Source: Atopobium deltae
Lineage (GTDB): Bacteria > Actinomycetota > Coriobacteriia > Coriobacteriales > Atopobiaceae
Length of the DNA: 64,000 bases
Reading direction: 5' to 3'
NCBI RefSeq assembly: GCF_001552785.1
Contig: NZ_KQ959492.1
Location: forward strand, 1-64,000
Position numbers and translations under genes: made by a program. The notes below the pieces were generated by a model, which saw only the letters and a program-made list of their open reading frames with translations, made no database searches and had not been told where the DNA came from. This document shows, one piece after another, positions 1 to 64,000 of this stretch. How positions within the stretch are numbered: position 1 is the stretch's first letter; each line of letters opens with the position of its first letter.

Positions 1-76
1 AGGAACTACCAACAAAAAGAACTGCTGCAGCTAATAAACCCGCAACTAAAAGCTTTGAAATAAACTGCTTTTTCAT
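1..76 (-). CDS. N-terminus of a secreted or membrane protein (partial)
   Basis: Only the first 25 codons lie in the window. The start ATG (74-76) follows an AGGGG ribosome-binding site. The peptide begins MKKQFISKLL and continues with a hydrophobic run rich in Leu, Val and Ala ending near VGSS, which has the shape of a Sec signal peptide or a first membrane segment. The rest of the gene lies to the left, so no function can be given. It is on the same strand as the division cluster but is separated from it by a terminator. Confidence 0.55.
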   Translation of the reverse strand, partial: MKKQFISKLLVAGLLAAAVLFVGSS

Positions 77-212
77 AGAGGACCCCTCATTTAAAAGTGC
101 GAACCCAAATAAAGCTGTATGAATTATAAAATTTTTCTAAATAGAGAGTAATCTATAGCTGAAAAAATAAAATCGGAAAATGTAACTAAAATATGGCTGA
201 AGTTGTGAGCAT

Positions 213-250
213 GAAAAAATGGCCGTTGACCTGCGTCAACAGCCATTTTA
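213..250 (-). terminator. Rho-independent terminator after divIVA
   Basis: Stem arms at 217-230 and 235-249 (AAAATGGC, one mismatch, GTTGAC) close a 4-base loop. Read on the minus strand the hairpin runs into a T tract. It lies about 85 bases past the divIVA stop and probably ends the division-cluster transcript. The remaining bases between 77 and 333 are AT-rich and show nothing else. Confidence 0.75.
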
Positions 251-333
251 GGATCTTTTTAAAACACGCGATGCATTGAAATACTATAGATGTGCAGCCA
301 CAGCGCTAACACGCCACGACGCTCGCGTCTACC

Positions 334-1011
334 TTAGTCCAAATCGTCCAAACTAATAGCGGGCGTGTGCTCGGGAGCAACTGGCGAAGGGTTCTCTTTT
401 GCAGCAGCTGCAGTTACCGAAGGAGCTGCGGCATGATAGTCAGTCGCGGTCGATGCAGACGAAAGCACCTGGTTGGGGAAGGCTGCGTCAGCGTCATCCA
501 TAAAGTGCTGCAACAAATTCTTGTACTCGGAGCGGAATTCCTCACGAGAAGCCTTCAGACGGTCAATCTCATCAAGCTCGTTTTGCTTCTCGGCCAACGC
601 CGCGCGAATAACCTCACGGGCACGCTGATCAGCCTCGGTGCGGATCTTATCGGCAGAATCTTTTGCATCGCTGATGATCTTATCGGCAGACTGCTGTGCA
701 ACGATAAGAACGCGCGAAATCTGAGCCTCGCTCGCCGAAGTATCGGCGGCGCTAACAAGAGGAGCCGAAACGGCTGCCTGCGTTGCGTCACCTGCCTGTA
801 ACTGTGAGGAAAGCTGAGCGACCTGCTCGTTTGCGGCCGCGAGCTGCTGCTCGGAATTGTTAAGACGGCCCTTGAGGTCAGCTATCTTTTGAAGCATAGC
901 GTCAAGCTCACCAGAAAGGCGCTCCAAAAAGGCGTCGACCTCTTCGGTGTCGTAGCCTTGCTTAGAAGGCGAAAAGGTAAGCTGATCAATATCTGCCGGT
1001 GTAATAGCCAT
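334..1011 (-). CDS. divIVA: DivIVA-family polar/septal organiser
   Basis: 225 residues. The N-terminal DivIVA domain (residues 1-45, with TPADIDQLTFSPSKQGYDTE and the EVDAFLERL helix) binds curved membrane in this family. Two coiled-coil stretches follow (about 30-70 and 95-165, rich in Ala, Glu, Lys, Asp), then an Ala/Pro-rich tail ending SLDDLD. In actinobacteria DivIVA (Wag31) scaffolds polar growth and septum placement. It is the last gene of the division cluster, 39 bases after yggT, with an AAAGGAA ribosome-binding site. Two CTTATCG and further CGAKAAG-type copies of the dispersed motif lie in the coiled-coil codons. Confidence 0.9.
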   Translation of the reverse strand: MAITPADIDQLTFSPSKQGYDTEEVDAFLERLSGELDAMLQKIADLKGRLNNSEQQLAAANEQVAQLSSQLQAGDATQAAVSAPLVSAADTSASEAQISRVLIVAQQSADKIISDAKDSADKIRTEADQRAREVIRAALAEKQNELDEIDRLKASREEFRSEYKNLLQHFMDDADAAFPNQVLSSASTATDYHAAAPSVTAAAAKENPSPVAPEHTPAISLDDLD

Positions 1012-1050
1012 AAGGTTTCCTTTCGAAACTCGCGCTAGCTAAAGTACTAG

Positions 1051-1302
1051 CTAAAGTATACTCAGAATCAAACGTTTTATGAAGTCCAATACAATAATTC
1101 CGATAATAGGCGAAAAATCAATCCCTCCCATCGCAGGTATAAAACGCCTAAAGAGATTCATGTACGGACAGATGATCTTATCGAGCGCTATTTTGAAGTC
1201 CTCGACGAACTCGTTCCCCATGGGAAACCACGATAAGGCACACCAGATAAGAACAAGAATCTTGTAAAAACGAAAGAGCGATGCTATTGCGTAGGGAATC
1301 AT
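1051..1302 (-). CDS. yggT: YggT-family membrane protein
   Basis: 83 residues, with hydrophobic segments at about 3-22 and 62-82 joined by the family-typical loop (WFPMGN, then CPYMNLFRRFIPAMGGIDFSP). YggT proteins lie beside sepF and divIVA in many Gram-positives and are linked to division-site or cell-shape functions, though their biochemistry is unsettled. Located between sepF and divIVA with short gaps, so probably co-transcribed. A GAGGA sequence about ten bases upstream supports the ATG. Confidence 0.85.
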   Translation of the reverse strand: MIPYAIASLFRFYKILVLIWCALSWFPMGNEFVEDFKIALDKIICPYMNLFRRFIPAMGGIDFSPIIGIIVLDFIKRLILSIL

Positions 1303-1384
1303 GTTCTTAAATCCTCATTTACTGTACTTTGGGTACTCGCGGACGACAGGTCGCTGATTGCAAGCAGCGAGGTCTAATTGCAGC

Positions 1385-2263
1385 CTAGTCGCGTACGATC
1401 GTACCATCGGCGGTAAGTTTGGCAATTTCTTGCGCAGAAAGTTCTTTCCCCTCGGGAAGCACCACAAAACACTGTGCACCTAACTCCTGAATTTGTCCAT
1501 TAACACCACAGGCCAGGCCCGCACAAAAATCAAAAATGCGCTTGGCGGAGTCCAAATTCGTGTTGCGGAACAGCAACACCACAGGCTGATTGGTCTTCAC
1601 ACGGCGCACCACCGTTTGACAATCCTCATACGACTGCGGCATCAAGACATACGCAGGTAGCTGACTGACGCCACGACCCTCATGGCCCGAACGACTCGCG
1701 CGAGGAATTGCCATCGAACGTGTCGGCTGAGAAGATCCTGCGCTTGCAGCGTGGTTGCCCGCTGCGGGTGCAGTGGCGGCGGTGTTGACGCTCGTTGCGT
1801 CGTCGGCGGACTCATCGATGTCGGCTGCGACAGATGCAACAGCGCTGGTAGCGCTTGCAACAGTGCCAAGACCCGTGGTACGACCAGCGGTGGAACCAAA
1901 ATTGCTCCCAAAACGACGTGGCATCTCGGGTTCATCTTCGGGATAGGTTGTCTGAGCAAGGCCTCCACCATTGCCACCCAAAGGACGGCCAGAACGCGTA
2001 TACACCGACACGCTATCGGCTTCAGGGCGCGGGGTGTTACCCAGAAGCCCATTGCCCGAAAAACCACCTGTGGCTTGGCGTCCTCTGTCGGCGCGATCAC
2101 CGCGACGGCTATCGCGCGCGCCTCCTACTTGCTGCTGTGCGTCGCTCGGCTCGCCGTACTGATCGGGCTCGTCGTCATAAAAATCATCATCGTATTCGTC
2201 GTGGTACTCATCGTATTCAGGCGCTAAATGAAACTTCTCTTTGATGGTGTTCCATAAATTCAT
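1385..2263 (-). CDS. sepF: SepF, FtsZ membrane anchor
   Basis: 292 residues. The N-terminal amphipathic helix (MNLWNTIKEKF) is the membrane-binding segment of SepF. A very acidic stretch and a roughly 150-residue Ser/Ala/Gly-rich linker follow, and the conserved SepF/DUF552 domain occupies about 200-290 (PQSYEDCQTVVRRVKTNQPV, the FRNTNLD region, DFCAGLACGVNGQIQ). SepF tethers FtsZ filaments to the membrane and replaces FtsA, which is missing here as in other actinobacteria. The linker is much longer than in typical 150-200-residue SepF proteins. A GGGAG site precedes the ATG, and one CTTATCG motif copy lies between it and yggS. Confidence 0.93.
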   Translation of the reverse strand: MNLWNTIKEKFHLAPEYDEYHDEYDDDFYDDEPDQYGEPSDAQQQVGGARDSRRGDRADRGRQATGGFSGNGLLGNTPRPEADSVSVYTRSGRPLGGNGGGLAQTTYPEDEPEMPRRFGSNFGSTAGRTTGLGTVASATSAVASVAADIDESADDATSVNTAATAPAAGNHAASAGSSQPTRSMAIPRASRSGHEGRGVSQLPAYVLMPQSYEDCQTVVRRVKTNQPVVLLFRNTNLDSAKRIFDFCAGLACGVNGQIQELGAQCFVVLPEGKELSAQEIAKLTADGTIVRD

Positions 2264-2349
2264 CGCTTACTCCCTTATCGATTCTTCCCTCTTGCTCTAA
2301 CACTGGTCTAACACTCAATAACACTAGTTGTGGGCGGATGGCGCGCAGT

Positions 2350-3123
2350 CTAACACACGTCAAACGCATAGTTTGGATCGAACACAATTCTACCAAGCCG
2401 CACCATCGTCGAACCTTCGACGATGGCCAGCATATAATCATCACTCATGCCGCACGAAAGCTCCCGCAATGCACACCCCATGCGACCCTCTTGCTCGTCT
2501 CGAAGATTGCGCAGGCCCTCAAAACACTTCTGAGCTGCAGTTTTATCATGCGCGGGCGCCATTGCCATCAGACCGCAAAAGCGAAGGTGCTCAAGTGCCG
2601 CAAGTGCCTCGGCATCGCGAGCCAATTCCTGCGGAGAAAATCCCGACTTGGTAGCCTCCCCCAGCACATTGACCTCAAGCAATGCCTTGACGATAAGACC
2701 GTGCGCTTGCGCACGTTTCTCGACAGCAGCGGCGAGCTCCAACGAAGCAACCGAATGGATGAGGCGGGCTCGCCCAAGTACGTGGTTGATCTTGTTGGTT
2801 TGCAGGTTGCCAATCATGTCAAAACTCAGATCGGGCAGCGCGTCGGTTTTGCGCATGAGCTCCTGCGGGCGATTCTCGGCAAACTGATTCCAGCCAGCTT
2901 CGTGAGCCTCTTTGACCTGCTCGATATCGACTGTTTTGGACACGCAAATCACATCGATCTCGCTGGGGTCTCGATCACATTCGCGAGCTGCCGAGGCCAC
3001 CGAATCCAAAATCTGCGCGCGGCGCTGTCCGAGAAACTCACGATACTGCGGATCACTGTATCGTGGGTCCTCTCGGTGAAAGCCGTCGTACTGTGGATCA
3101 CGATAGTTTTGACACTGTTGCAT
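2350..3123 (-). CDS. yggS: YggS/PLPBP-type pyridoxal-phosphate homeostasis protein
   Basis: About 257 residues. The family hallmarks are visible: VICVSKT with the PLP-binding lysine, FAENRPQELMRK, HMIGNLQTNK-like IGNLQTNKI, and C-terminal SCGMSDDYMLAI. YggS binds PLP without a known catalytic activity and balances B6 vitamers and amino-acid pools. It sits between pgeF and sepF, a common arrangement in Gram-positives. The N-terminal 25 residues are unusual: DPQY, DPRY and DPQY repeats precede the conserved fold. The ATG at 3121-3123 was chosen over an upstream GTG (3138); neither has an ideally spaced Shine-Dalgarno, so the start is uncertain. Confidence 0.88.
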   Translation of the reverse strand: MQQCQNYRDPQYDGFHREDPRYSDPQYREFLGQRRAQILDSVASAARECDRDPSEIDVICVSKTVDIEQVKEAHEAGWNQFAENRPQELMRKTDALPDLSFDMIGNLQTNKINHVLGRARLIHSVASLELAAAVEKRAQAHGLIVKALLEVNVLGEATKSGFSPQELARDAEALAALEHLRFCGLMAMAPAHDKTAAQKCFEGLRNLRDEQEGRMGCALRELSCGMSDDYMLAIVEGSTMVRLGRIVFDPNYAFDVC

Positions 3124-3141
3124 AACGAGTTTGCACACTTC

Positions 3142-4092
3142 CTATTTGTCGCTCATAAAAGCGATAGCACCATGGCGGCCGCACTGCCCGTGCTCGGCAC
3201 GATATGAGAAAAACGTATCGACTTCGCCGACCGTGCAACGCTGTACATCATAAAAATGCTCGCTGACAAGACCCGCCTCACACAGCGTGAGGTAAATGGC
3301 CCGACTCATGTCAAGATTGCGCTCGCCTACGCGAACACTCTCGCCAAAATCATCCACAAACGAGTCGATCAACTCTTCGGACACCTCGTATGCAGCAGCC
3401 GAAATGTGCGGCCCAACCCAGGCATGCACCTGCGATGGCACACAACCCGTTTGCGCACACAGCTCTTCTAGTGCACGAGCAGCAATGCGCTTTTTGGTAC
3501 CACGCCAACCCGAATGCACAACCGCAAATCCTAGCCGAGAAGATCGAGTAGCTTCGGCGAGTTTCTCGTTGGTGGCATCGAGTGAGGCTGCAAGCTGATT
3601 GGTCTTCTTGACAGCCTCGTCAGAATCTGCCACAAGTACCACGGGCGTGCAGTCTGCAAAACACAGCAGCACCGCAACATCAGGCGTGGTGCACACGATG
3701 GCATCACAGCCCTCGGCTATCTGCTGTCGCACCTCATCAAACTGCTCAGGCTTGCTAATCGAACACACAATGTCCGAATGAATCTGACTCGGAACCAACA
3801 AATGCTGCGCGAGTGGCATATGACCAAGCGCTTCTAACACGCGGCGGCGGTTTTCTAACACCGCTTGAGGGTCATCTCCAACACCCATGCCAAGATTGCA
3901 TGAAGCATACGGAGGCCTCGAAACTCCCCCACCTCGTGTGGTAAAGGCAAACGTGACCCCCGCTGAGCTCTGTGCTGTGCTTTGTGTATTGCGCTGCACA
4001 TTACTCAGAAGGGTCACGCCACCTTTTGTACATTCAGTAAGTTGCGATTGAGGTTGCGATTGAGGTTGCGTTTGCACGGCACTACCTACCAT
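3142..4092 (-). CDS. pgeF: Multicopper polyphenol oxidase / purine nucleoside phosphorylase family (PgeF/YfiH, LACC1-like)
   Basis: 316 residues. Family motifs present: RGGGVSRPPYASCNLG, the CFADCTPVVLVAD metal-site region, the HSGWRGT signature, and GPHISAAAYEVSEEL. Members act as purine nucleoside phosphorylase/adenosine deaminase-like enzymes, and E. coli YfiH edits peptidoglycan precursors by removing L-Ser misincorporated at the first position of the stem peptide. That role suits its position five bases after ftsZ in the wall cluster. The N-terminus carries a QTQPQSQPQSQ repeat, and a 30-residue insertion follows the ADC motif. Confidence 0.85.
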   Translation of the reverse strand: MVGSAVQTQPQSQPQSQLTECTKGGVTLLSNVQRNTQSTAQSSAGVTFAFTTRGGGVSRPPYASCNLGMGVGDDPQAVLENRRRVLEALGHMPLAQHLLVPSQIHSDIVCSISKPEQFDEVRQQIAEGCDAIVCTTPDVAVLLCFADCTPVVLVADSDEAVKKTNQLAASLDATNEKLAEATRSSRLGFAVVHSGWRGTKKRIAARALEELCAQTGCVPSQVHAWVGPHISAAAYEVSEELIDSFVDDFGESVRVGERNLDMSRAIYLTLCEAGLVSEHFYDVQRCTVGEVDTFFSYRAEHGQCGRHGAIAFMSDK

Positions 4093-4097
4093 GAACC

Positions 4098-5240
4098 TTA
4101 CTTATGAACGCTGTTCTTCAAAAACTCAGGGATATCAAATGCCTGATTGCCAAAATTCGGGGCAGGACGGCTGGCACCACGAGCGGCTGCGCCGTTTGCA
4201 CCACGAGGTGCGGGAACAACGCTGGGGGCGGCGGGACGAGGAGAAACAACGCGGCCACGCAGATCAGGCATGCTCGTCGCAGAAGCATCATCAAAACCAG
4301 TGGCAATAACGGTCACGCGCACCTGATCGGCAAGCGACTCGTCCACAACGGTACCAAAGATGATGTTTGCCTCGGGGTCGACGTTGGAAGCAACCAGATC
4401 GGCAGCCTCGTTAATCTCTTGAATGCCCAAGTCCTTGTTACCCGCGATGGAGAGAAGGACACGGGTTGCACCATCAATTGAGCTCTCGAGCAAAGGACTC
4501 GAAATAGCTTCCTGAGCTGCATCAGCAGCGCGGTTATCGCCGGAAGCCATACCAATACCCATCATGGCGCTGCCAGCACCACGCATAACGGTGCAGACAT
4601 CAGCAAAGTCGAGGTTGATCAAACCAGGTACGGTGATAAGGTCGGTGATGCCCTGCGTACCTTGGCACAGCACGTCGTCGGCCAAACGGAAGGCCTCGAG
4701 CATGGTGGTTTTCTTCTCGGAAATAGAAAGCAAACGATCATTTGGAATCACAATGAGCGTGTCGACTGCCTCGGCAAGGGTTTTGATGCCCTCGACAGCA
4801 GCACCTGCACGCACGCGGCCCTCAAAGGTGAACGGCTTTGTGACAACTGCTACGGTCAGCGCGCCAACGTCATTTTTAGCAATGTTGGCAACCACAGGAG
4901 CAGCACCAGTACCCGTACCGCCACCTTCACCTGCGGTGATGAAGACCATATCGGCACCAGAAAGTGCGCGCTTGATCTCGTCGCGGGTCTCTTCTGCTGC
5001 CTGCGCACCAACCTCGGGATTGGCACCTGCACCCAGACCCTTAGTGATGTCGGTGCCGATGTGCACCTTAATGTCGGCATCGGAAATAGCCAGCTGCTGG
5101 GCATCGGTATTGATTGCAACAAACTCAACGCCGCGAATGCCTTCTTCAATCATGCGGTTGACAGCATTCGTACCGCCGCCGCCAACGCCGACGACTTTAA
5201 TTACCGCAAGGTAATTCTGGGTAGCTTCTGTATCTGCCAT
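4098..5240 (-). CDS. ftsZ: Cell division tubulin FtsZ
   Basis: 380 residues. GTPase tubulin fold with the signature GGGTGTG at about 106-112, NTDAQQL, NDRLL and the T7-loop region LDFADV. A short Pro/Ala/Arg linker is followed by the C-terminal tail [10 protein letters not shown], the peptide that binds SepF and other partners. The ATG at 5238-5240 follows a strong GGAGG; a longer in-frame start (5264) would put that ribosome-binding site inside the gene and is rejected. FtsZ polymerises into the Z ring. It is separated from ftsQ by 335 bases, so it may have its own promoter. Confidence 0.97.
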
Positions 5241-5267
5241 GAGTCCTCCTTGTTTTGGGCACATACG

Positions 5268-5295
5268 CTCATGGGCTCATGACTCATGGGCTCAT
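5268..5295. repeat. 13-base direct repeat upstream of ftsZ
   Basis: CTCATGGGCTCAT occurs at 5268-5280 and again at 5283-5295, separated by GA. It lies about 30 bases upstream of the ftsZ start in the presumed leader. It may be a regulator-binding site or a slippage duplication; the sequence does not decide. Confidence 0.6.
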
Positions 5296-5503
5296 CGCGC
5301 ATACACTCGCATTAAAGACTTACTAACAAGCTTTCCTACAATTTTCACTTACCAGCTTTACCAACAACCTTAAAGCTCAACTTAAACTAAAAGCTAGAGG
5401 TAAAGCGCGTAATCTTTTCATACTGGCTCGTACATTGCAAGCTTTTTGTGTAAACGGTGAAAAATGCAGGTCAGGCGCTGTGTTAGATTTGAGATAACCC
5501 TAA

Positions 5504-5533
5504 AGTATACCCTGAGAGTTTAAGCTGCTGGAA
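5504..5533 (-). promoter_or_regulatory. Candidate ftsZ promoter
   Basis: Minus-strand -10 TATACT (5504-5509) with a weak -35 TTCCAG (5528-5533) at 18-base spacing. The -10 is close to consensus and the -35 is poor. The transcript would have a leader of about 255 bases before ftsZ. Confidence 0.35.
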
Positions 5534-5575
5534 GGCGAGAAGGCCATGGAGAGAGACTAGAGGGTCGCTCGAATG

Positions 5576-6835
5576 TTAAGCGCTGGGTTTATTGGCAGGC
5601 TTATCAGTAGGCTTTTTGGGATCAGCGGGTTTGTCGGCAGACTTGTTGGTGGGTTTGTCGCCAGCTTGGTTGTCGCCAGGCGGATTACCAGCAGGATTAC
5701 CATTAGCAGGATTACCATTAGCAGGATTTCCACCAACCACGCGACCGCCCGTGCCAGGATCGACTGACTCGGCACCAACCTTGCGGTAGCTCGGACGAGA
5801 AGGAACACGCACGTTGATGAAGGTAATTTGATTGGGATGCTGCTCGATCAACTGCTTAATGGTCGCTTCTTTTGTCGTGATATCGTGCGCTGCGCCGAGT
5901 GATACCTCAATGCCATTGGAAAGCACGCAGGATACTGACTCACTACTGGCAGCAGCATACGACACTATGGTCTTCGAGAAGTCCTTGCTAAAGCCTTTTA
6001 CGTAACGCAACACTTCCAAAACACTCGGGTCGGTCGTCTTGGTCGCAGCCTGCGGATTGACAGATGCAGGCACCTGCCACACAAACAAGCATCCAACCTT
6101 CGTAGCCTGCGCTAAAGCAATGTCGTATGCCGACTGCTCTTTGGAAGCAGCAATTTTGCAAGGTTCAATCCACGTGCCATCTTGGCCTATGTACCAAGCA
6201 ATATCGCCAGAATTCATCAGCACAAGGGCAGCAGGCGTGCGCTCTTTTACCTCGATACGCAGCTTATTTGGAAACACGCGTGTGATACGCACTTCTTCGG
6301 CCCAGGGATTGCGCTTAATGTTGTTGGCAATGGTATCGATAGAAGCATTGAGCAGCGTGACCCCTGCGGGAATGTTCGCGAGCTTAGCAATAACTTCGCT
6401 GGTCATATGCGACGTTTTAGGCGCATCGATCGACTCAATGCGAAAAATTGGCACATGCATGAGCAGTACAAACAAAAGTCCACCTACCGCAGCAATGCCT
6501 ATGAAGCCGAGCAGGATCTTTTTAAGGGAAATCGAAAAGACTGGCAGGTGCATGCGCGATCCGCGGCTCGCTTTGGCTGACGTGCTTGCAGACGATATAC
6601 CGCGCGACTGCTGCTGCGCTCGCTCGCTGCCAGCTTGCGATGAGGCCGCTGCCAAAGCCTGCAAACGTTGGCGCAGCGATTGACGTGCCTCAAGACGTGC
6701 AGGACTCGCTCCTTGCTTTTTGAGGTGCTTGAGGAGTTTCTTCTCGTCACGCGCGTTCGAAGAACGCGAGCTTGCAGAGGCAGAAGCCGAGGTGCGCTTC
6801 GTGGGCTTGAGCTTTTTGTGGTCCGAATGTGCCAT
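5576..6835 (-). CDS. ftsQ: Cell division protein FtsQ/DivIB
   Basis: 419 residues from the ATG at 6833-6835, just after the murC stop. A basic Ser/Ala-rich cytoplasmic segment (1-120) is followed by one membrane helix (KKILLGFIGIAAVGGLLFVL) and a POTRA domain (IDAPKTSHMTSEVIAKLANI onward, VFPNKLRIEVKER). FtsQ links FtsL/FtsB and the septal synthases of the divisome. The C-terminus is unusual: about 50 residues of Asn/Pro/Lys/Asp repeats (NGNPA units, then DKPADPKKPTDKPANKP). A longer in-frame ORF overlaps murC and was not used. Confidence 0.9.
   Translation of the reverse strand: MAHSDHKKLKPTKRTSASASASSRSSNARDEKKLLKHLKKQGASPARLEARQSLRQRLQALAAASSQAGSERAQQQSRGISSASTSAKASRGSRMHLPVFSISLKKILLGFIGIAAVGGLLFVLLMHVPIFRIESIDAPKTSHMTSEVIAKLANIPAGVTLLNASIDTIANNIKRNPWAEEVRITRVFPNKLRIEVKERTPAALVLMNSGDIAWYIGQDGTWIEPCKIAASKEQSAYDIALAQATKVGCLFVWQVPASVNPQAATKTTDPSVLEVLRYVKGFSKDFSKTIVSYAAASSESVSCVLSNGIEVSLGAAHDITTKEATIKQLIEQHPNQITFINVRVPSRPSYRKVGAESVDPGTGGRVVGGNPANGNPANGNPAGNPPGDNQAGDKPTNKSADKPADPKKPTDKPANKPSA
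5691..5735. repeat. 15-base tandem repeat in the ftsQ 3' end
   Basis: GCAGGATTACCATTA is repeated perfectly at 5691-5705 and 5706-5720, with partial copies on both sides. It encodes the NGNPA repeats of the FtsQ tail and is a likely site of strand-slippage length change. Confidence 0.8.
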
Positions 6836-6848
6836 GTCAACCGATACC

Positions 6849-8516
6849 TTAGACGGTCGCACCCTTGGAAGCGTTTGCATCCTTAGTAGCACAGACGCCC
6901 TTCTCGGCAAAGACAGTGTTGGCAGAAGTGGCGGTCAAACGCTCTTGCATCGCCTCAATAAAATCGGGTCCTAGGATCGTAATGTCGCCCGCACCCTGTG
7001 TGATCAGCAGGTCACCAGGCTTGCATACTTCGCAGAGCTTATCGAGAAGCCCATGGTGAATGGGGATAAACGACACGTCGTCGACATGGCCGTACTGCTT
7101 CACCGCCTCGACGATGGTCTTGCCCGAAATACCAGGGATGGGCATCTCGCCAGCGGCAAACACATCGGTCACAAAGAGCACGTCAGCATCGTCAAAGGCA
7201 CTTCCGAACTGGCGCGCGAGCGCTTGCGTGCGAGAATAGCGGTGCGGCTGGAAGCACGTCACGATGCGCTTGAAGTGCAGCGATTTAGCAGCAGCAAGCG
7301 TTGCTTCGATCTCGGTGGGGTGATGTCCATAGTCGTCCACAACCGTGATGCCGCCTACTTCGCCCACGTGGGTAAAGCGGCGATGTGCGCCTTTGAACTG
7401 CGACAGCGCGGCGGCTGCCTTATGCACGTCAAGACCCAAAACGTCGGCCGTTGCAATGACGGCAGTGGCGTTGGAAATGTTGTGTCGACCAGGATTTGCC
7501 GATAAGACCACGTTAACCTGCTCGCCTGAGGACATCGTAATGGTCATGCGGTTGTTGATGGCGTCACGATGTTCGTCGAAGTTGATGTCGGTAGGGTCAG
7601 CGGAGGATGCGGTAGCGGTGGAAACGGCATTGGCGCTGGTTCCCACGGTGTCAACGCTGGTAGCACAGGCAACGCCCACAGGCTCGGCTTGTAGTTCTCG
7701 GCAGACGTAATCGCAGGAATCGTTAAAGCCATAGGTCACTACACGGCGACCCGTGGAATGCGCAAGGTCAACCAGGTGCTTCGAGTCGCCGTTAATCACA
7801 ATGCAGCCAGCGTCGCCCACCAGATCCATAAATTTGCAGAAGGTCTTCTCGACATTCGCGAGATTGCCGTAATGATCGAGGTGGTCGGCCTCAATGTTGG
7901 TCACTACTGCAATGGATGGCGTGAGGTACAAAAACGAACCGTCGGACTCGTCGGCCTCGCAAACGAAGTAGCCACCCTTGCCGTCGCGGCCGTTGGTGCC
8001 GTACTCCTCGACGATGCCGCCGATAAGAAACGCGGGGTCGCAGCCCATGTGATCGAGCATAGAAGAGATCATCGACGAGGTAGTCGTCTTGCCGTGGGTG
8101 CCTGCAACAGCAATTTCTTCTCGGCCACGACCGAGGGCAGCGAGCATTTTTGCGCGGGGCCAGACTTCACAACCGAGCTCTCGGGCGCGGATAAGTTCGG
8201 GATTGCTCTCGGGGATGGCGCTCGAGATGACCACAACATCGGGTTTGATGGCGTCGATGTGCTTGGCCTCGTGACCGATAAACACCTCAATGCCAGCTTC
8301 GACAACTTCGCGCACGTAGTGGGACTGCTTGAGGTCAGATCCACTGACGGACACGCCACGCTGGTGCAACACGAGTGCGATGCCACTCATGCCTGCACCG
8401 CCAATACCGATGAAGTGCGCTTTTGAGCACGGAAACGAGGTGGCGGCTGCGCTGGGCGCTACAGCCGTGGGTACTGTTGAAGTTGCGGACGTGACATTTG
8501 ACGGTGTATTTGACAT
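6849..8516 (-). CDS. murC: UDP-N-acetylmuramate-L-alanine ligase
   Basis: 555 residues. It adds L-Ala to UDP-MurNAc. Visible motifs are the N-terminal nucleotide-sugar fold HFIGIGGAGMSG (about 34-45), the Mur-ligase P-loop GTHGKTTT (139-146), NIEADHLDHYG, and DDYGHHPTEIEATL in the C-terminal domain. Unusual features are a 30-residue Ser/Thr/Ala N-terminal extension and a Ser/Thr/Ala-rich insertion at about 276-318 in the central domain. It is separated by 159 bases from murG. murB, which often follows murC, is absent. Confidence 0.96.
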   Translation of the reverse strand: MSNTPSNVTSATSTVPTAVAPSAAATSFPCSKAHFIGIGGAGMSGIALVLHQRGVSVSGSDLKQSHYVREVVEAGIEVFIGHEAKHIDAIKPDVVVISSAIPESNPELIRARELGCEVWPRAKMLAALGRGREEIAVAGTHGKTTTSSMISSMLDHMGCDPAFLIGGIVEEYGTNGRDGKGGYFVCEADESDGSFLYLTPSIAVVTNIEADHLDHYGNLANVEKTFCKFMDLVGDAGCIVINGDSKHLVDLAHSTGRRVVTYGFNDSCDYVCRELQAEPVGVACATSVDTVGTSANAVSTATASSADPTDINFDEHRDAINNRMTITMSSGEQVNVVLSANPGRHNISNATAVIATADVLGLDVHKAAAALSQFKGAHRRFTHVGEVGGITVVDDYGHHPTEIEATLAAAKSLHFKRIVTCFQPHRYSRTQALARQFGSAFDDADVLFVTDVFAAGEMPIPGISGKTIVEAVKQYGHVDDVSFIPIHHGLLDKLCEVCKPGDLLITQGAGDITILGPDFIEAMQERLTATSANTVFAEKGVCATKDANASKGATV

Positions 8517-8675
8517 ATAGGTCTCTCCTCAAAATTCTCGAAGTATAAGCGCTAAGAACGGACTCGCCGAACGCGTGGTTGTAGACGTGCGGTCTTATCG
8601 CCAGCGGACGCTCATGCTTCGCATACGCTACAACTCTACCCTATCTTGCGGCGTTTCGTGCGCGTTTTGCTCGTT

Positions 8676-10037
8676 TTAGTGCGCCTTATATACGCTTTCC
8701 ACTTCATCCGCAAGTTGCGCGGCGGCGCTTGACGAACGCAGGCTTGCGGCGGCATGGCGCATGTCGGCCAGGCGCTTTTCGTTGTGCAAAAGCGAGAAGA
8801 GCTCCTGCGCGAAAAGCGGAAAATCAAGCTGGTCATCGGGAAAAAGCAGAGCGGCACCGCAGTCGACCAGGCGCTGTGCATTGGTCGTCTGGTGATCGGC
8901 CGTTGCAAAGGGATAAGGCACCAAAATAGCAGGGACGCACAAGGCCGAGATCTCGGCAATGGACGAGGCACCAGCACGAGAAATAATCAAGTCGGCAGCG
9001 GCGAGCACATCGCCCATATTGGCAATGTAAGGCAGCAAACGATAGCGCTTCTTCTCCTCATCGGTAAGCTGAAGCGCTTCGACAGTCTTGTCGAAATCGG
9101 CAGCGCCCGTCGAATGAATGACGTAGAGGTTTTTGGATCCCAGGATGGCATCTTTGAGTGTGGCGATAGTGGCGTTTACGTGCTGCGCTCCAAGGCTTCC
9201 GCCCACAACGGCAAGCAGTTGCGCGTCGGCAGGAATGTCGAGCTTTTTGCGCGCCTCGTCGCGAGTGGCATTGATAACCGACTTGCGCACGGGGTTGCCT
9301 GTGAGCACGATGCAAGAAGAAGCGGTGGAGGTTACGGGGACGCTAGAGGGGGCGCTGGATTCGACGTTGGCGGTGGACTCCACTCCAGCGTCAGACTCGA
9401 CGGCGTCGTTGGTTTTCTCGCCAAGGATATGCGCAAAGGCTTGCTGCGCGGCAGGAAATGCCACACAAATTCGCGCAGCTTGACGGGCAGAAATTTTGTT
9501 TGCGAGGCCGATTACCGAATTTTGCTCGTGCAGCAGGTACGGAACATTGTTCGCGTGACACCAGCGCACGAGCGGGAGCTCCACGTACGCACCGAAGCCG
9601 ACGGCTGCATCGGGAGCCTGATGCTCGCTAAAGTACTGCTGCAAATATTTTTGTGCCTTATACATGTTCCACAGCGCGATGGGCAGCGTCCAGGGGCGGC
9701 TGCGATCAAAACCAGTCAGGCGCAGGGCCACAAAATCGTAGCCCGCTTCGGGGACAAGCTTTGCTTCGAGACGGTTGGGCTGGCCATAAAACGAAACCTT
9801 ATGCCCGCGCTGTAGGAGCTCTTCGGCGAGCGCGAGTGCAGGGTTCACGTGACCAGCGGTTCCTCCTGCCGCAATGGCAATGTGCAGGGGTTTTTGCGGG
9901 GCTTGCTGGCTAGTTTCGGGTTGCTGCGGGGTTTCAGCGAGTGGCTGCCCCTGCGAGGTTTCAGCGCCTTGCTGCTGTTTTGTTTCGGTCTGCTGTTTTG
10001 TTTCGTTTTGCTGTTTTGTTTCGTTTTGCTGTGACAT
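8676..10037 (-). CDS. murG: Undecaprenyl-PP-MurNAc-pentapeptide GlcNAc transferase
   Basis: 453 residues. GT28 glycosyltransferase that makes lipid II at the inner membrane face. The donor/acceptor motifs IAAGGTAGHVNPALALAEEL, LLHEQNSVIGLANK, GGSLGAQHVN and the C-terminal SRAGASSIAEI followed by PYPFATADHQTTNA are all present. The first 50 residues are a Gln/Glu/Thr-rich extension built from NETKQQ-like units, encoded by an 18-base tandem repeat, and a 35-residue Ser/Val/Glu insertion precedes the second domain. Five bases after ftsW. Confidence 0.96.
   Translation of the reverse strand: MSQQNETKQQNETKQQTETKQQQGAETSQGQPLAETPQQPETSQQAPQKPLHIAIAAGGTAGHVNPALALAEELLQRGHKVSFYGQPNRLEAKLVPEAGYDFVALRLTGFDRSRPWTLPIALWNMYKAQKYLQQYFSEHQAPDAAVGFGAYVELPLVRWCHANNVPYLLHEQNSVIGLANKISARQAARICVAFPAAQQAFAHILGEKTNDAVESDAGVESTANVESSAPSSVPVTSTASSCIVLTGNPVRKSVINATRDEARKKLDIPADAQLLAVVGGSLGAQHVNATIATLKDAILGSKNLYVIHSTGAADFDKTVEALQLTDEEKKRYRLLPYIANMGDVLAAADLIISRAGASSIAEISALCVPAILVPYPFATADHQTTNAQRLVDCGAALLFPDDQLDFPLFAQELFSLLHNEKRLADMRHAAASLRSSSAAAQLADEVESVYKAH
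9975..10028. repeat. 18-base tandem repeat at the murG 5' end
   Basis: Three consecutive copies of CTGTTTTGTTTCGTTTTG (the first diverged), at 9975-9992, 9993-10010 and 10011-10028. They encode the ETKQQN-type repeats right after the MurG start codon. The unit is a multiple of three, so copy-number change would keep the frame. Confidence 0.85.
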
Positions 10038-10042
10038 GCGCC

Positions 10043-11620
10043 TTACCTCCTGCGCAACGTAACGGTTGTTGCTTCATCGTGCGATGCACCTGAATTGTCG
10101 CGACGTTTTGTTTTGGCACCACGTTTGCCGCGGGCAGAAGAGCCTAATAAACTTGCGCGGGCTTCTCGCTTTTCGCGGTCGGAGCGTGCATCGCGATCCG
10201 AACGATCTTCTCGGCGAAGCACACGTACACCTTCGCGAGCGGCAAATGTCAAGGCAGTGGAATTCCCGCCACGCACTCCCCCAGCGGATGCGCTAGCAGG
10301 TCCTGCCTCCGCAAGCGAAAGCTGGCTGCGGCGGCGGTCAAACTCGGTTTCGGGCAGCACGCTTTGGCGCGAGACGGACAAAATCAGCCCCACGAGCACG
10401 AGCGTGCCCATGATGGACGAACCGCCGTACGAAATGAACGGCAACGCCTTGCCCGTCATGGGGATGAGCCCGACGATGCCCAGCATGTTGACGAACGCCT
10501 GGATCGCCAAGATAGTGGCCGAGCCCCATACAATAAACTTTCCCCGCAGGTCGGGGGCGTGACTGGCAATATGCAACGCGAACAAGATAAGCAAGAAATA
10601 TAGCGCGAGCAGACCGAGCGTTCCCACCATGCCAAGCTCTTCGCCGATAACCGCGTAGATAAAATCGTTGTGAGCCTCGGGCAAATAAAAATACTTCTGG
10701 TGTGAAAGCCCGATGCCGACACCCGTGAGCCCTCCGTTGCCGAAAGCGTAAAAGCCTTGCAGCAGCTGGTAACTAATGCCGTACGGATCCAACTCGGGGT
10801 TGAGCATCGCCAAAAAGCGCGAGCGAGAATAGCCGGTCGCAAGCGCCACAATCAGTATAAAGATAAGACCGACCACGGCGAGTCCGCCCAGAATACGCCC
10901 AGGAAAACCTGCATAATACGCCATACACATCAGGGTCACGAAAATGATGATCGTGGTTCCCTTATCGGGCTGGATGAAAATCAGCCCCAGCGGGATCACG
11001 ATGCCCAGCGTCGCTTTTATGGCTGCTTCGCGGGTATCCATGGTCTTCTCGACATAAAAGCGGTAGAGAAGTTCGGCAGCGATCAAAATAATGGCCGCTT
11101 TGATAAATTCGGACGGCTGGAAGCGAAACACGCCGAGCGAAATCCAACGCGCGGCACCCTTGGACGATGAGCCAGCTGCAACGGTAACCAGCAACAACAC
11201 GATGGACAGACCGGCCGCAATTTTTAGATTTTTGCAATAGAGGTGATAGTCGATGCGGCTAATTGCAAAGGCCAACACAGCTCCAACACAGGTAAACGCA
11301 AGTTGTCGATTAAAGAGCGCTGCGGCGTTTCCGCTGTTTTTGAGCGCTGTGACGGAACTTGCCGAGAAAACCATCAGCAAGCCAAACACGCACAGCGCAA
11401 ACACCGTCACGATAAAGTGCAGGCGCGGTTCCATAAAACGAGCAGGTACACCTGCGCTTATGCGTTGAAGCACTCCGTGGGGACGCTCTTTGCGCGTACT
11501 GCGCGCGGTGCGCGCAGCGTTGCGCGCGGTACCAGGTGCAGCACTGCGACGGTCATGGCCTCGATCAGCTATGCGAGTGTTTGGAGCGTGCGAATCTCGT
11601 GAAGCGCGCGGTGGTTTCAT
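10043..11620 (-). CDS. ftsW: SEDS-family lipid II polymerase FtsW
   Basis: 525 residues with about ten membrane helices. SEDS hallmarks: SSKGAARWISLGVFRFQPSE, QPDKGTT, the YQLLQGFYAFGNGGLTGVGI loop, LPEAHNDFIYAVIGEELG, and GLIPMTGKALPFISYGGSS. Septal glycan polymerase working with FtsI. A basic 60-residue N-terminal and a 110-residue Arg/Ala/Ser-rich C-terminal cytoplasmic extension make it longer than the usual 380-420. Its ATG overlaps the murD stop (ATGA), indicating translational coupling. Confidence 0.95.
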   Translation of the reverse strand: MKPPRASRDSHAPNTRIADRGHDRRSAAPGTARNAARTARSTRKERPHGVLQRISAGVPARFMEPRLHFIVTVFALCVFGLLMVFSASSVTALKNSGNAAALFNRQLAFTCVGAVLAFAISRIDYHLYCKNLKIAAGLSIVLLLVTVAAGSSSKGAARWISLGVFRFQPSEFIKAAIILIAAELLYRFYVEKTMDTREAAIKATLGIVIPLGLIFIQPDKGTTIIIFVTLMCMAYYAGFPGRILGGLAVVGLIFILIVALATGYSRSRFLAMLNPELDPYGISYQLLQGFYAFGNGGLTGVGIGLSHQKYFYLPEAHNDFIYAVIGEELGMVGTLGLLALYFLLILFALHIASHAPDLRGKFIVWGSATILAIQAFVNMLGIVGLIPMTGKALPFISYGGSSIMGTLVLVGLILSVSRQSVLPETEFDRRRSQLSLAEAGPASASAGGVRGGNSTALTFAAREGVRVLRREDRSDRDARSDREKREARASLLGSSARGKRGAKTKRRDNSGASHDEATTVTLRRR

Positions 11621-13365
11621 GAGCTTTTCTCACACTCCTTTGGATTATTATCGGTAGTTTTATCGGGGCTGGTGGTCTCGGAATCGGAATTGGCAGCGTG
11701 GTTCAGATGCTGGTTTACATGCTGCATAACCAGCTGCTTAAACACACGTCCGCGCTCTTCATAGCCGCTAAATTCATCAAAGGAAGAGCATGCTGGCGAT
11801 AAGAGCACGTAATCACCCTTGTGTGCAAGCGCTATTGCCTGCTGCAGCGCGTCGGCCAGATGCTTAGCGTGCTCGATGCGCAAGCGCGGATCATCTGTTT
11901 GACGCTGGTCTTGCTGTGATGTCTGATTCTGGCCCGAAACTTGTGTCTGCTCCTGATACGTGGATAGCGCTTCACTCAAACGAGATGCCGCTTCACCAAA
12001 ACAAACCACGGCCTTACAACTTTCCAACACAGCTTGATTAAACTCAGTCAATTCCGTGTGCTTGTCGTGGCCTCCTGCCAGCAAAATAACTTTTCCCTTG
12101 GGAAACGCTGTCAGTGCTTTGACCACAGCATCAGTGTTGGTTGCCTTAGAATCATTGATGTAGTGAATGCCTGCTGCATCGGTTGCCACAGGCTCGATGC
12201 GATGCTCAAGGGGCGAGAAACTCCGCAGCGTTTGGCAGATCGACTCAACAGAAAGCCCCAGATCAAGTGCACAAGCACAGGCTGCTAACACATTTTGTAT
12301 ATTATGCGTCCCCTTCAGCGTGAGCTCATCGACTCCAAGCAGCGCATACAGCTTGGCATCCAATCGCACATACAAGGTCTTCTCGGCGACAAAAGCCGCA
12401 CACGGTGTATGTGGATCAGCGGCCGTATCGCAGATGCAAACACGCAGTCCCCGTTTATGCAGGCGTTCAACAATGGGCGTTAGATTACTGTCGGAAGAAA
12501 TGACTGCCAAATCACCTGCATCAAGCTGCGCAAAGATGCGTTCTTTGGCAGCAACATAATTTTGCAAGGTTTTGTGCCACGACAGATGATCGGGCGTGAT
12601 GTTCAGCAAAATGGCCACGCGAGGATGCAAGTGCTGCGTCTCGGCAAGTTGAAAACTCGAAAGCTCAGCCACAAACCACTCGTCGGCGGGGCGCTTTGCC
12701 ACGTTTGCAATACTCAGGGTGCCAATATTACCCACCGCTTTGGCGAGAAGACCCGCCTGCTGCAAGAGCGCCGCAATGAGCGTGGTCGTCGTTGTTTTGC
12801 CATTGGTTCCCGTAATACCAATCCACTTGTCAGGGCTTTGGCGCCACGCAAATTCAGGCTCGCCAATCATGGTTTTCGAGCACGAAGCTGCTGTCTGATA
12901 AAAGCGACTAAACGGCGGAATGCCAGGAGAGGTAATCGTAAGGTTATACGCAGCAACGTTGGCTGGCGCTTTCACCTCATCGGTTCCCAACACGAGTCGA
13001 ACACCAGCATCAGCAAGGTTTTGCAAAGGATCGTCGGCGGGTTGCTGCTGTTGTTGGGATTCATGCGTATGAGCTTCATGCACCTGGGCTTCATGCGTCT
13101 GGGGTTCACGCGCATGAGCGCCACTCTGAGTACCACCATACATGGTGATAGATCGAACAGTCCCGCGGGGCAAATCTAACAAATACTGAGCAACGGCCAC
13201 ACCTGTTTTGCCGACGCCCAAAATGCAGACATCGCCGAGGGTCTTCTCGTCCACGGTCTTCTCGTCCGCGACCGCTGCGGAAATGCACTTCTCCCCCACG
13301 CTCGCAGCACCAACGGTCTTCTCGTCCGCACGTTGTTCATTCACATTTTGCCTTGTCATACCCAT
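11617..13365 (-). CDS. murD: UDP-MurNAc-L-alanine:D-glutamate ligase
   Basis: 582 residues; adds D-Glu to UDP-MurNAc-L-Ala. The P-loop GTNGKTTT is at about 186-193, with NITPDHLSWHKT and HRIEPVATDAAGIHYINDSK further on. Typical MurD is about 450 residues; here a 44-residue N-terminal extension carries three ADEKT/VDEKT units encoded by copies of the dispersed 10-base motif, a His/Glu/Gln-rich insertion sits at about 83-108, and a Gln/Thr loop and a polar tail occur near the C-terminus. Overlaps ftsW by four bases. ATG 13365 or 13359 are both possible. Confidence 0.94.
   Translation of the reverse strand: MGMTRQNVNEQRADEKTVGAASVGEKCISAAVADEKTVDEKTLGDVCILGVGKTGVAVAQYLLDLPRGTVRSITMYGGTQSGAHAREPQTHEAQVHEAHTHESQQQQQPADDPLQNLADAGVRLVLGTDEVKAPANVAAYNLTITSPGIPPFSRFYQTAASCSKTMIGEPEFAWRQSPDKWIGITGTNGKTTTTTLIAALLQQAGLLAKAVGNIGTLSIANVAKRPADEWFVAELSSFQLAETQHLHPRVAILLNITPDHLSWHKTLQNYVAAKERIFAQLDAGDLAVISSDSNLTPIVERLHKRGLRVCICDTAADPHTPCAAFVAEKTLYVRLDAKLYALLGVDELTLKGTHNIQNVLAACACALDLGLSVESICQTLRSFSPLEHRIEPVATDAAGIHYINDSKATNTDAVVKALTAFPKGKVILLAGGHDKHTELTEFNQAVLESCKAVVCFGEAASRLSEALSTYQEQTQVSGQNQTSQQDQRQTDDPRLRIEHAKHLADALQQAIALAHKGDYVLLSPACSSFDEFSGYEERGRVFKQLVMQHVNQHLNHAANSDSETTSPDKTTDNNPKECEKSS
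13240..13324. repeat. Three copies of the dispersed motif GGTCTTCTCG
   Basis: Perfect copies at 13240-13249, 13255-13264 and 13315-13324, all in the same orientation, within the codons for the MurD N-terminal extension. This is the densest group of the dispersed motif in the window. Confidence 0.9.
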
Positions 13366-13383
13366 CGCTTGCTCGCGCCTGCC

Positions 13384-14415
13384 TTAGTTCAGTTGGAAAT
13401 ACAGCGCAAAGCCAAGGGCCGCAAACGCAGCCGAGATAATCCAAAAACGAATAACGACCTTCGTTTCGCCCCAACCGAGCTTTTCGAAATGATGATGAAT
13501 GGGCGCCATCAAAAAGACACGCTTCTTGGTGAGTTTAAAACTCGCCACCTGGATGATGACCGAAAGGGCTTCACACACAAAAAGACCGCCCATGACTAGC
13601 GAAATTACTTCAGCCTTGGTCAAAACGGCAAGCGCAGCAAAAGCGGTACCAAATGCCAGCGAGCCCGTATCACCCATAAAAATGGACGCGGGATAGCAGT
13701 TGAACCACAAAAATCCAACCAAAGCGCCCGCAATCGATGCAGCAAAAATAGCTAAATTGCCGTCGCCATAAATAAACGAAACGGCTGCCATCATGCACAT
13801 GACCACACACACGGTTCCACCCGACAAACCGTCAAGGCCGTCGGTCAGATTCACGGCGTTAGACATCCCCGCCATCAGGATAAACACAAACAGGACGTAG
13901 AACCATGGGACGCGCACGACGGTCGCGCCCACGGGAACGACGGTAGTCAAAAAGCCAAGGTCCAGATCAATGCCGACTGGAAAATGCAAGGTTGGTGTCA
14001 CACCCGCACAATTCACAGCGAGAAGGGCAAACGCGACCGAAATCAAAAACAGGCCGATCATTTTTTGCGATGGGGTTAAGCCTAGCGAGCGGCCATGCAT
14101 AACCGATTCAATATCGTCCGCAATGCCGAGAAAGGCCGTGGCAAGGGTGGCCCCCATACAAATGCTCAGCGATATCGACCAACGCGCCATGCAAATACAG
14201 GTAACAACCAACCCCAATAAAATCACAACGCCGCCCATCGTAGGGGTACCCTGCTTAATAAGGTGGCGCTGCGGTCCGTCCGCACGAATCTGCTGGCCAA
14301 CGCCCTCGTGGCGCATGAGCGTAATGAAGAGAGGCATAACCGCCAACACAATGATGGCCGCAAGTCCCATGGACAAAAATATCTGATAGCTCGGATAGCT
14401 TGGAGAACCAAACAC
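13384..14415 (-). CDS. mraY: Phospho-MurNAc-pentapeptide translocase
   Basis: 343 residues, ten predicted membrane helices. Transfers phospho-MurNAc-pentapeptide to undecaprenyl phosphate, giving lipid I. Conserved cytoplasmic motifs: GTPTMGG, FLGIADDIE with the catalytic aspartates, NAVNLTDGLDGL, FMGDTGSLAFG and MAPIHHHFEKLGWGE. Normal length with no insertion, unlike its soluble neighbours. It starts at the base next to the murF stop. Confidence 0.97.
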   Translation of the reverse strand: MFGSPSYPSYQIFLSMGLAAIIVLAVMPLFITLMRHEGVGQQIRADGPQRHLIKQGTPTMGGVVILLGLVVTCICMARWSISLSICMGATLATAFLGIADDIESVMHGRSLGLTPSQKMIGLFLISVAFALLAVNCAGVTPTLHFPVGIDLDLGFLTTVVPVGATVVRVPWFYVLFVFILMAGMSNAVNLTDGLDGLSGGTVCVVMCMMAAVSFIYGDGNLAIFAASIAGALVGFLWFNCYPASIFMGDTGSLAFGTAFAALAVLTKAEVISLVMGGLFVCEALSVIIQVASFKLTKKRVFLMAPIHHHFEKLGWGETKVVIRFWIISAAFAALGFALYFQLN

Positions 14416-15933
14416 TTATTCGAGCACCCCCTTTACGAACAAATCCAACGCGCTGGATCGCGATGCCTTTGCTAATACTACGTCATCTTTCGTCAGGATG
14501 GGCTTGATGGCGTGCAGGGCCTCGTCCACCGTTTTGAAGATCTCGATCTTATCGTCCGAAAAACCCATCACAAGTGCTACTTGTCGCATACCTTCCACAT
14601 AGGTCGCTCCGATAAGAACGAGCATGTCAAGAGGCTTCGCGGCCGCATAGGCACCCACTAAATCGTGGAGACGCGCGGCTTGGGAGCCCATCTCGCCCAT
14701 CTCGCCCAACACGGCAATGCGTCGTCCCTCACAATGCAAACTACACAAAACATCAAGGGCTGCTGCCATGGACGTTGGACTCGCGTTGTAACTATCGTCA
14801 ATCATACGTGGTTTGTCACCGCCACCCACAAGCTCCAAACGCATATGCGTCTGAGGCATCTGTTGTATAGCTTCAATGCTTGCTTGACGGTTTATACCAA
14901 GTGAATCTGCCACCGAAAGTGCAAGTAAAAAGTCACTTAAGAGATGTTTTCCAGGGATGGGTAAGGTTGCAGGAATATGCATGCCATCGGGATAGCAAAC
15001 CTCGCACGAAACAAAACCTTCAGGGTTAACTTGAACGTTAGAAGCATGCAGCTGCGCGGACGCGGTCGTGACATCGCTGGCGTCGACCGCGAGCTTAAAA
15101 CCAGCAGCTTTGGTGCTGTCAATAGCAATATCATGACCGCCAACAAATGTGACAGCTATCCCAGCCTTCTGTGCAAAATTCGTTGCAATAAAGTCAGAAA
15201 AATCGTCTACAGCCCACAAGTGTAAAGAAGGTTCAAGTTGCATACCCTCAAGGGAGGCTTGATCCATGCCATCCACGATTTCTGCTTTTGCACGTGCGAT
15301 GTTTTCTCTCGAACCCAACAGGCCAATGTGGCTGGTACCGATGTTGGTAATCAAAGCACAGCACGGACGAGCAACCTCGGACAGTCGATGTATCTCACCA
15401 GGATGGTTCATGCCCATCTCGGCAACAACAACCTGCGCGTCATCGGGGGTTGTTAGAAGGGTCAATGGTAAGCCAATAAGATTGTTGAAGTTGCCCTTGG
15501 TTGCATGGGTAACATAAGCGGCCGAGCATGCTGCAGCAAGCATATCCTTTGTGGTGGTTTTGCCAACCGAACCCGTAACGCCCAGCACGCACCACTGCGG
15601 ATGCTTTTTGCGCCACGCTGCTGCGAGACGTAGCAAAAACTCTTGCCCATCGTCATCCTGTGCACGAACAAGCGCACATCCTGCGGCGTTTGCCTGCTGG
15701 ACAAGCGCTTCTTCGGGCGTGCGCGTGACTACAACACACGCCGCTCCCGCCTCAATAGCACGCCCAGCATAGTTGTTGCCATCAACACGCTCACCCTGAA
15801 AGGCCACAAAAAGCCCTTCAGGAGTCACCGTCCTCGAATCAATGCTTGGTTGTTTTGCAACGGTATTCGGATCACCACACAGCTGAGTCGCACCCGTTGC
15901 TTCACATATAAGACCCACTTCTAACGCAAGCAT
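14416..15933 (-). CDS. murF: UDP-MurNAc-tripeptide D-alanyl-D-alanine ligase
   Basis: 505 residues. Adds D-Ala-D-Ala to the UDP-MurNAc-tripeptide. Motifs: SIDSRTVTPEGLFVAFQGER at the N-terminal uridine-binding domain, P-loop GVTGSVGKTTTKDML, NHPGEIHRLSEVARP, and DDSYNASPTSM in the third domain. It directly follows ftsI; murE, which lies between ftsI and murF in most dcw clusters, is missing, so the tripeptide ligase must be encoded elsewhere. Confidence 0.96.
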   Translation of the reverse strand: MLALEVGLICEATGATQLCGDPNTVAKQPSIDSRTVTPEGLFVAFQGERVDGNNYAGRAIEAGAACVVVTRTPEEALVQQANAAGCALVRAQDDDGQEFLLRLAAAWRKKHPQWCVLGVTGSVGKTTTKDMLAAACSAAYVTHATKGNFNNLIGLPLTLLTTPDDAQVVVAEMGMNHPGEIHRLSEVARPCCALITNIGTSHIGLLGSRENIARAKAEIVDGMDQASLEGMQLEPSLHLWAVDDFSDFIATNFAQKAGIAVTFVGGHDIAIDSTKAAGFKLAVDASDVTTASAQLHASNVQVNPEGFVSCEVCYPDGMHIPATLPIPGKHLLSDFLLALSVADSLGINRQASIEAIQQMPQTHMRLELVGGGDKPRMIDDSYNASPTSMAAALDVLCSLHCEGRRIAVLGEMGEMGSQAARLHDLVGAYAAAKPLDMLVLIGATYVEGMRQVALVMGFSDDKIEIFKTVDEALHAIKPILTKDDVVLAKASRSSALDLFVKGVLE

Positions 15934-15945
15934 CTACGTGCCCTC

Positions 15946-17712
15946 CTACTTTTGCGCCACAGGCTGAATGCCCATATCGCTCAATGCTTCACTCATAATT
16001 GACGAGAAGACCGGCGCAGCCGAAGAAGCTGCCAAATAGCTCGTGCCGTTCAAACCAACATACACCATCACCGATGGATTGGAAGCGTTGGCAAAACCGA
16101 TGAGCGAACTCAAATACGATGAGTTCTTGTAGCCTCCTGACGTAGCCTGCTGACCCGTACCAGTTTTACCAGCCACTTCAAAACCATCGACATGAGCGGC
16201 TTTGCCCGTGCCCTTCTCGACAACTAATTGCATCATTTTGGTCATTTGAGCTGCAGTTTCTTCGGACATCACACGCGTATTTGAACCCGACCAGTCAACC
16301 TTTTGGCCATTTTTCGAAATCAAAAAGTGCGGCGTCGTCATCACACCCTTGTTGGCAACCGAGCTCGCTGCGCGCATCATTTGCACCATGGGCACAGCCG
16401 TGGCCTGACCAAAGGACATAGCGCCTACGCGTGTGTCGTTGTAATCGGAATCCTTCGGGACCAGTCCCGCGACCTCGCCTGGAAAATCGATGCCCGTCTT
16501 TGAACCAATGCCAAACTTTTTGACGCCCTGCATAAAAGTTTCGTTGCCAATCTTGCGACCCACGAGTACCGAACCCGTATTGGACGAACGGCGCAAAATT
16601 TCCGACACCGACATATCCATCGTGTAGCTGCGACGATCGTCGTCACGAACATTATCGGAACCAACTTTAACGCTTGGTGGTACCGAGAAGACCGTGTCGG
16701 GTGTGACTACGCCCTTCTCGAGCGCCATAGACATCGTCATAATCTTGAAGATTGAACCTGGCTCATAGGCGCTGGCCACCATCTTAAAGTTGAGCGCCTC
16801 TTGCACCTTATCGTTGGGAGTTTGCGGCTGCAACAACGGCGTAGAGCAGGCAGCGAGGATCTCGCCCGATTTGGGGTCAGACACCATAACCATGCCTGAC
16901 TCTGCTGTATATTTTTCCACCGCTTCGGTGATTTTTTGCTCGGCGACCTGCTGAATGTTGACGTCAAGCGACAGAACAATATCCTGCCCGTTTTTGGCTT
17001 CCTCGATCGTGGAGGCGCCGCCCGCAATGGGCACACCGTCGGCTCCGACCGCCATGGTCATGCGCCCATCGGTTCCCGATAAGATCTTGTCGTAATACAG
17101 CTCAAGACCCGTTTTACCTTTGCCATCGTTGCCCACGATTCCCAAAATCTGTGCAGCTACAGCGCCATAGGGATACACACGCTTCATATCACTCAGATAA
17201 TAAATGCCCGTGAGCTTCTCTTTGCGCAGCGCGGCTTTGAGCTTCGTAGCTACGGGATTATCGACCTTTTTTTGCACGTAGGCAAAGGTCGTTTTCTTTT
17301 GTAGGGTTGGTTTGTAGTCTTCGGGTGTTCCGCCGAGAAACTCAGCTAAAAGTTTGGCGGTTTTATCGACATCTGCCACCTCTTTGGGGTTAGCGTAGAT
17401 CGTTTTGCACTCTTCACTGGTCGCTAGCACGTTACCGTTGCGATCGTAGATGGTGCCGCGCTTGGCGTGTAACACGAGTCGATTGGTGTGATTAGATGCG
17501 GCTTTAGCGCTCAGGCGTGGACCATCAATGACCTGGAGCCACACAAGACGCAGAGCAATGATGAGCAGTACACCCAAAAAAATCGCGCCCATGCGCAAAA
17601 AGCGCGTTTGAGCATCAGCAACCACGCATTCTTGTCGAGCGTCGCGGGTGGTCTCGTCATACGAAGAGCCGCGAACGCGGCTCTTAAAGTTCTGTCGATC
17701 TAAGCGTTTCAC
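15946..17712 (-). CDS. ftsI: Septal transpeptidase FtsI (class B PBP)
   Basis: 588 residues. One N-terminal membrane helix (about 40-60), a PBP dimerisation domain (GTIYDRNGNVLATS), and a transpeptidase domain with active-site motifs PGSIFKIM (SxxK), RRSSNTG (SxN) and KTGTGQ (KTG). It crosslinks septal peptidoglycan with FtsW. No PASTA domains are seen. It follows ftsL by 18 bases. The N-terminus contains a basic cytoplasmic segment of about 35 residues. Confidence 0.95.
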   Translation of the reverse strand: MKRLDRQNFKSRVRGSSYDETTRDARQECVVADAQTRFLRMGAIFLGVLLIIALRLVWLQVIDGPRLSAKAASNHTNRLVLHAKRGTIYDRNGNVLATSEECKTIYANPKEVADVDKTAKLLAEFLGGTPEDYKPTLQKKTTFAYVQKKVDNPVATKLKAALRKEKLTGIYYLSDMKRVYPYGAVAAQILGIVGNDGKGKTGLELYYDKILSGTDGRMTMAVGADGVPIAGGASTIEEAKNGQDIVLSLDVNIQQVAEQKITEAVEKYTAESGMVMVSDPKSGEILAACSTPLLQPQTPNDKVQEALNFKMVASAYEPGSIFKIMTMSMALEKGVVTPDTVFSVPPSVKVGSDNVRDDDRRSYTMDMSVSEILRRSSNTGSVLVGRKIGNETFMQGVKKFGIGSKTGIDFPGEVAGLVPKDSDYNDTRVGAMSFGQATAVPMVQMMRAASSVANKGVMTTPHFLISKNGQKVDWSGSNTRVMSEETAAQMTKMMQLVVEKGTGKAAHVDGFEVAGKTGTGQQATSGGYKNSSYLSSLIGFANASNPSVMVYVGLNGTSYLAASSAAPVFSSIMSEALSDMGIQPVAQK

Positions 17713-17730
17713 GGCTGTAATTGTACCGTA

Positions 17731-18402
17731 CTATTTACGGCCTGTGTTACGCAATGTGTTGTTGGCGCGTGCAGAAGTTGTGGGGACCGTGGTTGCCTTG
17801 GCAGACTTGGCGGACTTTGCGGACTTTGCAGAAGACTGTTCGGCGCCCTTATCGCCAGCTTTTGCGGACTGCGCGGTCTTCTCGTCAGCGGCGGTCTTCT
17901 CGACCTTAGCGTCAGCTTTGCCGGCCTTATCGGCGGGCGCCTCAATAGCTTTGTCAGTATCGCCCATCGAAGCGGTAAAGGTCTGCGTGGCGCCAGCACC
18001 CAAGGTAATGACCTCGGTCGAGGCAGCGCGAAGCATGCCATAATTTTGCGTGGCAATGCGCGTAATGCGCGCGCTATTCGAAAGCGCGGAGGTCGTCGCC
18101 TTAAGGTCGCGGGTCAAGCCCTGCGCCACCTTGATTTCGCCACGCATTTGCTGGGTGGTACGAAGCATGGAGGCAGTTGCAGCATACAGGCTAATGCGAA
18201 TGCAACCAACCACTGCGATCACGGCAACAATGCTTATAGCCATACGAATGCGTGTCAAGAACTGCGGGGAAACCGTTTTGCGGACGGAAGCATCAAGACC
18301 ACGACCCTCGACAACCTCAAAGGCACGACGAGTTTGCTGTTGTTCAAGCTGTCTTGCCTGCTGCAACTCAAGACTGCGCGCTTGTGATGCCAAGTAAGCC
18401 AT
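17731..18402 (-). CDS. ftsL: FtsL-like divisome protein with a long tail
   Basis: 223 residues. A cytoplasmic Gln/Arg-rich segment (1-60), a single membrane helix (about 72-95, MAISIVAVIAVVGCIRISLY), then a periplasmic helical stretch with the FtsL-type pattern up to about 140. FtsL recognition rests on topology, size of the core and position between rsmH and ftsI, because FtsL sequences are poorly conserved. The last 80 residues are Ala/Lys-rich low complexity (SAKSAKSAKS) and contain VEKT and DEKT units encoded by the dispersed motif. Confidence 0.8.
   Translation of the reverse strand: MAYLASQARSLELQQARQLEQQQTRRAFEVVEGRGLDASVRKTVSPQFLTRIRMAISIVAVIAVVGCIRISLYAATASMLRTTQQMRGEIKVAQGLTRDLKATTSALSNSARITRIATQNYGMLRAASTEVITLGAGATQTFTASMGDTDKAIEAPADKAGKADAKVEKTAADEKTAQSAKAGDKGAEQSSAKSAKSAKSAKATTVPTTSARANNTLRNTGRK
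17843..17932. repeat. Cluster of dispersed-motif copies in ftsL
   Basis: Four same-orientation copies within 90 bases: two perfect GGTCTTCTCG (17875-17884 and 17893-17902) flanked by two CTTATCG cores. They encode part of the Ala/Lys/Glu tail of FtsL. Confidence 0.85.
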
Positions 18403-18493
18403 AGTATTCGATGCTCCCTTATGCGTAGCCGCTTACGCTTGTAGTACGTTTAAAGTGCGTTTAAAGTGCGTTATTGCTGTATGTTTGCTGCGT

Positions 18494-19456
18494 TTATTGC
18501 GAAGCAAAAAGCTTTGTCGCCACACGCAGTTTGGCGCTTCGAGCACGGGGATTGGAAGCAATCTCTTCAGTCGACGCGACGAGTGGCTTTTTTGTTTTAA
18601 CCTGCAGTATCGGCTGTTGTCCACAAACACACACGGGTATATCGACGGGACAAATACACCCACTCGAAAGCTGCGTAAAGATATGCTTAACCAGGCGATC
18701 TTCCAGCGAGTGATAACTTATCACGCAAATCCGTCCGCCCTCATTGGCCCAACGGATAGCCGCTTCAAGACCCTGCTTGAGCATATCCAGCTCATGGTTG
18801 ACCTCAATGCGCAACGCCTGAAAGCTCTTACGCGCGGGGTGTCCCCCATGACGGCGCGCTGCAGCAGGAATTGCTGCTTTAATGATGTCAACAAGCTCGA
18901 GCGTTGTAGCAATCGGCGCCTGTTTGCGACGGCGCACAATCCCACGCGCAATGCGCGAAGCGAAGGTCTCGTCCCCATAGACGCGAAGAATCCGAGTGAG
19001 GTCTGCTTCGTTATAGGTGTTTATGACCTCGGCGGCGGTTAAGGTGTTATTCCTCGGATCCATTCTCATGTCAAGAGGAGCATTCTCGTGGTACGAAAAG
19101 CCCCTCGCAGGGATATCGAGTTGCGGAGAAGAAACTCCCAAATCGAAGAGAAAACCATCGACTCCAGCAACGTGTGAATCAAGCAGAAGTTTGTCAAGAT
19201 CCCCAAAGTTACCTTTGAGGAAGCGATGATTCACGCCAGGAAGCTCTTGTTCAAAACGAGCGCTCGCAGCGGCCAAGGCCATATCATCTTGATCAATACC
19301 AATCGATAAGCCCGTGAAGCCGAGTGATTTTGCCAACGCAACGCTATGACCAGCGCCACCCAAGGTGCAATCGCAAACGACGTCACCCTCCTGAGGATCT
19401 AATGCATCAAGCACTTGCTTGAGCATAACGGGTACATGCCGATATGCTGCTGTCAA
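18494..19456 (-). CDS. rsmH: 16S rRNA m4C1402 methyltransferase RsmH
   Basis: 320 residues. SAM-binding motif DVVCDCTLGGAGHS (about 26-39), the family motifs FDLGVSSPQLDIPARGFSY and PLDMRMD, RSFQALRIEVNHEL-like KSFQALRIEVN, and VISYHSLEDRLVK. It methylates N4 of C1402 in the ribosomal P site. It is the second gene of the division operon, 11 bases after mraZ, the standard arrangement. A Cys-containing insertion GCICPVDIPVCVCG, common in Gram-positive RsmH, is present near the C-terminus. Confidence 0.97.
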   Translation of the reverse strand: MTAAYRHVPVMLKQVLDALDPQEGDVVCDCTLGGAGHSVALAKSLGFTGLSIGIDQDDMALAAASARFEQELPGVNHRFLKGNFGDLDKLLLDSHVAGVDGFLFDLGVSSPQLDIPARGFSYHENAPLDMRMDPRNNTLTAAEVINTYNEADLTRILRVYGDETFASRIARGIVRRRKQAPIATTLELVDIIKAAIPAAARRHGGHPARKSFQALRIEVNHELDMLKQGLEAAIRWANEGGRICVISYHSLEDRLVKHIFTQLSSGCICPVDIPVCVCGQQPILQVKTKKPLVASTEEIASNPRARSAKLRVATKLFASQ

Positions 19457-19467
19457 AACGGTCCTCC

Positions 19468-19902
19468 CTACTCACCAAAGAGCAGTGAGTCAACATCGTC
19501 GTCCAAATAAGAAGCCTGAAGCTCTTCCCACTTGGAGGCTGCAAAGATTTCAAAATGATCGACATTGCCGACGATTTCGACTTCGCGACCGAGTCCGAAC
19601 TTCTCGCGAAGTTTGTCCGAAATCTTGCTTAAGGCAATACGACCAGCGCTGTCAATATCAACCGTGGTGGTCAATGCCGAAAGCTTACGGCGGCGAGCAT
19701 CTTGCACTTTATCCAGAGGATTAAAACCATCGGGGAAAAAGCTCTGCATCCATTTTTGATGTTCTTCGGGAGTAAACCCACACAAAGCACCATGAAAAGG
19801 CACCAAGCAGACCTTCTCGCCAAATTGACGACGAAATTCCGCAGGTAAGGTAAGACGTAACTTGGCGTCTAGGTTGCGATTATAGTGGTCGGTCAAGTAC
19901 AT
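19468..19902 (-). CDS. mraZ: Transcriptional regulator MraZ
   Basis: 144 residues with two SpoVT/AbrB-like repeats. The first contains DAKLRLTLPAEFRRQF, the second DSAGRIALSKISDKL followed by EVEIVGNVDHFEIF. MraZ represses its own dcw operon by binding short direct repeats upstream. A strong AGGAGG lies seven bases before the ATG, and a promoter with candidate MraZ boxes lies just upstream (19960-20004). Confidence 0.96.
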   Translation of the reverse strand: MYLTDHYNRNLDAKLRLTLPAEFRRQFGEKVCLVPFHGALCGFTPEEHQKWMQSFFPDGFNPLDKVQDARRRKLSALTTTVDIDSAGRIALSKISDKLREKFGLGREVEIVGNVDHFEIFAASKWEELQASYLDDDVDSLLFGE

Positions 19903-19959
19903 CTTACCCTCCTTTCGTTATGCGTCTGCTATGGAGTACTATCCATGTTGCATATGACC

Positions 19960-19988
19960 ACTATACGGTTTTTCGCGACATTTCTCAA
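19960..19988 (-). promoter_or_regulatory. Promoter of the mraZ division operon
   Basis: Minus-strand -35 TTGAGA (19983-19988), exactly 17 bases, then -10 TATAGT (19960-19965). Transcription would start near 19953, giving a 50-base leader before mraZ. This is the best sigma-70-type promoter seen in the window. Confidence 0.75.
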
Positions 19989-20004
19989 CACTTTGACACA
20001 CTTT
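19985..20004 (-). promoter_or_regulatory. Candidate MraZ operator (two AAAGTG boxes)
   Basis: On the minus strand AAAGTGTGTC and AAAGTGTTGA form two direct repeats with a 10-base period, overlapping the -35 of the mraZ promoter. Published MraZ sites in Mollicutes are AAAGTG direct repeats at the same spacing, whereas E. coli boxes differ (TGGG). Autorepression by steric block of the promoter is inferred. Confidence 0.6.
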
Positions 20005-20113
20005 CTCCCCCTTATTTTTCTTTTTCTCCCCGCAGGTAAACGACGCTTTTTGGCACTACAATTTGCAACACAATATGTAGTGTTTGATTGCTCGTAAAAC
20101 CACTACAGGTATA

Positions 20114-20145
20114 CGAAAAACCTCCCATGGGCGGTGGGAGGTTTA
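20114..20145 (-). terminator. Rho-independent terminator after xerD
   Basis: Perfect 9-base stem, arms 20118-20126 and 20136-20144 (AAACCTCCC / GGGAGGTTT), 9-base loop; on the minus strand it ends in a T run. It lies about 140 bases past the xerD stop. Confidence 0.8.
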
Positions 20146-20286
20146 AAACAAAACGTATGTTCGAGATAAAAAATAATGTACTAAATATGGAGCGATTCCG
20201 TGAGCGGCCCCGCGAGCGGTCGATTTTTGAGGATTAAGGGTTTTTTTATCACTCGTGGGCGCGCGGATGCGATCGCAGTGCGCGAC

Positions 20287-21183
20287 CTATGCGCCAGCGC
20301 GCGGATGTGAACTCAAGTACACCATGCGTATGTGCGTACGGTCAATGTGCGTATACAGCTGCGTCGTCGAGATGTCGGAATGCCCCAACAGCTCCTGCAC
20401 GACACGCAAATCGGCCCCACCCTGCAGCATATGCGTCGCAAAACTGTGTCGCAGGGTGTGCGGATGCAGGCCCTCAAGCCCCACAACGCGCCCGTACTTC
20501 TCGACAATACTGTGCACCGACTGCCGAGAAATTCGTCCACCCCGTACATTTAAAAACACAGCAGACACATCAGCTTTGCGCGCAAGACTTGCCCGCCAGC
20601 CGCCCAAATACGCCTCGAGCATCGCCGCGGCAGAACCAAGCAACGGCACCACGCGCTCCTTGGAGCCCTTGCCGTAGACGCGAATAATGCTATCGGCAAG
20701 CAACACATTTTGCAGGTCAAGGCCACACAACTCCGAAACGCGCAGGCCACAGCCGTAAAGCACTTCGAGCATGCAGTGATCGCGCTGCGCAGAAGGCGTA
20801 CGCGCAAAAGGCTGGTCCAGAAGGGCGCTTGCTTGTTCAGGAGAAATAACATCAGGCAGGCGGTCGGGCTTTTTTGGCAGCGGAATATCGGCTGTAGGAT
20901 GCACGGAACTGAGCTGCTCAGCCACCATAAAACGATGAAATCCCTTGATGGCTGAGCAGGCGCGCTCAATGGACGAGCTTGCCAACTCAAAGCTACCCAG
21001 GAGCCTCAAATATTGCTCCACATCGGTGCGTGTGACGGCATCGGGCTCGGTAATGCCTGCGTCAACAAGATAGGTTACATAGCGCTGCAGGTCGCGATTG
21101 TATGCCTCAACCGTGTTGTGAGCACAACCACGCTCGACAGCCAAGTACGCCAAATACTCTTGTAAACAGCGCTGGATATCCAT
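20287..21183 (-). CDS. xerD: Tyrosine recombinase XerD
   Basis: 298 residues. SAM-like N-terminal core-binding domain (1-90) and catalytic domain with Arg in YGCGLRVSELCGL, HTLRHSFATHML (His-x-x-Arg), LLGHSDISTTQLYTH with the nucleophilic Tyr. It resolves chromosome dimers at dif with XerC, or alone. Length, intact catalytic residues and housekeeping neighbours (pyrG, recN) argue for the chromosomal Xer protein rather than a mobile-element integrase. The name XerD rather than XerC is by general resemblance. Confidence 0.92.
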   Translation of the reverse strand: MDIQRCLQEYLAYLAVERGCAHNTVEAYNRDLQRYVTYLVDAGITEPDAVTRTDVEQYLRLLGSFELASSSIERACSAIKGFHRFMVAEQLSSVHPTADIPLPKKPDRLPDVISPEQASALLDQPFARTPSAQRDHCMLEVLYGCGLRVSELCGLDLQNVLLADSIIRVYGKGSKERVVPLLGSAAAMLEAYLGGWRASLARKADVSAVFLNVRGGRISRQSVHSIVEKYGRVVGLEGLHPHTLRHSFATHMLQGGADLRVVQELLGHSDISTTQLYTHIDRTHIRMVYLSSHPRAGA

Positions 21184-21268
21184 AACCCTTCCTTGTTACG
21201 CGCGATGCTCGTCTGCGCAGGCGTCGACGGCGCAGTCCACGCGCGATGCGCCCGCGGTGTGCATCCCC

Positions 21269-22915
21269 CTACGCGGGCTGTACCTCGCTCGCATCACAGC
21301 CCTCGTACGCTCCAATAGCAGCACGAACAAATTCTCGAAAGAGTGGCTGCGGCTTCGTCGGACGGCTCTTAAACTCAGGATGAAATTGTGACGCCACAAA
21401 CCACGGATGCTCCTCAGGAGCAAGCTCGACAATCTCTACCAACCGCCCATCAGGCGAAACTCCCGAGAATACCAAGCCCTTCTCGGCAAGCTGCGCACGA
21501 TACGCATTGTTCACCTCAAAACGGTGACGATGGCGCTCGTACACCACGGGCTCCTGATACGCCGCGGACGCAAGCGTGTCTTCTTGTATCTTACACGGGT
21601 ATGCACCCAAACGCATAGTTGCACCCTTATCCTGTATGTCTTTTTGCTCGGGCATAATATCGATCACAGGGTCGGCACAATCGGGCGCAAATTCCGCTGA
21701 ATGCGCATCGATAAGACCCAGGACGTGGCGTGCATATTCGCAGATAACCAGCTGCATACCCAGACAAATTCCCAAAAACGGAATTTTATGCTGACGCGCA
21801 TAAGCGATGGCCGCAATCTTGCCTTCAACACCGCGCACGCCAAAGCCGCCAGGGACCAAAATACCATCAGCATTGCCGAGTTTGGCGGCAACATTGTCCT
21901 CGGTGATGGTTTCGCCGTCGATAAGATCGATCTGCACGTGATGGCCAAAATACACGCTTGCGTGATGCAACGCCTCGATGACCGAAAGATACGCGTCTGG
22001 CAGCTGCACATACTTGCCCACCACCGCAATGCGTACCGTCTGCGCTTTAGCATTGGACATATGCAGCAGCTGCGTAAAGGCATACCAATTTGTCATGTCG
22101 CTTTCGCGCAGCGGCAGGTCGAGCTTCTCGCACACACGCTGATCGAAGCCCTGCGCGCTGAGGTGCTCGGGCACATCATAAATGGACGCGCAGTCGGAGT
22201 TTTCGAACACGCAGTCATTGTCGACGTCGCAAAACGACGCGATTTTATTGCGGATAGCCTCGTCGACGTGGTGATCAGAGCGACAGACGATAAGATCAGG
22301 CTGAATCCCCATACTGCGTAACTCTTTGACCGAATGCTGCGTCGGCTTCGTTTTAACCTCATGTGCTGCGGCGATGTACGGCACCAAGCTCACGTGGATG
22401 ACCAGCGTATTGCATGCGCCCTTATCTTTACGAAATTGGCGAATAGCTTCCACAAAGGGCTGACTTTCGATATCGCCAATCGTACCGCCGAGCTCGGTGA
22501 TGACAACGTCGGCGCCCGTCTGCTCCTCGATGCGCAAAAAACGATCTTTAATGGCATCGGTGACATGGGGAATTACTTGCACGGTGCCACCCAAAAAATC
22601 GCCTGCGCGCTCGCGCATAATGAGCGACTGAAAGATGGAGCCCGTCGTAAAGTTGGAATTGCAGGTTAGATTTTCGTCGATAAAGCGCTCGTAGTGACCC
22701 AGATCAAGGTCAGTCTCGCGGCCATCCTCGGTCACGAACACTTCCCCGTGCTGGAAGGGACTCATCGTCCCTGGATCGACATTCAAATACGGGTCGGCTT
22801 TTTGCATCATAACCTTATAGCCGCGCGCTTTTAAAAGGCGCCCCAGCGCCGCAGCGGTAATACCCTTACCCAGCGACGATACAACGCCACCTGTTACAAA
22901 AATATGCTTTGTCAT
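21269..22915 (-). CDS. pyrG: CTP synthase
   Basis: 548 residues. N-terminal amidoligase domain: [50 protein letters not shown]-terminal class I glutaminase: [12 protein letters not shown], the catalytic Cys in [10 protein letters not shown], and the His-Glu pair in [10 protein letters not shown]. It makes CTP from UTP using glutamine. A candidate promoter is about 100 bases upstream. Confidence 0.98.
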
Positions 22916-23012
22916 GATTGCCCCCGTATACGTAAAAACCGTTTCTACGGGATTTCATGATACTGCACTTTTACGGTCCGACGGCCGAGAATACCAATCT
23001 TGTGCGAAAAAA

Positions 23013-23042
23013 ATTGTACGAAAAAATTACCGAGAAGATCAA
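23013..23042 (-). promoter_or_regulatory. Candidate pyrG promoter
   Basis: Minus-strand -35 TTGATC (23037-23042), 18 bases, -10 TACAAT (23013-23018). A copy of the dispersed motif core lies in the spacer at 23031-23037. The recN stop lies 17 bases upstream. Confidence 0.5.
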
Positions 23043-23058
23043 GCGTGCACAATGACAC

Positions 23059-24690
23059 TTAGGCGTGCTGCGAAGCAGCGTCCAGCAGCGCCTGTGCATG
23101 CTCCAACGATGCCTTGCTGGTGTCACCCGAAAGCAAACGCGCAATCTCTGCCATACGCTGCGCGCCCGTCACTTCTGTGATGTGTGTTTCTGGAACAGCG
23201 GCGTCGGTCTTATCGACCACATAATGCTTCGAAGCAAGTACGGCGATCTGTGGCAAGTGCGTCACAACAAGCACTTGGTGAGTGCGAGCAAGATCTTGCA
23301 GCACCGCCCCCAGAGACACTGCCGTACTACCACCAACACCAGCATCAATCTCGTCAAAAATCAAGGTGTCAACCGTATCGGCGCGGCCAAATACCACTTT
23401 GCACGCCAGCATGACACGGCTAATTTCGCCGCCTGAAGCGATATGCGCAAGTGACTGTGGCTTTACGCCAGACGCAGGCTTGTATAAAAATTCAAATTTT
23501 GCAGGACTTGTTTGGGTCCACTGCTGACGTGAAAGCTCCGTGTAGTCAAACTCCAATGAGGCGCTGCCCATTTGCAACCGCTGCATTTGTCGAGTAATCG
23601 CTTTGGTCAATTTTGGTGCAGCAGCGCGGCGGGCGTCGTTCAGCGCTTCTGCTGCCGCCTGCAGGGCTTGTTGCGCCTCCTGTAGTGCGCGTGTTGCTTG
23701 TGCGAGGCCATTATCGCCATCAGTTGCCGCGGCAACTATGTCGGCTGCCCACTGTCTGCGCTCAAAAACTTGCTGTATACTTGGTCCATAGCTGCGGATA
23801 AGCCCTTGCAGCTGAGACATCCTTTGATGCATGGCTTCAAGCGCGTCGGGATCAAATTCCATAGAGGTTCGGTATTCTCGCAGTTCATGGGATACATCTT
23901 CTATATCAACCAAAGAGCTTTGTAGACGATCAGCAAAAGCTTCGAGCCTCTGATCGTGGCGTGCTGCCTGCTGAAGCTCAGTGATGGCGCACGCGAGCAT
24001 ATCCAGTGCCTCATCGTCATCAGAAAGGCAAGAATACGCCCCGTCCACATGAGTAAAGAGTGACTCAGCATGCTGGGTAAGCATAAGTTTTGCTTGCAGC
24101 TGCTCATATTCATCCTGCTGAGGGTCAACCGCACCGATTTGCGACAACACAAACTGAGCTTCATCCAAACGGCTCTGGCTTTGATCGAGCGTTGCTTTAA
24201 TCTGCTGGGCAGCTTGCGTGCAGGCTTTAACCTGTACAAAACACTGGCGATACTGCTCAAGGCACGGTTTGATCGTATCGTGCGCCCAACTATCCAATAG
24301 TTCAAGATGCGTGTGAGTCGATAAAAGCTTCTGATGCTCATGTTGACCGCATAAGTCAACACTCGTCCCAAAATCCTCAGCCAACTCGCGCACCGAGGCA
24401 AGCTGTCCATCAATATCAATACGAGAACGTCCTGTAGCAGTAATGCGTCTTCTGACGATATGACCGTCGGGATTGGCGGCCGTGTACAGGCTACCTTCAA
24501 CGAGCATTTCATCGGCGTCGGCGCGTATCATCGACGTGTCGGCACGCTCACCAATAAGCATCTTTAGGGCATGTAAAAGCGCCGTTTTTCCAGAGCCCGT
24601 CTCGCCCGTAATAACCGTGAGTCCTTCGGACAATTCCAAAGAAGCCTCTTTGATAAGCGCAACATTTTGTACGTGGAGCTGGTCAATCAT
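23059..24690 (-). CDS. recN: DNA repair protein RecN
   Basis: 543 residues. SMC-like ATPase: Walker A GETGSGKTALLHAL near residue 30, long coiled coils (about 150-360, many Gln/Ala/Leu/Glu heptads), then the ABC signature region SGGEISRVMLA and Walker B LIFDEIDAGVGG. RecN acts in double-strand-break repair. Its ATG overlaps the nadK stop by four bases (ATGA), a pairing seen in many Gram-positives. Confidence 0.96.
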   Translation of the reverse strand: MIDQLHVQNVALIKEASLELSEGLTVITGETGSGKTALLHALKMLIGERADTSMIRADADEMLVEGSLYTAANPDGHIVRRRITATGRSRIDIDGQLASVRELAEDFGTSVDLCGQHEHQKLLSTHTHLELLDSWAHDTIKPCLEQYRQCFVQVKACTQAAQQIKATLDQSQSRLDEAQFVLSQIGAVDPQQDEYEQLQAKLMLTQHAESLFTHVDGAYSCLSDDDEALDMLACAITELQQAARHDQRLEAFADRLQSSLVDIEDVSHELREYRTSMEFDPDALEAMHQRMSQLQGLIRSYGPSIQQVFERRQWAADIVAAATDGDNGLAQATRALQEAQQALQAAAEALNDARRAAAPKLTKAITRQMQRLQMGSASLEFDYTELSRQQWTQTSPAKFEFLYKPASGVKPQSLAHIASGGEISRVMLACKVVFGRADTVDTLIFDEIDAGVGGSTAVSLGAVLQDLARTHQVLVVTHLPQIAVLASKHYVVDKTDAAVPETHITEVTGAQRMAEIARLLSGDTSKASLEHAQALLDAASQHA

Positions 24691-25544
24691 TGCTGAGCGG
24701 CCCTCCCATAAAAGACACGAGAAACTGAGCGATAAAAACTCGAAGGTCCACCGTCAAGCAGGATAATATCACCCTTACCACGACGTACGCAGACCTTCTC
24801 GACTAGCTTATCTTTGCTTACGAGCTGGCCGTCCACAAATGCGGAACGTGCAGCGGGACGATCCTGCGATGGCGTAATCTCTACCACATCGGAGGGACTT
24901 GTCAAAAAGGTGCGCGCCGAGATGGTATGCGCTGCAATAGGCGTGACGATCATACCCCTAAAATCGGGGTGAACAATGGGTCCACCCGCCGAAAGAGAAT
25001 AGCCTGTCGAACCAGTAGCTGTTGCCACCACGACCCCATCGCCGCGCAGGGTGTCGATGTGGTTGCCCGATACGTCGATGCTAAACGCAATGATGTCACC
25101 TTCGGGACCGCGGGTTAGCGAAAGCTCGTTTAGAGCAAAATACTGGGTGGTCTCTGGAGCATCGGTTGTGGTGTCGAGCGTCTGCAATTCAATCGCAAGG
25201 GTCATACGACGCGATACATGCATCTCGCCCGCAAGTGCAGACGCAAGTGTTTTGACGATGTTGTTTGAATCGGCAGCCGTTAAAAAGCCAACATGGCCAA
25301 ACGAAAGTCCTAAAAGCGGAACTTCGGCGTAACCGATAATGTTTGCCGCCCGCAATAGAGTGCCATCGCCGCCAAGAGAAACCACGAGGTCACAACTCTC
25401 AGCTGAGGTGGTGGCATGCAAAAACTTTTTCTTATCGTGAGCCCAGATGACGCCGATCGCCTCGTTCTCGAGCCATGAGGTCAGTTCCGTAGCAGCTTGC
25501 ACTGCTGCAGACCTCGCATAGTTAGGAACTATGAGAACTTTCAT
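24687..25544 (-). CDS. nadK: NAD kinase
   Basis: 285 residues from the ATG at 25542-25544, which has AAGGAG eight bases upstream. An in-frame ORF extends further but overlaps tlyA and lacks conservation. Motifs: VSLGGDGTLLRAA (ATP/NAD site), LSFGHVGFLTA, NELSLTRGPEGD, and GDGVVVATATGSTGYSLSAGG. It phosphorylates NAD to NADP. Conserved trio tlyA-nadK-recN. Confidence 0.96.
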   Translation of the reverse strand: MKVLIVPNYARSAAVQAATELTSWLENEAIGVIWAHDKKKFLHATTSAESCDLVVSLGGDGTLLRAANIIGYAEVPLLGLSFGHVGFLTAADSNNIVKTLASALAGEMHVSRRMTLAIELQTLDTTTDAPETTQYFALNELSLTRGPEGDIIAFSIDVSGNHIDTLRGDGVVVATATGSTGYSLSAGGPIVHPDFRGMIVTPIAAHTISARTFLTSPSDVVEITPSQDRPAARSAFVDGQLVSKDKLVEKVCVRRGKGDIILLDGGPSSFYRSVSRVFYGRAAQQ

Positions 25545-25656
25545 GCACGGACTCCTTAGTGTTTTGTACCGCATCGACATCGCCTGTATGGCGTATGTGT
25601 CGTGCATTTTGCGACGTGCTTCTCGGGCGTGCTTTCTCAAGTGTAGCAGACCCGTT

Positions 25657-26508
25657 TTAGTCGGAACGTGCCTGCGCAATAACTCGGTCAAAGTCAAGCG
25701 TTTTGGGTGGTTTTGCCTGCAGAGCATCGATGCCCACATAGGTCGTATGCAGCAAAAACTCATGGTTTCCTTTGTGGCCCACGAGGGGACTTGCACACAT
25801 ATTCTGCAGAGAAAAACCTCTGTTAGAAAGTTGTAAGCTTACACGCTGCAAACAGTTAAGCCATACAGCTGGATCGTGCACCACCCCACCTGCATCCACC
25901 TGTTCTTTTGCAGCTTCGAACTGCGGTTTCACCAAGGTGATAAACTCGGCGTCGAGGCGCAAAAGTGCAGCTACAGCATCGGCGATGGTAATAATTGAGG
26001 TAAATGAAACGTCACAGACTGCCAAGTCAAAGCTGTGCACATAGCGGGCGAAGCGGGCGCCTGCGGGACGCTTGGTGTCTGCGGGATCTGCAGGGTCTGC
26101 GAGCGCAATAATGTTGGTTCTTTCGAGAAGGGTCACGCGCGGGTCATTGCGCAGTGACCAATCGAATTGCGCATAACCAACATCGACTGCCACTACATGA
26201 GCAGCACCTCGGCGTAATAAGCAATCAGTAAAACCGCCAGTAGAGCAACCAATATCAAGGCAGGAACAATCTTTTGGACTGACGGCAAAATTATCTAGAG
26301 CGGCGGCGAGCTTCTGTCCCCCACGACTCACATAGGCATCGTGAGCTCGGACATGCAACTCAAGCCCAGGGGTAACTTTTTCGGCAGCGGATGAAAAACG
26401 CCTGTTAGATGTTGATACCTTACCAGCCATGACAGCTCGTAAGGCATCATCTTTTGTTGCAAAAAAGCCACGTGCGACAAGTTCATTGTCAAGACGTACT
26501 CGTGCCAT
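25657..26508 (-). CDS. tlyA: TlyA-family rRNA 2'-O-methyltransferase
   Basis: 283 residues. N-terminal S4 RNA-binding domain (MARVRLDNELVARGFFATKD), then an FtsJ-type SAM domain with DIGCSTGGFTDCLLRRGA and the AVDVGYAQFDWSLRNDPRV, DVSFTSI and LVKPQFEA motifs. TlyA methylates cytidines in 16S and 23S rRNA and affects capreomycin sensitivity in mycobacteria; older annotation as a hemolysin is misleading. Co-transcribed with xseB and nadK. Confidence 0.93.
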   Translation of the reverse strand: MARVRLDNELVARGFFATKDDALRAVMAGKVSTSNRRFSSAAEKVTPGLELHVRAHDAYVSRGGQKLAAALDNFAVSPKDCSCLDIGCSTGGFTDCLLRRGAAHVVAVDVGYAQFDWSLRNDPRVTLLERTNIIALADPADPADTKRPAGARFARYVHSFDLAVCDVSFTSIITIADAVAALLRLDAEFITLVKPQFEAAKEQVDAGGVVHDPAVWLNCLQRVSLQLSNRGFSLQNMCASPLVGHKGNHEFLLHTTYVGIDALQAKPPKTLDFDRVIAQARSD

Positions 26509-26513
26509 AATAG

Positions 26514-26849
26514 CTACGCTTCTGCAGATGTTGAATTGTTGATATCGGAGCTGGTAGCTTCCGTAGGATCAGCAGTCTTATCGTCAGGTGCATCCCCAGT
26601 GGACTTCGTCTGCTCATCGGTCTTCTCGACAGACTTATCCTCGAAGGAAGGCAACGTTTTTTCGAGATCGACAGCGGTTATCGTGTCGGGTTTATCGACC
26701 ATATCGACTGCACGCGAGCCCAAGGCAATTGCCTCTTCAAACAAATCCAGCGAATGTTCCAAGGAGGTATCCTTATCGCGAACTGAGTCGACAATTTCAT
26801 CGAGTCGATCGCAAATCTCGTTAAATGACTGATACGGCGAAGCGCTCAC
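26514..26849 (-). CDS. xseB: Exodeoxyribonuclease VII small subunit with acidic tail
   Basis: 111 residues from a GTG that has AAGGAG eight bases upstream; that ribosome-binding site lies inside the nusB 3' end. Residues 1-65 form the XseB two-helix fold (SFNEICDRLDEIVDSV, LEHSLDLFEEAIALG). The remaining 45 residues are an Asp/Glu/Thr/Ser tail with EKT units, absent from usual 70-80-residue XseB. XseB partners XseA in degrading single-stranded DNA. No xseA lies beside it or elsewhere in the window. Confidence 0.88.
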   Translation of the reverse strand: MSASPYQSFNEICDRLDEIVDSVRDKDTSLEHSLDLFEEAIALGSRAVDMVDKPDTITAVDLEKTLPSFEDKSVEKTDEQTKSTGDAPDDKTADPTEATSSDINNSTSAEA

Positions 26850-26851
26850 GG

Positions 26852-27514
26852 CTAGCACTCCTTCTCGTCGTCTGCGGGTACGGGCGCTTGCGAATCGGGC
26901 GTGTCGTTAGTGGGTGTTTGCTCGGTACTCTGCTCGTCAGGCTTCTCGTTGGTGCCAGATGCGTTGAACTTGTCGGTCTGCTTATCGAGCTGAGCGGCAG
27001 TATCGAGCTCGGTGCTCTGCTCGTCAGCATCGAGCTCACTAGTCTTCTCGACAGCAGCTACTGCCTGCTTGAACTCATCGCTGCAGAACACCTGTTGCTC
27101 AAAAATTGCCTCGGAAATGTTGCCGAGAAGAGCATTAATAAAGCCACTCGAATTGTCGGTACCATACATTTTGGCGAGCACAACCGCTTCGGCAATCGTG
27201 ACGGAAGCATCGATGTCAGGAAAGTACAGAAGCTCGCAAACGCTCAGACGCAAGATGCTGCGATCGACGGAAGGCATGCGCCGCATGTCCCAGCGCTCCG
27301 AAAAGCGCTTGATGTAGTCATCAGCCTCGGTCTGGTGCGCATCAGCTGCAAGCGCAAGCTCGGAGGCAAAGGGCTCCAGCGGTCCGTCGGACAACGCATA
27401 GTCGCCTCCCGTAAGTACATCAGAGACACTTCGACCAGTTGCCTCGGCCTGAAACAACAACTGCATCGCTTGGGCGCGCGCTAGTCTTCGACCATGAATT
27501 GGGGCGCTGCTCAC
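26852..27514 (-). CDS. nusB: Transcription antitermination factor NusB with acidic tail
   Basis: 220 residues, GTG start after AAGGAG six bases upstream. NusB fold at about 10-150 (RLARAQAMQLLFQAEA, MPSVDRSILRLSVCELLYFP, SVTIAEAVVLAKMYG, FINALLGNI). NusB with NusE acts in rRNA antitermination. The last 65 residues are a low-complexity Glu/Asp/Thr/Gln tail with several copies of the dispersed motif in its codons; normal NusB is 130-150 residues. Three bases after asp23. Confidence 0.93.
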   Translation of the reverse strand: MSSAPIHGRRLARAQAMQLLFQAEATGRSVSDVLTGGDYALSDGPLEPFASELALAADAHQTEADDYIKRFSERWDMRRMPSVDRSILRLSVCELLYFPDIDASVTIAEAVVLAKMYGTDNSSGFINALLGNISEAIFEQQVFCSDEFKQAVAAVEKTSELDADEQSTELDTAAQLDKQTDKFNASGTNEKPDEQSTEQTPTNDTPDSQAPVPADDEKEC

Positions 27515-27517
27515 AAA

Positions 27518-27880
27518 CTACTCCTTGGGAAAGACAAGACTGTCGATACAAACGTTGACGGCAGAAACCTCAACACCGACCTGCTCGGCAATGGCATCCG
27601 CTGCTGCAAGACGCACCTGCTCAGCGAGCTTCGTGAAAGTGTAGCCAAAAAAGACGGCCAGGTGCACGGTAATGACGAGGCCCTTCTCGTCCACGTCACT
27701 CTCGACCGCACGCGTCGGCGTGAGCGCCTTGGCGGTCAATACCGAAATAAGATTCGAAGCAATATCGTTGCCGCCCACGCGAGCAACACCCTCGACCTTG
27801 TTGACGGCCTCGCTCACGATGGTACTTATGACGTTTTTTGAAATTCCAATACCCGAAATCAAAATTTCAGTTTGCTCCAT
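27518..27880 (-). CDS. Asp23/Gls24-family envelope stress protein
   Basis: 120 residues, one Asp23 domain: ISGIGISKNVISTIVSEAVN, VEGVARVGG, VHLAVFFGYTFTKLAEQVR and VEVSAVNVCIDSLVF. In Gram-positives these proteins sit at the membrane and respond to envelope stress. The position between efp and nusB is standard in Firmicutes and Coriobacteriia. AAAGGAG precedes the ATG. Confidence 0.92.
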   Translation of the reverse strand: MEQTEILISGIGISKNVISTIVSEAVNKVEGVARVGGNDIASNLISVLTAKALTPTRAVESDVDEKGLVITVHLAVFFGYTFTKLAEQVRLAAADAIAEQVGVEVSAVNVCIDSLVFPKE

Positions 27881-27964
27881 ACAGCATTTCTCCTTTAGAG
27901 GACTTTAGCGGACGTGCGTCGGATGCGCTTACGTTAGCGCTTTGCGAGCGCACGATGGATGTAC

Positions 27965-28528
27965 TTAGAGGCGCTGTACAAACTTGCCGGTACGCGTATC
28001 AACTTTAACATGCTCACCCTGATTGAGGTACATGGGAACCTGAATAGTCGCGCCCGTCTCGATAACAGCAGGCTTGGTGCCACCCTGTACGGTGTCGCCC
28101 TTAAAACCAGGATCGGTTTGCGTAACCTCAACCTCGATGAACATGGGCGGGTTTACACCCAAAAGCTCGGTGTCAGCATACAAAAGCTGACAGATGTCGT
28201 TCTCTTTAAGCCACTTGGAGTTATCACCAATGTACTCGTCCGAAACGGCAATCTGATCGTAGGTCTCGACATCCATGAAATTGTAGGCGTCGCCGTCGTT
28301 GTACAGATACTGCATCTCTTTCGTGATGAGCTGCACGTTTTCGAACTTTGTACCCGCATTGCAGGTTTGGTCAATCGTGCGACCGTCGCGCAAATCCTTG
28401 AGTTTGTAGCGGACAAACGCGCCGCCCTTGCCAGGTTTGACGTGCTGGAACTCAACAATGGTGTAATATCTATTGTCAATCTTTAGACCCATGCCATTTT
28501 TAAAATCGGCTGTGCTAATTGTTGCCAC
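27965..28528 (-). CDS. efp: Elongation factor P
   Basis: 187 residues with KOW-like, OB and C-terminal domains. The domain I loop KPGKGGAFVR carries a lysine at the tip, the residue modified by lysinylation or related chemistry in other bacteria. EF-P relieves ribosome stalling at polyproline. GTG start (28526-28528) with an AAAGTAGG upstream. Follows pepQ as in many Gram-positives. Free of dispersed-motif copies. Confidence 0.96.
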   Translation of the reverse strand: MATISTADFKNGMGLKIDNRYYTIVEFQHVKPGKGGAFVRYKLKDLRDGRTIDQTCNAGTKFENVQLITKEMQYLYNDGDAYNFMDVETYDQIAVSDEYIGDNSKWLKENDICQLLYADTELLGVNPPMFIEVEVTQTDPGFKGDTVQGGTKPAVIETGATIQVPMYLNQGEHVKVDTRTGKFVQRL

Positions 28529-28609
28529 AAGAAACCTACTTTCTCATATGTTTTATATACCGTTAGAGTATAGCGTTTACGACAAAAAGCCGCGAGGTAG
28601 GCAGCGAGC

Positions 28610-29749
28610 TTAACAGGGTAAGCACACGAGCTCGTGTGGAGACGCCGTAAAGCAGTCATAACCTGCCTGTGTGACGACACCACAGTCTTCAATGCGAACG
28701 CCAAATTTACCAGGCAGATAAATACCTGGCTCGATGGTCACCACAGAGCCCTCAGGAATGAGCTGCGCGTAGCTGCGGTTGAATCCTGGCTGCTCATGAA
28801 TCTCCAGGCCAACGCCATGACCAAGGCCGTGACCAAAATACTCACCGTAACCAGCATCACTAATCACCTTAACGGCAATGTTGTGAATATCTTTGCCGAT
28901 AACCCCTGGCTTGACGGCTGCAGCTGCGGTCTCGTTCGCGAGGCGCACGATATCGTACACCTTTTTTTGCTCCGCTGAAGGCGTACCCACACAGACCGTA
29001 CGCGTCATATCTGCATGATAATCGCGGTAGCCCGCGCCATAGTCCATGACGAGAAAATCGCCCTCTTGAATCTTATAATTGCCTGGCAGCGCGTGTGGGT
29101 TAGCGCCATTGGGGCCGCCAGCAATAATCGTGTCAAACGAAAGGGTATCCGCACCATGGGTCAACATGTAATTATCAAGCTCAACGCGGATATCCTGCTC
29201 GGTCATACCTGGCTTAATAAAGGTGCAGATGTACTCAAAGGCCTCGTCGGTAATCTCCTGCGCGCGACGCAGCAAGACCAGTTCCTCATCATCTTTAACG
29301 ATGCGAAGCGTTGCGATGTCACCATGCAAGCGAGGAAGCATACAGGCGTTACCGCGCTGGTGAATCTCGTGCTGCAAATCATCATAAAACGAGAGCTCAA
29401 CCGTGTCTTCAACGGCAACCACACGACTACAGGTTTGCGCAATGCGATCGGCCGTCCACGCTGCAGGATCGATAAAGTCCATGTCGATCTTCCAGATGGT
29501 ATCTTGTCCCAGACGCGTCATAAAGGTGTTGTAGTAGCGCGAGTCCGTATGCAGCCACTGATCAGTGGCAGTGATAAACGCCGTATGCGCAATCTCAAAA
29601 TCAAAGGTACGCTCAGAGCCCGTCAGCCAACGAAGGTCAGGATTGTTGCGCAAAACAACCGCATCGTAGCCCTTCTCAGCCATGCGCTGACGAAGGCGCG
29701 CAAGACGGGTTGCCCCTACCTGTGTTTGAGATGCTTGCATTTGTGACAT
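28610..29749 (-). CDS. pepQ: Xaa-Pro peptidase (M24B metallopeptidase)
   Basis: 379 residues. Creatinase-like N-terminal domain (1-140) and pita-bread catalytic domain with all five metal ligands: Asp in VMDYGAGYRDYHADMTRT (two), His in FGHGLGHGVGLEIHE, Glu in TIEPGIY and Glu in VRIEDCG. It cleaves proline-containing peptides in the cytosol. Position before efp is conserved. AAAGGA precedes the ATG. Confidence 0.94.
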   Translation of the reverse strand: MSQMQASQTQVGATRLARLRQRMAEKGYDAVVLRNNPDLRWLTGSERTFDFEIAHTAFITATDQWLHTDSRYYNTFMTRLGQDTIWKIDMDFIDPAAWTADRIAQTCSRVVAVEDTVELSFYDDLQHEIHQRGNACMLPRLHGDIATLRIVKDDEELVLLRRAQEITDEAFEYICTFIKPGMTEQDIRVELDNYMLTHGADTLSFDTIIAGGPNGANPHALPGNYKIQEGDFLVMDYGAGYRDYHADMTRTVCVGTPSAEQKKVYDIVRLANETAAAAVKPGVIGKDIHNIAVKVISDAGYGEYFGHGLGHGVGLEIHEQPGFNRSYAQLIPEGSVVTIEPGIYLPGKFGVRIEDCGVVTQAGYDCFTASPHELVCLPC

Positions 29750-29771
29750 AATCGAATCCTTTCTCGTTATA

Positions 29772-29841
29772 CGTTCTTACTCGTTTACGTTCTACTCGTT
29801 TCTCGTTCTTACTCGATATGCGTTCTTACTCGTTTACGTTC
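29772..29841. repeat. 21-base direct repeat at the aroB 3' end
   Basis: CGTTCTTACTCGTTTACGTTC occurs at 29772-29792 and 29821-29841 with a partial copy (CGTTCTTACTCG) at 29804-29815. The right copy contains the aroB stop codon and last residues; the others lie in the aroB-pepQ gap. This looks like local duplication of a gene end. Confidence 0.8.
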
Positions 29842-31079
29842 GATGCTGCTTGCAGCAGCTGCTTGCGAGAAGCGCACCACGCTTGCAAATGCTCCTGTAG
29901 AAGCTCATCAGGCACCGCGGTGTAGCGCACGCGCCCTTCGGCTAACGGCAATGGCAACACAAAGCGATTGGCGCGAGCAAAACTGACCCGCTTCAAAGCG
30001 CCAATAAGCTCATCTGCCGAAATGTCGCAGGCGATCTGACCAATCCCCAAAGTTTGCAACGCTGCATCTTGCCCATAAACCAAATCAATGTCGCCCTCGC
30101 CAAGCCCAACCGCCAAACGCGCGCTAATGCGCAAGCCCTCCGCGCGCTTCAGTGCCCGAGGAACACCCTCGAACAACTGGTCAAATGCCAGCTCAAAAAG
30201 CATGCCATACGTATTGGCTTGCCGCACAGCAACGGAGCTCGATGCCTCAATATACCCGCGAGACTTAATTGTATCAACCAACTGATCAAGAAGCGTCTCC
30301 TGATCGTGACTCGCAATGGCATCCACACGCTCGGCAAGACGAGAAAACCCGTCGCTATTATCGCACAGCGCCGTCGACACCATGTAGACAAGCGCTGTTT
30401 GATACTGCTCACCCTGTGTCAGATTGAGGTAGTTCACATCGCAAAAAGCCATGCGCGGGCGCGCGTTTGTGCTTATAAGCGCAGGCATCGCACTCGATGC
30501 GCCCGATGCACCCGACCAAGACGCCGCAGCGGATGCCGATAAGGGCGCGGGTGTTGTAATACCTTCAATTGCTGCAAGCATACTCGTTGGGACAAACACG
30601 TATTCCGTCCCCGCACACCAGCTGTTACTCACATAGGATGCAATGCTCGCGAGTTTCTCGGCACCTGCAAAAACAAGGACATCATCTGCGGTAATGTGCT
30701 CATCGCTTAAAAAGCGCATGATTTCGCAGGCGGTATCCAGCGTGGGTGGTGCGTCGGAAATGTCAGGTGCAAGACGCGCTTCCGCACAACGAAAGCCCGC
30801 ATCAGCAATTTGACGACGCAGCTCTTCGGCCAAATCGTCGGACACATTCGCGCTGCAGATAAGAGCTGCGCGCTTGGTAACGCCCACCAAAAGACGCATC
30901 TCTCGACCCATGTTGTAGAGCGCGTCGACACCTATACGCAGGTCACAGGATGCTTCGGGCAACATAATCGACTGACGCACGGGCTCAGCATACGCCATAG
31001 GCGCAACGGCGGGCGCGACGGGCGCTGTGGATGTAGCGTTTTGCGAGACGCCGTTTTGTGTCTCAGCGTTTTGCGTCAT
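29826..31079 (-). CDS. aroB: Degenerate 3-dehydroquinate synthase-like protein
   Basis: 417 residues from an ATG that overlaps the aroK stop (ATGA). Overall alignment to AroB is recognisable by eye: N-terminal IMLPEASCDLRIG, a Rossmann-like half (ALICSANV, DDVLVFAG), FVPTSMLAAIEG in place of the PTTLLAQVDSSVGGK segment, and a C-terminal FVLPLPLAEGRV. But the GGGxxxDxxG NAD loop, the catalytic VGGK lysine, the AEVIK glutamate and the GHTFGH and LHGE histidines that bind zinc are not found. It should be unable to make 3-dehydroquinate. It could be decaying or have a new role. The N-terminal 25 residues are Ala/Pro/Thr-rich. Confidence 0.7.
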   Translation of the reverse strand: MTQNAETQNGVSQNATSTAPVAPAVAPMAYAEPVRQSIMLPEASCDLRIGVDALYNMGREMRLLVGVTKRAALICSANVSDDLAEELRRQIADAGFRCAEARLAPDISDAPPTLDTACEIMRFLSDEHITADDVLVFAGAEKLASIASYVSNSWCAGTEYVFVPTSMLAAIEGITTPAPLSASAAASWSGASGASSAMPALISTNARPRMAFCDVNYLNLTQGEQYQTALVYMVSTALCDNSDGFSRLAERVDAIASHDQETLLDQLVDTIKSRGYIEASSSVAVRQANTYGMLFELAFDQLFEGVPRALKRAEGLRISARLAVGLGEGDIDLVYGQDAALQTLGIGQIACDISADELIGALKRVSFARANRFVLPLPLAEGRVRYTAVPDELLQEHLQAWCASRKQLLQAASNVNE

Positions 31080-31618
31080 AGCAAGCCCTTCTCCCACAAA
31101 AGCTGCGCCGTTGCTTGCGCGACCTCATCAAACGTTTTATGCGTGATGCAAACCGAAAAATCCGCTAGTTTTTGATACAGGGGGCGTCTGTGCTCGTACA
31201 GAAGCTCGATATTCTCAACCAGATCAAAATCGGGACGACGATCGAGGCGCTGAATTTGCTTGAGCGAATCAGAAAGTCGCCCATCCAAAAACACCACGCT
31301 GCCCATCTTGCGCATGAGCGAACAATTCTTTTGACTCTCGACAATACCACTGCCGCAGCTAACAAGCAGACTTTTTTTGGCAAGAAGGCTTTCCAACGCG
31401 CGGGTCTCGGCCTCATACATGGCTTGAGGCCCTCCCTTATCGTAGATTTGCACCAGGGTACAGCGGTTCATACGCTCGACAATACGATCGGTATCGACAT
31501 AGGGACGGCCAAACAAGCGGCCAATATTGCGCGCCACCGTTGACTTGCCAGCACCAAGAAAGCCCACAAAAAAGATATGGTCACATCCTTTGTGTACGAC
31601 ATATCCAGGCGCCTTCAT
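31076..31618 (-). CDS. aroK: Shikimate kinase-like protein with altered substrate motifs
   Basis: 180 residues. P-loop GFLGAGKSTVARNIG (about 19-33) and DTD follow the shikimate kinase pattern, and the C-terminal HRRPLYQKLAD is conserved. The shikimate-binding FR motif is replaced (GGPQAMYEAE) and the GGG loop reads CGSG. Either the substrate differs or activity is weak. In many bacteria aroE-aroC-aroK-aroB form one cluster; aroE and aroC are not present here. ATG at 31616-31618. Confidence 0.75.
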   Translation of the reverse strand: MKAPGYVVHKGCDHIFFVGFLGAGKSTVARNIGRLFGRPYVDTDRIVERMNRCTLVQIYDKGGPQAMYEAETRALESLLAKKSLLVSCGSGIVESQKNCSLMRKMGSVVFLDGRLSDSLKQIQRLDRRPDFDLVENIELLYEHRRPLYQKLADFSVCITHKTFDEVAQATAQLLWEKGLL

Positions 31619-31773
31619 ACAACACTACTTCCCTATCAACCTACGATACCGCGAGTTGGCGAGAAGATCGCGCGCTTGCAACAACTTGCCGACAAACGCA
31701 AGCCTTTCGACAACTCAAGACACTTCATTTTACCATCACGTATGATGGCCTCGACGCCTTGCACACAAAGCTG

Positions 31774-32346
31774 CTACAAGCTGGGTGCTAAGCACAGAAT
31801 ACCAACAAACGAACAGCTAAGCCACGGTACAAATGCAAAGGTTTTTTGTCTTGTTACATACCCATAGGTTGCCGCCGCAAACGAAGCAAGCAGAAGCCCC
31901 ATAAACACAGAACGCCCCAGCAAAACCGACCATGCCGCCACAAATTTTATGTCGCCCATGCCAAAACCAGCACGGCCTGTACGAGCGCGCCAGTACCACT
32001 CAGCAATACTTGCCACACACACTATCGTTACCGAGAAGACCAACGGGCCAAGCAACTGCATCCATGGCGCAGGTAACATCCATGGCGCTGGCTCTGACGC
32101 AGACGACATCCATGGCGCAGATGTCGACTCACCAGTCACCAGATACAACCTATAACAGCAGCCCAACATGAAAACTGCCGCTGAAGCCATATTAGAAATT
32201 GTTCGCGTACGAAGATCTTGCCACGAAGCGTGTATCGATATGAGCACTACCCCTGCAAACAGCAACGCTGCTACGGGATCGCTGGGCAGCAGCGTGGGCA
32301 CGGGATCACTAAACATGAGGGCTGCTGCAGAATCGCTAAACACCAT
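31774..32346 (-). CDS. Prepilin peptidase-like A24 aspartic protease
   Basis: 190 residues from the ATG at 32344-32346, downstream of a purine-rich GTAGGTGG; a longer ORF overlaps yqeG. Several membrane helices. Both catalytic aspartates are visible: SWQDLRTRTISN near the N-terminus and GFGMGDIKF in the middle (GxGD motif). The N-methylase half of PilD is lacking, as in CpaA/TadV-type peptidases. It matures type IV pilin-like or Com pseudopilins. No pilus genes are nearby, so the substrate must be elsewhere. A periplasmic loop has APWM repeats encoded by a DNA repeat. Confidence 0.75.
   Translation of the reverse strand: MVFSDSAAALMFSDPVPTLLPSDPVAALLFAGVVLISIHASWQDLRTRTISNMASAAVFMLGCCYRLYLVTGESTSAPWMSSASEPAPWMLPAPWMQLLGPLVFSVTIVCVASIAEWYWRARTGRAGFGMGDIKFVAAWSVLLGRSVFMGLLLASFAAATYGYVTRQKTFAFVPWLSCSFVGILCLAPSL
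32060..32122. repeat. ATCCATGGCGC repeats in the peptidase gene
   Basis: Three copies of CATCCATGGCGC-like sequence within about 63 bases, encoding the APWM units of the second loop of the prepilin peptidase-like protein. Irregularly spaced, so likely old duplications. Confidence 0.55.
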
Positions 32347-32362
32347 CCATACTAAACACCAC

Positions 32363-32896
32363 CTACTCTTCTGGAGATGCTTCTCCTTCAGGAGACGTTT
32401 CTCCTTCAAAATGAACAGATCGTAGAATCCTATGTTCTACTATTCGGAAGAGTTTGGTATAGAACAGATCGGTAACCGAAAGTGGTCTAACAAGAATTGT
32501 CGAAATCCCCGAAAGCTTGCCTGCAACGACATCGGTAAATACCTGATCACCGATAAGTACCACTTCGTTTTTTGCAACCCCCACATGGTGCATGGCTTTA
32601 TGCAAAGCCCACGGCGCGGGCTTCATCGCATGGTCAATTTTATGCACTCCAAGCAACTGCGCGGTATGGGCCACATCGCGACTAAAGAAGTTGTTGGAGA
32701 CAAGACAGATGGAAAAACCCGCTGCCTGAGCTTTACGTATCCACGCCAAAATATCATCAGGCACCTGCTTGGTTTTGCGAGACACGCAGGTATTATCGCG
32801 ATCGAGCAACAGGCAGCGAATACCTGCGTCCCACAAGGCGTCTAGGTCAATAAGGCTGACACGCGCTATATAAGCATCTGCTGTGAATAGTTTCAT
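32363..32896 (-). CDS. yqeG: YqeG-family HAD phosphatase
   Basis: About 177 residues from the ATG at 32894-32896. HAD motif I LLLDRDNTC, motif II LVSNNF, motif III/IV KPAPWAL and LIGDQVFTDVVAGKLSGI. YqeG proteins are cytosolic HAD type III phosphatases of uncertain substrate in Gram-positives. The C-terminus is Glu/Pro/Ser-rich (SPEGEASPEE). The start lacks a clear ribosome-binding site, and an upstream in-frame GTG (32944) is possible. Confidence 0.85.
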   Translation of the reverse strand: MKLFTADAYIARVSLIDLDALWDAGIRCLLLDRDNTCVSRKTKQVPDDILAWIRKAQAAGFSICLVSNNFFSRDVAHTAQLLGVHKIDHAMKPAPWALHKAMHHVGVAKNEVVLIGDQVFTDVVAGKLSGISTILVRPLSVTDLFYTKLFRIVEHRILRSVHFEGETSPEGEASPEE

Positions 32897-33003
32897 GACA
32901 CGTTTTTCGTCGAGCGGGTGAGCGTTGAAGTGCCTGAGCTGCACTTAGCTTTGGCAGCGTTGTGCTGGCAGCGCGCGCTGTACTGGTGGAGCGGGCATTG
33001 CAC

Positions 33004-34314
33004 TTAGCGTTGAGCTGGCTGCGCGGCCTTGGCCTCGGCAATCGCCTGTTTGTGCTCCTCAAGCGTCTTCGAGAAAGCATGCTTCGAGTAGCCTTTCTTC
33101 TCGATAATAAAGAAGTAATAGTAGTCGGTCGAAGCGGGATTAAATGCCGCCTTCAGCGAGGCAATACTCGGCGCGCAAGTGGGCGTGGGTGTGAGGCCTT
33201 TGTGCAGGTAGGTGTTGTAAGGACTGTCCTTTTTAAGGTCCGCGGGCGTAACCTCGCGCTTGACGACATAGCTCATCGTAGCATCGCTCTGCAAGAACAT
33301 GTCCTTCTTAAGACGATTATAAAAGACGGACGCAACAAGCGGACGATCCTCGTCGGTCACCGCCTCGCGCTCAATGATCGAGGCCATCGTCAGTAGCTGA
33401 TAGTTGGTCAACGTCACGCCGTACGTCTTTTGAATATGTGCACGAGCAGCATCAAAATTCAGCTCAGAGTACTCTTTTTGGTATTGCGATAACATGGCAC
33501 GAATCACCAGGTCAGCAGTGACTTTTTTATCACTAAAGTCGTAGGTTTTGGGGCACAAAAACCCTTCCAGCGAATCTGTACCACTAGGCACATCCTTCAA
33601 AAAGGCAAAGTCTCCCGCGTAGTTTGACAGCTTCGCCTGGGCGAGAAAATCTTTCTGTGGGATCCCGAGGGTCTTCTCGACAAGCGCAGCGGTCTTCTCG
33701 ACCGTCAAACCTTCGGGGACAGTGAGCTTATTGTTGTTGGTATTGGGACCTTGGACCAGCTGGCGGATAATATCGGCAATGGGTGTTCCACCAGCAAATT
33801 CGTAGGTGCCCGGCTTGATGGAGCTTTGGGCCTTTTGGTTTTCGAGCTCAGCAAAAAAGTTTTTGGTGCTATCGATAAGACCAGTGTCGTAGAGCTGTTT
33901 TGCCACGTTTTTGGCGGAAGCTCCCGCCTTGATGGTAATCGTCGCTTTTTGACCCTGCGCAAGCTGGGTGTGAGCAGGCGCCCCGAAGAAGAAATGCTTG
34001 ATCGAAAAACCTGCGCCGACAATCACCGTAAGCGCTATGGTAAGTATGATAAGTGTGCGTATGAGCTGGACTTTTGCATCGACAGAGGCAACGGAGCTTT
34101 TTGTTGCAGCTTGACGCGCGGATTTAAATGACTGCATCTGCGAGATTTGCTGCAGAGGCTGTGCTGGCTGCGGACTCTGAACGCCGTGTGCCCGTGGCGT
34201 ATGCTGCGTCCGCGTCGTTTGTTGCGACGAAGCCGAGGCAGAGGCTGAAGCGAGAGCGTCAGGCGTAGAAAAACGACGGGCATGACGAGGTGCTGACTCT
34301 TTGTCTTGGGCCAT
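33004..34314 (-). CDS. mltG: Endolytic murein transglycosylase MltG
   Basis: 436 residues. A cytoplasmic Ser/Gln-rich region (1-75), one membrane helix (about 85-105), LysM-like subdomain (IKAGASAKNVAKQLYDTG) and the YceG catalytic domain with SIIEREA (catalytic Glu), FYNRL, LQSDATMSY, SPYNTYLHKGLTPTPTC and AFNPASTDYYYFFI. MltG cuts nascent glycan and sets chain length. It follows ruvX with AAGGAG, the common alaS-ruvX-mltG order. Confidence 0.95.
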   Translation of the reverse strand: MAQDKESAPRHARRFSTPDALASASASASSQQTTRTQHTPRAHGVQSPQPAQPLQQISQMQSFKSARQAATKSSVASVDAKVQLIRTLIILTIALTVIVGAGFSIKHFFFGAPAHTQLAQGQKATITIKAGASAKNVAKQLYDTGLIDSTKNFFAELENQKAQSSIKPGTYEFAGGTPIADIIRQLVQGPNTNNNKLTVPEGLTVEKTAALVEKTLGIPQKDFLAQAKLSNYAGDFAFLKDVPSGTDSLEGFLCPKTYDFSDKKVTADLVIRAMLSQYQKEYSELNFDAARAHIQKTYGVTLTNYQLLTMASIIEREAVTDEDRPLVASVFYNRLKKDMFLQSDATMSYVVKREVTPADLKKDSPYNTYLHKGLTPTPTCAPSIASLKAAFNPASTDYYYFFIIEKKGYSKHAFSKTLEEHKQAIAEAKAAQPAQR

Positions 34315-34317
34315 AAA

Positions 34318-34836
34318 CTACTCCTTGGTGGTTGGCTCAGCGGCTGTGCGCTCAGCTGCGGACTCAGCAGTTGCGGGCGCGGGGGCGAACTCAGTCGTGG
34401 TCGCGTCCGTGGATTCGTGCGAGGCATGCGCTTGGCTATCAAGCCATGCCTGCAAAAATAAGCCGGCAGCAATCATATCAACTTTTCCACGCATGGTTTT
34501 ATCGGAAAACCCTTGTTCACGCAATACACGCTTTGCCTCGACCGATGACAGTCGCTCATCCGAAAATACCAGCGGAAGCCCGCAGGTCGCAGCAATGTTT
34601 TGCGCGCATTCGCGCACACGTGCTGCCTGTGGGCCATCCTCACCCGAAAGTGTTTTGGGCAAACCGCATACCAAAAGCCCAGGCTCAAAATCTTCAAGCA
34701 CACGACGAAACGAGCGCGCACATGAGCGTACTTCCGCTGCTGGAAGCACTTTTACAGGGCTTGCAATTCGCATTGAGGCATCAGAGATAGCAATGCCAAC
34801 ACGAACTTCTCCAATATCAAGCGCCATTACTCGCAT
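34318..34836 (-). CDS. ruvX: Holliday-junction resolvase-like nuclease RuvX/YqgF
   Basis: 172 residues. RNase H-like fold: MALDIGEVRVGIAISD with the catalytic Asp, LLVCGLPKTLSGEDGPQAAR, and FSDERLSSVEAKRVL. YqgF acts in pre-16S rRNA end processing and maybe recombination. A 35-residue Ala/Thr/Glu-rich C-terminal extension is extra to the family. Close to alaS and mltG. Confidence 0.92.
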   Translation of the reverse strand: MRVMALDIGEVRVGIAISDASMRIASPVKVLPAAEVRSCARSFRRVLEDFEPGLLVCGLPKTLSGEDGPQAARVRECAQNIAATCGLPLVFSDERLSSVEAKRVLREQGFSDKTMRGKVDMIAAGLFLQAWLDSQAHASHESTDATTTEFAPAPATAESAAERTAAEPTTKE

Positions 34837-34881
34837 GAGGCATCAGCATCTATTCGCATACGTGCCATACGCCATGTGCAA

Positions 34882-37533
34882 CTACTTCGTGAGCATGTCG
34901 CGAGCAAGCGCCAAAGCGTCATCAATGCCCGCCACATTTTTGCCGCCAGCTTGCGCCATGTTTGGCCTGCCGCCACCGCGGCCGTCGACCTTCTGCGCCA
35001 CAGCGCGCACGATATCCCCTGCTGCAAAACCTGCTTTGACGCAGTCGTCCGTTGCAGCAGCCAAAAGAGCAACCGTGCCCTCGGGCGTCGCAGAAGCAAG
35101 TACGCAAGCGATAGGTGCTTGACCAGCAGAATTGCGAATGCCATCCCAGACGTTACGCAGCTCTTTAGCGGAAATACCCTCGAGCTTCGCAACCGCACAG
35201 CGATAAGCACCCGTGTCGATTGCCTGCGATAAGACCGTGCCTACCACATCGGAGGCAGCTCCACTCATCAGCGCCCCAATACGCTGATGCGCGCTATGTA
35301 CTTCCTGCTGCAGCATCGCGATGCGTGTGGTGATCTCGGAAGGCTGACACTTCAGAGCTGCGGCGATTTCACCAAGCTCCTCGAGTCGCTCGTCCACGTA
35401 CTCGACGGCACCTGCCGAGGTCACCGCCTCAATACGACGAGTATTCGAGCCGATCGACGACTCGGAAATAATCTTGAAGAGGCCAATCTCGGAGGTGTTG
35501 CGCACATGCGTGCCACCGCAGAGTTCGCGCGAGAAGGGCACGTCAGCCTCGTCGGTCGAGACCACGCGCACGACATCCTCGTACTTCTCGCCAAATAGCG
35601 CAATCGCGCCTGTATTTTTGGCCTCGTTGTAGCTCATGATCTTGGTAACAACCTTGTGAGCTGCGATAATTTCGGCGTTGACCATGCCCTCAATGCGGGC
35701 AATCTGATCGGGCGTCAACGCCTCAAAGTGAGTAAAGTCAAAGCGCAAACGATCAGGAGCGACAAGCGAACCCGCCTGGCTTACGTGATCGCCCAACACC
35801 TTAATAAGCGTTGCGTCGAGCAGATGCGTCGCGGTGTGATTGCGGCGGATAAGTTCACGGCGACCCAGATCAATACGTGCTTCTACCTGTGTTCCTACGC
35901 CAACGGTACCCTCGCGCACCACACCAATATGGGCGATAAGACCGTCGCCTCTATTCTTGGTATCGATGACATCCATGCAAAATGCGGGGCCCACAATTTT
36001 GCCCGTGTCGCCAATCTGACCGCCCTTCTCGGCATAAAACGGCGTTCTGTCAAGCACCAGCTCGAGCTCGGTACCTGCGCCAGCAGAATCAATGCGCTCG
36101 CCATTGACGACCAACGCCATGACGTGTGCATCGTTGATGACATTGTGCTCGTAGCCCTCAAAGACACAACGCTCGAGCTCGTCGGATAGTGCAACCCAAA
36201 TGTTGTTGGCTTTGCCCCAAGCATCGTGATGTGCCGTCTTGCGAGCGAGCTCGCGTTGCTCTTCCATCTTTTGCTTAAAGGTATCCATGTCGACCTCGTG
36301 ACCCGCTTCCAGAGCAATTTCGCAGGTCAGGTCAATGGGGAACCCGTAGGTGTCATGTAATTTAAAGGCAACGTCACCAGGAAGGGTTTGCTTGACGCTG
36401 AGTTTAGCGAGCTCGGCTTGGAGGTTCTTCTCGCCCGCATCGAGCGTGGCCGAGAAACGCTGCTCTTCGGCGGTGATAATACCGTCGATAAGTGCTTGGT
36501 TGTCAACAAGTGCGGTGTACACATCGCCCAGTAGACGCTTGACCTCGTGGAAGTAGGTCGTCAAAAATTTGTCGGTGATGCCCAACAAACGGCCGTGATA
36601 CACGGCGCGACGAAGCAGGCGGCGCAATACATAGCCTCGTCCTTCGTTGGAGGGCAAAATGCCGTCGCCGATCATGAAGGAAACGGCGCGGGAGTGGTCC
36701 GCCAAAATGCGCAGGCTCTTATCAACAGCAGGATCCTGCTGGTAGACCACGCAAGCGAGCTTTTCGCCTACACCAATGAGACTACGTAGAACGTCGCCCT
36801 CGTAGTTCGATCCTTTGTGCTGCATGATAGCCGCAATACGCTCCAGACCCATGCCCGTATCGATGTTGCGATGCGGCAAGTCGGGCATCGAGCCGTCCTC
36901 CTGGCGATCGTACTGCGTAAAGACGAGGTTCCAGAACTCAAGATAGCGGTCGCCATCATCGCCGGGCTTCTCGCCATCAAACTCGGGACCCTGGTCAAAG
37001 TAGATCTCGGAGCACGGACCGCAGGGGCCAGTGGGGCCAGCTGCCCAGAAGTTGTCCTCTTCCCCGAGGCGCGAGATGTGGTCGTAGGCAATGCCCTGGT
37101 CATGCCACAGCTCAATGGCCTCGTCGTCATCCTCATAGACCGTCATGTAGAGGCGGTCCTTGGGAAGACCCAGGTATTGTGGGCTGGTGATAAATTCGTA
37201 GGCCCAAGCAATTGCGTCTCCTTTGGTGTAGCCACCGAAGGAGAAGTTGCCGAGCATCTCGAAGAAGGAAAGGTGACGCGCATCGCCAATATTCTCGATA
37301 TCGTTGGTACGCAGGCACTTTTGACAAGAGGTCGCGCCGATTTCGCGCATTGTCTTGGTGCCCTGGTAATACTCCTTAAACTGGTTCATGCCCGCGTTGG
37401 CAAGGAGCAAAGATGGGTCGTCCGGGATGAGCGATGAGCTTGGATACAGCTTGCAGCCCTTCGATTCAAAAAAACGTAAAAACTGCTCGCGGATCTCGGC
37501 AGTTGTCATTGTTTTATACTCAGACGTTGTCAT
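34882..37533 (-). CDS. alaS: Alanyl-tRNA synthetase
   Basis: 883 residues. Class II aminoacylation core (RFFESKGCKLYPSSSLIP, MGLERIAAIMQ, GRGYVLRRLLRRAV), editing domain with HTATHLL and CGGTHV zinc/active-site motifs, and the C-Ala domain ending GRGGGRPNMAQAGG. The ATG at 37533 follows GAGGAG and overlaps the upstream permease stop by 14 bases, indicating coupling. About eight dispersed-motif copies lie inside the gene. Confidence 0.98.
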   Translation of the reverse strand: MTTSEYKTMTTAEIREQFLRFFESKGCKLYPSSSLIPDDPSLLLANAGMNQFKEYYQGTKTMREIGATSCQKCLRTNDIENIGDARHLSFFEMLGNFSFGGYTKGDAIAWAYEFITSPQYLGLPKDRLYMTVYEDDDEAIELWHDQGIAYDHISRLGEEDNFWAAGPTGPCGPCSEIYFDQGPEFDGEKPGDDGDRYLEFWNLVFTQYDRQEDGSMPDLPHRNIDTGMGLERIAAIMQHKGSNYEGDVLRSLIGVGEKLACVVYQQDPAVDKSLRILADHSRAVSFMIGDGILPSNEGRGYVLRRLLRRAVYHGRLLGITDKFLTTYFHEVKRLLGDVYTALVDNQALIDGIITAEEQRFSATLDAGEKNLQAELAKLSVKQTLPGDVAFKLHDTYGFPIDLTCEIALEAGHEVDMDTFKQKMEEQRELARKTAHHDAWGKANNIWVALSDELERCVFEGYEHNVINDAHVMALVVNGERIDSAGAGTELELVLDRTPFYAEKGGQIGDTGKIVGPAFCMDVIDTKNRGDGLIAHIGVVREGTVGVGTQVEARIDLGRRELIRRNHTATHLLDATLIKVLGDHVSQAGSLVAPDRLRFDFTHFEALTPDQIARIEGMVNAEIIAAHKVVTKIMSYNEAKNTGAIALFGEKYEDVVRVVSTDEADVPFSRELCGGTHVRNTSEIGLFKIISESSIGSNTRRIEAVTSAGAVEYVDERLEELGEIAAALKCQPSEITTRIAMLQQEVHSAHQRIGALMSGAASDVVGTVLSQAIDTGAYRCAVAKLEGISAKELRNVWDGIRNSAGQAPIACVLASATPEGTVALLAAATDDCVKAGFAAGDIVRAVAQKVDGRGGGRPNMAQAGGKNVAGIDDALALARDMLTK

Positions 37534-39076
37534 AGTGCTCCTCAGTGCTTGTATGCTTATCAGTTTCGTTTGTATCGTGTGCAGGACGCTTTACTCGCGT
37601 CACGTGGTGCACGCCCACCTTGAAGAATGGCTCCGTACGCTGCTCATTGTACTTGCGCACAACATCGGCGATCGTCGGAAGCATGTCCTCGGGGGGTGCT
37701 TCGGGGGTAACCTCAAGATTCTCGACTCGTGGAACAAGACGCGAATGCTCGAAGAAATTATCGTCATCCAAGGCATCAAACGATGGCAGAATTGCGCCCG
37801 TTGCATCGTGAAATGGCGTGGACTTAAACAGTGCACCATTATACGAAACTAACTGGCGATGTGTGCGCCGCTCGAAGCCATAAACAAAAATACCTTTAAT
37901 AGCTGCCGATAAGGGTATGGCCAAAATCATACCCAGCACGCCACCCAAAGCATTACCAATCATGATGGCAGTCAGCGACATAATGGGGTGCACCTTGACG
38001 GACGACTGCATGACCAGCGGCGATACCAGGTTGTCAGTAAGATTTTGCGCAACAAATGAGGCCAACAGAGAAAATCCAGCAAGGTGGTAGTTTGTAAAGA
38101 GGGCCAGCAAGGCTGCCAAAGACGCACCAATCCACGGACCAATAACGGGAATGAAGTGCAACACTCCCACCGTGATGCCCATAAGTCCCGCATAGGGGTG
38201 GCCAATAAAGGTGAATCCAAGGTAGCTCAAAAGGCCGCCAAAGAACGCCGTGATGACGATGCCGCGCATGTAGCCGCCCATAGCACGACTCATAACAGCA
38301 AAGAACATCGTCATGCTTTCTTGGTGGCGAGGACCTGCCAAAACAGAGAGCTCGTGCACGATGGTTGGATAGTCTTTGGCAAACCAATACGCAGCAACCA
38401 GACCTAAAAACATGATAAAGATATCGGTCAAGGTTCCCACAATATTCGTGACAATGCCGCCCGACAAACGACCCGCAAGCTCGCTTGCCGAATTCGAAAG
38501 CACGTTCGAAAACGAATTGACGCTCTGTGAAATAATGACTTGCACGTCGGTGCCAGCAATCGTTTGATGCTGGTTCATAAAGGAGTGAAACATCCCCTGC
38601 AAGGTGTACAAATAGCGCGGCATCGCACGCAGCAGGTTGAGAATTTCTTCTATAAATGGTGGCAACAGCAGCGTAAGGACAAATATGATCACTCCGAGCA
38701 CTAAACCAAGCGACACAAAGGCTGCTAGACCGCGCGGAACCTTATGGTCTTCGAGCCAGTTCGTAACAGGGCTGCAGATAAAACCAATGATGCCGCCCCA
38801 CAACAAGAGCTGCACGGCAGGCCAAAGCTTACTGAGTATCATGAAAGCCACAAACAAAAGCACGAGTGCGCCAATGATCGTCCAAATTCGTATACCCACG
38901 CGCTGGACACGCAGGTGACGATTCGCCTGTGCAGCGGCGCTATCGCTGCTTGGGCTAGCGTTGTTTGCGCTTGCGGGTGTGGCGTTGGCGCCGTTTTGAC
39001 TCGCGGCGCTTGCGTTTTGGCTCGCGGCGTTTGAACTCTTCACCCGCGCGTCTGTGCTCTTGGTTGTTGTGCTCAC
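37520..39076 (-). CDS. AI-2E/PerM-family membrane protein
   Basis: 518 residues, GTG start after AAGGGTG. Ser/Ala/Asn-rich N-terminus (1-50), then about eight membrane helices with family motifs (PFIEEILNLL, GYMRGIVITAFFGGLLSYLGF, GVLHFIPVIGPWIGA, LTDNLVSPLVMQ), and a roughly 110-residue cytoplasmic tail. The family includes the AI-2 exporter TqsA and Na+/H+ antiporter-like members, so the substrate is unknown. It sits after the sigma-factor gene and upstream of alaS. Confidence 0.85.
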   Translation of the reverse strand: MSTTTKSTDARVKSSNAASQNASAASQNGANATPASANNASPSSDSAAAQANRHLRVQRVGIRIWTIIGALVLLFVAFMILSKLWPAVQLLLWGGIIGFICSPVTNWLEDHKVPRGLAAFVSLGLVLGVIIFVLTLLLPPFIEEILNLLRAMPRYLYTLQGMFHSFMNQHQTIAGTDVQVIISQSVNSFSNVLSNSASELAGRLSGGIVTNIVGTLTDIFIMFLGLVAAYWFAKDYPTIVHELSVLAGPRHQESMTMFFAVMSRAMGGYMRGIVITAFFGGLLSYLGFTFIGHPYAGLMGITVGVLHFIPVIGPWIGASLAALLALFTNYHLAGFSLLASFVAQNLTDNLVSPLVMQSSVKVHPIMSLTAIMIGNALGGVLGMILAIPLSAAIKGIFVYGFERRTHRQLVSYNGALFKSTPFHDATGAILPSFDALDDDNFFEHSRLVPRVENLEVTPEAPPEDMLPTIADVVRKYNEQRTEPFFKVGVHHVTRVKRPAHDTNETDKHTSTEEHYDNV

Positions 39077-39176
39077 CAGTCACCCTTCTTTTTTCGTTCT
39101 GGTTCGTGTGTTGCTTGTGGCTTGCTCTTCTCGTCAGGTCGGTCTTCTCGGTAGCGGAAGCGTCGCCAGGCGAAAC

Positions 39177-39977
39177 CTAAATGTGTGGCTCGATCTTCTC
39201 CTGAATTTTTTTGAGTGTACGACGAAGCAGACGAGACACCTGTACCTGCGAAATGCCAAGTTTATCAGCAATTTCTGCTTGCGTGAGGCCATCAACAAAA
39301 CGCATACGAATCACTTCCTGCTCACGCGGAGAAAAATCGCGGATCGTTTGCTCGATGACCATGCGGTCGTCCGCCATCGCAAGCGCAGTGTCCTCGCTGG
39401 CGTACTTATCGATCACCGAAGGCGCTTCGTCGTCATCCAAGGAGGTCGTCTCCAGAGGAATAGCACTGTAGGCGCTGCTGGATTCCATAGCTTCCAGCAC
39501 TTCGTCGACGGACGTATCCAAGTACTCGGCGATTTCCTCAACCGACGGGCTTCTCTGCAAGCTTTTGGTTAAGGCCTCCGTAGCCTGGCTGACCTTAGCC
39601 GAAAGCTCCTGCAAGCGGCGCGGCACACGCACTGACCAGCCCTTATCACGAAAGTGACGCTTGATTTCTCCCATGACGGTGGGGGTTGCGAAAGTCGTAA
39701 ATTCTAGTCCACGCGAAAGGTCAAAGCGGTCGATGGCCTTAATAAGACCAACGGTGCCCACTTGGATTAGGTCGTCGAGGGGTTCTCCGCGGTTCTTAAA
39801 CTTGGCAGCCAAAAAGCGCACCAAGTTAAGGTGATTCACAATGAGCTGCTCGCGGGCGTCTTCATCGTTGTGATGCTTATAGCGCACAAAAAGCTCGTGG
39901 GTGCGTTGCTTATCCCATGCGAGCTTGTGCGACGAGCGCCGTGTTGACGAGCGTCTTGTACTAGTTGGCATTGGCAC
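39177..39977 (-). CDS. Sigma-B/F/G-type RNA polymerase sigma factor
   Basis: 266 residues. Region 2 (HLNLVRFLAAKFKNRGEPLD, then DLIQVGTVGLIKAIDRFD), region 3 (RVPRRLQELSAKVSQATEAL) and region 4 with a helix-turn-helix (LTQAEIADKLGISQVQVSRL). This is the stress/sporulation class of sigma-70. Its start overlaps the anti-sigma-like gene by 17 bases, the arrangement of rsbW-sigB operons. It probably controls stress genes, perhaps including the DUF948 gene of its own operon. Confidence 0.92.
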   Translation of the reverse strand: MPMPTSTRRSSTRRSSHKLAWDKQRTHELFVRYKHHNDEDAREQLIVNHLNLVRFLAAKFKNRGEPLDDLIQVGTVGLIKAIDRFDLSRGLEFTTFATPTVMGEIKRHFRDKGWSVRVPRRLQELSAKVSQATEALTKSLQRSPSVEEIAEYLDTSVDEVLEAMESSSAYSAIPLETTSLDDDEAPSVIDKYASEDTALAMADDRMVIEQTIRDFSPREQEVIRMRFVDGLTQAEIADKLGISQVQVSRLLRRTLKKIQEKIEPHI

Positions 39978-40341
39978 CGCCTACACAGCTCGAGCACTTC
40001 ATAAGGTGCAGCTGCTTATGATCTTCGTCAATAGCGTATTCATCACAGATGGCCGATAAGAGCAGGTCAGCGTACTGCAGCGCATCATCGTCGGCGTGAT
40101 GTACGTCGCCCAACGAAAAATCGATGCTCACAGATTGTGGCGCGAGCGTAAAGGTAATTTCACACAACGAAGCACCTGTGGCGCAGGCGTAGACAAAGCC
40201 CTCTTCTGCGGCCATGCGCAAATCTTCGACATCGTCCACGTCCATGTTGATAACAACGGCCAAATTTGCAGCTGTCATACGAACGCAGCGCGCAAAACGC
40301 GATTGCGCAGGCACGCTTAAGCTAACAACATTACAACTCAT
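39961..40341 (-). CDS. RsbW/SpoIIAB-like anti-sigma factor, degenerate ATPase
   Basis: 126 residues. Placement before the sigma gene and the N-box-like segment VEDLRMAAEEGFVYAC match GHKL-fold anti-sigma factors. The Mg-binding Asn of the N-box is replaced (Tyr in the aligned position) and no DxGxG box is visible, so kinase activity is doubtful. It may still hold the sigma factor without phosphorylating an anti-anti-sigma. AAAGGAG precedes the ATG. The C-terminus has a KCSSC pair that might bind metal or sense redox. Confidence 0.7.
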   Translation of the reverse strand: MSCNVVSLSVPAQSRFARCVRMTAANLAVVINMDVDDVEDLRMAAEEGFVYACATGASLCEITFTLAPQSVSIDFSLGDVHHADDDALQYADLLLSAICDEYAIDEDHKQLHLMKCSSCVGGANAN

Positions 40342-41071
40342 GGTTCTCCTTTATATTGGCTTGATTCGCCGTTGCCGAGTCCTCCGCTGTCGTATCTATC
40401 GTTGCCGAGAAGTTCGCGCGCGGGGTGCTCGCGCCTACAGTGCTCTCGGTGCTCGGGTAGGTGAAGTAATGCGATTTCTCGGTTTGAGGAGGCGTGGCGG
40501 GGGTCGGTGTCGCTGCGGCGCCAGGTGCAGCGGATGCGGCTGGCGTCGTCTCGTTGGTCTTCTCGGCAGGCGTAGCGGAAGCAGCACCTGTCGGCGTTAC
40601 ACCCGACGTTGCCTGCAGCACATGATCAAAACCTTGTTTTGCCGAGTCGAAGCCCTGCTTAGCCGAGCTGCTAATCTTTTCGAACAGACCCGAAACACCC
40701 GAAGCGGCGCGGGCACCTAGTTTGTTGACCGTGCCAGAAAGCTGGGCGCCCGTCGAGGTCACCGTCGAGACGTCCTCCAGGATTTCGTCCGCTCGAACCA
40801 AGGTAACCGTCAATGCATCGACCGCTGTCGAGGTCTTATCGAGCAGCGGCTCGAGCTGCTTCGAAGCCTGCTGGAGCTCATCGACCACCCCGTCTAGCTT
40901 TTGCACAACGGGTTTGACCTCCTCGGCTGTCTCGGTCACGGCTACAGAAATATCCCGCAGCGATTTGCGAGAAGAGCGCATCGTGAAGGCCAGCTCAATG
41001 ACGGCCCAGATGCCAGCAACGATCAGTACGATTAATGCAATTTCGAGTGGTGACATTTCAAGTGGTGACAT
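40331..41071 (-). CDS. DUF948-family membrane protein
   Basis: 246 residues. One N-terminal membrane helix (about 8-28, IALIVLIVAGIWAVIELAF), then a DUF948 coiled region (TAEEVKPVVQKLDGVVDELQ, LDKTSTAVDALTVTL). The last 100 residues are Ala/Thr/Pro/Ser-rich. DUF948 proteins (B. subtilis YtxG-like) are general-stress genes, which suits an operon with a sigma-B-like factor. MSPLE is duplicated at the very start. It overlaps the anti-sigma-like gene by 11 bases. Confidence 0.85.
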   Translation of the reverse strand: MSPLEMSPLEIALIVLIVAGIWAVIELAFTMRSSRKSLRDISVAVTETAEEVKPVVQKLDGVVDELQQASKQLEPLLDKTSTAVDALTVTLVRADEILEDVSTVTSTGAQLSGTVNKLGARAASGVSGLFEKISSSAKQGFDSAKQGFDHVLQATSGVTPTGAASATPAEKTNETTPAASAAPGAAATPTPATPPQTEKSHYFTYPSTESTVGASTPRANFSATIDTTAEDSATANQANIKENHEL

Positions 41072-41140
41072 ATGGTCAACCTTTCACTAACGAATCTCAT
41101 TGCTAGTCATTGTACCCACAACGCCCGCCTTACGCACAGC

Positions 41141-42571
41141 TCATCGAGCCTCAGTATCGGAGTTGACATGAGCGCCTGGACCGGCACCAAAATCAGGCGC
41201 GCGGTGATAACGCTGCGCTTCTTGCTGCCTGAGCGCTTCCCATCCACGAGGCGAGGACTCGAAGAAAGCCCCTAGCTTGAGCCCATCGGGCAAATACTGT
41301 TGCCAAACCCATCCGTCAGGATAATCGTGCGGATATTTGTAAGGTCCATAGCTGTCTGACCCAGGGCGATGACGATCTCGCAAATGCGCAGGAACTTCTC
41401 GCAAGGGTCCGTGCCGAACCTCGTTGAGCGCCGCATCAATGCCCGCCTCGGCGGCGTGCGACTTGGGGGCAAGCGCGTTATATAATGCCGCCTGTGCCAA
41501 ATTAATGCGACACTCGGGATAGCCAATGACCTCGGCTGCTTTGAACGCCGCATGGGCCACAAGCAGCGCTCTTGGATCGGCGTTGCCAATATCTTCCGAA
41601 GCGGCAATCATAATGCGACGAGCAATAAATTTGGGGTCTTCACCTGCATCGATCATGCGCGCGAGCCAGTACAGGGTTGCATCGGGATCGCTGCCGCGCA
41701 TGGACTTGATGAACGCCGAAATGCAGTCATAATGCATGTCCCCCGCTTTATCGTAGGAAAGCTGCGTATGAGGGCTTGCGTCCTGCACATGCTCGGTGGT
41801 GATATGGCACACAGTGGCTTGCGCGTTGGCGAGAAGATCGCTGGGGTTGTCATCGGAGTTGTCGCCGGGCTTCTCGGCAGCATCAGCTGCGCTTGGCTGT
41901 GCCAGCTGGCTAGCCAACTCAAGCGTCGTTAACGCAAAACGCGCGTCGCCAGCAGCAATGCGGATCAAGGTCTGCCGTGCCTCGTCATCAAGCGCAAAAC
42001 GTCCCGCAAGACCATTCTTATCGGCAAGGGCGCGATCAAGAAGCGCGGCGATGGCCTCGTCGGGAAGCGGCGTAAACTCAACCACTCGCGAGCGGGAAAG
42101 CAGCGCCTGATTTACCTCGAAGTACGGGTTTTCGGTCGTGGCACCGATGAGTACCACGATGCGATTCTCGACAGCTGCCAGCAGCGCGTCCTGCTGAGAG
42201 CGACTAAAGCGGTGAATTTCGTCAATGAATAAAATGGTTCGCTTGCCATACGAATAGAGCCGCGATTGCGCCTGCTCGATTTCTTGGCGGATATCCTTTA
42301 CCGTGCCCGTAATGGCCGAAAGCTCGACAAACGTTGCCTGCGTGTGCGCCGCAATAATGCGCGCAAGGGTCGTTTTGCCCGTGCCCGCAGGGCCGTACAA
42401 AATGACTGACGATAAGACATCATGCTCGATAGCACGACGCAACCATGAACCGGGTCCTACCGCAGACGTCTGACCAACAAAATCATCAAGCGTCGTTGGA
42501 CGCATACGCACAGCAAGAGGGGCATTTTTTTGCGCGAGTGCACGGTGTGCATTCGAAAATAAAGTATCCAT
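41141..42571 (-). CDS. rarA: Replication-associated recombination ATPase RarA/MgsA
   Basis: About 476 residues from the ATG at 42569-42571. AAA+ clamp-loader-like ATPase: Walker A GPAGTGKTTLARI, Walker B ILFIDEIHRFSRSQQDALL, sensor ATTENPYFEVNQALLSRSRV, and MgsA C-terminal domain (FIKSMRGSDPDATLYWLARM, DIGNADPRAL). Acts at stalled forks. A 30-residue Asp/Asn/Ser insertion precedes the C-terminal domain. No Shine-Dalgarno; the mRNA may have a very short leader. Confidence 0.93.
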   Translation of the reverse strand: MDTLFSNAHRALAQKNAPLAVRMRPTTLDDFVGQTSAVGPGSWLRRAIEHDVLSSVILYGPAGTGKTTLARIIAAHTQATFVELSAITGTVKDIRQEIEQAQSRLYSYGKRTILFIDEIHRFSRSQQDALLAAVENRIVVLIGATTENPYFEVNQALLSRSRVVEFTPLPDEAIAALLDRALADKNGLAGRFALDDEARQTLIRIAAGDARFALTTLELASQLAQPSAADAAEKPGDNSDDNPSDLLANAQATVCHITTEHVQDASPHTQLSYDKAGDMHYDCISAFIKSMRGSDPDATLYWLARMIDAGEDPKFIARRIMIAASEDIGNADPRALLVAHAAFKAAEVIGYPECRINLAQAALYNALAPKSHAAEAGIDAALNEVRHGPLREVPAHLRDRHRPGSDSYGPYKYPHDYPDGWVWQQYLPDGLKLGAFFESSPRGWEALRQQEAQRYHRAPDFGAGPGAHVNSDTEAR

Positions 42572-42590
42572 ATAGCTAGTGTAACGCACC

Positions 42591-42619
42591 AGCATAGCGG
42601 CGGTGGGGAACTGCTGCAA
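42591..42619 (-). promoter_or_regulatory. Candidate rarA promoter
   Basis: Minus-strand -35 TTGCAG (42614-42619), 17 bases, -10 TATGCT (42591-42596). The start point would lie only about 12-15 bases before the rarA ATG, consistent with the missing ribosome-binding site. Confidence 0.5.
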
Positions 42620-42661
42620 GTTTTAACGTTTATCTCAAAAAGGTTAAAAGATGTAGTTTCT

Positions 42662-42691
42662 TTGTTGTGGCGCTCAACCATGTCTTATGCT
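42662..42691 (+). promoter_or_regulatory. Candidate puuD-OPT promoter
   Basis: -35 TTGTTG (42662-42667), 18 bases, -10 TATGCT (42686-42691). It would give a leader of about 110 bases containing one CTTCTCG motif at 42738-42744. Confidence 0.4.
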
Positions 42692-42809
42692 ACTAAGTTA
42701 AACCTTACGGGGTTGCGCGGGCTTGCGACCACACGAACTTCTCGGCCGCGCTAAAGTTCACGCAAGGTTCGCACACTATACATCACTACGCGAAAAGGAG
42801 TCGTTGAGC

Positions 42810-43568
42810 ATGTCATTTACTGCACCGATTATTGGTATTACCTCTCATTGCGAGATAACAGGACAAAACACCATTAATAAGCAGTATGCTCAATATATCG
42901 CCAACGCTGGTGGCATCCCTTTGATTTTCCCCCTGATAGAAACGCTGCACAAAGACGCATCTCTGCTGGATATGCACGTGAATGCCTATCTTGAGCGCAT
43001 TGATGGGTTGTTGCTGACAGGCGGTGGTGACATCGACGCCAACTCTTTTGGTGGAAGTGTTTACGAGTCCTACAGCCATGCTGAGCTGGTCGACACCTGC
43101 CCTGTACGCGATACATTTGAAGGCGCGTTGTGCAAGCGCGCTTACGAGCAGAATCTTCCCATTCTAGGCATTTGCCGCGGCATGCAGCTGCTGAATATCG
43201 CACAAGCAGGGCGCATGGTACGCGATTTGTCCGAGCAGCCAGGACTTTCGGCCAGCGCCAAGCATCACAACGTAGAGCCTTACGATAAGCCCGCTCACCA
43301 CGTCACGCTGGAGGCTTCCAGCAAGCTTGCACAAATCTTTGGTACCACGCAGCTTGCGGTTAACTCTCACCATCATCAGGCGGTAAGTACGCCTGGTTGT
43401 GGCATTCGCTTTGTGGGTTGGGCTGACGATAAGACCCCCGAAGCGCTGGAAGTTGACGATAAACCCTTTGTGATTGGTGTACAATGGCACCCCGAAGTAT
43501 TGGGGACACAGCCACAACTTTTTGAAGCATTTGTTAACGCAGCGCGCGAGCGTAGTCGCCGAACATAG
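42810..43568 (+). CDS. puuD: Class I glutamine amidotransferase-like gamma-glutamyl hydrolase (PuuD type, C26)
   Basis: 252 residues; ATG after AAAAGGAG. C26 peptidase motifs: GLLLTGGGDIDANSFGG, nucleophile Cys in ILGICRGMQLLNIA, NSHHHQAV, and VQWHPE with His-Glu of the triad. The family hydrolyses gamma-glutamyl bonds (gamma-Glu-GABA, gamma-Glu peptides). Placed 45 bases before an oligopeptide transporter, so cleavage of imported gamma-glutamyl peptides is a reasonable guess. Exact substrate unknown. Confidence 0.88.
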   Translation: MSFTAPIIGITSHCEITGQNTINKQYAQYIANAGGIPLIFPLIETLHKDASLLDMHVNAYLERIDGLLLTGGGDIDANSFGGSVYESYSHAELVDTCPVRDTFEGALCKRAYEQNLPILGICRGMQLLNIAQAGRMVRDLSEQPGLSASAKHHNVEPYDKPAHHVTLEASSKLAQIFGTTQLAVNSHHHQAVSTPGCGIRFVGWADDKTPEALEVDDKPFVIGVQWHPEVLGTQPQLFEAFVNAARERSRRT

Positions 43569-43613
43569 CAAAACACGCAAGAGAGGCGTGCAAGGAATTT
43601 TAGGAAGGTAGCC

Positions 43614-45434
43614 ATGCCCACATATTCATCCGATGCGCAAGCGTCTGGCGTGCATACGCCCGATGCTCATCCGTCCGCCGCGTCTAGCACGTCTGATGCA
43701 CTGCGCGCGTCTGGTACGCCGCGCACGCCTGGTGCAGGATCTTCTGCCCTTACCACACGCTCGCTCATTATTGGCGCGATAGGTTCAGCCATTCTTACCG
43801 CAAGTTCGCTGTTTATTGCGCTGCGCATGGGCATGCTTCCGTGGCCCATTTCGTTTGCGGCCATTGTGTCGGTTTTGGCGCTCAAACTTTTCCGCTCGCA
43901 TAACCTGCACGAAGCCAACGTGATGCACGCCGCCATGAGTGCAGGATCAATGATCGCAGGAGGGCTTGCGTTTACCATCCCTGGCCTGTGGATTATGGGT
44001 ATTGGACAAGACTTACAGCTCCATGAGGTTCTTATCGCAGCACTTGCAGGAACCCTAGTGGGTCTTATCGCCTGCCAAGCGTTGCAACCGTATTTTATTT
44101 GCAATAAAAAGCTCGTCTTCCCCATTGGCTCGGCTGCTGCCGATACCCTTGTAGCCGTGGGCGACAACGAGGCTGCTGATGCTCCCGCGCTCTTTTGGGG
44201 TCTTGGGTTTTCGGGCCTCTACGCGGCTGTGCGTGATGTGTTTCACCTGTTTCCCAACATTTTGTTTGCGAGCAGCGCGCTCAAAGGCGTGGCGCTCGGC
44301 ATTTTTAATTCTCCTTTGAGCATCGCACTGGGCTTCTCGGTCGGCGTTGTACCAACAGCCGTTTGGTTTTTAGGTGCGCTTATTGGCCATTTTGGTATTG
44401 TGGGGCTGCTCCCCCATCTTGGGCTTGTGACGCTGCAGCAGGCACTCGATATGCGCATGAGCTGCGGACTTGGCCTGATGTTGGGTGCGGGTGCAGGCAC
44501 AATCATTCATTCGGTGCTTGCCCACAAAAAGAAGCAGGCGGCGGTGGAGGCTATGCAGTCGGCATCAGCTGACGAAAAGATTAGCGGCCAGCCCGACGAC
44601 GCAGCCGACGACGCAGCCGACGGCGCGGCACAGACATGCGACGCACAACTATCGCCCAAGGCACGTCGCCTGAACTGTGGTCTCAATCGCATTGCTCTTT
44701 TTAGTGCGCTTGCCGTGGCGCTTATCTGCACAGGTCTGAGGCTCGATATTGTTGCAAGTACCGTCGCAGTGGTAGCAACCTGGTTTTGCATTTATCTTTC
44801 GGCGTGGCTGACGGGCACTACGGGCATCAACCCCATGGAAGTTTTTGGTATGCTGGTGCTTTTGTTAGTACAGGCCCTCTTTAGAGTACAAAGCATGAAG
44901 CTTTTGTTCCTTATCGCCTGCGTGGTTGCTGTGGCATGCGGCATTGGCGGAGACGTCATGAACGATTTAAAGGCTGGCGATAAGCTCAACACCAATCCAC
45001 GCGCACAGATGGCTGGCATGACCGTTGGTGCTCTGGTTGGTGTCGTGGTTGCTTCATGCTTGTTGATGGGCATGTATCATCTGTATGGTGCGAGCTCCTT
45101 TGGACCACAAGCGACCTTTGTCTGCGTGCAGGCAGCCAACGTTGCTGCCATGGCTGGAGGCATTGCTCATATGGGTGGCTTTATCGTAGGCCTTATCCTA
45201 GGTGGCATTCTTGCTGCTACAGGACTGCCCGTCATGACCCTCGGACTTGGCGTTTACCTACCCTTCTTTTTGTCGAGTGGAGCGGCCGTAGGAGCAAGCC
45301 TTAAGTTTGTTGTTTCCAAAACAAAGCTGCTCCCAAAATCCAAAGTCGATGGTTTTGTGTCAGGACTGCTTGGCGGCGAAAGCCTCGTAGGTGTACTCAT
45401 TGCCCTTATCGGCCTGGTGAGTTTCATTCGCTAA
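43614..45434 (+). CDS. OPT-family oligopeptide transporter
   Basis: 606 residues, around 14-16 membrane helices. OPT features: FPIGSAAADTLVA (substrate loop), FHLFPNILFASSALKGVALG, GINPMEVFGMLV, GGIAHMGGFIVGLILGG. A Ser/Ala/Thr-rich N-terminus (40 residues) and a cytoplasmic Asp/Ala loop near 330. OPT proteins take up small peptides or metal-chelate peptides with protons. It probably forms an operon with puuD (GGAAGG before the ATG). Fits an organism that lives on peptides. Confidence 0.88.
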   Translation: MPTYSSDAQASGVHTPDAHPSAASSTSDALRASGTPRTPGAGSSALTTRSLIIGAIGSAILTASSLFIALRMGMLPWPISFAAIVSVLALKLFRSHNLHEANVMHAAMSAGSMIAGGLAFTIPGLWIMGIGQDLQLHEVLIAALAGTLVGLIACQALQPYFICNKKLVFPIGSAAADTLVAVGDNEAADAPALFWGLGFSGLYAAVRDVFHLFPNILFASSALKGVALGIFNSPLSIALGFSVGVVPTAVWFLGALIGHFGIVGLLPHLGLVTLQQALDMRMSCGLGLMLGAGAGTIIHSVLAHKKKQAAVEAMQSASADEKISGQPDDAADDAADGAAQTCDAQLSPKARRLNCGLNRIALFSALAVALICTGLRLDIVASTVAVVATWFCIYLSAWLTGTTGINPMEVFGMLVLLLVQALFRVQSMKLLFLIACVVAVACGIGGDVMNDLKAGDKLNTNPRAQMAGMTVGALVGVVVASCLLMGMYHLYGASSFGPQATFVCVQAANVAAMAGGIAHMGGFIVGLILGGILAATGLPVMTLGLGVYLPFFLSSGAAVGASLKFVVSKTKLLPKSKVDGFVSGLLGGESLVGVLIALIGLVSFIR

Positions 45435-45526
45435 GCGCTAACACGCTGGCGCGCCGAGGACTTTACACAACGCCGCTACACAGCGCACTTGTGCAGCGCT
45501 CTTACCAACACACCTGCGCAGCGCGC

Positions 45527-46816
45527 TTACGCAAAGTAGCTGTAGTGCGGGAAGCGCTCGGCATAGCTCGGATCAAGATGCTGACACAGAGCCACAAAGT
45601 AGTCATCCGTCATGGAGGCAATGTAGTCTACGGCCGTTAAATCGTGATCATCCTGCCAAGCGTAGCGCTGGCCGTAATATGCCAACGAGCGCTCGAGCGG
45701 CTTAATATGATGCACAAACAGCGGATTTTCCTCGTCTCCTTGCTGCATCCAAGTCAGGCACTGCTCGTAGAGCATCTCGAACAGCTCATCCACGCGGTTC
45801 GAAAGATCCCCGCTCACCTCGTGCGTCAGGTAAATCTTCTCGTAATTTTCGCGTTTTGCACGAGCCAGCTCAGCAAAGGCCTCATCACTCATCGAAATCT
45901 GCGTCGAACCCAAACTGTGGCGCACGATATCGTTGCTAAACGCCGATAAGGCCCAGGTGTTGTAGCGACTTCCCAGTCCATCATCGAAGGTCTTCTCGTT
46001 AACAATTCCTGCACGAACGGCGTCTTGGCGGTCCTTGCCAACATAGGCGAGAATATCGGAAATACGCACGATACAGCCTTCGAGCGTCATGGGACGCAGG
46101 TGCAAAATCGTGTCGTTGCCCGTAGCCCAGCAGGCCTCGACAATGTGGTCAAACTCCTCAAAGCTGTGCAGATTGCTGGTCTTAAATACCTGCTGTTCAA
46201 ACTCGCCGTTGTGACACAGCGCACCGTCGAGCATCTGCAAACTGATGTTACGGCGGTACAGCACATCGAGCACGCGGGCGCTCATCACGTTGTGGAAAAA
46301 CCAGCGGCCTGTACGCTCGTGATATACCTTGTTCAAAAAGTACTCCCCCGCGTGACCGAAGGGCGTGTGCCCAATATCATGACCCAGAGCGATGGCTTCG
46401 ATAAGATCGGTGTTTAAGCCTAGAGCGCGACCCATGTCACGGGCAATACGTGCTACGAGCTGCACGTGGAGACCGCGACGGCAAAAATCATCCTGCGGTC
46501 TAAACGAGAAGACCTGCGTCTTGCCCGCAAGACGGTTATATGCCTGCGTGTGCATGATCTTCTCGACATCGCGCACGAACGCACCGCGCAGAGGTGTTGC
46601 AGCATCCTGCGGAGTATTTTCGCGACGGATAACCGCGTCGTCGTTGCAGCGATACGGATTAAAGCGCTTATAGTGCTGATATTGCTCGACAAGCTCCACT
46701 TCTGCAGCACTGAGCGACTGCGTCATATGCGGTGCGAGCGGGTTGATGCATGTTGTCTGGGAATCCATCTGTGTTGCAAGTTTCGACTGATTTGCCATCT
46801 TCGACTGAGCTGCCAT
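45527..46816 (-). CDS. dgt: Deoxyguanosinetriphosphate triphosphohydrolase-like protein
   Basis: 429 residues from the ATG at 46814-46816, which follows GGAAAGGA. HD-domain phosphohydrolase: YNRLAGKTQVFSF, the metal-binding AIALGHDIGHTPFGHAGE, and HNGEFEQQVFKTS. Splits dNTPs to nucleoside and triphosphate and controls the dNTP pool. The first 50 residues are Gln/Ser/Lys-rich with SKMANQSKLATQ repeats. Convergent with the OPT gene. Confidence 0.92.
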   Translation of the reverse strand: MAAQSKMANQSKLATQMDSQTTCINPLAPHMTQSLSAAEVELVEQYQHYKRFNPYRCNDDAVIRRENTPQDAATPLRGAFVRDVEKIMHTQAYNRLAGKTQVFSFRPQDDFCRRGLHVQLVARIARDMGRALGLNTDLIEAIALGHDIGHTPFGHAGEYFLNKVYHERTGRWFFHNVMSARVLDVLYRRNISLQMLDGALCHNGEFEQQVFKTSNLHSFEEFDHIVEACWATGNDTILHLRPMTLEGCIVRISDILAYVGKDRQDAVRAGIVNEKTFDDGLGSRYNTWALSAFSNDIVRHSLGSTQISMSDEAFAELARAKRENYEKIYLTHEVSGDLSNRVDELFEMLYEQCLTWMQQGDEENPLFVHHIKPLERSLAYYGQRYAWQDDHDLTAVDYIASMTDDYFVALCQHLDPSYAERFPHYSYFA

Positions 46817-46943
46817 CTGAAAATCCTTTCCCTTATGTTTTTCGCTTACAGCATAGCGCAGGGGTCGGACACAACTTTTGTCGCGGGTGGATTTTCGCAT
46901 TATGAGCGGAATTATTACGAGCGAATTTGCGCACGCAAACTTG

Positions 46944-48227
46944 TTATGAGCGGATTATCTGGGCCAAGTGCTCAGCGATACAGATATGCCCTTGTGCGTT
47001 GGGGTGCTCGAACCCATCGGCCAAAAGTGCAGGATCATGATCGAGCAGCTTTGCACCATCTACTACCTGCATCTGTGCATAGGGTGCAACCGCCTTGCGG
47101 ATGATATCAGGAATGTCCGCTATACAACTGCGCGGATGCGTGGAAAATGGTCCCTGCTCATACCACAGTGGTGTCAAAACAAAGCAGGACACCTGCGGCC
47201 AGCGTGCATGAATACCCGCAAGATAGCGCTTCACATCGCGAGCAGCTTTTTGAGCGGGATATACTTCATAGCGATAATTCACACCAAACGAAACCACGAT
47301 GCATGCAAGGTCAAGCGTTCGAGGGACTTGTCCAGAGACTGGTGCGTTCGTCGGCTGCGGCAAACTTTCGGGCATAAAGACTTGCCCACCAACGCCCTGG
47401 TTTATGAGTTCAAAATCAAGACTTTTTGCAAGGCAGCAAGCCCACGAATCTGATGGATCACCGCAGATAAACCCTTGCGTAATGGAGTCACCAAGCACCA
47501 ACAGCTGTGGTCTAGCTGCCAAAGGACGCAAAAGAGTCCCATTTGCGTACAAATAACGCAACTCACAACTTTGCAGCGATGGCAAAAATATGCGGACCGA
47601 GAAGAGCTTGCTGGAGTCGTGAGGCTTTTCGAGATCGTGGAGGTTCTCGGCATGCGCGAAATCAGATGCGGCGAGCGCTAAACGCAAGGTATGCGTATGA
47701 GCCGTGTGAGGGCCAGGCGTCTGTGCATATGCCAAAAGCATGCCTTTGTACTGGCCATTTACTTCGTAGGAAAAGCCATCAAATATGGCGAGTTGCGCAT
47801 CACCAGATTGTGAAACTTGTGCTTGCTGCATTAGCTCAAACGAACGCTTGGTTCCTACGCTTGGTTCGTGAAGACGCACTTCAAGATCGACAGAACTCGC
47901 ATCCGTTTGAAACGCCACAACTATCCCTGCACTGCAGGCAGCCATATCGCGATATAAGCCTGGATGCCAAGCAGCACAGCTATGGAGCGCTTCTCGCTGC
48001 TCACGGGTAAAACGTCCAGGTAAAACCCATCCGTCATCGCCGCGTTGCACACTCACACAGCCCTGCACAAAATCAAGGGCGAACGCCTTTTGAAGTTCGG
48101 TGTTTTGGCGCGCAGTGCTGCGGGACGTGCTGTTTTGGGACGCGTCGTTATGAGACGTATCGTTTTGAGGCACTCCGTTGTGAGGCGCGCCGTCAACGTA
48201 CTGATATGTCAAAGGCTTCTGCGTCAT
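46944..48227 (-). CDS. SGNH-hydrolase (GDSL-type esterase) with CE2-like N-domain
   Basis: 427 residues from the ATG after AGGAG. The C-terminal half is a GDSL esterase: LVLGDSITQGF (Ser), SFGVNYRYEV (Asn block) and HPNAQGH (His). The N-terminal half is a beta-rich domain of the kind found before CE2-type carbohydrate esterases. No signal peptide, so it acts in the cytosol or is exported by another route. The N-terminus bears NDTSHNDASQN repeats. Substrate unknown, perhaps acetylated sugars. Confidence 0.78.
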   Translation of the reverse strand: MTQKPLTYQYVDGAPHNGVPQNDTSHNDASQNSTSRSTARQNTELQKAFALDFVQGCVSVQRGDDGWVLPGRFTREQREALHSCAAWHPGLYRDMAACSAGIVVAFQTDASSVDLEVRLHEPSVGTKRSFELMQQAQVSQSGDAQLAIFDGFSYEVNGQYKGMLLAYAQTPGPHTAHTHTLRLALAASDFAHAENLHDLEKPHDSSKLFSVRIFLPSLQSCELRYLYANGTLLRPLAARPQLLVLGDSITQGFICGDPSDSWACCLAKSLDFELINQGVGGQVFMPESLPQPTNAPVSGQVPRTLDLACIVVSFGVNYRYEVYPAQKAARDVKRYLAGIHARWPQVSCFVLTPLWYEQGPFSTHPRSCIADIPDIIRKAVAPYAQMQVVDGAKLLDHDPALLADGFEHPNAQGHICIAEHLAQIIRS

Positions 48228-48421
48228 GATCTTCTCTCCTAGCAAACACTATAACTGAACAAAGGTACGAGATGAGCAAGGTTTCAATAAACAAGGTAGG
48301 CGGTAAAAACCCCAAAAACGTTCAGGACTCAACAAAACGCACATGAAAAATTTCGCGCACGGCACCCGATGCACCGCCCAAAACTGATAGGCTATAAGGT
48401 AAAAAAGTCTGAGGAGATCGC

Positions 48422-48835
48422 ATGAAAACACTGCACATTAGCTGCGCTATTATCGTTCATAAAGGGCACATACTCGCCTGCAAACGCGAGGATGAGCGCT
48501 TCTGCGGCTGGGAATTTCCTGGCGGAAAAATCGAGCCAGGCGAAACCGCCGAGCAAGCCTGCCTACGCGAAGCGCGGGAGGAACTTTCGGTTGAGCTTGG
48601 GCCTGGATTTTTCTACGACACTGTCGAGTACGACTACCCCGATTTTCACCTCACGATGGAATGTTTTATCTACGAACTCAAAGAAGGTCAGATGCCCCAG
48701 CCGCGCGTGCATACCGAGCTGCGCTGGCTTGAACGTGGCGAGCTACTCGCTGTAGACTGGCTTGCTGCCAACGTCAATCTTGTCAAGAGTATGGGCTTTT
48801 TATGGGAACATATCTTTGCTGAAGGATGCCTCTAG
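48422..48835 (+). CDS. Nudix hydrolase, MutT-like
   Basis: 137 residues. It begins KTLHISCAIIVHKGHILACK and carries a complete Nudix box: GGKIEPGE, seven residues, REAREELSVELG (about 36-58). The pattern matches 8-oxo-dGTP or other nucleotide pyrophosphohydrolases of the MutT/CTP-type group, such as NudG. GAGGAG lies five bases before the ATG. It is monocistronic or read into thyA-folA, fitting nucleotide metabolism. Confidence 0.9.
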   Translation: MKTLHISCAIIVHKGHILACKREDERFCGWEFPGGKIEPGETAEQACLREAREELSVELGPGFFYDTVEYDYPDFHLTMECFIYELKEGQMPQPRVHTELRWLERGELLAVDWLAANVNLVKSMGFLWEHIFAEGCL

Positions 48836-49116
48836 GGCCCCACAGTCCATGGGTATCATAAAAAATGACTCATGTTGAGTATATGGAGTATTCTCATGGT
48901 AAGCGTACATATTCTCATGATGAGTGTTCATGTTCTAACGAAAGGCATGATATAGGTGATCAAAACCGCAGTTCAGATACACAGACTGACACACAAACCA
49001 CCACATATATTTCGTCTGACGAGAAGGTCGACAACGTAGCAGCTAATTCGACGATTGATAAACCCGTCGAGTCAGCAAGCGCAACAAACTACACGCAACA
49101 GCACGAAAGGAATGGT

Positions 49117-49965
49117 ATGAGTAAGGCAGATACACAATTCATTCGGATGTGCTCTGACATTATTGAGCATGGTACTACAAATAATAGCGAGCTTGTCCGT
49201 CCCCACTGGGAAGATGGTACGCCTGCCTATACCATCAAACAGTTTGGTGTCTGCAATCGCTATGACTTGCGCGAAGAATTCCCTGCGCTCACCTTGCGAC
49301 GCACGGCACTCAAAAGCGCTATGGACGAGGTGCTGTGGATCTATCAGAAGAAGTCCAACAACATTCATGATCTAAAGTCACACATTTGGGATCAATGGGC
49401 CGACGAGACTGGTTCTATCGGCAAGGCCTATGGCTATCAAATCGCGCAGGTAAGCCATTACCCCGAGGGCGATATGGATCAGATGGATAAGGCACTGTAC
49501 GACCTGAAGCACACGCCATTTTCGCGCCGTATCATAACCAATATGTACACTTTTGCGGATCTCTCGGAAATGCATCTTTACCCATGCGCATATTCGGTAA
49601 CCTACAATGTGACGCAAGGACCCAACGATCCCAAACCCGTCTTAAACATGCTTTTGATGCAGAGAAGCCAGGACATTTTGGCAGCAAATAACTGGAATGT
49701 TGCACAATATGCCATTTTGTTGATGATGGTGGCTCAAACCTGCAAGATGCAGGCAGGTCAGCTGGTACACATCATCAGCGATGCGCATATTTACGACCGC
49801 CACATCCCCATCATCAAAGAACTCATCACCCGTCCTACCTACCCTGCGCCCAGTGTCACGCTCAATCCCGAAATTGACGATTTTTATGCCTTCACCACCG
49901 ACGATCTTATCGTCGAAAATTATCAACATGGCCCACAGGTCAAAAATATTCCTATCGCAATATAA
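49117..49965 (+). CDS. thyA: Thymidylate synthase ThyA (B. subtilis ThyA / phage phi3T type)
   Basis: 282 residues. Matches the Bacillus ThyA/phage phi3T lineage: WIYQKKSNNIHDLKSHIWDQ, GKAYGYQIAQ, SRRIITNMYT, catalytic Cys in LYPCAYSVTYNV, MQRSQDILAANNWNVAQYA and SDAHIYDRHI. It makes dTMP from dUMP and methylene-THF. The ATG at 49117 follows GAAAGGAA. The same frame is open back to 48865, giving an 84-residue polar extension without homology signs or a ribosome-binding site; I treat that part as leader. Followed by folA after 15 bases. Confidence 0.92.
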   Translation: MSKADTQFIRMCSDIIEHGTTNNSELVRPHWEDGTPAYTIKQFGVCNRYDLREEFPALTLRRTALKSAMDEVLWIYQKKSNNIHDLKSHIWDQWADETGSIGKAYGYQIAQVSHYPEGDMDQMDKALYDLKHTPFSRRIITNMYTFADLSEMHLYPCAYSVTYNVTQGPNDPKPVLNMLLMQRSQDILAANNWNVAQYAILLMMVAQTCKMQAGQLVHIISDAHIYDRHIPIIKELITRPTYPAPSVTLNPEIDDFYAFTTDDLIVENYQHGPQVKNIPIAI

Positions 49966-49980
49966 GGTTGTGGTGTCATT

Positions 49981-50472
49981 ATGAGGGCAATTGTTGCAGT
50001 TACCAGTGATTGGGCCATTGGCTATAAGGGGCAGCTGCTCATTCGTAATAAAAGCGATATGAAACATTTTGTGGCACACACTACGGATGGCACCGTGATT
50101 ATGGGGCGCACCACGCTCGAAAGTTTTCCTGGAGCAAGCCCCCTTCCCCGCCGCCGCAACATCGTACTCACGCGAGACATGAGCTACGCGCCAGAAGGCG
50201 TCGAGGTGGTGCATTCTATCGAGCAAGCGCTCGCGGCTGTGCGCGATGATGACCCGCAAACGGTGTGGTGCATCGGTGGACAAAGCATCTACGAGCAGCT
50301 TTTACCCCACTGCAGCGAAGTGATTGTCACTAAGCACGCTTGTCAGCGCCCAGCGGACGCCTGGTTTGTGAATCTCGATGCCGACCCGACCTGGCAGCTT
50401 GTTGATACCGAGCCGGGCGGCATTACCGATGAGGGTATCGAGTTTCGTTTTTTGACCTATCGTAAGCGCTAA
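49981..50472 (+). CDS. folA: Dihydrofolate reductase
   Basis: 163 residues. DHFR signs: RAIVAVTSDWAIGYKGQLL, KSDMKHF, VIMGRTTLESFP, LPRRRNIVLTRD, VWCIGGQSIYEQLLPHCSEVIVT. Recycles dihydrofolate produced by ThyA, and pairs with it in an operon. The acidic active-site residue appears as Asp of NKSDMKHF. Normal length. Confidence 0.95.
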   Translation: MRAIVAVTSDWAIGYKGQLLIRNKSDMKHFVAHTTDGTVIMGRTTLESFPGASPLPRRRNIVLTRDMSYAPEGVEVVHSIEQALAAVRDDDPQTVWCIGGQSIYEQLLPHCSEVIVTKHACQRPADAWFVNLDADPTWQLVDTEPGGITDEGIEFRFLTYRKR

Positions 50473-50541
50473 ACTATGGCATGACTGGCTGCACGATCGC
50501 CGATCACAGACGACCGCAGCCAGCCAGATAAAAATCACTCG

Positions 50542-50880
50542 CTAAGCCGTGTGCATCATAACCAACTGAAGACAGCTATCAGCATTCGCATACAACGAGT
50601 GCGGTGCATCAGGCGCCAAATAGATGCTATCCCCTGCGTGCATCTGGTATTGCGTCGTGTCGACCGTGAAGAGAAGATCGCCCGATAGAAGCGTTACCAC
50701 GACCATATCGGGTGATGTGTGGGTCGCAATGCTCTGACCCTGCGCAAGGGCAAGGTGTGTGAGCTGAAACGCTTTCGTTTGAAGCGGTATTTTTGACAGG
50801 ATCCCATCTTTTGTTGTGGGCATGTTTTTGAGTATTTCGAGCAGTGGTTTTGACTCGGTAGCTGGCTGTATATCTGACAT
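50542..50880 (-). CDS. Small cupin-domain protein
   Basis: 112 residues; the ATG at 50878-50880 follows GGGAGGAA. Single-cupin beta barrel: LALAQGQSIATHTSPDMVVV (motif 1 with His), TLLSGDLLFTV, MHAGDSIYLAPDAPHSLYA (motif 2 with His). Such proteins bind metal or small ligands, but the function is unknown. It is convergent with folA. A long-loop inverted repeat CTGGCTGC/GCAGCCAG lies between the two genes without a T tract. Confidence 0.82.
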   Translation of the reverse strand: MSDIQPATESKPLLEILKNMPTTKDGILSKIPLQTKAFQLTHLALAQGQSIATHTSPDMVVVTLLSGDLLFTVDTTQYQMHAGDSIYLAPDAPHSLYANADSCLQLVMMHTA

Positions 50881-50971
50881 GAGTGTTCCTCCCACTTATG
50901 CTTTGGGCTTCTCGGTTAGTCTGTGTTGGTCGCAGATTTTGCTCTTACGTCGACCTTCTTGGCTCGTTTGC

Positions 50972-51763
50972 CTACTTCTTGGGCTTCTCGGCCACCAAGG
51001 CAATGCCACACAAACTGTCCTTGTAACGTGCAAAAGTCGCACGCATCTGCTTAACGCGCGACAAAGCCCCTGGAATGGTCAGGGCGTTTTTAAGGATGCG
51101 CAACACGCGCACAAAGCCCTCGTCGGCAAGGTTGCGACGCGGATCCATTAAGAGCATGGGCGCCGTCTGCGTAAAACGCACGACAAAGCCAGCATTCACC
51201 AACAATTGCGTCCACTCACTGGTGGTGAGGGGGCGTGCCTGCACCTTAATGGCGCGCGTCACATCCTGATGAATATGCTTTTTGAGTTCGTCGTCAATAT
51301 CGTCTGGCAAAAGCCCTAGTTCGTGGATGGCATAGCGACCGCCCGGGCGCAAAATGCGAAAAGCCTCGCCAATAATAGCTTTTTTATCTTCCAGCGTCTG
51401 CATGGTAAGCATTGCCTCGCCCACCACCACGTCAGCACTGCTTGAAGCAAGGTCAGTCTTTTGAGCACAACCCAACTGGCAGCTGCCCTTTGCCGCAACA
51501 ATGTTGTTGACCAGCGCAACGGCATCGGGATTGGCGTCGATACCGCGATATGATTTGGGTTGCATCTGCAGTATTTCTTGCGCCGTACGGCCAATACCAG
51601 GCGCAATCTCAACAATGTCAGCGTCAGTCACGTGCGCTTGCCTCAGCATCGCTTTCGTGAGCGCAAGACCACCAGGTCGCAAAACTCGTTTGCCAAGGCG
51701 AGCCAAAAGCCAGTGGCCAGGCACGGTTGCAATGTTCTTATCTTCAAAAGCAGGTGTTGCCAT
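50972..51763 (-). CDS. Class I SAM-dependent methyltransferase
   Basis: 263 residues from the ATG at 51761-51763 after AGAGG. SAM motif I DIVEIAPGIGRTAQEIL, a GIDANP acidic loop, motif II-like SADVVVGEAMLTMQ, and LRPGGRYAIHELGL. UbiE/Erg6-type fold; substrate not evident. The N-terminus contains a helical cap (GHWLLARLGKRVLRPGGLAL). Between a cupin and a kinase on the same strand. Confidence 0.82.
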   Translation of the reverse strand: MATPAFEDKNIATVPGHWLLARLGKRVLRPGGLALTKAMLRQAHVTDADIVEIAPGIGRTAQEILQMQPKSYRGIDANPDAVALVNNIVAAKGSCQLGCAQKTDLASSSADVVVGEAMLTMQTLEDKKAIIGEAFRILRPGGRYAIHELGLLPDDIDDELKKHIHQDVTRAIKVQARPLTTSEWTQLLVNAGFVVRFTQTAPMLLMDPRRNLADEGFVRVLRILKNALTIPGALSRVKQMRATFARYKDSLCGIALVAEKPKK

Positions 51764-51823
51764 CTGCGTCACCTCTCTATGTCAGGCGGCCTGGTGTTTA
51801 TGCGCTATATGCTATGTACGGCG

Positions 51824-52585
51824 TTATTGCCAATCGGCAACATCAATCCACGAAAGCAATGCTTCTTCGTGCTCATGATGATCACGCGCAAGTTCTGCGG
51901 CCGCCACAATGGGGAACCAGCGGTAAACCACTTGCTTGGGAAAATCAGCGCGCTCACAGTACAAATCCAGATACGACTTCGCGAGTTTCTCGTCATCAAA
52001 CGAGAAGAGCATGTAGGTCATAGCAACATCGGCCGCGGGGGTACCTTGTGTTGCATGTGCCCAGTCTAAAATAACGAAGCTGCCATCGTCAAGTACCAAG
52101 ACGTTGGTGGGATTAAAATCTCCGTGGCAGATGCGGCGACGGCGCTGCATGCCGTCAAGAAGCATGTGCAGGTCATAGCGCGTCGTGGCATTGAGCATCG
52201 TCAACGAGTTAATCATACGAGCAAACTTATCCTTTTGACGCGGCAGCAAGGGGGCCGTGTGGCTTTGAATGTCGAGCTGCAGGGTAACAAAATCGCTCAA
52301 ATATTGCTCGGTCTTCTCGGGATGGACGCTCATAAGCTCGGCCAAGGTCGGTGCCTCAAAACGCTCGGTCTTGAGTGCCCAGCAGCCGTTATCAAGGGGC
52401 GATACCTCGAGAAGCTTGGGCGTAGCAATACCCGCTTCGTTCACACGGGTCAAGTTGAGTGCTTCGTTTACCACGTCCGAAGCGGGCTTTTTCTCGTTAA
52501 AGGCTTTAACAATGCTGTCGCCGCAATCCCACACAATTTTATTAACGCGGCGAACGATTTCTTTTTTGGACTCAGAAAGTTTCAT
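51824..52585 (-). CDS. Aminoglycoside phosphotransferase-family kinase
   Basis: 253 residues; ATG at 52583-52585 follows AAGGAG. Kinase motifs: catalytic ICHGDFNPTNVLVL and the metal-binding FVILDWAHATQG. This fold includes choline, fructosamine and aminoglycoside kinases; genome context (an uncharacterised methyltransferase) does not point to resistance, and the name should not be read as such. Probably phosphorylates a small metabolite. Confidence 0.82.
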   Translation of the reverse strand: MKLSESKKEIVRRVNKIVWDCGDSIVKAFNEKKPASDVVNEALNLTRVNEAGIATPKLLEVSPLDNGCWALKTERFEAPTLAELMSVHPEKTEQYLSDFVTLQLDIQSHTAPLLPRQKDKFARMINSLTMLNATTRYDLHMLLDGMQRRRRICHGDFNPTNVLVLDDGSFVILDWAHATQGTPAADVAMTYMLFSFDDEKLAKSYLDLYCERADFPKQVVYRWFPIVAAAELARDHHEHEEALLSWIDVADWQ

Positions 52586-52647
52586 GGGTACTCCTTGGGT
52601 CAAGATCTTTGGGTAAGATCCTTTGGTTAGATTAGGTGCGGGTGCGT

Positions 52648-55266
52648 CTAATCCTCGTACGTCGTAGCAGGGCGTCCGTAATAGGCATCCATAAACAGGC
52701 TCTTAATTTCTTCGATCAGCGGGTAGCGCGGGTTGGCTGCGGTGCACTGATCGTTAAATGACTGCTCAGACATATCGTCGAGGGTGTCGAGGAAGTACTG
52801 CTCGTCAACGTTATATTCGGCAATCGTGCGCTTAACACCCACGTGATCGCACAGGTCATAAATCTTGGCAATAAAGTTTTCGAAGACCTCGTTGTCGTCA
52901 GCACCCATTACGCCACAAAAACGTGCAGCTTCAACATAGCGCTCGAAGGTTTTGGGGTGATCGTACTGCGGGAAGGTACCCATCTTTGCAGGGCGCTGTG
53001 CAGCGTTATAGCGAATAATGCGTGGCTCCAACACGGCAAGTGCCAAACCGTGAGGGATGTGATGGAAGGCGCCCAGCTTGTGCGCCATCGAGTGGTTCAC
53101 GCCCAAGAAGGCGTTGGCAAAGGCAAGGCCAGCCATGCAGGAAGCGTTGGCCATGTGGTCACGAGCCTCTACATCGTTGGGGTTATCGTATGCGCGAGGC
53201 AGATACTCAAAGATCAGCTTCATACCACGCAAAGACAAGCCTTCCGTATAATCGGATGCCATAACCGAAACAAAGGACTCGATGCAGTGCGTCAAAGCGT
53301 CCAGGCCCGAGGCAGCCGTCAAGCTCTTGGGCTGCGTCATCATGTTGTCGGTGTCGATGATTGCCATATTGGGCATGAGCTCATAGTCAGTGATGGGCCA
53401 TTTTACGCCCGTCTCGGCATCGGTGATAATGGCAAACGGTGTGACTTCGCTTCCCGTACCCGACGAGGTGGGAATAGCCACAAAGAAGGCCTTTGTGCCC
53501 AGCTTGGGGAAGGTGTAAATGCGCTTGCGGATATCCATGAAGTCAACGGACATGTCCTCAAAATTCTGCTCGGGGTGCTCGTACATAGACCACATGATCT
53601 TGGCTGCGTCCATAGCCGAGCCACCGCCGATGGCGATGATGCAGTCGGGCTCAAAGGCACGCAGCTGCTCGGTGCCCTTAATGGCATCTTGCAGCTTGGG
53701 GTCGGGCGAGATGCTCCAGAAGCTGGTGTGAATAATGCCCAGCTCATCGAGGGTATTTTCAATAGTTTTAGTAAAGCCACTCTTGTACAAGAATTGGTCG
53801 GTGACAATAAAGGCACGCGATTTGCCATAGACCTCTTTGAGCTCGCGCAACGCAACGGGCATGCAGCCCTTTTTGAAATAAACCTTCTCGGGAGTACGAA
53901 GCCAAAGCATATTTTCGCGCCTCTCTGCGACTGACTTGATGTTTAACAAGTGCTGCGGACCAACATTACCCGACACCGAATTACCGCCCCACGAGCCGCA
54001 ACCCAGGGTCAGTGATGGGGGCATCATGAAGTTATACAAATCGCCGATACCACCTTGCGAGGCAGGCGTGTTGATCAAAATGCGGCAGGTTTTCATAGCG
54101 TTGCGATGCTTTTCGAGCTTTTCTTCCTCGTTGACGTTAATGAACAGCGATGAGGTGTGACCGTAGCCACCGTCGGCAACCAGACGCTCGGCCTTAGCAA
54201 GAGCCTCGTCAAAAGTCTTGGCCTTATACATGGCAAGCACAGGCGACAGCTTTTCGTGTGCCATCTCCTCGGAGGGGTCGACGCTGGTGACTTCACCGAT
54301 CAAAATCTTGGTCGAGCGAGGCACCTCCACACCTGCGAGCTGCGCAATCTTGTAGGCCGATTGACCAACGATTTTTGCATTGACGGCGCCATTAATGATG
54401 ACGGTCTTGCGCACGCGGTCGAGCTCCTCGCCCTGCAAAAAGTAGCAGCCACGGTGCGCAAACTCAACGCATGCCTCGTCATAGACGTCGGCCAGTATTG
54501 TGACCGATTGCTCGGAAGCACAAATCATGCCGTTGTCAAAGGTCTTAGAGTGAATGATGGAGTTAACCGCAAGCTTGATGTCGGCAGTCGAGTCGATAAT
54601 AGCGGGCGTGTTACCTGCGCCAACGCCCAAGGCGGGCTTACCAGAAGAATACGCAGCAGCAACCATACCAGGTCCGCCCGTAGCCAAAATAATGTCCGCC
54701 GTGCGCATCAGAGCGTTGGTCAGCTCGAGCGAGGGCCGATCGATCCAGTCGATAAGACCCTTGGGTGCGCCGGCCTTCTCGGCAGCTTCACGCACGACGC
54801 GCGCCGCAGCGATGGTTGCCTCTTTAGCGCGAGGATGCGGGCTGATCATAATGGCGTTACGCGTTTTGAGGCAGATAAGCGCCTTAAAAATGGCCGTTGA
54901 CGTAGGGTTGGTTGTGGGAATAACCGCCGCCACGATACCAAGGGGCTCGGCGACTTCCTTATAACCAAAAGCAGGGTCATCTTTGATGACCCCACAGGTT
55001 TTCATGTCCTTATACTTGTTGTAGATATACTCAGAAGCGTAGTGATTTTTAATGACCTTATCCTCCATGACGCCCATGCCCGTCTCTTCGACGGCAAGCT
55101 TGGCAAGAGGAATGCGCTGCTTGTTAGCGGCTAACGAGGCGGCATAAAAAATCTTGTCCACCTGTTCTTGCGTAAACGTCGCGAACTTTTCTTGCGCCTT
55201 GCGCATCGCGGCAAGACGGCTCGTAAGCTCGTCCACGCTTTGGATGAGTGGCAGTGCCTTGGACAT
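52648..55266 (-). CDS. adhE: Bifunctional aldehyde-alcohol dehydrogenase AdhE
   Basis: 872 residues from the ATG at 55264-55266 with GGAGGG upstream; an in-frame 61-residue extension was rejected. N-terminal acetaldehyde dehydrogenase (ALDH domain 1-440, catalytic Cys in FDNGMICASEQSV) and C-terminal iron-dependent alcohol dehydrogenase (about 460-870; GGGSAMDAAK, PTSSGTGSEVTPFAII, HSMAHKLGAFHHIPHGLA for iron). It converts acetyl-CoA to ethanol with NADH to regenerate NAD in anaerobic metabolism. It points to a fermentative anaerobe. Confidence 0.97.
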   Translation of the reverse strand: MSKALPLIQSVDELTSRLAAMRKAQEKFATFTQEQVDKIFYAASLAANKQRIPLAKLAVEETGMGVMEDKVIKNHYASEYIYNKYKDMKTCGVIKDDPAFGYKEVAEPLGIVAAVIPTTNPTSTAIFKALICLKTRNAIMISPHPRAKEATIAAARVVREAAEKAGAPKGLIDWIDRPSLELTNALMRTADIILATGGPGMVAAAYSSGKPALGVGAGNTPAIIDSTADIKLAVNSIIHSKTFDNGMICASEQSVTILADVYDEACVEFAHRGCYFLQGEELDRVRKTVIINGAVNAKIVGQSAYKIAQLAGVEVPRSTKILIGEVTSVDPSEEMAHEKLSPVLAMYKAKTFDEALAKAERLVADGGYGHTSSLFINVNEEEKLEKHRNAMKTCRILINTPASQGGIGDLYNFMMPPSLTLGCGSWGGNSVSGNVGPQHLLNIKSVAERRENMLWLRTPEKVYFKKGCMPVALRELKEVYGKSRAFIVTDQFLYKSGFTKTIENTLDELGIIHTSFWSISPDPKLQDAIKGTEQLRAFEPDCIIAIGGGSAMDAAKIMWSMYEHPEQNFEDMSVDFMDIRKRIYTFPKLGTKAFFVAIPTSSGTGSEVTPFAIITDAETGVKWPITDYELMPNMAIIDTDNMMTQPKSLTAASGLDALTHCIESFVSVMASDYTEGLSLRGMKLIFEYLPRAYDNPNDVEARDHMANASCMAGLAFANAFLGVNHSMAHKLGAFHHIPHGLALAVLEPRIIRYNAAQRPAKMGTFPQYDHPKTFERYVEAARFCGVMGADDNEVFENFIAKIYDLCDHVGVKRTIAEYNVDEQYFLDTLDDMSEQSFNDQCTAANPRYPLIEEIKSLFMDAYYGRPATTYED

Positions 55267-55364
55267 AATTCCCTCCAACATATCCTGACATATCTGACAA
55301 CGTATGCACAATTTTGCACCGTTTTGTACACGACTTCGTCTGCGGGTTTGACTGCTGTGGCGTT

Positions 55365-55396
55365 CTCGATACAACGTCGCGCTCGATACAACATCG
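55365..55396. repeat. 15-base direct repeat upstream of adhE
   Basis: CTCGATACAACGTCG at 55365-55379 and CTCGATACAACATCG at 55382-55396, one difference, 17-base period. About 100 bases upstream of the adhE start, in a 290-base gap with no gene. Could be a paired operator. Confidence 0.6.
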
Positions 55397-55556
55397 TTCT
55401 TAGCTTTTATAGAGCTTCGTACGCAATCCCGCGCCGACTCTTTTATCATACAAAATTCAGGTGATAAAAAGAGCGATTATTTCAAGAAAGTTACGAGAAA
55501 TTAGGGTATATACCTGCGGATTGACTAGAAATGCGTGTTCATTTGAAAAAAGTTGA

Positions 55557-56579
55557 CTACTGAAGAGAAGACAATATCGCTTCGAAATGTTCCACAGTTT
55601 GGTTGCCACATGAGCTGACGCGAACCCAAGCGTTGCCATTTTTGTCGTAGAGAAGTTCCATGTACTCAGCAAAAGGATTGTCAGCGATGGCGGCGGGTTT
55701 AGGCGTTTCGACAACGCCATATTGCTCCTGCCAGGCAGCGACCAACGCCTCGGCTATCTGTGGTGGATCGGATTCACATGCGTCATCGTCAGAAACGCTG
55801 TTCGTGTTCGTGACGCTCGTGCTCGTGCGCTGTCGCAGACGCACATCACAGACGGGACCAAAGCCCCCGTGAAAAATACTGGCGGCCGTACGCATACAGG
55901 GGTCCGACGCCAGCCCTGGATAGCGAACCTGCGCCACCAAAGGATGACAGTGTGCATAATACGCAAACTGCTGCGCAAAATCACAATGCGCGTGCATGGC
56001 GGCATCCAGCTTTGGAAGCGCCTGCAAAGCTTGCATGAGGCGTGGGTCAGACATCGGCACGCACACCTCATCGAGCCTGTCGATAAGATCGCCCAGCAGC
56101 GGCAAAGTCTTTTTATGGATGCCCACAACACAGATGCCGCAATCACGTTGCTGCAAAAGGTAATCGAGCTTCTCGATGCAAATATCAGCGCCGACTTGGC
56201 AGGCGCTACACAAATGCGAGGTAGGAAGGCTTATATCCACAAGCAAAAGGGACTGTGGACGCGGGAGTTGTCTCACCATCATGCGAATATTATCGAGTGA
56301 GGCGGGCGCATGCTGCAGCAGTCTGCTCCAAACCAGCTCGTAAAACTGCGGTGTGCACTGTGACGTTGATTGCTCTTCGGGATGTGCGTCAGACCGCGCT
56401 TCGGACGATTGGGATGCAGACGTCTTGTGTGTGGGACGCGCAGGACGGCTAAACAGTGGCCGACGCTCAAACAACGACTGCGCAGCAAGCAGGTTGTAAG
56501 CCACGTCGGTCGCTACAAACCAGACGCGAGCCGCCCCAAGACGGCTCGCAAATGTTGTATGTATCTCGGTACTGCTCAT
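55557..56579 (-). CDS. Truncated Cys/Met-metabolism PLP enzyme-like protein without the lysine
   Basis: 340 residues. Similar in pattern to cystathionine gamma-synthase/O-acetylhomoserine sulfhydrylase: YNLLAAQSLFERR, LLLVDISLPTS, VGADICIEKLDYLL, HPLVAQVRYPGLASDP, GFGPVCDVRLR and a C-terminal VRVSSCGNQTVEHFEA. In the family the segment is ADxxxHSATKYL; here the PLP-forming Lys aligns with Tyr and the SAT is lost. About 90 N-terminal residues are also missing, and a 50-residue Ser/Thr insertion is present. It is likely inactive as a lyase. Next to thrS and metNIQ. Confidence 0.6.
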   Translation of the reverse strand: MSSTEIHTTFASRLGAARVWFVATDVAYNLLAAQSLFERRPLFSRPARPTHKTSASQSSEARSDAHPEEQSTSQCTPQFYELVWSRLLQHAPASLDNIRMMVRQLPRPQSLLLVDISLPTSHLCSACQVGADICIEKLDYLLQQRDCGICVVGIHKKTLPLLGDLIDRLDEVCVPMSDPRLMQALQALPKLDAAMHAHCDFAQQFAYYAHCHPLVAQVRYPGLASDPCMRTAASIFHGGFGPVCDVRLRQRTSTSVTNTNSVSDDDACESDPPQIAEALVAAWQEQYGVVETPKPAAIADNPFAEYMELLYDKNGNAWVRVSSCGNQTVEHFEAILSSLQ

Positions 56580-56621
56580 TGACCTATGCGGCGCGCGCTT
56601 CCTCGCAGTGCGCAGATGCGC

Positions 56622-58385
56622 CTAGCGGCGCTCGCGAATCTCCGCCGTCAGGCTGTTGATAAACTCGTCGAGCGACGTTTGGTGCGTCTCACCAGAACGA
56701 TCGCGCACGGAAATATTGCCAGCAGCAGCTTCCTTCTCGCCAAGAATAAGCATGTACGGAACACGATCGATGCTACGCGCTTCACGAATCTTGTAGCCGA
56801 TCTTCTCGTCACGTGCATCAACCTTCACGCGAACACCAGCTTGACGAAGGCGCTCGCCCACTTGTGCTGCATACCCGCGGGTCTTCTCGGAAACGGGAAG
56901 TACCTTTACCTGGCACGGAGACAGCCATGCGGGGAATTTTCCTTCGTACTGCTCAATCAGCATCCCCGTAAAGCGCTCGAAACTACCAAAGCCAGCGCGG
57001 TGAATCATAATGGGGCGCTTCTTGGTACCGTCGGAAGCGGTGTACTCGAGCTCAAAGCGCTCAGGTAACTGGAAATCCAGCTGGATGGTGCCGCACTGCC
57101 AGGTACGACCCAGGCAGTCCTTCAGATGAAAGTCAATCTTGGGGCCATAAAATGCGCCGTCGCCTTCGTTAATGGTGTACTCGATCCCCATGGAATCCAG
57201 TGCATCACGCAGACTCTGCTCGGCATGAGCCCAATCCTCATCGGAACCCATCGAATCGTCGGGGCGAGTCGAAAGCTCAATGCGATACGGGAAGCCGAAT
57301 TGCGCATAGTACGAGGTAATGAGGTGCGCGGTATCGGTAACCTGCTCGGTAATCTGCTCGGGCGTAATAAAGAGGTGCGCATCATCTTGCGTAAACTCGC
57401 GAACGCGGAACAGGCCGTGCAGCGTGCCCTTGAGCTCGTGGCGGTGGTCAATGCCCGCCTCGGCAAGCTTCAAAGGAAGATCACGATAGCTGCGTGGACG
57501 ATTCTTGTAAATCAGGCATGCACCAGGGCAGTTCATGGGCTTGATGGCGTAATCTTCGTCATCAATGCTGGTGGTATACATGTTGGTCTTGTAGTGATCC
57601 CAGTGGCCCGATTGCTCCCACAGCGAGCGTGACAAAATAAGCGGCGTTTGCACCTGCTCATAGCCATAGGCATCCTGCATTTCCTGCCAGTACTGCATCA
57701 AGCTGTTGCGAATGCGCATACCATTAGGAAGCCAAAATGGAAAACCAGGGCCAGCCTCGTTTGTCATGAACAGGTCCATCTCGCGACCAATTTTGCGGTG
57801 GTCGCGCTTCTCGGCCTCGGCAAGCAGGTGCTCGTACTCAGCGAGCTCATCCTTGGAGCGGAACGCCACACCATTGATGCGCGTCAACATCTTGTTGTTG
57901 CTATCGCCTTTCCAATAGGCTCCCGAGACACCCGTCAGCTTGAAGGCTTTAAGCGCTTTGGTGTACAGCACGTGAGGACCCGTGCACATGTCGAGGTACT
58001 CGCCCTGACGATAAAAGGTAATGCGCGCATCTTGATCCAAGTCATCAATGTGCTCGGCCTTGTAGAAGCGCTTGTTTTCCTTCATATGCTTTACGGCTTC
58101 TTCACGCGGAAGCTCGTAGGGCTCAAACTTCAGATTCTCCTTGCAAATCTTTTTCATCTCGGCTTCGATGGCAGGAAAATCCTCTTCGGAGATTTTGGTA
58201 CCCTCGGGAAAATCAATGTCGTAGTAAAAACCGTTTTCGGTAGCAGGGCCATAGCCAAAGTCACAACCAGGATACAAACGATTGATTGCCTGGGCCATAA
58301 TATGCGCTGCCGAGTGGCGCAAAACCATAAGTTCCTGTTCTTCGGAAACCTCAGCTACATGGCCGTCATTAAATAGTGCCTTCAT
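56622..58385 (-). CDS. thrS: Threonyl-tRNA synthetase, TGS-less
   Basis: 587 residues; the ATG at 58383-58385 follows GAAAGAGGAAG. Editing domain with RHSAAHIMAQA (HxxxH), VSGAYWKGDSNNKML, class II catalytic core (GPGFPFWLPNGMRI, RVREFTQDDAHLF, RPIMIHRAGFGSFERF), and anticodon-binding domain. Typical ThrS is about 640 residues and starts with a TGS domain; here the protein starts at the editing domain. I found no upstream frame that restores it. It charges threonine. Confidence 0.95.
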   Translation of the reverse strand: MKALFNDGHVAEVSEEQELMVLRHSAAHIMAQAINRLYPGCDFGYGPATENGFYYDIDFPEGTKISEEDFPAIEAEMKKICKENLKFEPYELPREEAVKHMKENKRFYKAEHIDDLDQDARITFYRQGEYLDMCTGPHVLYTKALKAFKLTGVSGAYWKGDSNNKMLTRINGVAFRSKDELAEYEHLLAEAEKRDHRKIGREMDLFMTNEAGPGFPFWLPNGMRIRNSLMQYWQEMQDAYGYEQVQTPLILSRSLWEQSGHWDHYKTNMYTTSIDDEDYAIKPMNCPGACLIYKNRPRSYRDLPLKLAEAGIDHRHELKGTLHGLFRVREFTQDDAHLFITPEQITEQVTDTAHLITSYYAQFGFPYRIELSTRPDDSMGSDEDWAHAEQSLRDALDSMGIEYTINEGDGAFYGPKIDFHLKDCLGRTWQCGTIQLDFQLPERFELEYTASDGTKKRPIMIHRAGFGSFERFTGMLIEQYEGKFPAWLSPCQVKVLPVSEKTRGYAAQVGERLRQAGVRVKVDARDEKIGYKIREARSIDRVPYMLILGEKEAAAGNISVRDRSGETHQTSLDEFINSLTAEIRERR

Positions 58386-58649
58386 GTACGTCTTCCTCTT
58401 TCGGGTAGTGAATCTCACACATAAAGGTTTACCACATATAGCAGCGCGGCGCAGCTCTTATGCGCTATTTCGCAGCGCTCTCCAAACTTACTCCAGTATC
58501 ATGGCTTACTTTGGCGTCACAACGTAGTCCAACATCATGGCTTGCTCATGGCTTGCTCATGCTTGTGTCAGCATCACAAAGACAGGATAAAAAAGTGGTT
58601 ATCGATAAAACCGATAACTGGTGCATTAAAATTACGGATACTCAAAGCC
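58386..58649. other. thrS leader region
   Basis: 264 bases without a supported gene. Minus-strand candidate promoter -35 TTGGAG with -10 CATAAG at 17 bases lies near 58455-58485 (weak). Tandem CATGGCTTGCT copies (58533-58554) and a related copy near 58500 form a small repeat cluster. A minus-strand hairpin with T run is listed separately. No T-box motif was recognised. Confidence 0.45.
58588..58619 (-). terminator. Minus-strand terminator-like hairpin upstream of thrS
   Basis: Arms GTTATCG (58598-58604) and CGATAAC (58612-58618), 7-base loop; on the minus strand it is followed by CAC and a run of six T. No minus-strand gene lies upstream of it, so it either ends a small RNA, stops antisense transcription, or attenuates thrS. 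Confidence 0.5.
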
Positions 58650-58678
58650 TTGAAGTCTCCAGCAGACCTCGTTATAGT
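58650..58678 (+). promoter_or_regulatory. metNIQ promoter
   Basis: -35 TTGAAG (58650-58655), 17 bases, -10 TATAGT (58673-58678). The expected start is near 58685, at or next to the ATG of an 18-codon leader ORF. metN starts about 290 bases downstream. Confidence 0.65.
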
Positions 58679-58685
58679 AGCCTTT

Positions 58686-58742
58686 ATGAAAAATTTACCG
58701 ACATATTCCTCTGTCATTGTACAAACCCAATGGATGCTCTAG
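58686..58742 (+). CDS. Possible leaderless 18-residue leader peptide
   Basis: ATG at the expected transcription start, reading MKNLPTYSSVIVQTQWML and stopping at TAG (58740-58742). A GCCCGA/TCGGGC stem (58743-58748 with 58793-58798) begins right after the stop codon, which would let ribosome position affect folding. The only Met after the start is the penultimate codon. It may be a chance ORF; coding has not been shown. Confidence 0.35.
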   Translation: MKNLPTYSSVIVQTQWML

Positions 58743-58976
58743 CCCGAGCGTCTTATCGCTGTGCGCGAATATCGCATGGGCGAGAAAGATGATCGGGCGT
58801 TATAAATGCACTTCGTGTTCGCGCGTCTTTTTGAGCACGGGTACAACTGTGCGCCGAGCACAAGCGCTCGCACACTTGGCCCCAAGCCGCAAACCACCCA
58901 AACTGCGAGCGGACGGTCTTCTCGCCAGCCGCGCCACCCAAACCGCAAACCATCCAAGCGAAAGTAGAGTTTTGTT
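58743..58976 (+). promoter_or_regulatory. Structured metNIQ leader
   Basis: Leader RNA between promoter and metN. It contains the GCCCGA...TCGGGC closing stem with an inner GC-rich stretch, and near metN two pairs of repeats (see next). No known SAM or methionine riboswitch core was recognised by eye. An ORF crosses the region with one CxxC (RYKCTSCSRVF) but does not look like a known protein. Confidence 0.4.
58881..58962. repeat. Paired repeats upstream of metN
   Basis: CCGCAAACCACCCAA and CCGCAAACCATCCAA (about 58888-58902 and 58943-58957), and CCACCCAAACTGC and CCACCCAAACCGC, in an overlapping order, flanking a perfect GGTCTTCTCG motif at about 58915-58924. They lie 20-95 bases upstream of the metN start. 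Confidence 0.65.
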
Positions 58977-59720
58977 GTGATCCGTATTTCTCATCTGACA
59001 AAAACATTTGCTTCTCAGCAGGTTCATGCCCTCAACGACGTAAGCCTCACCATCGATGATGGCGATATCTTTGGCATCATTGGCATCAGCGGTGCCGGTA
59101 AGTCAACACTCATTCGTTGCTTAAATCTCCTTGAGCGTCCAGACTCGGGACAAATCTTTGTAGACAACCAAGAGGTAACGACGCTTGCCGGCACCGACTT
59201 ACAAGCGTATCGCCGTCGGGTGGCCATGATTTTCCAAAACTTTGGCCTGTTTGCGCAGCGCACAGCCCTGTACAACGTGTGCTTCCCACTGCTCGCCAAA
59301 AACGGGTGCATTAGCGAAAACGATACACACAAAGCTCAAGAGCTCTTAACGCAGGTTGGCCTTGCCGATAAGGCTCATGCGTACCCATCGCAGCTCTCGG
59401 GCGGGCAGCAGCAGCGCGTGGCCATCGCGCGTGCCCTTGCCTGCAATCCCGAGTACATCTTGTGCGACGAGGCAACCAGCGCCCTTGATCCCGCGAGCAC
59501 TGAGGCCATTTTGCAGTTGCTCAGACAGATCAACGCTCAAACGGGCGTCACCATCGTCATTATCACGCATTCAATGGATGTGGTGCGTGATACCTGCAAT
59601 AACGTTGCCGTCCTCTCGAGCGGCCATATTGTCGAGAAGGGCAGCGTACACGAGGTATTTACGCATCCGCAGCACAGCATCACCAAAAAACTGTTAGGTG
59701 TGGAGGGCTGGAATGAATAG
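58977..59720 (+). CDS. metN: Methionine ABC transporter ATPase
   Basis: 247 residues, GTG start. Walker A GISGAGKSTLIRCLNLLERP (about 37-56), signature LSGGQQQRVAIARALA, Walker B YILCDEATSALDP, and the H-loop THSMDV. The C-terminal NIL/ACT domain that senses methionine in E. coli MetN (343 residues) is absent. Powers uptake by MetI and MetQ. Overlaps metI by eight bases. Confidence 0.92.
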   Translation: MIRISHLTKTFASQQVHALNDVSLTIDDGDIFGIIGISGAGKSTLIRCLNLLERPDSGQIFVDNQEVTTLAGTDLQAYRRRVAMIFQNFGLFAQRTALYNVCFPLLAKNGCISENDTHKAQELLTQVGLADKAHAYPSQLSGGQQQRVAIARALACNPEYILCDEATSALDPASTEAILQLLRQINAQTGVTIVIITHSMDVVRDTCNNVAVLSSGHIVEKGSVHEVFTHPQHSITKKLLGVEGWNE

Positions 59721-60396
59721 CATCGCAAGCAGCATCGCTGAGTTTTTTAACAGCTACGCCGGTCTTATCGGTGCAGGCATCATCGATACCTGCCTGATGG
59801 TGTTTCTCTCGACCTTCATCGCTTATCTTTTTGGTATTGCGCTGGGCGTGATTTTGTACATCACCGATGAACACAGCCTGTGCCCTCAGCGCATATGGCA
59901 TGGCCTGCTGGCGTGGATTGTCAATATTTCACGCTCGATACCTTTTATCATTTTGCTGGTCGCAGTCATGCCTGTTACGCGCGGTCTTGTTGGCACAACA
60001 ACGGGAGTCGTGGGCGTTATCCCTCCTCTTGTCCTTTCGGCCACCCCGTTTATTGCTCGCATGATTGAGCAGAGCCTCAACGAGATTGATCGTCTTTGCA
60101 TTGAGGCCGCACAGGCTTGTGGCGCTTCTCTTGGACGCATCATTTTTTCGGTGCTCTTACCGGAATCGCTGCCGTCCATCGTGCGCGGCGTCTCGATCAG
60201 TCTGATTACCGTACTTGGCTATGCCGCCATTGTGGGAGCTGTCGGGGCAGGCGGCCTAGGTGACATCGCAATTCGCTACGGGTACTACCGCTACGAAGAC
60301 CAGGTCATGTTTGCCACAATCATTCTCATGGTGATCATCGTACAAATTATTCAAACAACCTGCGATTTTATCGCTGTACGCATTGATCGCCGATAA
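59713..60396 (+). CDS. metI: Methionine ABC transporter permease
   Basis: 227 residues, ATG after GGAGGG inside the metN end. Five to six membrane helices and the EAA loop (EAAQACGASLGRIIFSVLLPES) that couples to MetN, as well as RSIPFIILLVAVMP and VGAVGAGGLGDIAIRYGY. D-methionine/L-methionine permease family. Contains a GGTCTTATCG motif copy encoding the GLIG of the first membrane segment. Confidence 0.94.
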   Translation: MNSIASSIAEFFNSYAGLIGAGIIDTCLMVFLSTFIAYLFGIALGVILYITDEHSLCPQRIWHGLLAWIVNISRSIPFIILLVAVMPVTRGLVGTTTGVVGVIPPLVLSATPFIARMIEQSLNEIDRLCIEAAQACGASLGRIIFSVLLPESLPSIVRGVSISLITVLGYAAIVGAVGAGGLGDIAIRYGYYRYEDQVMFATIILMVIIVQIIQTTCDFIAVRIDRR

Positions 60397-60494
60397 GGGC
60401 GTCGGGTCATCCACTTTCGGCCGAGAAGACCGTCCAGTCGATCCCCCGACTACTCAGATACAACACTACCCAGACAAAATATTTGGAGTTTCTT

Positions 60495-61346
60495 ATGATT
60501 TCTCGTAGAAGTTTAGTTGCAGGCCTCAGCGCTGTTCTTATCGCCAGTTCCTTGGGCGGTCTTGCAGGCTGCGCAAAGGCGCCCGAAAAAACAGCTGGCG
60601 GCTCCGCTGCAGGCGAAACGCAAAAGCTTGTGATTGCAGCAAGCCCTTCTCCCCATGCAAAAATTCTGAATGATTTTGCCAAGGAAAAACTTGCAAAAAA
60701 GGGCATTGAGCTGGTCGTTAAGGAGTACACCGACTACATTATTCCCAACAAGGTTACGAGCTCGGGTGAGGTCGACGTGAACTACTTCCAGCATCTCAAC
60801 TATTTGAATAACTACAGCAACGAAAACAAAACCGACCTGGTGGCCGTCGCTCCGATTCACTACGAGCCCTTCGGCATTTACGCTGGTAAATCAAAGGATC
60901 TTTCTAAGATTTCCGAAGGTGCGCAAATTGCTTTGCCCAACGATCCCACCAATGAGGGTCGCGCGCTTCTGCTTTTGCAGCAGGCAAAACTCATTACGCT
61001 GAAGGACCCCAATAACTACAAGGCAACCGTCAATGACATTGCCGAAAATCCCAAGAAAATCAAGTTCGTTGAGGTCGAGGCTGCAGCGGTCCCCCGTCAG
61101 CTGCAGGACGTGGACTTTGCCGTTATTAATGGTAACTACGCTATTGAAGCTGGTTTGCACGTTTCGGACGCACTGACCATCGAGACATCTGATGGTGCGG
61201 CCGTTAAGCAGTACGCTAACTATTTGGTCACTACTCCCAAGAACAAAGATGATAAGTGCGTTAAGGCTTTGGTTGAGGTATTGACCTCCAAGGAGTTTAA
61301 GGACTATCTGACCAAGACTTTTAATAAGGACGTTTTACCTGCTTAA
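60495..61346 (+). CDS. metQ: Methionine-binding lipoprotein
   Basis: 283 residues; ATG after TTTGGAG. Lipoprotein signal peptide with lipobox LAGC (about residue 24), then a NlpA/MetQ fold (KLVIAASPSPHAKILNDFAK, GEVDVNYFQHLNYLNNY, IALPNDPTNEGRALLLLQ, AVINGNYAIEAGL). It delivers methionine to MetNI. 98 bases after metI, a gap that holds two motif copies (one overlapping the metI end). Terminated by the hairpin at 61426. Confidence 0.95.
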   Translation: MISRRSLVAGLSAVLIASSLGGLAGCAKAPEKTAGGSAAGETQKLVIAASPSPHAKILNDFAKEKLAKKGIELVVKEYTDYIIPNKVTSSGEVDVNYFQHLNYLNNYSNENKTDLVAVAPIHYEPFGIYAGKSKDLSKISEGAQIALPNDPTNEGRALLLLQQAKLITLKDPNNYKATVNDIAENPKKIKFVEVEAAAVPRQLQDVDFAVINGNYAIEAGLHVSDALTIETSDGAAVKQYANYLVTTPKNKDDKCVKALVEVLTSKEFKDYLTKTFNKDVLPA

Positions 61347-61425
61347 GACCTGCGACTATAGCTCAGACGCCTACGTCAGGCATCTACACAAGCAGCTTTT
61401 TTGAAAACTCATCGGATACACTAAC

Positions 61426-61464
61426 CGCCCCTCATGTTCAGCTCGAACGAGGGGCAGTTTTCTT
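61426..61464 (+). terminator. Terminator of metNIQ
   Basis: Stem GCCCCTC (61427-61433) with GAGGGGC (61449-61455) extended by an inner GTTC/GAAC pair, followed by AGTTTTCTTT. Strong plus-strand terminator about 80 bases after metQ. Confidence 0.85.
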
Positions 61465-62036
61465 TACTGATTGCTTACTACTTCTAAAATGTCTTCAACC
61501 TTATCAGAAATTCCAAATGTATCGGCGTACCTTCGAAGCCTCCAAACATCCTTAGTATTCTTTTTTAGGTAAAAATTCCATGCCTTTGCAAATATTTCTG
61601 GATCTTGGTTTTTGCGTTTTGTACCGTCGCTTTTATCCTTTGTTGCATTGATTTTGTCAATTGCTGTTTGCTTGTCGGCTTGCGGCAGATGCGGCAGCGC
61701 TTGGATTTTTGCGATCGCTTTTTGGCGCGGGCGTGCAGGCCCTTTGCAACAATGAAGTAACATAGGTTCTGATCGAGCTTCTTCTCGCTGTCGTCTTTGA
61801 AGACCGCAGAGATTGAGTTATCGTCGTTAATCCTCACATGACTAAAGTTCGTACTTTGGGTAATTTTTTAAACAGCGCGATGACCTGCTTTTTTCTTCAT
61901 CTGTTACGCTATTTTCATTCCCTACGCTCACTTTTTCTTTTGGGACTTTAAAAAGTTTCTTAAACGATGGCGGGGCGTGCGGAACTTGATGTCGAGGTAA
62001 CTCAAAGTGGAATACTGCCTGCTTGAAACAAAGCAC
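61464..62036 (-). pseudogene. Broken gene of unknown family (frame-shifted remnant)
   Basis: Three successive minus-strand reading frames follow one another: 61842-62036 (begins MLCFKQAVFHFELP), 61565-61837 (INDDNSISAVFKDDSEKKLD) and 61464-61763 (DPEIFAKAWNFYLKKNTKDV, RRYADTFGISDKVEDILEVV). Read in order they make one plausible charged, soluble protein interrupted by two frame changes. No stretch alone has a good start site. The family is not recognised. The 3' frame looks like a helical tail. Sequencing error cannot be excluded. Confidence 0.4.
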
Positions 62037-62079
62037 TGCCTTCTCGTTAGTAACTTAAAGCGAGAAGGGCAGTTTTACT
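62036..62079 (+). terminator. Hairpin built from an inverted pair of the dispersed motif
   Basis: CTGCCTTCTCG (62036-62046) pairs with CGAGAAGGGCAG (62061-62072, one bulge) around a 14-base loop, followed by TTTTACTT on the plus strand. The arms contain CTTCTCG and CGAGAAG exactly. On the minus strand the T tract is weaker (TGCTTTGTTT), but it lies just after the 62124 gene and may end it. Confidence 0.7.
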
Positions 62080-62123
62080 TACTCAGACGTGTGGAAAATC
62101 ATCAATATGGAGACGGTGCAGGG

Positions 62124-62690
62124 CTACAGCAACAAATTTGCTGAAATGGCCTTGCTTTCAGGCACATATTCAAACGTTTTACCATCTTCTTGTAACAACC
62201 AGACCGAACCGCCCTGATGGTTTGCTTCCATGTAAGCGGTATGAAGAATCGCAAACTTCTTCTGCTTTGCATCGTACAAAATATAGATGTTAGGATCATC
62301 GGTGGCTTCATAGCGACCATGCACCACAGGCTCTTTATCCTTATTGCCAAGTGTCCCTAGCCCCCATCTGCCCTTATCCTTATCCTTTGAAGGTTTTTTA
62401 GAACCCATGGATGGACCGTCAGGCTCAAACGTGAGATAGGTAGGCGCTTCAGAACCATAAGGGTATTCTATAGCGCCATCTGAACGTTTGATCGTGCGAA
62501 TCTTATAGCTACCTTGAATGTTATAGCCTTGTGTTACAACTTTTTGCACCGTTCCTTGAGAGTTTCGCACAAAGAAAAAGATAACACCACAAAGAACGAG
62601 AATGATCAATGCCATCAATGCAAAAAAAACTGGATGACTCTTCACCAATGAAGAAGCTTGAACTTGATTTTCGTAAGTTTTAGTCGTCAT
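62124..62690 (-). CDS. Hypothetical protein with one membrane helix
   Basis: 188 residues, not recognised. Short polar N-terminus (1-20), one membrane helix (about 22-45, FFALMALIILVLCGVIFFFV), then an extracytoplasmic beta-rich part with SYKIRTIKRSDGAIEYPYGS, a Lys/Asp-rich linker (KKPSKDKDKGRW) and YILYDAKQKKFAILH. The layout resembles small exported proteins of lipocalin-like strand content. Codon use is AT-richer than in the main clusters. Confidence 0.65.
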   Translation of the reverse strand: MTTKTYENQVQASSLVKSHPVFFALMALIILVLCGVIFFFVRNSQGTVQKVVTQGYNIQGSYKIRTIKRSDGAIEYPYGSEAPTYLTFEPDGPSMGSKKPSKDKDKGRWGLGTLGNKDKEPVVHGRYEATDDPNIYILYDAKQKKFAILHTAYMEANHQGGSVWLLQEDGKTFEYVPESKAISANLLL

Positions 62691-63086
62691 TTAAAACACC
62701 CTCGATTGACGATAGTCATGGCTGTAGACTTCTTTTGAAGCATTCTTGGCATAAACCCTTGTCTTTCCATTTTCCGCTGATACACAACATAAGGTTTTAC
62801 TGCATAACAAATATTTGCTTTAACAGTATAAAAAGGCACCTTTTATATAAGTGTACTTTGATTTTCTTTTTAGCGATTCCTCCAAGCTTATAATTTTGGT
62901 TATACGGTAGCGAAATAACGGCAAACGGCAAGTATCTCTATATGCCAAAAAAGAGCCTTAAAGCAGCTTATATGCTGCCATAAAATGAAGGCTCTTAACG
63001 CGCAATTCACATGATGCAATTACGATACTTGGTATAAAACGCTTGATTTAGAATTTATTCGCTCTTCATACGTCACTGAACGCACG
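62691..63086. other. AT-rich intergenic region, 396 bases
   Basis: No supported gene. A 24-codon ORF on the minus strand (about 62710-62785, with CQEC) looks like part of a zinc ribbon but has no start signal. Holds the terminator for the zinc-ribbon protein. No motif copies seen, unlike most of the window. Confidence 0.5.
62945..62996 (-). terminator. Rho-independent terminator after the zinc-ribbon gene
   Basis: Nested stem: AAGAGCCTT (62951-62959) with AAGGCTCTT (62988-62996), inner GCAGC (62963-62967) with GCTGC (62974-62978), then a run of six T on the minus strand. Confidence 0.85.
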
Positions 63087-63518
63087 TCACTGAATACGTG
63101 TGCGGCAATAAGGACAGACCTTCCAGTCGGCATTCAAGGGGCGGTGACAGGTCGGACACACATTGCGCACCTGTGTGTTGCAAATAGGACAGACAATAAA
63201 ATCACGATCGATGGGCGTACCACACTTGGGACAAATACCATAGTGAGACAACTGGTGCTCGCGAAGGGCAATGTCAAGATCCTGCTCTTCTCGGTCAACT
63301 AAATAGGAGCTGGGGCGCAAAATAACATAGGCCAGCAAACCTACGATAGGCACCACCGAAATAACAGCCCACAGCCACCAAGGCTCGGCGCCTCGGCGCT
63401 GTGCATCACGAATTACATAGACGATCGAAAGAACGTACAGCATAACCACGCAAGCAAGCATCAAATACAAAACCATGCGAACTTCGGGGGTAATGAGTTG
63501 GTTAATCAGGTCTGACAT
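63087..63518 (-). CDS. Membrane protein with double zinc ribbon
   Basis: 143 residues. Two membrane helices (about 15-36, MVLYLMLACVVMLYVLSIV; and 47-66, WWLWAVISVVPIVGLLAYVI) of the PLDc_N type (short signal-like tail RPSSY), then two zinc ribbons: ICPKCGTPI...ICPICNTQ and VCPTCHRPL...VCPYCRTRI (four CxxC pairs, all intact). A small membrane zinc-ribbon protein of unknown role, commonly annotated as double zinc ribbon domain protein in Coriobacteriia. Confidence 0.82.
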   Translation of the reverse strand: MSDLINQLITPEVRMVLYLMLACVVMLYVLSIVYVIRDAQRRGAEPWWLWAVISVVPIVGLLAYVILRPSSYLVDREEQDLDIALREHQLSHYGICPKCGTPIDRDFIVCPICNTQVRNVCPTCHRPLNADWKVCPYCRTRIQ

Positions 63519-63675
63519 ACGTGCCTGCTCCTTTTGGTTATGTTCTATATACTATCGGTTGCACGCAAAGGGCGTGCAAGATACATACTGCAAAGATTTT
63601 AGCAGATGTTTTTGCAAACGGTTACCGACACGCGACGGAATGGCACGATACGCATAATGCCAACAACTAGTGGCG

Positions 63676-63720
63676 CTTCTCGGCCGACGAGAAGATCATG
63701 CGACTGCGGCGGGCTTCTCG
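63676..63720. repeat. Three motif copies forming inverted pairs after folC
   Basis: CTTCTCG (63676-63682), CGAGAAG (63688-63694) and CTTCTCG (63714-63720) lie in the 220-base gap between the zinc-ribbon gene and folC. The first two form a 7-base inverted repeat with a 5-base loop; the last two extend to a 9-base inverted repeat (GACGAGAAG/CTTCTCGTC). Either hairpin lies 20-60 bases past the folC stop. Confidence 0.8.
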
Positions 63721-63738
63721 TCAGCTGACAATACCAGC

Positions 63739-64000
63739 TTAGTGACGCATGATGCCAACAACTTCTCCTGCAAGCGTAATGGATCCACAGGCCACAAAAG
63801 CAGTAGAGCTCAATGCTTTGCATGCTTCTTCCACGTTTGCAAAGACGCCTTGCGGGTGCTTGCCATGCTGGACAAATAGGTCAGCAAGCTCGATCGCGGC
63901 TAAGGCACGAGGCGAGGTAGTCTGCGTCACGTAGATGGCGTCAAACACTTCCGAGAAAAGCGCAACCATACGATTGACGTCCTTATCGGCAAGAGCGGCG
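63739..64000 (-). CDS. folC: Folylpolyglutamate/dihydrofolate synthase, C-terminal part
   Basis: The gene runs off the right edge; 86 residues and the stop are seen. The sequence (ADKDVNRMVALFSEVFDAIY, ALAAIELADLF, FVACGSITLAGEVVGIM) matches the third, ligase-type C-terminal domain of FolC, where GSLxLxGE-like motifs end the protein. FolC adds glutamates to folates. A CTTATCG motif lies near the edge. The function assignment rests on this fragment only. Confidence 0.7.
   Translation of the reverse strand, partial: AALADKDVNRMVALFSEVFDAIYVTQTTSPRALAAIELADLFVQHGKHPQGVFANVEEACKALSSTAFVACGSITLAGEVVGIMRH

Follow-up and report, generated by a model that had tools for sequence, protein, structure and literature searches.

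Inverted pairs of DNA uptake sequences, the DUS of Neisseria and the USS of Haemophilus, commonly serve as transcription terminators, an arrangement that is frequent in the known systems but does not define an uptake sequence. The descriptions of uptake sequences that we found concern only the Neisseriaceae and Pasteurellaceae (for example, PMC7811141), and about 55% of the terminators in Neisseria and 17-29% of those in Pasteurellaceae carry one, the pairs being numerous and concentrated between genes, with 3 of the 231 USS hairpins of N. meningitidis lying inside genes (PMC1852404). We found no description of uptake sequences in Coriobacteriia or Actinobacteria in the openly accessible literature. 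Here, we analyzed a hairpin located near the end of the window (the whole stretch of DNA studied, 64,000 nucleotides) in which, as in the terminators of the two known groups, the stem is built from two inverted copies of an abundant dispersed word. Whereas such pairs are many in Neisseria and Pasteurellaceae, ours is a single instance, occurring at chance frequency.

The CTTCTCG and CGAGAAG arms, separated by exactly 14 nt, lie where the earlier note had placed them (Table 1), in a stem that is longer than the motif: the motif arms form its upper part and pairing extends beyond them (ACTGCCTTCTCG / CGAGAAGGGCAGT) with the single bulged G, the paired arms being ACTGCC-TTCTCG / CGAGAA-GGGCAGT. 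On the + strand, the minimum free energy is -18.8 kcal/mol (z -4.05), and 0 shuffles were equally stable; the - strand folds as well (-19 kcal/mol), with a tail after the stem (GCTTTGTTT) that is weaker than the one on the + strand. The hairpin was picked up independently by our terminator census, and a stricter terminator scanner, allowing loops of up to 8 nt, did not report it. It resembles intrinsic terminators in its stable stem of 12 or more pairs, its T-rich tail and its site just past a gene end, and differs from Rho-independent terminators in that the loop is rather long (10-14 nt), the stem carries one bulge and the T tail is interrupted.

Table 1. Coordinates of the hairpin, of its neighbors in the window and of the other loci considered.
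Feature	Position	Strand	Description
Stem-loop	62035..62073	+	12-14 bp stem, one bulged G, loop 10-14 nt; from sequence, fold and terminator census
Motif copy CTTCTCG, left arm	62040..62046	+	TGCCTTCTCG; without the preferred G at -3
Motif copy CTTCTCG, right arm (reads CGAGAAG on +)	62061..62067	-	full GNNCTTCTCG: GCCCTTCTCG
T-rich tail TTTTACTT	62073..62080	+	would serve + strand termination; from sequence
Gene for 188-aa membrane-anchored protein, family not assigned	62124..62690	-	convergent; stop ~50 bp from hairpin
MetQ/NlpA-type lipoprotein gene	60495..61346	+	PF03180, E 2.5e-82; nearest + strand gene upstream of hairpin
Lipoprotein gene's own terminator, motif-free	61423..61459	+	AACCGCCCCTC...GAGGGGCAGTT, then TTCTTT
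comEA (SLBB + HHH) next to comEC	L031:8023-10501 (G000:C25)
Tad/Flp pilus locus	L232:4962-10410 (G000:C5)		Flp-type pilin, TadA-type ATPase, TadZ-like ATPase, RcpC/CpaB
Phage-like contig	L225 (G000:C24:1-17615)		integrase, primase, RusA, RecE- and Sak4-like genes
Resistance island	L226 (G000:C5:175001-195000), about 3200-20000		mef-like, Msr-like ABC-F, Tet(M/W)-type genes

Given this anatomy (stem and T tail) and the position past a gene end, it is very probable that the feature is an ordinary hairpin of the Rho-independent terminator type and that the motif copies came to lie in its stem by chance placement. The terminator with a T tract suggested in the earlier note appears likely, in view of the fold, the tail, the position and the census. 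Lying 3' of the convergent gene, the hairpin would act as an intrinsic terminator, with RNA polymerase pausing on the T tract and the transcript being freed by the stem. Part of the stem is supplied, at the rate of random placement, by two occurrences of a motif that is very common in the genome; this motif, GNNCTTMTCGNCA, is itself a separate and real DNA-level dispersed word. Termination probably could proceed in both directions, the + strand having the better T tail.

The protein encoded by the convergent gene yielded 0 Pfam matches, and its relatives, all of them weak, occur in 4 of the 60 other genomes of the family, so that an alignment assessing conservation of the hairpin was not possible. 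The lipoprotein gene on the other side ends ~690 bp from the hairpin. Between the two, positions 61464-61837 of the - strand likely represent a degraded gene remnant with a weak match to the GA module.

The earlier note further held that the hairpin is independent support for an uptake-type role, a claim that depends on how inverted motif pairs are distributed. We searched the whole 1.447-Mb genome for the pattern CTTMTCG, 3-30 nt, CGAKAAG, and called genes with a home-made open reading frame caller in ~431 kb, the sampled stretches and the window together covering all 25 inward pairs; the terminator criteria were simple. Within 30 nt, there are 25 inward, 26 outward and 110 same-strand pairs genome-wide, compared to ~35, ~35 and ~70, respectively, under random placement, as estimated from motif density (1660 copies of CTTCTCG, with CTTATCG scaled by its ratio in the sample). 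The inverted arrangement is not above chance. As many as 22 of the 25 inward pairs reside inside coding sequences, one is the hairpin in question and two are in gene-less stretches that may be coding. By chance, ~0.9 inward pairs should fall between genes in our sample, which comprises 66 kb of intergenic DNA, and hence ~3 in the genome as a whole, which contains one clear case and two doubtful ones. The check that the earlier note had proposed, a search for inverted pairs within 30 bases concentrated downstream of genes, accordingly gave no enrichment. The same-strand pairs are about twice as numerous as the inward and outward pairs combined (51); many of them encode Ala-Glu-Lys-rich stretches, and Glu-Lys dipeptides occur at 1.5 times expectation.

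Terminators provide a second view of the same question. Among 91 intergenic motif copies, 6 fall within terminator-like hairpins, compared to the 7.4 that the fraction of intergenic DNA occupied by such hairpins would predict; conversely, the motif is present in 4 of 182 terminator-like hairpins, and the hairpin analyzed here is the only one with the motif in both arms. Two relatives show a similar picture, with 2 copies versus 2.0 expected and 6 versus 3.9. In a separate count restricted to hairpins directly after gene ends, 1 of 51 terminators bears the motif, and nearly all other terminators, including that of the lipoprotein gene, are motif-free. The scenario in which inverted pairs of an uptake motif have been recruited as terminators, in the manner of Neisseria and Haemophilus, with our hairpin being one of many, can point to one convincing example here and one in a relative; nevertheless, we regard it as very improbable because inward pairs are not in excess of outward ones, nearly all of them are in coding sequences, and the single motif-bearing terminator among 51 is far from the proportions reported for Neisseria and Pasteurellaceae. 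The example in the relative (G015, L189:12721-12746) is a perfect bidirectional motif-pair hairpin with a T tail; no convincing terminator of this kind was seen beyond these two, and co-option of a motif pair may occur as a rare event. Thus, with inward pairs at chance level and mostly within genes, and the motif not favored in terminators, the hairpin lends no independent weight to an uptake role, contrary to what had been proposed.

Regardless of the hairpin, the motif is real: it is a dispersed word at the DNA level that varies among genera across a family of Coriobacteriales. The window contains 93 copies of CTTCTCG versus 8.0 expected and 120 copies of GNNCTTMTCG, and genome-wide the extended motif GNNCTTMTCGNCA occurs 731 times versus 12 for the reversed pattern. 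The density ranges from ~0.5 per kb for the 13-base form to 1.15 per kb for the 7-mer CTTCTCG, and the motif is denser in genes (2.11 per kb) than between them (1.41 per kb). The abundance could be ascribed to codon usage, that is, to Glu-Lys (C|GAG|AAG) and Asp-Lys (C|GAT|AAG) codon pairs, and the most frequent placement of the motif is, indeed, in this frame. However, synonymous-codon shuffles of the same sampled genes yield 8.3 copies of GNNCTTMTCGNCA versus 208 observed, a 25-fold excess that is seen on both strands and in nearly every frame. In an unbiased test against such shuffles, CTTCTCG (469 versus 112) and CTTATCG (294 versus 77) are the top over-represented 7-mers, whereas their one-base neighbors CTTGTCG and CTTTTCG show no excess. 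Moreover, the flanking preferences of the genic copies (-3 G, -1 T, +8 C and +9 A, numbered from 0 at the start of CTTMTCG) recur in the intergenic ones. Codon usage is thus scarcely credible as the cause, being ruled out by the synonymous shuffles and the intergenic flanks.

High copy number and asymmetry would also be compatible with a Chi-like recombination word or a chromosome-orienting word akin to KOPS or SRS. Chi words, too, are over-represented in genomes, and the SRS of B. subtilis (GAGAAGGG) resembles CGAGAAGNNC. KOPS, however, requires strong polarity, whereas the fraction of motif copies on the leading strand is 0.48, 0.46, 0.53 and 0.57 in four genomes, that is, near 50:50, and motif orientation tracks gene direction rather than replication, which makes a role of this kind improbable. 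The strand bias within the window (63 versus 30) is likewise due to gene direction, with 48 kb of genes on the - strand and 7 kb on the + strand. A replication polarity hinted at by the order of listed matches proved to be an artefact, and evenly spaced stretches show none.

The distribution of the motif among relatives and in acquired DNA is uneven. Many genera of the family carry it (for example, 444, 497 and 525 copies versus 8, 21 and 11 for the reversed pattern), and others are nearly devoid of it; three relatives (G018, G019 and G020) show no single dominant word. Judged by LepA, the closest genomes that bear a name are those of Olsenella sp. An285, an uncultured Atopobiaceae, an uncultured Coriobacteriaceae and a Collinsella (80-82%), which places the window in the Coriobacteriales and probably in the Atopobiaceae. 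Compared to 1.9 copies per kb in the chromosome, there are 4 copies of GNNCTTMTCG in 17.4 kb of the phage-like contig and none of the extended motif in the 16.8 kb of the resistance island, which also contains a short tyrosine-recombinase fragment and, at its edge, a gene for a type III restriction endonuclease. The motif is rare in recently acquired DNA, as judged from these two regions only, and any long-resident motif would behave likewise.

In Micrococcus luteus, comEA, comEC and Flp/Tad pili together serve transformation (PMC6370729). The genome analyzed here shares comEA, comEC and the Flp/Tad locus with that system at the level of gene content, and the sole ATPase of the T2SSE type above the cut-off is encoded in the latter locus. 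The open frame of its ComEC is short, spanning 549 aa, compared to about 800 aa in relatives, and the Competence domain is the sole domain recognized in it. The presence of comEC was considered as a predictor of the motif and failed, all well-assembled relatives having comEC. Given that relatives lacking the motif have comEC too, and that the uptake role is read from sequence, the motif might instead be a binding or modification site of another DNA-handling protein, such as a nucleoid protein or a methyltransferase, unrelated to uptake. This alternative appears rather unlikely, as the density of the motif, its variation from genus to genus and its absence from foreign DNA are a better fit to uptake sequences.

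The motif resembles the DUS of Neisseria and the USS of Haemophilus in most respects other than the pairing: roughly 0.5-1.2 copies per kb, constraint at the DNA level, presence both in and between genes, lack of replication polarity, scarcity in foreign DNA and differences between genera. By contrast, the host belongs to the Coriobacteriales, the motif is denser in genes than between them and is not co-opted for terminators, and it is known from sequence alone. It is the abundance, the flanks, the occurrence in many genera of the family, the lack of replication polarity and the scarcity in foreign DNA, not the hairpin, that keep the uptake idea alive. We tentatively propose, at slightly less than even odds, that GNNCTTMTCGNCA most likely serves as a tag by which a machine of Com proteins and the Tad pilus would recognize self-DNA for uptake. 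With comparable reserve, GNNCTTMTCGNCA might be considered an uptake sequence with genus-level dialects in a family of Coriobacteriales, probably the Atopobiaceae. It would then support sequence-specific natural transformation through that machine in an actinobacterial lineage, would have evolved independently of the uptake sequences of Neisseriaceae and Pasteurellaceae, and would lack their use in terminators.

The hairpin effectively serves as a negative control: an argument for uptake that looked tempting proves false and is removed, and it is the motif, rather than the hairpin, that deserves a study of its own on other evidence. Should the motif act in uptake, it would do so without the co-option for terminators that characterizes both known families. 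Such a role would be directly testable in cultured relatives, and, if uptake were proven in this gut-associated actinobacterial lineage, sequence-specific transformation would have arisen at least a third time.
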